From contig JAUWLW010000046.1 in assembly GCA_030613505.1 (NCBI GenBank), positions 1-20,486 on the forward strand: a stretch of DNA of 20,486 nt. The letters are read 5' to 3'. Shown here one piece after another: positions 1-20,486 of the stretch; positions within the stretch are counted from its first letter, which is position 1, and the number at the start of each line of letters is the position of its first letter. The position numbers were made by a program, and so were the translations under genes. Under the pieces are notes generated by a model. The model was not told the origin of the DNA. It did not search any database and saw only the letters and a list, made by a program, of their open reading frames with translations. The DNA is from Candidatus Zixiibacteriota bacterium. GTDB lineage: Bacteria; RBG-13-66-14; B26-G2; WVWN01.

Positions 1-5
1 GAGAT

Positions 6-803
6 ATGATTAGGAAGATTATATACGTCGTCGCTCTCGCCGCCACGGCCTTGGGGGCGGCGGGGGCGTTGGCCACCGAGACGAAAAGCGACCCGGATAA
101 TTACTACCTGGACCCGGAGGAGATAAGGCCGGCGGTACGCGCGGAGTTAGAAGCGTTGTTGCCGTCTTGGACGATAAAAAACTCGGCTTTCGATCATCTG
201 ACGGCGTTCGACGTCCGCTTACTGGAAGGCCAAATCCCGTTATGCACGATAGAGGGCGACGTCGCCGCCTACGTATATATCGCGTACGTAAGTCCCGGGC
301 CTTTGCCTACGCTCGAGGAAATTGTCGGGAACGCCCGGGCCGGTATGGAGGTTTACTCGGATTACAAAGAATCCAAATTCCGTTGCGAACCATTTGACTT
401 AAAAGGAACTTTCGGGGAACGTTACCCTTACGAGTTCACGTGCGCCCATGCAATCGTAGGCGTTAACGAGAAATGGCCGTACGACGAATACTGCGCAAAA
501 ATTCCTACGATCATCTTGCGGCGGCCCGCGGCGGAAGACGCGGCCCGTGGCTATTACGGGTCGGCCGACTTCGAGTTTGTTAGATACGTCCTCGGTTCAC
601 TCTCGCAAGGGTACGAGTTTACAAACGGCCGTACCGATATTATCGTCCCGGTTGACCGGTTCGGTACTGTTGACGAAGATAAGATAAAAACTCGCGTGGA
701 TATCGACGCGCGTTCCGATGAATACGTAAGGCAACCGAAGCCGGAACGCATGGAATGGTATTTCGGAATGTGGCAAAAGCAACTCGCCGCGGCGTTGGAG
801 TAA
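6..803 (+). CDS. Secreted protein of unknown function
   Basis: A 265-residue protein that begins with a classic signal peptide: two basic residues near the start, a hydrophobic Ala/Leu-rich stretch to about residue 20, then an Ala-Thr-Glu cleavage-like region. The mature part is mixed alpha/beta in composition with three cysteines in the middle (about residues 79, 129 and 146), plus a fourth near residue 164, and no repeat. I do not recognise a family. It carries no SLGRVKALF tail, unlike the array starting at 2166. The start is at the very edge of the window; a GAG lies just upstream, so the ribosome site is only partly visible. It is followed 31 nt later by the GrpB-family gene and may be co-transcribed with it. 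Confidence 0.75.
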   Translation: MIRKIIYVVALAATALGAAGALATETKSDPDNYYLDPEEIRPAVRAELEALLPSWTIKNSAFDHLTAFDVRLLEGQIPLCTIEGDVAAYVYIAYVSPGPLPTLEEIVGNARAGMEVYSDYKESKFRCEPFDLKGTFGERYPYEFTCAHAIVGVNEKWPYDEYCAKIPTIILRRPAAEDAARGYYGSADFEFVRYVLGSLSQGYEFTNGRTDIIVPVDRFGTVDEDKIKTRVDIDARSDEYVRQPKPERMEWYFGMWQKQLAAALE

Positions 804-834
804 AGATGACCCGAGGCCGAGGAGTTAGAGCTAA

Positions 835-1371
835 ATGAACGGCTCCGTCGTCATAGTCGACTACGACCTGCGGTGGCCCTATTTCTACGAGGAGGAGATG
901 GACCGGGTCACGAAGGCGGTAGGGCACATCATCCGGCGCATCGCGCACATCGGCAGCACCGCGGTCCCGGGCCTGGCCGCCAAGCCGATCGTGGACATAA
1001 TGGCCGGCGTCGCCGACGCCGCCTCCGCGGAGCATTGTCTGGGAGCGCTCGCCGAAATCGGCTACGCCGACGTCACGCCGCAGCCGGAGGAGGAAAAAGA
1101 GTGGTACTACTGCCTGGGCAAACATCCGGCCGAGGGTCGAGGATACCACGTCCACCTGATGCAGTACCCGAGCGCGTGCTGGGACCGGCACACCCTTTTC
1201 CGCGATTACTTACGCAGCCGCGCCGACGTCGCCGCCGCGTACGACCGGCTCAAACGCGAGCTGGCGGCGCGCTTCCGCGACGACCGCCCCGGCTACACCG
1301 AGGCCAAGGACGACTTTATCGAGAAGGCGCTGGCGCAGGCGCGCCGAGAAATGGAGGACAAGAAGCCGTGA
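835..1371 (+). CDS. GrpB family protein (UPF0157, nucleotidyltransferase fold)
   Basis: A 178-residue protein, the normal size for the family. The hallmark is near residues 40-55: a Gly-Ser followed by T-A-V-P-G-L-A-A-K-P and an Asp in I-V-D-I, which corresponds to the GS...hD nucleotidyltransferase-like motif. A later block at residues 100-140 (HVHLM, then a conserved W..H..FRDYLR) also fits GrpB. The family is annotated from sequence and structure as nucleotidyltransferase-like; its substrate is not established, so no reaction is assigned here. A GAGGAG ribosome site lies about 12 nt upstream of the ATG. The TGA stop overlaps the GTG start of the next gene (GTGA), suggesting translational coupling. 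Confidence 0.88.
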   Translation: MNGSVVIVDYDLRWPYFYEEEMDRVTKAVGHIIRRIAHIGSTAVPGLAAKPIVDIMAGVADAASAEHCLGALAEIGYADVTPQPEEEKEWYYCLGKHPAEGRGYHVHLMQYPSACWDRHTLFRDYLRSRADVAAAYDRLKRELAARFRDDRPGYTEAKDDFIEKALAQARREMEDKKP

Positions 1372-1946
1372 AAAGGTTGATAGCTTTGGCAATGATATCG
1401 TTCGCCTGCTCGGCCCAGGCCGCCGACTTCGGCCTGGCCGATTGGGGCGACACGCGCGACGAGGTCCTGGCCGCGGCGGGCGAACCTCTCGAGGAACTCG
1501 AGCTCGGCGAGAACCACTTCATGGTTTACGTGGACGAGTACGCCGGCCACCCGGCGCAGCGGTGGTATTGGCTCGAGCCCGACGGCGAAACGCTGGCCGC
1601 GGGCGTCATCTCCGCCGCGGAGCCGACGCTCGAGACGTTCCACGACTGGGAGGCGGCGCTGAGCGCGCAATACGGCGAGGCCACGGCCGACGACGAGTTC
1701 GCGACCAACGACGAGGCGGTGCGCGAGCGAGCGGCCTCGGCCGACAGGGCGACGCAGGAGAAGGACGTCCGCAACGGCCTGTATCGCTTCCGCCGCGCCT
1801 GGGAAACGGATACGACGCTGGCGTCGCTGGTGGCGGGAGGCGCCGCGGGGGAGCTGACGGTGGACGCGGTACTATCGTCGGCGGAGCTGGGGGCGCCGCT
1901 GTTCGAGACAGGGGGCGCCGCGCCGCTCGAGGAGGAGGCGCCGTAG
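1368..1946 (+). CDS. Small secreted protein of unknown function
   Basis: The best start is the GTG at 1368, which overlaps the GrpB stop by four bases and gives a signal peptide (VKRLIALAMISFACSAQAA) with an Ala-x-Ala cleavage site. Translation further upstream in this frame lies inside GrpB and is a shadow. The mature protein of about 170 residues begins DFGLADWGDTRDEV followed by AAGEP. This W-G-x-(T/S)-x-x-E-V...G-E-P pattern recurs at the start of many small secreted proteins, but I cannot name the family. The protein is acidic, with a long charged stretch (about residues 100-145) and a Glu-rich end. Coupling to GrpB is the only functional clue. Confidence 0.7.
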   Translation: MKRLIALAMISFACSAQAADFGLADWGDTRDEVLAAAGEPLEELELGENHFMVYVDEYAGHPAQRWYWLEPDGETLAAGVISAAEPTLETFHDWEAALSAQYGEATADDEFATNDEAVRERAASADRATQEKDVRNGLYRFRRAWETDTTLASLVAGGAAGELTVDAVLSSAELGAPLFETGGAAPLEEEAP

Positions 1947-1959
1947 CGCGACCGTTGGC

Positions 1960-2087
1960 GCCGGCCTTCGGGTCGGCCCGGTCGTCGCGCCGCGTGAACG
2001 CGGCGTTGTAGGCCGCGGGCCGCTGAGGGACCTCGGCGTGAACGCCGAGGCCTCGGTGCACGTAGCGGCCGGCCTTCGGGTCGGCCC
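1960..2087 (+). repeat. Cluster of four stem-loops, one hairpin sequence present twice
   Basis: The gap between the secreted protein and the NHL array holds two identical 20-nt hairpin sequences (1960-1979 and 2068-2087; stem GGCC.., loop TTCG). Between them are two further hairpins that share a TGAA loop: CCGCG-TGAA-CGCGG at 1990-2003 and an 8-bp perfect stem with TGAA at 2031-2050. Only the last copy of the TTCG hairpin has a T-run. Related hairpins occur at 3144 and 8754. No coding potential is evident here. Confidence 0.6.
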
Positions 2088-2091
2088 TTTT
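2067..2091 (+). terminator. Rho-independent terminator
   Basis: GGCCGGCC, a TTCG loop, GGTCGGCC, then CTTTT. It is an 8-bp GC-rich stem with one G-T pair, followed by T residues. It would end the transcript of the genes at 6-1946 before the NHL array. Confidence 0.65.
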
Positions 2092-2165
2092 GGGTGGTGC
2101 CGTTCGGTATTCTCTGTTATATTTATTCTCAGAGGGCAGTAAGTAACTCGAGGAGGTAAAGGGAA

Positions 2166-3119
2166 ATGAAGAAGCTCGCGATAACGACGGCCGCGGCGCT
2201 GGGCGCGCTGGCGGCCGTTTGCGCTTCCGGCGACTGGGTATACGAGGGCCAGTGGGGAACGCACGGCTCCGGTAACGGCCAGTTCAGTTTCGTCCCGGAC
2301 GTCGCCGTCGCTCCCAACGGAAACGTTTTCGTCGTCGATTCCGGATACAACTGTATCCAATACTTCAACGCTACCGGTTCGTACCTCGGCCGATGGGGTT
2401 CCTGGGGTAAAAGTAAAAGTAAGTTCGACCACCCCTCCGGCGTGGCAATAAACGGCGCCAGCCGCGTTTACGTAGTCGAGACGTGGAACCACCGCATCCA
2501 ATGCTTTACGCCGTCCGGCTCCTTGATAACGGTATGGGGCGAGCGGGGTACGGGCGAGGGTCAATTACGGTATCCCGGAGCGATAGCCATCGCGCCAAAC
2601 GGTAACGTCTACGTTGCCGATACCCAGAATCACCGCGTACAATACTTCACCGGCAAAGGCGAGTTCCTCGGTAAATGGAACTCGGGAGGTACGCTTAAGG
2701 GCCCCTATGCCGTAGCCGTGGCGGCCAACGGGAACGTATATGTCGCCGACTCGTGGGACCACTGCGTCCAATATTTTACCGCGAACGGCTCCTTTGTCGG
2801 TAAGTGAGGCTCGTTCGGACGCGGTAACGGGCAATTTATTGCACCTCGGGGTTTGGCCGTCGCGCCTAACGGCGACGTCTATGTCTCCGGCGCGGACCGC
2901 GTCCAATACTTCACCTCGACGGGTTCCTTCCTGGGTAAGTTTGGCATATCGGGGTCCTGCAACGGCATGTTTAAGAACCCTCGGGGCCTCGCCTTTTCCC
3001 CAAACGGTACGCGGATTTACGTCGCCGATTGCAACAACTTCCGGGTCCAGTATTTCCGCCTTTCCGGCGTCGCCGTCGCGCCCACGTCGCTGGGCCGCGT
3101 GAAGGCGTTGTTCAAGTAA
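2166..3119 (+). pseudogene. NHL-repeat beta-propeller, interrupted by an in-frame TGA
   Basis: The reading frame runs from the ATG at 2166 (GAGGAGG site upstream) to the TAA at 3117-3119 but has a TGA at 2805-2807. Across the stop the protein continues perfectly: six NHL blades of the form G.G.GQF..P..VAVAPNGNVYVAD...HRVQYFT..GSFLGKWG. The TGA sits exactly where the conserved Trp of the G-K-W-G turn belongs (TGG to TGA), between blades 4 and 5. The N-terminus is a signal peptide (MKKLAITTAAALGALAAVCA) and the C-terminus carries the tail TSLGRVKALFK. NHL propellers are secreted or surface binding modules; the ligand is unknown. Other genes here use TGA as a stop, so I call this a nonsense mutation or a consensus error, not recoding. 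The product would otherwise be 317 residues. Confidence 0.75.
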
Positions 3120-3143
3120 ATCTCCATACAAATGGAAACGAGT

Positions 3144-3168
3144 GGGCCGACCTTGAGGTCGGCCTTTT
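3144..3168 (+). terminator. Rho-independent terminator after the first NHL gene
   Basis: GGCCGACC, a TTGA loop, GGTCGGCC, then TTTT: an 8-bp perfect stem plus a T-run, 25 nt after the TAA at 3119. It separates this gene from the next promoter. Confidence 0.8.
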
Positions 3169-3171
3169 CCG

Positions 3172-3200
3172 TTGTAATCACGCGCAGCGCGTCCTATAAT
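3172..3200 (+). promoter_or_regulatory. Sigma70-type promoter
   Basis: TTGTAA at 3172-3177 and TATAAT at 3195-3200 with a 17-nt spacer, directly after a terminator and 37 nt before the ATG at 3238. It probably drives the run of genes starting at 3238. Confidence 0.7.
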
Positions 3201-3237
3201 AAACGGCGAGCGTGGGTAACGCGAGGAGGCTCGGGAT

Positions 3238-4173
3238 ATGAAAAAGCTGACGATAACGACGGCCGCGGCGCTGACGGCGCTGGCGGCCTTTTACGCTTTC
3301 GGCGGCTGGGTGTACGACGGCCAGTGGGGCCGGTTGGGGTCCGGCGACGGCGAGTTCAATTTCCCGTGGGGCGTCGCCGTCGCGCCCGCCGGCGACGTAT
3401 ACGTCACCGAGCACTTCGGCCGCCGCGTCCAGCGTTTCACGCCCACCGGCTCTTTCCTCGGCAAGTGGACCGCGCCCTGGCCCGGCTCGCGGGTGCGCGG
3501 CGTCGGCGTCGCGCCCAACGGCAACGTCTACGTGACCTGCGGCGACGTCCAGTACGAAGCCTACGTGGGGTATTTCACGCGCGCCGGTTCACTCCTCGGG
3601 ACGTGGCAGGTGCGAGGCCGGGTACCGGGGGCCGCCTTCGGCGTCCGCGTCGCGCCGGCGGGAACGGTTTACGTGGCCGAAGCTCGCGACGAGCGCGTCT
3701 CGTATTATACCTCGAGCGGGTCGATGCTCGGGTCGTGGGGGGTAAAGGCCGACGGCCTGGCGCTGGCGCCGAACGGCAACGTCTACGTCACCGGGTGGTG
3801 GGCCCAGAACCGCGTTTATTACTATACGCCGACCGGCTCGCTGTTGGGGAGTTGGGGCTCCAAGGGTTCCGGCAACGGCCAGTTCGACGAGGCCCACGGG
3901 TTGGACGCGGCGCCCAACGGCTACGTCTACGTCGCCGACCGTTATAACTGTCGAATCCAGTACTTCACGGCCACGGGCTCGTTTCTCGGCAAATGGGGCG
4001 CGAGAGGGGGCGGCGAGGGAGAATTTTACGCGCCGTGGGACGTGCGCGTCTCGGCGGACGGGAAACGGGTATACGTCGTCGAATCGGGGAACCACCGCGT
4101 CCAGTACTTCCGGTGGTCCGGCGCCGCCGTCTCCCCCGCCTCGCTTGGCCGCGGGAAGGCGTTGTTTAGATAG
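3238..4173 (+). CDS. Secreted NHL-repeat beta-propeller with SLGRGKALFR tail
   Basis: A 311-residue protein. A signal peptide (MKKLTITTAAALTALAAFYA) is nearly the same as that of the gene at 2166. Six NHL blades follow, each with the APNGNVYV..(D/E).....RVQYFT..GSFLGKWG pattern; blades 2-4 are more diverged. After the last blade comes a short linker (SGAAVSPA) and the shared tail SLGRGKALFR, here with Gly in place of the usual Val. NHL propellers bind proteins, glycans or RNA in known cases; the ligand here cannot be told. The start has a GAGGAGG site. The TAG stop is 11 nt before the next ATG, so the two genes are likely coupled. Confidence 0.88.
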   Translation: MKKLTITTAAALTALAAFYAFGGWVYDGQWGRLGSGDGEFNFPWGVAVAPAGDVYVTEHFGRRVQRFTPTGSFLGKWTAPWPGSRVRGVGVAPNGNVYVTCGDVQYEAYVGYFTRAGSLLGTWQVRGRVPGAAFGVRVAPAGTVYVAEARDERVSYYTSSGSMLGSWGVKADGLALAPNGNVYVTGWWAQNRVYYYTPTGSLLGSWGSKGSGNGQFDEAHGLDAAPNGYVYVADRYNCRIQYFTATGSFLGKWGARGGGEGEFYAPWDVRVSADGKRVYVVESGNHRVQYFRWSGAAVSPASLGRGKALFR

Positions 4174-4184
4174 GGGGTATAACG

Positions 4185-4679
4185 ATGAGAACGGTAATGG
4201 TCTTCGCGGCGCTGGCGTTCGCCGCGGCGTCGGGGGTTGCCCGGGAAGTCGTGTTGTGGGAGGACTTCGAGAAGGTCGGTTGCTTGTACCGGTGGTATGT
4301 CGAGCCGTCGTCGAGCTGGCAGTGGAAGTACAAGGTGCTCAACTGGTATATGAAGTTCGAGGGCGAGGGCGGAGGTCGGGCTGGCTCGTTGAAGGCCGTC
4401 CAGGTGAAGAGAGGCGAGACGTACAAGGTCGAGCTCAACTACCGTTACGGCGCCGCGACGGCCTTCTGGGGCGACCAGAGCAAAGTCCTCCGTCGCGCCG
4501 GCGGCGAGTGGACGAAGGCGGCGTTCGCGGTAGTCATGCCGGGCGAGGACAGCGCCCATTTCCGCGTCGACGTACCGGCCGCGACCGCAAAGTTCGAATT
4601 CGACGACGTGTGCGTCACGCGTTGCGGCGTACCCGTCTCCCCCGCCTCGCTCGGCCGCGTGAAGGCGTTGTTTAAATAG
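4185..4679 (+). CDS. Small secreted jelly-roll-like protein with SLGRVKALFK tail
   Basis: A 164-residue protein with a signal peptide to about residue 19 (cleavage after VAR or VA), then EVVLWEDFEKVG..YRW, a Trp/Tyr-rich central region, and an ending strand FEFDDVCVTRC typical of a carbohydrate-binding-module or galactose-binding-like beta sandwich. The fold assignment is inferred from the pattern EDFE...W...EWTKAAFAV...FDDV; no catalytic motif is seen. It ends GVPVSPASLGRVKALFK. It is a close paralogue of 11629-12123: same length, ungapped, about three quarters identical by my count. Stop and next ribosome site are fused (TAGGAGG), with 11 nt to the next ATG. Confidence 0.82.
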   Translation: MRTVMVFAALAFAAASGVAREVVLWEDFEKVGCLYRWYVEPSSSWQWKYKVLNWYMKFEGEGGGRAGSLKAVQVKRGETYKVELNYRYGAATAFWGDQSKVLRRAGGEWTKAAFAVVMPGEDSAHFRVDVPAATAKFEFDDVCVTRCGVPVSPASLGRVKALFK

Positions 4680-4690
4680 GAGGTTAAGAG

Positions 4691-5659
4691 ATGAAGATGT
4701 TTTTAATTATCGCGGCGGTTACGGCCCTCGCGGCCGCCGCCTGGGCCTCGGGCCCGTACGTTTACGAAGGCAAGTGGGGTAAGAAAGGTTCGGGTAACGG
4801 CGAGTTCAATGACCCCGCGGGCTTGGACGGCGCGCGTAACGGCAACGTTTACGTGGCGGACAGATTGAACCACCGCGTTCAATATTTCACCTGGAACGGC
4901 TCCTTCCTCGGCACGTGGGGCACAAATGGTACCGGCAACGGCCAATTCGACCAACCCATATTCGTGAAGCTCGCCCCTAACGGCAACGTGTACGTTTCCG
5001 ACAAATTGAACTTCCGCGTCCAGTACTTCACGCCGACCGGTTCCTTCCTCGGCAAATGGGGGTCGTTCGGCACGGGCGACGGCCAATTCTACGGGCCGTG
5101 GGGCTTGGGCTTTAAAACCGACGGTACGGTGTACGTCGCCGATTCCCCCAACCACCGCGTTCAGTACTTTACCTCTACGGGTTCCTTCCTCGGTAAATGG
5201 GGCGAGTCCGGCACGGGCGCCGGCCAATTCAATTCGCCCACCGGAATAGCGGTCGCCGCCAACGGCAACGTTTACGTGGCCGACTATCGTAACGACCGCA
5301 TCCAATACTTCACCTCGAGCGGCTCGTTCCTCGGTAAATGGGGTACGAAAGGAACGGGTAACGGCCAGTTCGAATTCCCGCAGGGCGTGGACATAGGTCC
5401 GGGCGGTTACGTGTTCGTCGCGGACCAGGGAAACCACCGCGTCCAGTTCTTCACCGCGACCGGGTCCTTCCTCGGAAAATGGGGCAAGGAGGGGAGCGGC
5501 AAAGGCGAACTTAACGCCCCCAACGACGTTTTCGTTTTGCCCTCGGGTAAACGCGCCTACGTAGCCGATTATTTGAACAACCGCGTCCAATACTTCCGCC
5601 GTTCCGACCCGGCCGTCGTCCCCGAATCGCTGGGCCGGGTGAAAGCGCTGTTTAGGTAG
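4691..5659 (+). CDS. Secreted NHL-repeat beta-propeller with SLGRVKALFR tail
   Basis: A 322-residue protein. The signal peptide is of a different subtype (MKMFLIIAAVTALAAAAWA) and resembles that of the gene at 11030 rather than those of the other NHL proteins. Six very regular blades follow (G.G.GQF..P....VA.NGNVYVAD..N.RVQYFT.TGSFLGKWG). It ends VVPESLGRVKALFR-TAG. The regularity, with strong codon-level similarity between blades, suggests recent internal repeat expansion or homogenisation. It is coupled to the upstream 4185-4679 gene through TAGGAGG. A palindromic element and a new ribosome site follow before the next gene. Confidence 0.9.
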   Translation: MKMFLIIAAVTALAAAAWASGPYVYEGKWGKKGSGNGEFNDPAGLDGARNGNVYVADRLNHRVQYFTWNGSFLGTWGTNGTGNGQFDQPIFVKLAPNGNVYVSDKLNFRVQYFTPTGSFLGKWGSFGTGDGQFYGPWGLGFKTDGTVYVADSPNHRVQYFTSTGSFLGKWGESGTGAGQFNSPTGIAVAANGNVYVADYRNDRIQYFTSSGSFLGKWGTKGTGNGQFEFPQGVDIGPGGYVFVADQGNHRVQFFTATGSFLGKWGKEGSGKGELNAPNDVFVLPSGKRAYVADYLNNRVQYFRRSDPAVVPESLGRVKALFR

Positions 5660-5683
5660 GGGCGACCGGCTAGTCGCTCGGCG

Positions 5684-5724
5684 CGGACAAGGGGCTTAAG
5701 CCCCTTGTTAACGGCCCTTGTCCG
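5684..5724 (+). repeat. Palindromic stem-loop element, copy 1
   Basis: CGGACAAGGG at 5684-5693 pairs with CCCTTGTCCG at 5715-5724, and an inner perfect palindrome GGGGCTTAAGCCCC occupies 5691-5704. The two stems can compete, since ACAAGG also pairs with the CCTTGT at 5703-5708. A second element of the same design (GACAAGGG ... GTTAACG..CCCTTGTC) is at 8690-8736. It sits between coding units and has the appearance of a REP-like dispersed palindrome, which is an inference from two copies. Confidence 0.55.
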
Positions 5725-5739
5725 AGGAGGTTCAGGGAA

Positions 5740-7686
5740 ATGAATAAGCTCGCCATAACTGCGGCCGCGGCGCTCGCCGCGCTGGCGGCTTTTTATGCCT
5801 GGGGCGAACCACCCTTCGGGCAAACGCCCGACTGGGAGAGCGCCGACGAAAGGGCAACGAATGATATCGCCTTGGCCGACTTCAACGGCGACGGGTGGCG
5901 AAATACCACGGGCGAACGGAGTACGGGAAACGGTAAGAGACACGTGTTTTACCTTAAACACTACCCGGCCCTGACGATCACCGCTATAAGGGTTGACGGA
6001 AAGAAAGTACCGCGCGGCGACTACTGTTTTGACTCCCGCGCCGGCTGGTTTTCGCTCAAAGAGGCGCCCGCGGAAGGCGCCGGCGTAAAGGTAGATTATA
6101 AGTGGTCGAACCGGCTCGACTTCTTTGCCGGCAACGAGACGCGGAGCCAGACCGACAACCGCGACGTGATTTATTTCAACCGCGGCGGCGCGCTGGAGAA
6201 GACGCCGTCGTGGTTGTCGACCGCGCGCGTGAATACCTGGACCGTAAAGGAGGCTGACTACGACGCCGACGGCGACGTCGACGTTGCCATAGGCGGCGAC
6301 GCTTTTATAAAGGTCTACAAGAACACCGGCTCCGGCCTGGAGCGCACGCCGTCGTGGAGCACGTCGGAGCCCGGGGGATGGCCCGAGTGTTTCGCCTGGG
6401 GTGACGTCGACAACGACGGCTATCTCGAGTTGGCGGTGGCGGATTCGTTGGCGCAGTGGTTCTACGTCTTCAAGAACAACGGCGGTACATTGGAGAAGAC
6501 GCCGTCGTGGACCACAAATTACGACAAGGCCCGCTACGTGGCCTGGGGCGACGCCGACGGCGACGGCGACATGGATCTGGCGGGCGGTACGTCCCCTTCG
6601 GTAGGCGTGGCGGAGGGGTTCGTCTACTTATTCAGGAACAACAACGGGTCCCTCGCCAAAACCCATTATTGGAAGAACGACCCGCCCGCGGGGCGGTGTC
6701 ACGCGCTGGCCTGGGGCGACGTCAACGACGACGGCTGGCTCGACCTGGTCAAGGGCATTTTTGGGCGCGGGACGGGAAACGACCCCTACGCCGACATCTA
6801 CTATTCGAACCGGGGCGTTTTACCCAAGAAGCCGAGCTGGGAATCCGATGTCTATACGTACTGCTTCGCCTCGTGCCTGGTGGACGCCGACGCCGACGGC
6901 CTTTTGGACCTTATACAAGCTGACTTCGGCGTAATCGGCTATTTCGGTAACGGCGCGGCGTTGCCGAGAAACCCCTCGTGGGTTTACCGCGCGGGAAGCC
7001 CTTACGCTATTTTTGACGCCCGGGTCGGCGACGTCGACGCCGACCGCTACCCGGACGTCGTGGTCGGTTGCAATGCTTTACCCAGCAACCCCACCGGCGG
7101 CCGTAACAAACTATTCTTGAACAGGTGCGATATCGGCATAGACGTTGAGGATTTCGGCGCGGCCCCGCGTCGGGGCGCCGTCGCGCTACGCTGGGGAGTC
7201 TCGGTGGCCGTCGCGGGCTTCAACCTCCTGCGCGAAACCGAATACCCCTCGGCCGCCGCCGGACGGGTTAAGATTAACGAGGCCCTCATCACCGGCCGCT
7301 CGCCGTATCGCTACCTCGACGCGGACGTAATTCCGGGGACGCCGTATCGATACTGGTTGGAAGTCGTGCCGCTCGCGGGTCCCGCCGAGCTCCACGGGCC
7401 GGTGGAGTGCACGGCGGGACGCAAGGCCTCCTTCGCACTCGACCAGAACGTTCCCAATCCCGCTCGCGCGGCCACAACTATCGCGTTCTCCGTTCCCGCG
7501 GCCTGCGACGCGACGCTCGCTCTCTACGACCTGGCGGGCCGTAAGGTCGCCTCCCGCGTCGTGTCGGCCAAGGCCGGCGGTAACGAGGTCGAGGTTGACT
7601 TGTCGTCGTTCGCGCCCGGCGTGTATACGTATCGCCTGGAGGCCGGCGGTAAGGCCGCGGCGAAGCGGATGGTCGTAGTTCGTTAG
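5740..7686 (+). CDS. Secreted FG-GAP/VCBS-repeat protein with Por/FlgD-like C-terminal domain
   Basis: A 648-residue protein. The signal peptide (MNKLAITAAAALAALAAFYA) and its ribosome-site region (AGGAGGTTCAGGGAAATG) closely match those of the NHL genes, although the mature part is unrelated. Residues about 45-450 hold FG-GAP/VCBS-type repeats with calcium-type loops D-x-[DN]-x-D-G (for example DFNGDG, DYDADGD, DVDNDGY, DADGDGD, DVNDDGW, DADADGL), predicting a calcium-bound beta-propeller. A fibronectin-like stretch follows. The last 85 or so residues carry NVPNPARAATTIAFSVP, LALYDLAGRKV and G.YTYRLEAGG..AAKRMVVVR, the pattern of T9SS type A sorting or FlgD-like domains. In-frame codons after the stop still spell a relic of the array tail (see 7687-7728). 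Confidence 0.88.
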   Translation: MNKLAITAAAALAALAAFYAWGEPPFGQTPDWESADERATNDIALADFNGDGWRNTTGERSTGNGKRHVFYLKHYPALTITAIRVDGKKVPRGDYCFDSRAGWFSLKEAPAEGAGVKVDYKWSNRLDFFAGNETRSQTDNRDVIYFNRGGALEKTPSWLSTARVNTWTVKEADYDADGDVDVAIGGDAFIKVYKNTGSGLERTPSWSTSEPGGWPECFAWGDVDNDGYLELAVADSLAQWFYVFKNNGGTLEKTPSWTTNYDKARYVAWGDADGDGDMDLAGGTSPSVGVAEGFVYLFRNNNGSLAKTHYWKNDPPAGRCHALAWGDVNDDGWLDLVKGIFGRGTGNDPYADIYYSNRGVLPKKPSWESDVYTYCFASCLVDADADGLLDLIQADFGVIGYFGNGAALPRNPSWVYRAGSPYAIFDARVGDVDADRYPDVVVGCNALPSNPTGGRNKLFLNRCDIGIDVEDFGAAPRRGAVALRWGVSVAVAGFNLLRETEYPSAAAGRVKINEALITGRSPYRYLDADVIPGTPYRYWLEVVPLAGPAELHGPVECTAGRKASFALDQNVPNPARAATTIAFSVPAACDATLALYDLAGRKVASRVVSAKAGGNEVEVDLSSFAPGVYTYRLEAGGKAAAKRMVVVR

Positions 7687-7728
7687 TACGGAATAACGTT
7701 GGACCGGGTGAAGGCGCTGCTACGATAG
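7687..7728 (+). other. In-frame relic of the SLGRVKALFR tail after a stop
   Basis: Immediately after the TAG at 7684-7686, the same frame reads YGITLDRVKALLR and stops at a second TAG (7726-7728). That second stop is exactly 11 nt before the ATG at 7740, the same spacing seen after the intact tails at 4173, 4679 and 11617. The second TAG also overlaps the ribosome site (TAGGAGG). This suggests the ancestral gene end was here, and that the present end was made by a new stop or by fusion of the Por-like domain. Confidence 0.7.
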
Positions 7729-7739
7729 GAGGGCTAGCG

Positions 7740-8690
7740 ATGAAAAAGTTAATGTCCGGATTAGCGGTTGCCGCGGCGCTGACGGCGCTGGCGGCCATGT
7801 GCGCCTGGGGCGAGTGGGTGTACGAGGGGAAGTGGGGCCGCAGCGGCTCCGGGAACGGCGAGTTTACCTGGGTCACCGGTGTGGCGTTAGCGCCGAACGG
7901 TATCGTCTACGTAGCGGACACTAAGGCGCACCGAGTCCAATACTTCACGCTTACCGGGAGTTTCCTCGGCAAATGGGGTAAGGAAGGCTTTGGAAACGGC
8001 GAGTTCAGACAACCGTGTGGACTTGATGTCGCCGCTAACGGGTACGTTTATGTGCCGGACCTTTATAACCTCCGCATCCAATACTTTACGCCAAAAGGTA
8101 GTTTTCTAGGGAAATGGCGCTGCAACTATGTCCGTGCGGTTGACGTTGCCCCCAACGGTAATATTTACGCCGTCGTCGACGCAGGTATGATTCATTATTA
8201 TACGCCTTCGGGCTCCTTATTAGGTGAGTGGGGCCGCCACGGTTCCGGAAACGGCGAGTTTATCTATCCCAATGACGTTGCCGTTGCCGCTAACGGGAAC
8301 GTCTACGTCGCGGACTGGGGTAACGAACGGATCCAGTATTTTACCGCCGAAGGTAGTTTCCTCGGTAAATGGGGTTCGTTTGGCACCGGACCCGGGCAAT
8401 TCAACAAACCCGCCGGGGTAGACGTCGTTTCCGACGGCACGGTTTTCGTTGTCGAAGCCTTGGGTTGCCGCGTACAATACTTCACGCCTACGGGGAGTTT
8501 CCTCGGGGAATTCGGCTCGTACGGGCGAGGCAACGGCGAATTCAACTTTCCTTTATCGCTTGCGGTAACGCCGAACCAAAAACGCATTTACGTCTGCGAC
8601 ACGAGTAATTCTCGGATACAGTACTTCCGCTGGTCGCCGCCCGCCGTCTCCCCCGCATCCTTCGGCCGCGTGAAGGCGTTGTTCCGTTAG
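7740..8690 (+). CDS. Secreted NHL-repeat beta-propeller with SFGRVKALFR tail
   Basis: A 316-residue protein. The signal peptide is MKKLMSGLAVAAALTALAAMCA, followed by WGEWVYEGKWG, the same opening as the other NHL proteins. Six blades follow, with the third shortened (a CNYVRAVDVAPNGNIYAVVDAG blade lacking the usual GQF loop). It ends AVSPASFGRVKALFR-TAG, so Leu of the tail is Phe here. Codon use is more AT-rich in the middle blades than in the other paralogues. GAGGG lies upstream of the ATG. A palindromic element and a strong terminator follow, so this is probably the last gene of the 3238-8690 run. Confidence 0.88.
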   Translation: MKKLMSGLAVAAALTALAAMCAWGEWVYEGKWGRSGSGNGEFTWVTGVALAPNGIVYVADTKAHRVQYFTLTGSFLGKWGKEGFGNGEFRQPCGLDVAANGYVYVPDLYNLRIQYFTPKGSFLGKWRCNYVRAVDVAPNGNIYAVVDAGMIHYYTPSGSLLGEWGRHGSGNGEFIYPNDVAVAANGNVYVADWGNERIQYFTAEGSFLGKWGSFGTGPGQFNKPAGVDVVSDGTVFVVEALGCRVQYFTPTGSFLGEFGSYGRGNGEFNFPLSLAVTPNQKRIYVCDTSNSRIQYFRWSPPAVSPASFGRVKALFR

Positions 8691-8736
8691 ACAAGGGTAA
8701 GCCGCGGGCTAAAGCCCGTGGTTAACGCCCCTTGTC
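8690..8736 (+). repeat. Palindromic stem-loop element, copy 2
   Basis: GACAAGGG at 8690-8697 pairs with CCCTTGTC at 8729-8736; an inner stem CGCGGGC/GCCCGTG lies within 8702-8720, followed by GTTAACG. The outer stem and the GTTAACG block are shared with the element at 5684-5724. It begins at the last base of the upstream stop codon. Confidence 0.55.
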
Positions 8737-8751
8737 TCCTGATAAATATAC

Positions 8752-8778
8752 GGGCCGGCCTTCGCGTCGGCCCTTTTT
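8752..8778 (+). terminator. Rho-independent terminator after the NHL array
   Basis: GGGCCGGCC, TTCG, CGTCGGCCC, then TTTTT. The stem has 6-7 good pairs. Same hairpin family as 2067-2091. It separates the array from the GH130-GT4 unit. Confidence 0.75.
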
Positions 8779-8784
8779 AACCGT

Positions 8785-8813
8785 TTGATTTCACGGCCTT
8801 TATAGGATATATT
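8785..8813 (+). promoter_or_regulatory. Sigma70-type promoter for the GH130-GT4 genes
   Basis: TTGATT at 8785-8790 and TATATT at 8808-8813 with a 17-nt spacer, 41 nt before the ATG at 8855 and just after a terminator. Confidence 0.65.
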
Positions 8814-8854
8814 TACGAGGGCCGGGGCGGACGTCGCCCGGCCAGGAGGCCGCA

Positions 8855-9811
8855 ATGACGGACGCCGAAAAAGGCCGCGAGTTCACCGCCGACGTTCTCT
8901 TCCAACGCTACGAGAAGAACCCGGTACTCACCGCGGAGAATTGGCCCTACCGGGCCCACGCCGTCTTCAACCCGGGCGCCGCCCTCGTCGACGGCGAGAC
9001 GCTATTGCTGGTGCGGGTGGAGGACCTGCGCGGCTTCTCCCACCTCGCCGTCGCCCGCAGCGCCGACGGCAAGACGAAGTGGCGGGTGGACGCGGAGCCG
9101 GCGCTGGTCGCCGACCCGGCCTACGACGAGCAGCACTACGGCGTCGAGGACCCGCGCGTCGTGTGGCTCGAGCCGCTGGGCGAGTACGCCGTGGCGTACA
9201 CCTCGTTCATCCGCGACGAGACCGTGGTCTCGCTCGCCACCACCGCCGACTTCAAGACCTTCACGCGCTACGGCCGCCTGCTGCCGCCGGAGGACAAGGA
9301 CGCGTCGCTTTTTCCGCGCAAGATAAACGGCCGCTTCGCGCTCATCCACCGCCCCATCATCCGCGGCGAAGCCCACATGTGGATATCGTTCTCGCCCGAC
9401 CTGGAGTACTGGGGCGACCATCGCCTGCTGTTGACGACGAGGCCGGCCTCGTGGGACCTCCACCGCGTAGGCCTGGGGCCGCCGCCGCTCGAGACGCCCG
9501 AGGGATGGTTCGTCATCTACCACGGCGTGCGGCGCACGGCTTCCGGCAGCTTGTACCGCACCGGCCTGGCGCTGCTCGACCTCGACGAGCCGTGGCGCGT
9601 CGTCCGCCGCAGCGAGGACTGGGTCTTCGGGCCCCACACCTACTACGAGATGATCGGCGATGTCCCGGGGGTGGTCTTCCCGTGCGGCACCGTGCTGGAC
9701 GAGGAGACGCGCGAGCTCCGCGTCTACTACGGCGCCGCGGACACGGTGGTGGCGCTGGCCACCGCCGATTTCGACGACGTGCTGAGCTACCTCCTGAGCT
9801 GCAAGGTTTAG
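8855..9811 (+). CDS. Glycoside hydrolase/phosphorylase family GH130
   Basis: A 318-residue cytoplasmic protein (no signal peptide), the usual size for GH130. Motifs in order: NPV near residue 22, FNPGAA near 38-43, LLLVRVE, the family signature EDPR at residues 98-101 (the Asp is the expected proton donor in GH130), KDASLFP near 148-154, HRP at 165-167, GLGPPPLET, YRTGLALLDL, and VVFPCG followed by VYYGAADT at the end. Characterised GH130 enzymes are phosphorylases, or in some groups hydrolases, acting on beta-mannosides such as Man-beta-1,4-Glc and mannan oligosaccharides; the exact substrate here is not decidable. It has its own promoter and AGGAGG site. The GT4 gene follows after 18 nt, an association that suggests a shared glycan pathway. 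Confidence 0.88.
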   Translation: MTDAEKGREFTADVLFQRYEKNPVLTAENWPYRAHAVFNPGAALVDGETLLLVRVEDLRGFSHLAVARSADGKTKWRVDAEPALVADPAYDEQHYGVEDPRVVWLEPLGEYAVAYTSFIRDETVVSLATTADFKTFTRYGRLLPPEDKDASLFPRKINGRFALIHRPIIRGEAHMWISFSPDLEYWGDHRLLLTTRPASWDLHRVGLGPPPLETPEGWFVIYHGVRRTASGSLYRTGLALLDLDEPWRVVRRSEDWVFGPHTYYEMIGDVPGVVFPCGTVLDEETRELRVYYGAADTVVALATADFDDVLSYLLSCKV

Positions 9812-9829
9812 GTTAACGCCGGGGGGCTT

Positions 9830-11014
9830 ATGACTTCTTCTCCGGGGTTGTACATAGTATCGACGTACCCGCCCCGTCTCTGCGGCCTGGCGACCTTCGC
9901 CTACGATTTGGCGTCCGCGCTGGCGAAGGGGCGGAGCGAGAAGCTGGGCGCGGGCGGCAGCGTCGCGGTCGTCGCCATGAGCGAGCGGCGGCGGCGCCAG
10001 CCTTACGGGCCTGAAGTACGCGCCGTCGTCCGCGCCTCGAGGCTCGAAGACTACGCCGCCGCGGCGGAGGTGGTCAACAACTCGGCCGCGGCCGTCGTCT
10101 CGCTCCAGCACGAGTACGGCATCTTCGGCGGCCGCGCCGGCCGCCACGTCCTTCACTTCCTGGAGCGACTCCAAAAGCCCGTCGTCACCACCCTTCACAC
10201 CGTCCCGGCCGAGCCGAAGCCCGACCAGCGCGGAATACTGCGAGCGGTGTGCGCCGCGTCGGCCGCGTTGGCGGTGCACGCCCAAAAGGCGGCCGAGTTC
10301 CTGACGGACCGCTACCGCGTGCGCGAGGACAAAGTCCACGTCATACACCACGGCACGCCCGACGTCCCGTTCGGCGGCTCGGCGCCGTTCAAGAAGACGG
10401 TGGGCGCGGCGGGGCGGCAGGTCCTGTTAACCTTCGGCTTTATCACCCCCCGCAAGGGCCTCCAATTCGCGGTGCGCGCCATGGCCGACGTCCTGCCGCA
10501 GTTCCCCGACTCGCTGTACATAATCCTGGGCGCCACTCACCCTACGATAAGAAAACGCTACGGCGAGGCGTACCGCAACTCGCTGCAGCGCGCCGTCGAC
10601 CGGCTGGGCTTGCGCGACCACGTCCGCTTCGTCAACCGCTACGTCTCACAGGACGAGCTGGTGACGTACCTACGGGCAGCGGACGTTTACGTAACGCCGT
10701 ATCTGAACGAGGACCAGATATCCTCCGGGACGCTGGCGTACGCCGTGGCGTGCGGCAAGGCCGTGATCTCGACGCCGTACTGGTACGCCCAGGAGCTGTT
10801 GGACGACGACCGGGGCATCCTGGTCCCCTTCCGCGACACGAAGTCGCTGGCCTTCTGGGTGAGCGAGCTGCTGGCCTACGACGACGCCCGGGCGTTCCTC
10901 GCGCGGCGGGCGTACGACTACGGCCGGCGGATGACGTGGACCCGCTCCGCGGCGGCGTACGAGGAGCTGTTCCGCGACGTCGCCGGCCGTAAGCCGCGTG
11001 AAGGCGTTGTTTAA
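9830..11014 (+). CDS. Glycosyltransferase family 4 (GT-B fold)
   Basis: A 394-residue protein. The N-terminal Rossmann-like half opens YIVSTYPPRLCGLATFAYDLASAL (glycine-rich acceptor-side loop). A central strand LLTFGFITPRKGLQ contains the Lys-Gly seen in GT4 enzymes, followed by ILGATHP and a C-terminal donor site region EDQISSGTLAYAVACGKAVIST then ELLDDDRGILVPF. This is a nucleotide-sugar-dependent, retaining transferase by family. The glycan made is unknown, but pairing with GH130 points to a mannose-containing one (inference). The last five codons overlap, in a different frame, the DNA that encodes the SLGRVKALF tail elsewhere; see 10993-11054. The natural C-terminus may therefore have been altered. 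Confidence 0.87.
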   Translation: MTSSPGLYIVSTYPPRLCGLATFAYDLASALAKGRSEKLGAGGSVAVVAMSERRRRQPYGPEVRAVVRASRLEDYAAAAEVVNNSAAAVVSLQHEYGIFGGRAGRHVLHFLERLQKPVVTTLHTVPAEPKPDQRGILRAVCAASAALAVHAQKAAEFLTDRYRVREDKVHVIHHGTPDVPFGGSAPFKKTVGAAGRQVLLTFGFITPRKGLQFAVRAMADVLPQFPDSLYIILGATHPTIRKRYGEAYRNSLQRAVDRLGLRDHVRFVNRYVSQDELVTYLRAADVYVTPYLNEDQISSGTLAYAVACGKAVISTPYWYAQELLDDDRGILVPFRDTKSLAFWVSELLAYDDARAFLARRAYDYGRRMTWTRSAAAYEELFRDVAGRKPREGVV

Positions 11015-11054
11015 AAAGGAGGTTAAGAGATGAAGAGGGTTTTAATTATCGCGG
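10993..11054 (+). repeat. 62-nt direct repeat of 4654-4715 (tail, ribosome site and signal-peptide start)
   Basis: This stretch matches 4654-4715 at 59 of 62 positions. In 4654-4715 it encodes the end of the tail (GRVKALFK), TAG, the ribosome site and the start of a signal peptide. Here the TAG has become AAG (11016-11018) and the upstream coding frame is that of the GT4 gene. Read in the old frame it still gives SPAVSRVKALFK. The old stop position is exactly 11 nt before the ATG at 11030. Confidence 0.8.
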
Positions 11055-11617
11055 TGGCGGCAGCGCTGGCCGTTGCGGCGGCAGAGGCCAAGGATTACGT
11101 CAACGAAGGGTTCGAGGCTACGTTTCCGCCGCGTGGTTGGACGACGAAGTACGAAGGCGAAGGCGACGCTAACTGGAAAAAAGCCGGCGGCGGGCCCTGG
11201 GGAAGTTACGCCTACGGGACGGCCTCGAGTAGCGAAAAGGGGCTTGCACGAGCCACGTTAATGTCTTACGAGTTCGACCTTAAGCCTAATACCACGGTCT
11301 ATTACCGTTTCGATTACCGCTGGGGGGATAACGGCCATTCCAGCGCGGAAGCCGATTTTTACATCACGTACGTCGGGGCGCCGTACGGGAACTTGGTATA
11401 CCGGAAGCTCCCGCTCGCCTGGGAATGGGAATTTTACGGCGGCGCGGCCGTCAACGACCGTGCGGCCCGCGTAAAAGCCTGCTGGCGCGTATGGACTATT
11501 AACTATTGGCGTTACCATAACGCTTACCTGGCCCTCGACAGAGTAATTATCACGGCTGAGGCGAACCCGGCCGTTTTCCCCGAATCGCTCGGTAAGGTTA
11601 AGGCGTTGTTTAGGTAG
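11030..11617 (+). CDS. Secreted beta-sandwich protein (choice-of-anchor/cleaved-adhesin-like) with SLGKVKALFR tail
   Basis: A 195-residue protein. The signal peptide is MKRVLIIAVAAALAVAAAEA, close to that of 4691. The mature start YVNEGFEATFPPRGWTT fits the GFE...PPGW opening of MAM-like, choice-of-anchor J or cleaved-adhesin domains. It is followed by Trp/Tyr-rich strands and a closing LALDRVIITAE strand. These domains are secreted binding modules, often in adhesins; the ligand is unknown. It ends AVFPESLGKVKALFR-TAG (Lys for Arg in the tail). The TAG is fused to the next ribosome site (TAGGAGG), 11 nt before the next ATG. Confidence 0.82.
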   Translation: MKRVLIIAVAAALAVAAAEAKDYVNEGFEATFPPRGWTTKYEGEGDANWKKAGGGPWGSYAYGTASSSEKGLARATLMSYEFDLKPNTTVYYRFDYRWGDNGHSSAEADFYITYVGAPYGNLVYRKLPLAWEWEFYGGAAVNDRAARVKACWRVWTINYWRYHNAYLALDRVIITAEANPAVFPESLGKVKALFR

Positions 11618-11628
11618 GAGGTATAAAG

Positions 11629-12123
11629 ATGAAAACGGTATTGATCTTCGTCGGCCTGGCGTTAGTAGCGGCGTCGGTAGGTGCCCGGGAGGTAGTGTTG
11701 TCGGAGGACTTCGAGAAGGTCGGGTGTTTATACCGGTGGAATTTCGGGCCGACGGAGAACTGGCAGTGGAAATACGAGGTGCTCAACTGGTATATGAAGT
11801 TCGAGGGCGAGGGCGGAGGCTGGGGCCGGTCGTTGAAAGCCGTACCGGTGAGGTGGGGCGAGACGTACAAGATCGAACTTTACTACCGTTACGGCGGCGC
11901 GACGGTATCCTGGGGCAACCAACGCAAGGGTCTCCCTCGCGCCGGCAGTGAGTGGACGGCGGCGGCGTTCGCGGTAGTTATGCCGGGCGGAGGCAGCGCC
12001 CATTTCCACGTCGCCGTCCCGGCCACGACCAAAAAGTTCGACTTCGACGACGTGCGCGTCACCCGTTGCGGCGTCCCCGTCGCGCCCGCCTCCCTCGGCC
12101 GCGTGAAGGCGTTGTTCCGGTAG
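11629..12123 (+). CDS. Small secreted jelly-roll-like protein with SLGRVKALFR tail (paralogue of 4185-4679)
   Basis: A 164-residue protein with a signal peptide to about residue 19, then EVVLSEDFEKVG..YRW, a Trp-rich core shared with the 4185 paralogue (WQWKY.VLNWYMKFEGEGGG), and the ending FDFDDVRVTRCGVPVAPASLGRVKALFR. The ungapped match to its paralogue over the full length shows duplication of the whole gene. Divergence is greatest around residues 37-48 and 65-70, possible loops. No catalytic motif is seen. It closes the second part of the array; a terminator lies at 12205. Confidence 0.82.
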   Translation: MKTVLIFVGLALVAASVGAREVVLSEDFEKVGCLYRWNFGPTENWQWKYEVLNWYMKFEGEGGGWGRSLKAVPVRWGETYKIELYYRYGGATVSWGNQRKGLPRAGSEWTAAAFAVVMPGGGSAHFHVAVPATTKKFDFDDVRVTRCGVPVAPASLGRVKALFR

Positions 12124-12204
12124 CGCCGGGCGGCTGTGCGCCCCCACTTCGGCAGAGACCCCCGCGGCTCACTTTATATTGCTAAATAGCCATTTTTGCT
12201 AATA

Positions 12205-12228
12205 ACCGCCTTACTTGGCGGCATTTTT
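12205..12228 (+). terminator. Rho-independent terminator
   Basis: CCGCC, a 6-nt loop, GGCGG, then CATTTTTATT. It follows the gene ending at 12123 within an AT-rich gap (12124-12290) that has no convincing ORF. Confidence 0.65.
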
Positions 12229-12291
12229 ATTGCTTACGTGCTAATTTGTCTAGATAATTAGCGGGCGCGGCAACAAAAATGAGTCGCCGAT

Positions 12292-12320
12292 TTGCATTCG
12301 CCTCCAGAATCCGCTATAGT
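12292..12320 (+). promoter_or_regulatory. Sigma70-type promoter for the 12366 gene
   Basis: TTGCAT at 12292-12297 and TATAGT at 12315-12320 with a 17-nt spacer, 45 nt upstream of the ATG at 12366. Its position inside the longer reading frame supports the downstream start. Confidence 0.65.
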
Positions 12321-12365
12321 TTAAGGGCGCGCCGGCGTTCCGGCGGCGGGAAGGTAAAGGTCAAT

Positions 12366-13289
12366 ATGAAAGGGTCCGCTTTTATAATAGCGTCTTTATC
12401 GTTAGCGTTGGCGGGAGCGGCGGCGGCCCAACATTACTACTGCGACGGTAAGTGGGGCTCGCTCGGCTCGAGCGAGGGCACGTTCCGCGACCCCTCGGGC
12501 GTCGCGGTGGCGCCGAGCGGCGACGTCTACGTCGCGGACCGCTACAATAACCGCATCCAACGCTTCGCCTCGAGCGGCGAGTTCCTGAGCTGTTGGGGCT
12601 CGGCCGGCAAGGGCGACGGCTACTTTATGAGCCCGCGGGCGGTGGCGGCGGGCCCGGGCGGCGACGTCTACGTCGCCGACGTCTTCAACCACCGCATCCA
12701 GCGCTTCGACGCGAGCGGCTCGTTCGTGCGCGCCTGGGGCAAGAGGGGACCCCGGGAGGGCGAGCTCGGCTGCCCGCGCGGCGTCGCGGTGGCGCCGGGC
12801 GGCGACGTCTACGTGGCCGATACCGACAACAACCGCGTCCAGTACTTCTCGCTCAAGGGGAAGTTCCGCGGCGGCTGGGGCAAGTACGGCGACGGCAAGG
12901 GGAAGTTCAAAGCGCCGTGGGGCGTCGCGGTAGCGCCCGACGGGACCGTCTACGTCGCCGACACCGAGAACAACCGCGTACAGTACTTCTCGCCCGAGGG
13001 TAAATTCCGCGGCAAGTGGGGCGAGGAGGGTTCCGAGGACGGCGAGTTCCGCAACCCGATGGACGTGGCGGTCGACGCCGACGGGACCGTATACGTAGCC
13101 GACGCCGACAACGACCGCGTCCAGTACTTCACGCCCGAAGGCGAGTTCCTGGGCAAGTGGGGGACGTACGGCTTCGGCGAGGGGGAGTTCAACAACCCGG
13201 CGGCGCTGGCGGTGTCGCCGGACGGAAAGGTCTACGTCGTGGAGTGCAACGGCGCGCGCGTCCAGCGCTTCGTCGCCCGGGCGCATTAG
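12366..13289 (+). CDS. Secreted NHL-repeat beta-propeller without the tail
   Basis: A 307-residue protein. I chose the ATG at 12366 because it gives a clean signal peptide (MKGSAFIIASLSLALAGAAAA) and lies after a promoter; the frame opens at 12279 but the extra 29 residues are Arg-rich and implausible. Six NHL blades follow (GEF..P.GVAVAPGGDVYVAD..NNRVQYF...GKFRGKWG), with more Glu/Asp and fewer Asn than in the other paralogues. It ends VQRFVARAH and lacks both the proline linker and the SLGRVKALF tail. It is transcribed alone, with its own promoter and terminator. Confidence 0.88.
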   Translation: MKGSAFIIASLSLALAGAAAAQHYYCDGKWGSLGSSEGTFRDPSGVAVAPSGDVYVADRYNNRIQRFASSGEFLSCWGSAGKGDGYFMSPRAVAAGPGGDVYVADVFNHRIQRFDASGSFVRAWGKRGPREGELGCPRGVAVAPGGDVYVADTDNNRVQYFSLKGKFRGGWGKYGDGKGKFKAPWGVAVAPDGTVYVADTENNRVQYFSPEGKFRGKWGEEGSEDGEFRNPMDVAVDADGTVYVADADNDRVQYFTPEGEFLGKWGTYGFGEGEFNNPAALAVSPDGKVYVVECNGARVQRFVARAH

Positions 13290-13314
13290 GGCGCGGCACG
13301 ACGAATGAAAAATA

Positions 13315-13340
13315 AAGGCGGCCTTACAAGCCGCCTTCTT
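13315..13340 (+). terminator. Rho-independent terminator
   Basis: AAGGCGGC, CTTACAA loop, GCCGCCTT, then CTTA: an 8-bp perfect stem 25 nt after the stop at 13289. The T-run is short, but the A-rich flank would also let it work on the other strand for the R-M genes. Confidence 0.65.
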
Positions 13341-13373
13341 ACTAATTATAACGAAAAACCTTAAGAGGTTATT

Positions 13374-13409
13374 ATGAAAACTAAATTGCCGGTTTTAGGG
13401 TTTAATTAA
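13374..13409 (+). CDS. Tiny ORF, possible decayed gene start
   Basis: ATG at 13374 with an AAGAGG six nt upstream encodes MKTKLPVLGFN and stops at TAA within the motif TTTAATTAAC. The residues look like the first third of a signal peptide, so this may be the 5' end of a gene cut by whatever brought the R-M pair. It could also be chance. The rest of 13341-13462 holds nothing I recognise. Confidence 0.25.
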   Translation: MKTKLPVLGFN

Positions 13410-13462
13410 CTATTTCCGAGGAAGCAAAGGTGTTTGAGCGAAAGCCGGCGGTAGGGCCCATA

Positions 13463-14983
13463 TTACACTAAAACCTCGGTAGACGAAGACGAGCGGCCAC
13501 GTACCCAAATGTGTTTATTACTATCGTAAGCCCACCCCTGCTTCTTTATCATGTCTGCGAAATCCTGTTTATTGATACTCAATGCGCTTATGGCGCCCTT
13601 TTCCCAAGCCTCCACCACTAATTTGTTGAGCAGGTATTCCCCGTATATTCGACCAGTTTTCGCATCGTCAAGAATGCTGGCAATAGTAGCTTCGACATCG
13701 AACTTATCCGTTCGCCTAATCATAACCGCTTTGCCGGTCGCAAAGAACGTTAGTATCAACTCACCAGCAAGTACTGCCTTTTTGCCCTTTTTCTTGTGCA
13801 TTGACCAAATGGGGTCGCCTATTTGCGATATCGCTGCTCGGAGCTCCATTCCAGATTCGGATGCCGCCATAAGAATCGCTTCAAAGTACTTCGTCTGCCA
13901 ATGCTGGAATACTACCGAAAACCATCTTTCGGGTTTCAACATTCTCGCGCAAGCTTTGATAGAGTTCCCAAGCCGTTGTATGTATTCTTCCTCGCTGTGT
14001 TTAACGTCCCCACCTACTATTAACTCTTTCTCTTTCGCTTTCTGACTAGGCATTCGTCCTAGCCATCCATTCCACAAGGTAGATAGGTCAAGATATGCTA
14101 TGTGCGCTCCGTATGGAGGGTCTGTATATATGTAATCGATTTGGCTTTTAAAAATATCGCCAATTTCCTCAATATCCTTCTCGTAGGCGAAAAACTCCCC
14201 TTCCCATCCTCCGGTCCTCTCTTTTAACTCAATTGCGGAATCTATCTCTTTCTTGGCCTCGATTATATTCGTTGCTCTTTCAAAAAACGTAGGCCAAGCT
14301 GGTAGTATAACGGGGGTTTTCGCCACCTTATAACGATATATACTGAATAAACTTGAACCACCCCTCGACGCCCGGCGTCCTTCGGCAGATAGAAATGTCT
14401 TATTAAGTTTTGTTAGTGTTGCCGACCACGCGAGCAATAGGCCGCCTCGAATATAGTCGCTTTGAATTGCATCAATTGCCTCCTTCAGGACTCCAAGTGC
14501 TATAATTTGTTGCGGCAGGAATAATTCAAAGTATGCACCTACATCAGAATTTTTAGGAAGGGGAAGATTAGGTGGTAGTTCTAACTTCTGCTCCCATTTA
14601 CGGAGGGAAGTTTCATCTGCTGTTTCTATCTGTTCTATGGTGGGTCGACATCTTTCCTCCAATTCAGATAGGGCTGAAATATATTCTGAGGTAGTGCCAC
14701 GATGCAAATCTACGATACCTTGGGCAATGAAGTTCGCGAGAGGGTTTATGTCGTTCTGGATACCTACGCGGTTTTCAAGATAGGCCTCTATAGCCGTAAC
14801 GCCAGAACCTCCGAAAGGGTCCATCACCTTGTCGCCCTCTCTCGAATAGTGAAGAATGTACTTCTTTACGACATTGTACGGACGTCTAGTGAAATAGGGA
14901 TGAACCCCGTAATGACGCTTCGCGCTTTGGCGTTCTGCGCGAACGGGCGAATCAATAGGGGTTATATACTTATAATCGGTCAT
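13463..14983 (-). CDS. DNA amino-methyltransferase (N6-adenine or N4-cytosine), DUF1156/COG1743-like
   Basis: A 506-residue protein. The AdoMet-binding motif I is early (MDPFGGSG, residues 54-61, then a NDINPLA at 78-84) and the catalytic motif IV is late (YTDPPYG, residues 287-292). The order I then IV, with about 225 residues between, places the likely target-recognition region in the middle. The stretch DPPYGAHIAYLDLSTLWNGWLG resembles DUF1156-type methylases (DPPYYDN..YADLSDF...WL). It methylates an exocyclic amino group in DNA; sequence specificity is unknown. The ATG overlaps the stop of the upstream restriction-enzyme-like gene by ATGA, so the two form an operon. Its codon use is AT-richer than that of its neighbours, which points to transfer. 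Confidence 0.85.
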   Translation of the reverse strand: MTDYKYITPIDSPVRAERQSAKRHYGVHPYFTRRPYNVVKKYILHYSREGDKVMDPFGGSGVTAIEAYLENRVGIQNDINPLANFIAQGIVDLHRGTTSEYISALSELEERCRPTIEQIETADETSLRKWEQKLELPPNLPLPKNSDVGAYFELFLPQQIIALGVLKEAIDAIQSDYIRGGLLLAWSATLTKLNKTFLSAEGRRASRGGSSLFSIYRYKVAKTPVILPAWPTFFERATNIIEAKKEIDSAIELKERTGGWEGEFFAYEKDIEEIGDIFKSQIDYIYTDPPYGAHIAYLDLSTLWNGWLGRMPSQKAKEKELIVGGDVKHSEEEYIQRLGNSIKACARMLKPERWFSVVFQHWQTKYFEAILMAASESGMELRAAISQIGDPIWSMHKKKGKKAVLAGELILTFFATGKAVMIRRTDKFDVEATIASILDDAKTGRIYGEYLLNKLVVEAWEKGAISALSINKQDFADMIKKQGWAYDSNKHIWVRGRSSSSTEVLV

Positions 14984-15864
14984 CTTGGCCCCCCAAGCCT
15001 CTGAAGATCTAAATCAGCTAACGCCTCCAATTCTATAATATCGATGTGCTCCGGAATTGGTTTCCTGCCCTGCGTAGCACACAGTAACACTGCTCGTGAC
15101 AATTCATCTTTGCCGTACTTCTTCATTTGGTAGCTAAATCCGTTGCTATTCTTTTTAAGTTCAACGGGAATTCTGTATACCGGGAAGTCGCCGAACTTGA
15201 ACTCGGTAATACAATCATAGCCCTTACCTACGAATCCTCCGAGAGACATCCCAAGATGTTTAAGCGGTCCCGAGGCTCGAAGTATATCCGTCTCCTGAAT
15301 GTACGGTAACGCTGTTCCTTTCCGGTGGTCGCGGGCAATCCGTTGGAACTCCTCCTTGCACCAAGGAACAAGCCATGGGGTTTTGTTTATTATATCGGCC
15401 ATTTGTTTAAGCCAAAATGGGCTCTGGTAAGTTTTTGTGAATGTTAACGGTTTCGGTATGGGTTCAATAATTATCGTTTTATCCTTATCCGCATACTTAC
15501 ACTTTAGCGGCGTAATGTAGAACGCTAGGTCTCGTATCTCAATATCGACATCTATCCTCTCGAAATCCCCCGGACGTAATCGATACCAATCGCGTATGGA
15601 CTCGCCTATACTCTCTCGTGCGCGGCCTTGTTGAATACGGTCATGGCCAACCTTTCCGGGAACCGGACGATTCCTCTTGTCGAGCTTATGTTCCGTCCCG
15701 ACAGCTACGTAAACTGATTTAGTTGCACCATACGGAGTGACCAAAGCTACCCGAACAGCTCCTTTTTTCCGAAGGTACTTTTTTACTTCCGGCGTTAGGT
15801 CGTGAAAGTAGTATTGGGGTCCTCCCGTTTTTCGGCTCGCCCGTTTTGTTTGTTGTAGATGCAT
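14980..15864 (-). CDS. Putative type II restriction endonuclease (PD-(D/E)XK)
   Basis: A 294-residue protein with no family I can name. The C-terminal third has the nuclease-like pattern D217..E221 followed by VELKK at 234-238 (E235, K237), spaced as in PD-(D/E)XK enzymes. The N-terminal half (residues about 15-125) is a strand-rich region with WYRLRPGDFERIDVDIEI, which may be a B3-like DNA-recognition domain (inference). It lies directly upstream of, and overlaps, an amino-methyltransferase. That context is the strongest support for a restriction enzyme. Start at 15864 with GAGAGG about 4-6 nt upstream. An alternative is an R-M accessory protein. Confidence 0.7.
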   Translation of the reverse strand: MHLQQTKRASRKTGGPQYYFHDLTPEVKKYLRKKGAVRVALVTPYGATKSVYVAVGTEHKLDKRNRPVPGKVGHDRIQQGRARESIGESIRDWYRLRPGDFERIDVDIEIRDLAFYITPLKCKYADKDKTIIIEPIPKPLTFTKTYQSPFWLKQMADIINKTPWLVPWCKEEFQRIARDHRKGTALPYIQETDILRASGPLKHLGMSLGGFVGKGYDCITEFKFGDFPVYRIPVELKKNSNGFSYQMKKYGKDELSRAVLLCATQGRKPIPEHIDIIELEALADLDLQRLGGPR

Positions 15865-15922
15865 GGCACCTCTCTCGTTCCTCTTCCCTTTTTATTTTTT
15901 GTAAGGTAACCTATTACCATTT

Positions 15923-15952
15923 ATAATAACACGGTTTTCGCCTTACTTTCAA
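15923..15952 (-). promoter_or_regulatory. Possible sigma70-type promoter of the R-M operon
   Basis: On the minus strand, TTGAAA (15952-15947) and TATTAT (15928-15923) with an 18-nt spacer, about 60 nt upstream of the ATG at 15864. The gap 15865-16024 is AT-rich and otherwise shows nothing coding. Confidence 0.5.
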
Positions 15953-16025
15953 CCATCACAGTTTTAAAATATGCAAACCTCCCTCCCCCACGCCGACTTC
16001 GACGAGACGACCTAGAAGCTACGCG

Positions 16026-16051
16026 TAAAAAAACCCGGCCTCAAGGCCGGG
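16026..16051 (-). terminator. Rho-independent terminator of the minus-strand propeller gene
   Basis: Read on the minus strand: CCCGGCC, TTGA, GGCCGGG, then TTTTTTT. A 7-bp GC stem and a long T-run, about 36 nt after the stop at 16088. Confidence 0.85.
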
Positions 16052-16087
16052 CTTCTTATCGGTATGCTTATACGGTACAGGGGGAGC

Positions 16088-17170
16088 TCACTTCTCGTAG
16101 GCGAGGACGACATTGCCGGCGGCGTTGTCGTAGTACGTGACGCGGGCCTTGCCGTCCGTGCCCAGCGCCAGGCCGCAGCGGCCTCCGGCGTCGTAGCAGC
16201 TCGCGACGACGCTCGTGGTCCAATTATCGCCGCTCTCGTGGGCGTACGTGATGCTCTTGGCCGAGTTATCGTAAAACGCGACGTGGGGCGCGCCGGACGA
16301 GTCCAGCGCCAGCGCGGCGCCGGTGTCGTCGTGCACCGAGAAGTTGAGCGCGGTCTTCTGCCACGTCCCGCCGGTCCGCGCGGCGTACTTGAGGCGGCCG
16401 TTGCCGACGTCGTTGTACAGGATGTGGGCGTTGCCGGCGTCGTCCAGGACGAGGGCCGGCCTCTTGCCGACGTTGCCGGCGTCGTCCACCGTCTCAACGT
16501 TCCACTTAGCCCTCTCGCGGCGCGCGTACCGCAGCGTCTTGTTGGTCCGGTCGTAGTAGGCGACGTGCGGGTTGCCGCCGCTGTCCAGCGCGAGGCTGGA
16601 GTACAGGCCGGTGTCGCCGGGGACGTCCGCGGCCTCCACCCGCCATTTGGATTTATCCAAGCGGGCGTATTTTAAATCCCCCTGCGACTCGTCGTAGTAG
16701 GATATGTGGGGGTGTTTGGCGGTATCGGCGGCTATGGAGGGCCAGCGGCCCACGGTGCCGTCTTCGTCCACCGCCACGAAGCCGGAACCGCGCATATTGT
16801 TGTAAAACAGGTCGAAGACGGGCCGGCCGCCGTAGAAGGCGATGTGGGGCTCGTCGCCGCCGTCGAGGGCGAGCGTCGCTTCCTTGCCCTCGCCGTAGCC
16901 GCTCGAGCCCACGGCCCGCACCGACATGCTGTTGTCCTTGTAGGTGGCGTAGACCACCAGCGACTGGCCGCTGTTGTCCATAAAGGCGATGTGGGCGGCG
17001 CCGTCGCCGGCCATCACGAGGGAAGTATCCACAGCGGGCGCCGCGGCGTGCACGTTCATCTTTTCCCACCCGGGCGTGGGGGTCGGGCCCGGGCCGTTTT
17101 CGTCGTCGCCGCAAGACAGCGCGAAGGCGAATAACAAAAAGGCCGCGGCGAGCGCGAGCGATTTCTTCAA
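16088..17170 (-). CDS. Lipoprotein beta-propeller with HIAYYD-type repeats
   Basis: A 360-residue protein. The signal ends in a lipobox-like FALSC, with the lipidated Cys at residue 20, followed by a Gly/Asp/Pro-rich tether (DDENGPGPTPTPG). The rest is six to seven repeats of about 48 residues with the pattern S(I/L)A(L/A)D..G.PHIAYYD.....LKYAR.....W..E..D. This is a seven- or six-bladed propeller of the BNR-like kind seen in secreted proteins of environmental bacteria. A surface or periplasmic binding role is inferred, with no catalytic residues evident. It lacks the SLGRVKALF tail, consistent with anchoring by lipid instead. AGGAGGT lies upstream of the ATG and a strong terminator lies downstream. 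Confidence 0.85.
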   Translation of the reverse strand: MKKSLALAAAFLLFAFALSCGDDENGPGPTPTPGWEKMNVHAAAPAVDTSLVMAGDGAAHIAFMDNSGQSLVVYATYKDNSMSVRAVGSSGYGEGKEATLALDGGDEPHIAFYGGRPVFDLFYNNMRGSGFVAVDEDGTVGRWPSIAADTAKHPHISYYDESQGDLKYARLDKSKWRVEAADVPGDTGLYSSLALDSGGNPHVAYYDRTNKTLRYARRERAKWNVETVDDAGNVGKRPALVLDDAGNAHILYNDVGNGRLKYAARTGGTWQKTALNFSVHDDTGAALALDSSGAPHVAFYDNSAKSITYAHESGDNWTTSVVASCYDAGGRCGLALGTDGKARVTYYDNAAGNVVLAYEK

Positions 17171-17187
17171 GGCTGTACCTCCTAAGG

Positions 17188-17199
17188 TTGGTCGACCAA
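17188..17199. promoter_or_regulatory. Perfect 12-nt palindrome upstream of the lipoprotein gene
   Basis: TTGGTCGACCAA is 18 nt upstream of the ATG at 17170, next to the ribosome site (AGGAGGT). On the minus strand an AT-rich TATATTAA lies further upstream, so the palindrome would be in the leader. It could be an operator or chance. Confidence 0.3.
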
Positions 17200-17273
17200 T
17201 GTTTGATAGAAGTTAATATATGTGGGGGGCGGTGGCAAGGGAAAAATAAACCCGTTGACTCGTCGCGGCGTCT

Positions 17274-17330
17274 AATATGCTATAATAACTTGAGGCGCCC
17301 GTAGCTCAGTTGGACAGAGCAGCGGCCTTC
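17274..17330 (+). repeat. Direct repeat of 18096-18151: promoter core plus tRNA 5' half
   Basis: AATATGCTATAATA (17274-17287) and the next block match the DNA just upstream of, and into, the intact tRNA-Arg(TCT). The two copies differ by a one-base length change in the spacer and two substitutions in the 36-nt tRNA part. Together they bracket the NYN gene. Confidence 0.75.
17295..17330 (+). pseudogene. Truncated tRNA-Arg(TCT): 5' half only
   Basis: Acceptor 5' strand GCGCCCG, D arm and the 5' side of the anticodon arm are intact; the sequence departs at the anticodon. The break creates GCGG-CCTT-CCGC followed by GATTTTT (17322-17340), a short terminator-like hairpin. The upstream TATGCTATAAT core is kept, so a short RNA of about 40 nt might be made. 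It cannot form a tRNA. Confidence 0.8.
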
Positions 17331-17345
17331 CGCGATTTTTAATAT

Positions 17346-17374
17346 TTGACAAGGGCCAAGTGTTATGTTATAAA
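17346..17374 (+). promoter_or_regulatory. Strong sigma70-type promoter of the NYN gene
   Basis: Consensus TTGACA at 17346-17351 and TATAAA at 17369-17374 with a 17-nt spacer, about 105 nt upstream of the ATG at 17479. Confidence 0.75.
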
Positions 17375-17394
17375 TAAAATAAGCGTATAAACGC

Positions 17395-17457
17395 CCCACT
17401 TTTGCTCCGGCAACGGTGGGCCTATTACATCCCCGCCCTTGCTTAAGCAACGGCGGG
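17395..17457 (+). promoter_or_regulatory. Two related stem-loops in the leader of the NYN gene
   Basis: Hairpin 1 (17395-17420): CCCAC, internal loop, TTGC, TCCG, GCAA, GTGGG. Hairpin 2 (17432-17457): CCCGCC, TTGC, TTAA, GCAA, GGCGGG. Outer stems differ at one compensated position (CCCAC/GTGGG versus CCCGC/GCGGG), and the inner TTGC/GCAA stem is identical. They lie between promoter and ribosome site, so they would be in the 5' leader. The covarying outer stem argues for an RNA structure; autoregulation by the NYN protein is speculation. Confidence 0.6.
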
Positions 17458-17478
17458 TTTCCTAATCGGGAGGTAGAA

Positions 17479-18027
17479 ATGGAAAGGGTTATGGTCTTCG
17501 TGGACGGCAGCAACTTCTACCACGGCCTTAGGGCGAATCTCGATAGGACCGATGTGGATTTCTTCAAATTCTCGGTAAACCTGTGCGCGGAAGGCCGGTG
17601 GGTACATACCCATTATTACAATTCGCCGCGGCGGCGTGCCGAAGATGAAGGGAAATACCGGGACCAGCAGCGTTTCTTTAATTACTTACGTACGGTAAAA
17701 GGACTGACGCTCCACTTGGGTCGGCTCGAGCCAAGGACGAGGACGTGCGCGAGCTGCGGCGCTAATTACGTCGTAAACGTGGAGAAGGACGTAGACGTAA
17801 ACCTCGCGGTGGACATGCTGGCAGGGGCGTTCGACGACCAATACGACGTATGCGTCTTAGTTAGTGGGGACGGCGATTTCGCCAATTTATTAGCGGCGGT
17901 GAAACGCTTGGGTAAACAAGTGAAGGTAGCGTATTTCGGCACGGGGCGCGCCCGTGCTTTGACCCGGGAGGCGGACGAGTTCATCCATCTTACCGAGGAA
18001 TTTTTAAAGAGTTGTTGGAAGTCGTGA
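17479..18027 (+). CDS. NYN-domain (LabA/DUF88-like) protein, putative RNase
   Basis: A 182-residue protein. The frame opens earlier, but the ATG at 17479 has a GGGAGGT site 5 nt upstream and starts exactly at the domain (MERVMVFVDGSNF). Conserved acidic residues fit the PIN/NYN active site: D9 in VDGSN, D104/D106 in KDVDVNLAVDML with D112, and D131/D133 in SGDGDF. A CASC pair at residues 90-93 is an insertion that may bind metal, though only two cysteines are clear there. NYN proteins are metal-dependent RNases or RNA-processing factors by family; the substrate here is unknown. The gene sits between a tRNA 5' half and the intact tRNA-Arg(TCT), with its own promoter and a structured leader. 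Confidence 0.87.
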   Translation: MERVMVFVDGSNFYHGLRANLDRTDVDFFKFSVNLCAEGRWVHTHYYNSPRRRAEDEGKYRDQQRFFNYLRTVKGLTLHLGRLEPRTRTCASCGANYVVNVEKDVDVNLAVDMLAGAFDDQYDVCVLVSGDGDFANLLAAVKRLGKQVKVAYFGTGRARALTREADEFIHLTEEFLKSCWKS

Positions 18028-18115
18028 GTGAAATAGGAATCGTCATGATATAAGCCGCAAGTATCCTTTGTTAGACTCCCTCGCGTTTACCGCTCAATAT
18101 GCTATAATAGGTCAG

Positions 18116-18189
18116 GCGCCCGTAGCTCAGTCGGATAGAGCAGCGGCCTTCTAAGCCGCGGGTCGCGGGTTCGAATCCTGCCGGGCGCG
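18116..18189 (+). tRNA. tRNA-Arg (anticodon TCT)
   Basis: A full 74-nt cloverleaf: acceptor GCGCCCG/CGGGCGC, D arm GCTC..GAGC, anticodon stem GCGGC/GCCGC with loop CTTCTAA, and T arm GCGGG-TTCGAAT-CCTGC. No CCA is encoded. A TATAAT at 18103-18108 lies just upstream. It reads AGA. Confidence 0.93.
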
Positions 18190-18205
18190 CATCTCGCGGG
18201 TGCGC

Positions 18206-18234
18206 TTTACACGGCCGCGAAAATAAGTTATATT
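18206..18234 (+). promoter_or_regulatory. Promoter of the tRNA-His gene
   Basis: TTTACA at 18206-18211 and TATATT at 18229-18234 with a 17-nt spacer, ending 13 nt before tRNA-His. It probably also drives tRNA-Arg(CCG), which follows closely. Confidence 0.65.
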
Positions 18235-18246
18235 GTGATAGTCGAC

Positions 18247-18321
18247 GGTGGGCGTAGCTCAGCTGGTGAGAGCGCCAGACTGTGGATCTGGAGGTCGGGG
18301 GTTCAAATCCCCTCGCCCACC
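18247..18321 (+). tRNA. tRNA-His (anticodon GTG)
   Basis: Cloverleaf with acceptor GTGGGCG/CGCCCAC, loop CTGTGGA on stem CCAGA/TCTGG, and T arm GGGGG-TTCAAAT-CCCCT. The extra G at 18247 (G-1) faces C73 at 18321, the identity pair of tRNA-His. Confidence 0.94.
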
Positions 18322-18332
18322 CATCGCCTAAT

Positions 18333-18406
18333 GCGCCGGTAGCTCAGCTGGATAGAGCGACGGCCTCCGGAGCCGTAGGTCGCAGGTTCGAATCCTGTCC
18401 GGCGTA
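18333..18406 (+). tRNA. tRNA-Arg (anticodon CCG)
   Basis: A 74-nt cloverleaf: acceptor GCGCCGG/CCGGCGT (terminal G-T pair), anticodon stem ACGGC/GCCGT with loop CTCCGGA, and T arm GCAGG-TTCGAAT-CCTGT. No CCA is encoded. It reads CGG. Its 3' two thirds are repeated at 18776-18824. Confidence 0.92.
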
Positions 18407-18453
18407 AATCGAGTAGCGGCACGCAAGTTCCGCGGAGGCGCGGGAAGCGGCGT

Positions 18454-18531
18454 ATGAAACGTAATAAGAAAAGGACGGGCCGGCGGTCGTCGTACGCGAC
18501 GGCAAGCCGGCCGCAGTTATTTCGGACATGA
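18454..18531 (+). CDS. Short Arg/Lys-rich ORF, doubtful
   Basis: A 25-codon ORF (MKRNKKRTGRRSSY...LFRT) between tRNA-Arg(CCG) and the small basic gene. In the frame of the next gene the following codons read an acidic stretch (DEDREALERVEDADAG) without a start, so this may be the head of a frameshifted longer gene. AGCGG is the only weak ribosome site. Low confidence. Confidence 0.25.
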   Translation: MKRNKKRTGRRSSYATASRPQLFRT

Positions 18532-18592
18532 CGAGGACCGCGAGGCGCTCGAGCGCGTCGAGGACGCCGACGCCGGCGTTACGGAGGAACTA

Positions 18593-18730
18593 ATGGCTAA
18601 AGGTAGAGACCGCGGACGGGACCAAAAAGGCGGAAAGAAAAAGAAGAAAACGAAAAAGAAAGTGAAAGAGGCCAAGGTCGAGCCCGGGCGCGTGGGCTAC
18701 GGCGGCTACGGCGGCTACGGCAAAAAATAG
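18593..18730 (+). CDS. Small basic protein with Lys-rich core and GGY repeats
   Basis: A 45-residue ORF with a good ribosome site (GGAGG at 18583-18587, 5 nt from the ATG). It begins MAKGRDRGRDQKGG, has a run with 13 Lys in about 20 residues, and ends in G-Y-G-G-Y-G-G-Y-G-K-K. The composition suggests binding to nucleic acid or another polyanion, but no family is recognised. It lies in the segment bounded by the intact tRNA-Arg(CCG) and its 3' partial copy, so it is the only candidate cargo there. The codon pattern is regular at third positions in the GGY part. It could be a chance low-complexity ORF. Confidence 0.45.
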   Translation: MAKGRDRGRDQKGGKKKKKTKKKVKEAKVEPGRVGYGGYGGYGKK

Positions 18731-18775
18731 GTAGCCAACCCCTGCGCGTCTCCGGCGTCGCGCCCCCCCCCCCCG

Positions 18776-18824
18776 CGGCCTCCGGAGCCGTAGGTCGCAG
18801 GTTCGAATACTGTCCGGCGTAAAT
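18776..18824 (+). pseudogene. Partial copy of tRNA-Arg(CCG), 3' part
   Basis: 49 nt identical to 18361-18409 except one C-to-A change in the T arm (TTCGAATACTG for TTCGAATCCTG). It covers the anticodon arm through the acceptor 3' strand plus three flanking bases. It begins right after a run of 12 C residues (18763-18774) and is followed by ATATTTTTT. A 3' tRNA copy of this kind is the usual footprint of a tRNA-targeting integration (attR/attL); no integrase is present in the window. Confidence 0.8.
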
Positions 18825-18857
18825 ATTTTTTCGCAGCGTTTATCTGGGAGGAAGACG

Positions 18858-18935
18858 ATGCGGAGGTCAGGTACGCTACTCACAGCTCTCCTGCTCGCGA
18901 CGGCCGCGGCCGCCGGGGCGGGAGATAATGTTTAA
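18858..18935 (+). pseudogene. Truncated copy of the 20171 secreted-protein gene (signal peptide only)
   Basis: Ribosome site and start (GGGAGGAAGACGATG) and the next 75 nt match the beginning of the gene at 20171, giving MRRSGTLLTALLLATAAAAG then AGDNV and a TAA. About 6 differences are seen over roughly 88 nt (18846-18933 versus 20159-20246). Homology stops at TTTAATTAAC (18931-18940). It looks like a 5' fragment left by an insertion or duplication that brought in the next two genes. Confidence 0.75.
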
Positions 18936-18952
18936 TTAACGGACTGTACAAC

Positions 18953-19264
18953 GTGAAGATATTCATTGCGCTAGCAATTACGCTTTTAATAGGTACAACG
19001 ATAATTCCGGGATGCTCCAAACGAAAACCCGAAGATATCGCTATTGATAAAGTATGCGACGCGGGTCCCCGAGGAAGAATCCCCCAAGATAAGCTCGTGG
19101 TAAAAAATAACCCAAAGGGTGAGGGACTAGTAGTAATTCGGAAGCGTTATAACGCCGCGTGGTTAGTACAAGGCGATAAAGTATACGCGATAAACGGCTT
19201 TGCGGCAGGCGTTACGCCGGGAGTAGAATACACCCGGGAATTAAACATTGACGACGTAAATTAA
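18953..19264 (+). CDS. Small lipoprotein of unknown function
   Basis: A 103-residue protein starting at GTG 18953. The signal ends in a lipobox-like IIPGC, with Cys at about residue 21, followed by SKRKPED. The mature part is small and contains VIRKRYNAAWLVQGDKVYAINGFA, suggesting a small beta-rich domain. I do not recognise a family. The ribosome site is weak. DNA is AT-richer than the flanks, and the gene is 14 nt upstream of the HsdR-N-like gene, so the two are likely co-transcribed and acquired together. Confidence 0.65.
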   Translation: MKIFIALAITLLIGTTIIPGCSKRKPEDIAIDKVCDAGPRGRIPQDKLVVKNNPKGEGLVVIRKRYNAAWLVQGDKVYAINGFAAGVTPGVEYTRELNIDDVN

Positions 19265-19278
19265 CAAGGAGTAGGAAA

Positions 19279-20082
19279 ATGCCTAAAGTTAAAACTACAA
19301 AAGAGCAACGGAAAGCGATACGGGAAGCGCGGAAGATAATCGAGCAAGCGCTAAAACTCGACGCGAACGAGGCCGAAACGCGCAAGCGCGTAGATCGGAT
19401 TTTCGAATGGGTGATGGGTTACGACACGTTTAAGCATATCACGCGCGAATATGCTGTCCGGGGTCCGGGCGAAACGGAGTACGTGGACTTCGCGGTCCAA
19501 CTCAAACCCGGCCAAGACGTCGAACCCGTAATGCTGGTCGAATTAAAAAGGGTCGGCATCGAGTTAGCGAAGAAACACCTAAAACAAATAACAGAGTACG
19601 CTAGAGACGCCGGTTGCGAATGGTTGCTTCTTACTAACGGAAAGGAATGGCGGGTATACCACGTCGAGTTTGGTAAGCCTCCGAAAACCGAAATTTACGA
19701 ATCGTGGGATCTCCTAGGCGACGATATAGACGATATCGTTCGCAAGTTCGAACTAATAAATTATAAATCCATCAAGCGCGGACTCCTTAATAAAAATTGG
19801 GAACGCGTGAAGGTCCTCAAGCCGGATACCCTACTCGCAGCGATAATCTCCCCAGATACGTTTAGAGTTATTCGTCGCAATCTACGTAAAGATACCGGCG
19901 TTCGGGTTGACGATGAAGAAGTACATAAGGGTATAACCAAATTATTGAACGAGGCCGCCGGAAAAGTTATACCCAAATTAAAAAAGCCTCTAACTAAAAA
20001 GAGAACCCAAAAACCAATAACTAAAGACCAACCTAAACCTAAACCTTTAGTTTTCGAAAACGGAACGCGTAATAAGGGTTAG
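19279..20082 (+). CDS. HsdR N-terminal-like PD-(D/E)XK nuclease domain protein, stand-alone
   Basis: A 267-residue protein with AAGGAG 11 nt upstream of the ATG. Residues 10-130 fit the type I restriction R-subunit N-terminal domain (HSDR_N_2 type). A helical start is followed by E66..YVDFAV with D70, then VELK at 87-90 (E88, K90), and the QxxxY motif as Q103-ITE-Y107. The region LLTNGKEWRVYHV matches the family end strand. There is no helicase domain, only a Lys/Pro-rich tail after about residue 230. Such single-domain proteins occur as solitary nucleases or remnants; no HsdM or HsdS gene is visible here. It may be defence cargo. Codon use is AT-rich. Confidence 0.82.
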   Translation: MPKVKTTKEQRKAIREARKIIEQALKLDANEAETRKRVDRIFEWVMGYDTFKHITREYAVRGPGETEYVDFAVQLKPGQDVEPVMLVELKRVGIELAKKHLKQITEYARDAGCEWLLLTNGKEWRVYHVEFGKPPKTEIYESWDLLGDDIDDIVRKFELINYKSIKRGLLNKNWERVKVLKPDTLLAAIISPDTFRVIRRNLRKDTGVRVDDEEVHKGITKLLNEAAGKVIPKLKKPLTKKRTQKPITKDQPKPKPLVFENGTRNKG

Positions 20083-20170
20083 CGGCCGGCTTAGGGAATT
20101 TAATTTCCACGATCACCAACCGCGGTTTCGAGTGGCGGTTCGTGGAGGAGTGAGCTAAGGGAGGAAGACG

Positions 20171-20486
20171 ATGCGGAGGTCAGTTACGCTATTCATTGCT
20201 CTCCTGCTCGCGACGGCCGCGGCCGCCGGGGCGGGAGATAAAGTTAAGTGGTGCAAGTCGAAGAAGATCGCGTACGTCTCGGCGGACGAGGACCCGGCCT
20301 CCCTCAGCGACGACTGCTACAAGGTGGGCCTGCGCTACACCGTCACCTGGCAGCCCTATACCCATCCGCACATCTACAGCTTCGACGTAACGTACTACAG
20401 CTGGGAGCACTTCGCCGCGGGCATCAACGTCCGCCGCAACCTGGGCCGGTGCGTGGGCGAGGAGTACGAGAAAGAGGTCAAAACCG
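20171..20486 (+). CDS. Secreted protein of unknown function, partial (runs off the window)
   Basis: 105 codons are visible. A signal peptide (MRRSVTLFIALLLATAAAAG) is followed by DKVKWCKSKKIAYVSADEDP, three cysteines so far, and Tyr/Trp-rich strands (YTVTWQPYTHPHIYSFDVTYYSW) as in a beta sandwich. No family is recognised. The start is set by GGGAGG 8 nt upstream. Its first 88 nt are duplicated at 18846-18933, and this downstream copy appears intact. Confidence 0.75.
   Translation, partial: MRRSVTLFIALLLATAAAAGAGDKVKWCKSKKIAYVSADEDPASLSDDCYKVGLRYTVTWQPYTHPHIYSFDVTYYSWEHFAAGINVRRNLGRCVGEEYEKEVKT

Follow-up and report, generated by a model that had tools for sequence, protein, structure and literature searches.

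The beta-signal by which BAM recognizes outer-membrane proteins is short, lies at the C-terminus and carries an aromatic residue close to its end. The signals of the T9SS are Ig-like beta-sandwiches of 70-100 residues (PMC11285876, PMC10202324); secretion needs a conserved lysine near the C-terminus together with the last residues, and for GFP the 22 C-terminal residues of HBP35 were sufficient (PMC10202324, PMC11285876). LPXTG, PEP-CTERM, GlyGly-CTERM and MYXO-CTERM signals consist of a motif, a transmembrane helix and a basic cluster, and in these systems one short paralogous C-terminal signal is carried by dozens of unrelated exported proteins with signal peptides (PMC3237569). We describe here a C-terminal tail, found in a 20,486-nucleotide stretch of DNA (the window), that is shared by dozens of unrelated, predicted secreted proteins in a Candidatus Coatesbacteria genome.

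The tail resembles each of these systems in part. Like the LPXTG, PEP-CTERM, GlyGly-CTERM and MYXO-CTERM signals, it occurs on dozens of unrelated signal-peptide proteins per genome, but it has no transmembrane helix and is not known to have a partner enzyme. It shares with the T9SS type A C-terminal domain (CTD; TIGR04183/PF18962, with further types B and C) its C-terminal position, its presence on many unrelated Sec-exported proteins in genomes of the FCB group, which unites Fibrobacterota, Chlorobiota and Bacteroidota with candidate phyla related to them, its place after the same domains and a near-terminal lysine, which in the tail is invariant. However, it is only ~14 residues long, is predicted to be helical, and in the window tail proteins has neither an Ig domain nor a match to TIGR04183. 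As in the beta-signal, a short C-terminal motif has an aromatic residue near its end, although in the tail this residue is penultimate and followed by a basic one, and the tail sits on propellers, beta-helices and FN3 proteins rather than on beta-barrels.

Seven reading frames in the window, all on the plus strand, end in the tail, and all seven were present where the original prediction placed them, with stops at 3119, 4173, 4679, 5659, 8690, 11617 and 12123. NHL propellers with predicted export are encoded at 2166..3119 (tail VAPTSLGRVKALFK, 3075..3116, read at the frame end 3119), 3238..4173 (tail VSPASLGRGKALFR, 4129..4170), 4691..5659 (tail VVPESLGRVKALFR, 5615..5656) and 7740..8690 (tail VSPASFGRVKALFR, 8646..8687). 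The remaining carriers are a small protein of 164 aa at 4185..4679 (tail VSPASLGRVKALFK, 4635..4676), a second of 164 aa at 11629..12123 that resembles it (tail VAPASLGRVKALFR, 12079..12120) and a protein of 195 aa at 11030..11617 (tail VFPESLGKVKALFR, 11573..11614), each predicted to be secreted. The core pattern given below matched in every copy except that at 4129..4170, where G replaces V before K and the strict pattern misses the tail. The carriers had been described as NHL propellers, a jelly-roll-like domain and a cleaved-adhesin-like domain; Pfam bore out the propellers, while for the proteins at 4185-4679, 11629-12123 and 11030-11617 it gave no match and NCBIfam gave nothing above cut-off, leaving no known domain in place of the latter two assignments. 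N-terminal signal peptides had been claimed for all seven; that of the frame ending at 3119 lies in ORF 2166-2807, before an in-frame TGA (2805-2807). Since paralogues of this propeller carry TGG at that position, either this gene is disrupted or its sequence contains an error.

The 2.86 Mb genome was searched at the DNA level for G-x-[VI]-K-A-L-[FY]-x-stop, with the same pattern reversed as a control. There were 90 matches to the pattern and none to the control, and a chance origin was rejected on this basis; the observation extends far beyond the seven copies first noted. In the 0.80 Mb that were read in detail, the core G-x-[VI]-K-A-[LIM]-[FY] stands exactly one residue before the stop codon in 109 of 110 occurrences. 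The ending KAL[FY]x was found on 84 of 641 sampled genes and internally in only four copies, in a sample enriched for tail regions. As anticipated, constraint seems to fall on the peptide and not on the DNA: residues stay fixed while 97 of 102 27-nt cores are distinct, which led us to reject a DNA-level repeat. More than half of the sampled tail genes (55/95) adjoin another tail gene, and codon bias at the tail positions A(-4) (GCG, 82%) and L(-3) (TTG, 47%) is stronger than in the bodies; both features make it likely that duplication has spread some of the copies. The same two features would favor a local artefact, in which recent duplication or a repeated DNA element accounts for the whole pattern. 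We consider this scarcely credible, because within the 0.8 Mb sample the tail ends at least 16 unrelated body families, its cores differ as DNA, and it recurs in other Coatesbacteria genera and in many phyla with its residues kept and its codons changed, a conservation that already contradicts such an origin.

Using a simple heuristic rather than SignalP, signal peptides were predicted for 77 of 95 tail genes and for 229 of the 546 genes without the tail (p = 9e-13). An equal spread over cytoplasmic proteins, which the original prediction had named, alongside a single local duplication, as grounds for refutation, was not observed. Among the 18 tail genes without a predicted signal peptide, many are fragments, have a broken frame, lie at the start of a contig or are misses of the heuristic. 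In none of the 95 Coatesbacteria tail proteins is the signal peptide followed by a hydrophobic span, and a transmembrane CTERM-type signal was rejected accordingly. Most other exported proteins of the genome lack the tail.

The local Coatesbacteria form, P-x-S-L-G-R-V-K-A-L-F-R (L-form), is a variant of V-E-x-[ST]-[ST]-W-G-x-I-K-A-[LM]-[YF]-R (W-form), and the core that is conserved reads [ST]-[W/L]-G-x-[IV]-K-A-x-[FY]. In our own Coatesbacteria set and in the W-form set, G and K are invariant and A nearly so. The final position is in most cases R or K, but in one Coatesbacteria family, ending in ...SWGEIKAxFE, it is mostly acidic E, and a basic ending is therefore not an essential feature.

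AlphaFold2 modelled the carrier at 4691..5659 as a six-bladed propeller (pLDDT ~97) with no C-terminal Ig fold, from which the tail (pLDDT 35-39) stands detached with a short predicted helix at residues 313-321. In an FN3 protein that ends in the tail, the body is the only Ig-like fold (core pLDDT ~90) and the tail (~50) trails as an unstructured end. We rejected the tail as part of a domain fold. The predicted helix combines one hydrophobic side (L/W, V/I, L, F/Y) with basic residues and in most copies terminates in R or K; it could be amphipathic and bind membrane or LPS, so that proteins adhere to the outer membrane with no protein receptor involved. This is improbable in our estimation, since plain lipid binding would not need the invariant G and K and near-invariant A, the core keeps a fixed spacing of one residue to the C-terminus, and one Coatesbacteria family ends mostly in acidic E.

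The W-form was found in Eisenbacteria, Krumholzibacteria, Gemmatimonadota, Latescibacterota, Zixibacteria, Neomarinimicrobiota and Bacteroidota, with up to 74 matches per genome and no match to the reversed control in 34 of 34 genomes; a control phylum gave two matches in 99 genomes. In Bacteroidota, the tail ends one small FN3 protein. This secreted, single-copy protein keeps the tail across many phyla, with a mean identity of 87% in the tail and 35% in the body (n = 34). We take the neighbors of its gene, named by reading sequences, to be maf, a flippase-like gene and YtxH, and those of a single-copy tail family in Zixibacteria to be Rex, STAS and a phosphatase-like gene; neither neighborhood gave a hint of function. 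No model for the tail was found in Pfam or NCBIfam. A search of the literature, largely of open-access papers, found no paper containing an L-form or W-form string, and a search by topic returned papers on the T9SS CTD and CTERM signals only, none of them on the tail, which appears to be an undescribed signal. Its extreme C-terminal position and its flexibility in the models would also suit a degron or anti-degron, a tag that serves proteolysis or quality control in the envelope and carries no address. That reading is quite unlikely, given that the tail is conserved on the FN3 protein, that most of the genome's other exported proteins lack it, and that it is interchanged with T9SS-type domains.

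Within the window, a predicted secreted FG-GAP protein (5740..7686, plus strand) matches TIGR04183 at its C-terminus (7453..7677) and has this T9SS type A sorting domain in the tail's stead. The same model had no C-terminal match in the tail proteins of the window or in 10 W-form tail proteins. An iterated HMM found 74 T9SS-type domains, where a stricter regular expression had given 17, and 23 tail proteins have a homologue that ends in one. Adjacent genes in L225 share a domain (44% identity); the product of one terminates in the tail, that of the other in a CTD. A beta-helix leads to the tail in L251 and to an Ig-like C-terminal domain in L219. In the same slot, some domains are thus followed by the tail in one protein and by a T9SS-type domain in another. 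Some homologues are clearly exported without a tail, among them the propeller at 12279-13289 of the window, which has a signal-peptide-like N-terminus; this counts against a sorting or T9SS reading.

Co-occurrence with a secretion system, which the original prediction had proposed to look for, was found with the T9SS. Type A CTDs are present in 14 of 14 Coatesbacteria genomes and in 33 of 34 other tail genomes, the remaining genome being a chance match to the tail. In Bacteroidota, SprA was present in 66 of 66 tail genomes and the tail in none of 44 SprA-less genomes (p = 1e-9, phylogeny not controlled); this co-occurrence is confounded by phylogeny, as the T9SS is present in most FCB lineages. 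A metagenome-assembled genome labelled Desulfobacterales (G016) counts against a T9SS link with its two tail matches and lack of SprA, but it is ambiguous, since it also has two type A CTDs and may contain foreign contigs.

Export or anchoring could also be independent of the T9SS, through a putative receptor or transpeptidase-like enzyme common in FCB phyla, with the overlap due to shared ancestry. In the models, the tail's architecture is unlike that of any T9SS CTD; by the W-form pattern, 88 of 154 T9SS-positive Bacteroidota lack the tail; and PorV-family copy number, in which a hint of the receptor was sought, does not track tail number. We regard this alternative as rather unlikely, because tail and T9SS-type domain swap after the same domains, none of the SprA-negative Bacteroidota sampled has the tail, and a partner gene was not found in this analysis. 

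Collectively, these findings suggest that the tail most likely acts as a cell-surface address label. That it is a sorting signal we consider quite probable, whereas we tie its sorting to the T9SS only tentatively. The reading as a whole, a short C-terminal sorting signal of FCB phyla with a receptor that is probably T9SS-linked, is one we favor with some reserve. The carrier would leave via Sec by its N-terminal signal peptide, and the last ~14 residues, [VI]-x-x-x-[ST]-[W/L]-G-x-[IV]-K-A-x-[FY]-x, would form a Ser/Thr-capped helix free of the folded domain. We infer that a conserved envelope receptor may read this helix, whether within the periplasm or at the outer membrane, and put the carrier on or across the outer membrane, its final localization. 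Because the tail occupies the slot of the T9SS sorting domain and is found almost only in T9SS genomes, the receptor would most likely belong to the T9SS or cooperate with it, as a PorV-like shuttle or the SprA translocon. Against a T9SS reading, the known signals of that system are Ig-like domains of 70-100 residues and the tail is a predicted helix. The tail may alternatively mark a separate FCB targeting route, possible but doubtful, in which a dedicated putative receptor in the outer membrane would read a C-terminal helix of ~10 residues. Such a route would predate the divergence of Bacteroidota from its candidate-phylum relatives, and would serve a single FN3 cargo in some lineages and, after expansion, ~100 cargos in others. 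The sorting, anchoring or processing signal foreseen in the original prediction is thus supported, as a reading of sequence.

Time and again, sorting signals at the C-terminus have guided the discovery of the machinery behind them, as with sortase, exosortase, rhombosortase, myxosortase and the T9SS. In uncultured phyla whose cell surface is almost uncharted, dozens of putative surface or secreted proteins carry the tail, and it is conserved into Bacteroidota, where the T9SS is a subject of active research. Its receptor is open to direct search by phylogenetic profiling and pull-down, and a motif this specific could annotate thousands of proteins without assigned function as one exported class.

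All seven window frames said to share a C-terminal tail were present as described. A DNA pattern search of the same Candidatus Coatesbacteria genome for G-x-[VI]-K-A-L-[FY]-x-stop returned 90 matches, compared to 0 for the same pattern run reversed. In 48 stretches of this genome (0.80 Mb), picked for containing pattern matches, we identified 102 tail ORFs; across all six frames, 109 of the 110 copies of the core G-x-[VI]-K-A-[LIM]-[FY] are separated from the stop by exactly one residue. A consensus built from 86 called genes carries ~46 bits of information over the last 14 positions: V at -14 (74/86), P at -12 (85/86), S at -10 (85/86), L, V, F or I at -9, then G at -8, R or K at -7, V or I at -6, K at -5 and A at -4 (each 86/86), L at -3 (81/86), F or Y at -2 (86/86), and R or K in most genes at -1. 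RALFx, which may be a K-to-R variant of the tail, ends six of the sampled genes and is outside the tail counts.

Clustered on their bodies without the tail, the sampled proteins form 16 families, the largest being NHL propellers (33 members), while most of the others have no Pfam match. The anticipated enrichment of signal peptides was seen with a simple heuristic: 77/95 tail genes compared to 229/546 other genes (Fisher p = 9e-13), and 35/42 compared to 147/379 in an order-level relative (p = 3e-8). Many of the 18 tail genes without a predicted signal peptide are fragments, contig-start genes, heuristic misses, or the broken propeller gene of the window. At L051:6202-11246, a locus of the same genome, a run of tail genes has predicted starts without signal peptides; these starts or frames may be miscalled. 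No tail protein in the sample has an internal membrane span, and their median length is 259 aa, versus 608 aa for proteins with type IX secretion system (T9SS)-type domains.

The broken gene, an NHL propeller at window 2166-3119, has an in-frame TGA at 2805-2807 where its paralogues have TGG (Trp). Tail genes of this genome also use TGA as a stop, which makes recoding less likely than a nonsense mutation or an error in the sequence. A secreted-looking propeller at 12279-13289, near kin of the tail propellers, lacks the tail (ending ...VQRFVARAH). The gene at 5740-7686 encodes a type A T9SS domain (TIGR04183), and the window thus has both cargo kinds. Between tail genes, at 8855-11014, lie genes for a GH130 phosphorylase-like protein and a group 1 glycosyltransferase. 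At 13463-15864, a DNA methylase gene (Pfam N6_N4_Mtase) and a downstream gene for a 294-aa protein without a Pfam match, at 46% GC compared to ~63% in their surroundings, look like an acquired restriction-modification pair, and a free-standing type I restriction R-subunit N-terminal domain (HSDR_N_2) is encoded at 19279-20082.

The original prediction held that residues stay fixed while codons vary, so that the peptide and not a DNA site seems to be selected. Consistent with this, 97 of the 102 tail copies have distinct 27-nt cores, and synonymous positions vary at each conserved residue. At some sites the codon bias of the tail exceeds that of the bodies (GCG 82% for A, TTG 47% for the L after it), and therefore duplication probably helped its spread; 55/95 tail genes adjoin another. 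The tail is not confined to one recent local duplication, as it occurs on 16 body families and in other phyla. The shared C-terminal tail on unrelated secreted proteins is both real and wider than proposed.

The genome is placed in Candidatus Coatesbacteria because the T9SS domains of a genus-level relative have sizes and coordinates identical to those in CP070633.1 (Candidatus Coatesbacteria bin961); G010 similarly agrees with Coatesbacteria CSMAG_1439. Strict-pattern matches numbered 59-89 in same-genus genomes; with a looser pattern the count was 55 for the same order and, within the same class, 20 and 2. The phylum's other family carries a W-form, VEE[TS]SWGEIKAxFE, with a mostly acidic end (1-9 per genome, reversed control 0). 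An NHL propeller of bin961, a genus-level relative, ends VAPASWGLIKALYR, intermediate between this and the L-form, P-x-S-L-G-R-V-K-A-L-F-R, of the genome studied here. A W-form search across 84,980 species genomes returned at least 120 matches; the W-form and L-form patterns will both miss variants. Among 80 listed loci, almost every one with a name belongs to FCB phyla (Fibrobacterota-Chlorobiota-Bacteroidota and candidate relatives), most commonly Eisenbacteria, followed by Krumholzibacteriia, Latescibacterota, Zixibacteria, Gemmatimonadota, Neomarinimicrobiota, Bacteroidetes, Chlorobiota, Ignavibacterium, Coatesbacteria and Delongbacteria. Two matches carry Desulfo labels: an apparent chance match, KAPF followed by a stop, and a MAG in which two T9SS domains also occur. 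The translated tails read V-E-[E/x]-[ST]-[ST]-W-G-[SA]-[IV]-K-A-[LM]-[YF]-R on signal-peptide proteins, with the fixed positions set by the search pattern and the remainder free. They number 1-74 per genome, with a reversed control of 0 in 34/34 genomes; the Desulfuromonadales-containing phylum (99 genomes) gave 2 matches versus 4 reversed. One secreted Zixibacteria family (140 aa, single copy; L151:6838-7278, L184:1518-1934) carries the tail; in both genomes its neighbours, as read from sequence, resemble genes for a Rex-like repressor and for a STAS-domain protein.

W-form matches occurred in 67/198 sampled Bacteroidota genomes, or 66 after one (G336) was rejected as chance. In the 30 of these 66 that were read, the tail closes a single small protein that has a signal peptide and one FN3-like domain. 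Among 34 such proteins, mean identity is 87% over the last 11 residues and 35% over the body; because the short tail is far better kept than the attached domain, this is the clearest sign that it is the functional site. This apparently unnamed single-copy protein, ending RTWGSIKA[LM]FR, is present in about one-third of sampled Bacteroidota genomes (L215:1193-1594, L178, L187, L213, L316-L345), several times beside a maf-like gene.

Structure models from alignments of five sequences each place the tail outside both folds, as its pLDDT is low beside confident cores. In the propeller at window 4691-5659, pLDDT falls from ~97 to 35-39 at residues 308-322, with a predicted helix at 313-321 spanning exactly S-L-G-R-V-K-A-L-F; a Chlorobiota FN3 protein drops from ~90 to ~50. 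The invariance of G and K and near-invariance of A in L-form and W-form sets suggest that the tail may be recognized by a protein rather than by plain membrane binding.

A possible link to T9SS emerged from co-occurrence. Type A domains were found in 14/14 Coatesbacteria genomes (23-67 each) and 33/34 other tail genomes (up to at least 109), and the translocon SprA matched in 37/40 genomes tested. A MAG labelled Desulfobacterales UWMA-0216 (L155) has a clear tail protein and two type A domains without SprA; the bin probably includes foreign contigs. For the proposed co-occurrence with a secretion gene, the Bacteroidota sample showed the tail in 66/154 SprA-positive and 0/44 SprA-negative genomes (p = 1e-9, a statistic that ignores phylogeny). 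The two endings also interchange: 23 of 314 tail proteins having homologues match one ending in a T9SS-type C-terminal domain instead. At L225, two long proteins with such domains, one above and one slightly under the TIGR04183 cut-off, adjoin a short one ending FSWGNIKALFR, which over its entire mature length shares 44% identity with the beginning of the long protein. At L219, a beta-helix domain directly precedes an Ig-like C-terminal domain (Pfam FlgD_ig, under the TIGR04183 threshold), and at L251 a homologous beta-helix directly precedes SSWGTIKALFR.

The tail falls under no Pfam or NCBIfam model, and the papers searched contain no match. Described T9SS signals are 70-100-residue domains (PMC11285876) of types A, B and C (PMC10202324), recognized via PorV or PorP/SprF shuttles (PMC12618676, PMC10994853). 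CTERM-type signals, unlike the tail, include a membrane helix (PMC3237569). Collectively, with the use of MAG data among the weak points, we consider it likely that the tail is an undescribed C-terminal sorting signal; its mechanism, receptor and final location are inferred. More tentatively, it could be read by T9SS, or by a T9SS partner acting as its putative receptor.

Follow-up and report, generated by a model that had tools for sequence, protein, structure and literature searches.

A two-hairpin RNA and NYN nuclease cassette inserted at a tRNA-Arg(TCT) gene, and target duplications around related NYN genes

Three repeat pairs beside a tRNA array

The window (the whole 20,486-bp stretch of DNA that was analysed) is one entire contig of the MAG G000 (2.86 Mb). 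Between positions 17274 and 20486 it carries three pairs of partial gene repeats, here called cases 1 to 3, each enclosing other genes and all read on the + strand. The initial annotation had claimed all three pairs, and all three are present on the sequence; it had overlooked a structured RNA gene next to the NYN gene of case 1 and a 3' gene remnant (20091-20153) in case 3.

In case 1, a direct repeat (17274-17330 versus 18096-18151, 89% identity, one indel) comprises an extended -10 promoter (TGCTATAAT) and the 5' half of tRNA-Arg(TCT), as far as the anticodon. The word AATATGCTATAATA, with up to two mismatches allowed, occurs only at these two places in the stretch, compared with 0.01 occurrences expected in shuffles. 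The left duplicate (17274-17330) is a dead remnant that continues the ancestral upstream flank of the relatives G001 and G003, and the right duplicate (18096-18151) is, by repeat comparison and the relatives' synteny, part of the working promoter and tRNA, the intact tRNA-Arg(TCT) being located at 18116-18190 by ARAGORN and Rfam. Between the duplicates lies a cassette of about 765 bp (17331-18095), for which the site is empty in G001, G003 and G002: the tRNA array Arg(TCT)-His-Arg(CCG) occurs without the NYN insert in G001 and G003, and in G002 the tRNA-Arg(TCT) gene stands at another location, likewise insert-free. The window's two copies resemble each other more than either resembles those of the relatives, a comparison involving few sites. 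The empty sites show case 1 to be an insertion after which the tRNA is still whole. As the initial annotation had noted, no integrase or transposase is visible, and the 765 bp have room only for the RNA and the NYN gene.

Case 2 lies at the other end of the array and involves a different cargo. The intact tRNA-Arg(CCG) (18332-18407, ARAGORN and Rfam) is followed by an insert (18408-18775) and by a displaced 49-bp duplicate of the tRNA 3' part (18776-18824, 98% identical to the full tRNA). The insert is shared with G001 (contig C13, 85%) and absent in G003, and contains a gene for a small basic protein (45 aa, 18593-18730) belonging to a family conserved in the genus, with the same ORF after the tRNA in G001 and a relative elsewhere in G002. 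G001 has lost the tRNA-Arg(CCG) piece and retains no more than a remnant of the signal-peptide gene next to it. Case 2 resembles case 1 in style but is the older insertion and has a different cargo. A Phd-like antitoxin reading of one case 2 frame, made by eye only, was dropped after Pfam gave nothing.

Case 3 has a different architecture. The repeat (18846-18932 versus 20159-20245, 94% over 87 nt) represents the ribosome-binding site and signal peptide of a gene whose family forms a tandem pair in G002 and a single gene in G003. The left member (18846-18932), homologous to the single G003 gene, is the 5' remnant of tandem copy 1; it is followed by a lipoprotein-like ORF (103 aa, 18953-19264, no Pfam or NCBIfam match), a gene for an HSDR_N_2-domain protein (267 aa, 19279-20082, Pfam 2.2e-12), the 3' remnant of copy 1 (20091-20153, its frame reading LGNLISTITNRGFEWRFVEE and then a stop, with a C-terminus like those of the G003 and G002 genes), and finally copy 2 (20159-20486), recognized by the repeat and by homology to the G003 and G002 genes and cut by the contig end. 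Since a 3' end from this gene family stands just before copy 2, case 3 is a split tandem gene: copy 1 was broken up and its middle lost, probably through an insertion. The HSDR_N_2 protein has a relative with 47% identity in G053 and a weak one elsewhere in G001, and none in G002-G006. No convincing target duplications were found around HsdR_N relatives, the signals at L192 and L195 being overlapping flanks of short loci; a diverged repeat was seen at a further HsdR_N relative, L191.

The initial suggestion of one unknown element type carrying its own piece of the target is not supported: around related NYN cassettes the duplication may take in either end of a tRNA or protein gene, on either strand and over 24-154 bp, the window's two copies are nearest each other over few sites, and case 3 is a split tandem gene. 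An insertion hotspot within 3 kb, also suggested there, is possible, but the three events are unlike in age and cargo. Retention of the target holds for cases 1 and 2, where the targets are whole; in case 3 the supposed full copy extends past the end of the contig and cannot be called intact.

The RNA gene and its NYN partner

The protein gene of the case 1 cassette (17479-18027, 182 aa) encodes a NYN (PIN-like) nuclease, as assigned by Pfam (NYN, 6.6e-27), PADLOC (HEC-09, 4e-31) and a fold match to NYN structures. The protein has conserved acidic residues and a confident structure model, whose best fold matches are 2QIP and the Marf1 NYN domain; the HEC-09 model is matched by all four NYN proteins tested. 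Upstream of this gene lies a sigma-70-type promoter (17346-17374, TTGACA-17-TATAAA, 11/12 matches), followed by an RNA (17386-17466, model match 70.6 bits) consisting of two tandem hairpins, the second of them terminator-like, for which Rfam 15 contains no match. A promoter scoring at least 10/12 precedes the RNA in 20 of 36 relatives (1.7% in shuffles), including RNAs that lie on the strand opposite to the NYN gene.

The structure of the RNA is supported by covariation. In a plain MAFFT alignment of 11 relatives, not fitted to any structure, RNAalifold recovered both hairpins, and 18 of their 20 pairs show compensatory changes. Across 36 RNA matches, in an alignment fitted to the covariance model, 96% of paired cells are occupied by pairs (72% in shuffles) and the covariation score is 0.66 (0.22 shuffled), with slid versions collapsing. 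A mutual-information scan of this model-fitted alignment returned helix pairs as its top 12 covarying pairs and revealed no extra covarying helix of the kind that would signal a pseudoknot. Each unit has roughly the layout AUNANCNCCC-stem-UUG-loop-CAA-stem-GGGU, and where the UUG/CAA pair varies it does so together in both hairpins, which is as expected if one protein reads both. The RNA is a covarying gene with a predicted promoter of its own.

The RNA and the NYN gene are linked well beyond this genome. A covariance-model search of loci placed the RNA within about 170 bp of a NYN gene in about 55 loci (33 of them above 40 bits), and in 61 whole genomes every strong RNA match adjoins a NYN gene. 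The weaker RNA matches, many of them archaeal, are less certain. The pair recurs across many bacterial and archaeal phyla, mostly in uncultured lineages. At most loci the RNA immediately precedes the NYN gene and shares its strand, with the terminator-like hairpin just before the NYN ribosome-binding site, and in 9 of the 33 stronger loci it lies on the opposite strand, in convergent or divergent orientation. Phyla are mixed in the NYN tree, and three Coatesbacteria NYN proteins form one clade (99/91) yet occur at three unrelated sites. A plasmid or phage vehicle was considered and rejected, with one distant match among 72,556 plasmid records, none among 50,697 phage records, and one viral contig.

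Target duplications at other NYN loci and how the cassette may move

Flanking direct repeats (E<1e-4) surround 10 of 75 NYN genes, compared with 3 of 640 positions drawn at random from the same contigs; most of the 75 loci show no detectable duplication, and two of the ten repeat-flanked ones (L113, L133) are tied to no gene. The duplications are 24-154 bp long and affect the 5' or 3' end of tRNA or protein genes on either strand, with break points that include the anticodon, the D-loop and protein gene ends. In G001, a cassette is bordered by 24 nt of 5' tRNA-Phe sequence on one side and by the complete tRNA-Phe on the other, at a site that is empty in G000; in Candidatus Desantisbacteria (G051, the same locus as L182), one lies between the 5' half of tRNA-Glu and the full gene. 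Among protein-coding targets, the 5' end is duplicated in purC (L110) and a leuA-like gene (L119), and the 3' end in glnA (L132), cutA (L160), a response-regulator/GAF gene (L121), a zinc-ribbon gene (L157) and an unknown gene (L163), each of these seven loci retaining the larger target copy on one side. The copies are strongly diverged in some loci (83% identity for tRNA-Glu, 85% for purC). In L119 a second insertion, carrying a DNA methylase and an EVE-domain protein, left a further 5' piece of the same leuA-like gene. In G004, an order-level relative with the same NYN copies as the Candidatus Coatesbacteria genome CP070755, a type IIG gene encloses the cassette, and no duplication is visible. 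The cassette thus recurs with target duplications in independent events, and the initial suggestion to look for the same cargo beside other partial gene copies is borne out in unrelated genomes.

The reading that best unites these observations would have the cassette enter at tRNA-Arg(TCT) while about 56 bp were duplicated, leaving the whole promoter and tRNA on the right and a dead 5' half on the left. Entry may have occurred by illegitimate end joining, for example if a cassette fragment was joined in between the broken ends of two sister copies; because the breaks would be offset, the target duplication could have any length. Selection would then keep those events in which the duplicated stretch spans a gene end and one whole copy remains, and since a duplication across one gene end leaves the gene whole, selection alone can explain why the target is kept. 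No shared cassette termini are apparent by eye, and the cassette contains no recombinase gene; together with the variable length and the use of either gene end, this argues against a transposase or integrase. By these sequence features the cassette would match 'insertion with long target duplication'. The combined account, in which case 1 is a mobile RNA-NYN cassette that moves by end joining and acts as an addiction or defence module, case 2 an older insertion of the same style and case 3 a split tandem gene, is considered moderately probable.

A site-specific element could produce similar scars if an integrase supplied in trans inserted it at gene ends and a target piece borne by the cassette, here the 5' part and promoter, restored the target. 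The recurrence of tRNA targets (Arg, Phe, Glu) speaks for such an element; the strongly differing copies of tRNA-Glu and purC fit a target piece carried in from elsewhere, and in G001 the sequence upstream of the right tRNA-Phe is unlike that of the left piece. It is nevertheless unlikely, given that break points differ, that duplications of such varied length fall at either gene end and on either strand, that the cassette has no recombinase gene, and that the window's two tRNA-Arg(TCT) copies are, over their few sites, closest to each other.

A simple tandem duplication of the tRNA or gene that then decayed and picked up adjacent DNA by chance, or else assembly joins, is very improbable as a general explanation. 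Case 3 speaks for it, as it does resemble a split tandem gene, and two tandem copies are present in G002. For cases 1 and 2, the relatives have single-copy targets with syntenic flanks: the empty sites that the initial annotation had proposed to seek were found in same-genus genomes, and there (as for the tRNA-Phe case of G001) the empty site contains a single copy of the stretch that is duplicated at the filled one. Assembly joins are unlikely to explain cases 1 and 2, whose flanks keep the relatives' synteny and whose repeats are short and non-identical, and NYN cassettes with the same kind of scar occur in unrelated genomes.

Possible function and comparison with known systems

By analogy with known systems, the likeliest function of the pair would be that of a type III-like addiction or defence module composed of an RNA antitoxin and an RNase, in which the RNA repeats may bind and hold back the NYN nuclease, as in type III toxin-antitoxin systems or AbiF, yielding an addiction or abortive-infection module. 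The RNA could instead be a cis-acting leader or attenuator of the NYN gene, cut for example by NYN for self-control, with NYN an ordinary RNA-processing or defence gene. The prevailing arrangement, with the RNA directly upstream on the same strand and its terminator-like hairpin just before the ribosome-binding site, is what such a leader would look like, but roughly one in four of the stronger loci has the RNA on the opposite strand under its own promoter, convergent or divergent, and the repetition of a unit whose UUG/CAA top is matched in both copies points to an RNA that binds protein, leaving a leader rather doubtful. The fuller proposal, that bacteria and archaea share an undescribed addiction or defence module made of the RNA and the protein, which is about 0.8 kb long, spreads as a bare cassette lacking its own recombinase and leaves long target-sparing duplications, is put at about an even chance. 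If true, it would establish RNA-controlled nuclease modules of a new class, whose RNA belongs to no family in Rfam 15, would extend 'insertion with long target duplication' beyond restriction-modification (R-M) genes, and would provide about ten clear cases for asking how recombinase-less genes move.

The NYN protein belongs to the same family as PADLOC HEC-09, an Hma-embedded defence candidate (Payne 2024 preprint, as cited in PMC12988326) that is embedded in other defence genes, as is the cassette in G004. The papers searched describe HEC-09 only as a candidate and mention no RNA partner or target duplications for it, and none of them joins NYN with RNA antitoxins. In AbiF and ToxIN, too, an RNA with two repeats precedes an RNase (PMC12373285, PMC8860590). 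Type III toxin-antitoxin systems (ToxIN, CptIN, TenpIN) and AbiF (RF03085) share with the NYN cassette the tandem structured RNA repeats, the terminator and the adjoining RNase gene, and AbiF also has two RNA repeats. In contrast, their nuclease is ToxN or HEPN rather than NYN, the RNA here is of a different family, and, unlike in known type III systems, RNA and gene at NYN loci may sit on opposite strands. Because the protein is NYN by Pfam and fold and not a ToxN-type endoribonuclease, the pair is not filed as a type III member, despite the like anatomy.

With respect to mobility, tRNA-targeting islands with tyrosine integrases (PMC4383910) resemble case 1 in that a tRNA gene is split and restored, with a displaced fragment at one end. 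Unlike these islands, the cassette is only about 0.8 kb, lacks an integrase, has varied break points and also targets protein genes; an integrative island of this type was rejected, there being no integrase in the 765 bp of case 1 and no fixed crossover site in a tRNA gene across the NYN loci, where the anticodon, the D-loop and protein gene ends are all used. Long, variable target duplications have been reported for all R-M system types (Nobusato 2000; Furuta 2010; as cited in PMC3031569), and this parallel is supported by L119, where a methylase cassette has such a scar beside the NYN cassette. Insertion of R-M genes with long target duplication likewise involves small selfish or defence cargo and long variable direct repeats and needs no recombinase, whereas the genes carried here are an RNA-NYN pair, a small basic gene and others, distributed over many bacterial and archaeal phyla.

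Scars of the same kind with other cargo

Partial duplication of a target gene beside an insert is also seen with cargo other than the NYN cassette. In L119, where that cassette lies at a leuA-like gene, it is followed directly by a gene for a DNA methylase, one for an EVE-domain protein and an 86-aa ORF (L119:4721-7062), and this cargo is flanked by a second 5' piece and a full copy of the leuA-like gene, which is a single target hit by two successive insertions. An alpha/beta-hydrolase-like gene in a further locus (L130:1340-2470) lies between a 5' piece of roughly 70 bp and a full copy of a leuD-like gene, and is an insert with a scar of the same kind as that of the NYN cassette and with different cargo; locus L127 lacks this insert.

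NYN genes and hairpin RNAs at other loci

The NYN gene next to tRNA-Glu in a Candidatus Desantisbacteria genome (L021, G051:C119, about 390-1510) is interrupted; the interrupting sequence, on the other side of the frame, resembles a transposase gene of the IS630 type. In loci L159 and L019/L180, the two modelled units seem to have one more hairpin like them on their upstream side, making three, so the number of units per RNA may vary. The RNA model also gave a weak match (27 bits) at G008:C232:4784-4840 (L200), with no NYN gene detected nearby, which is either a chance match or a solo RNA.

Other features of the window

At least seven predicted secreted proteins of the window, many with NHL-type repeats, close with the same tail, about P.SLGRVKALFR (ORF ends 3119, 4173, 4679, 5659, 8690, 11617 and 12123), which suggests a C-terminal sorting signal not recognised so far. 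The tail is present as well in proteins of G002, a genome of the same genus. One NHL-repeat protein gene (2166-3119) is broken by a stop into two frames of 213 and 88 aa, and represents either a pseudogene or a sequence error. On the minus strand (13463-15864), a DNA methyltransferase gene and an overlapping 294-aa ORF without a family match are candidates for a restriction-modification pair whose endonuclease would be of an unknown type.
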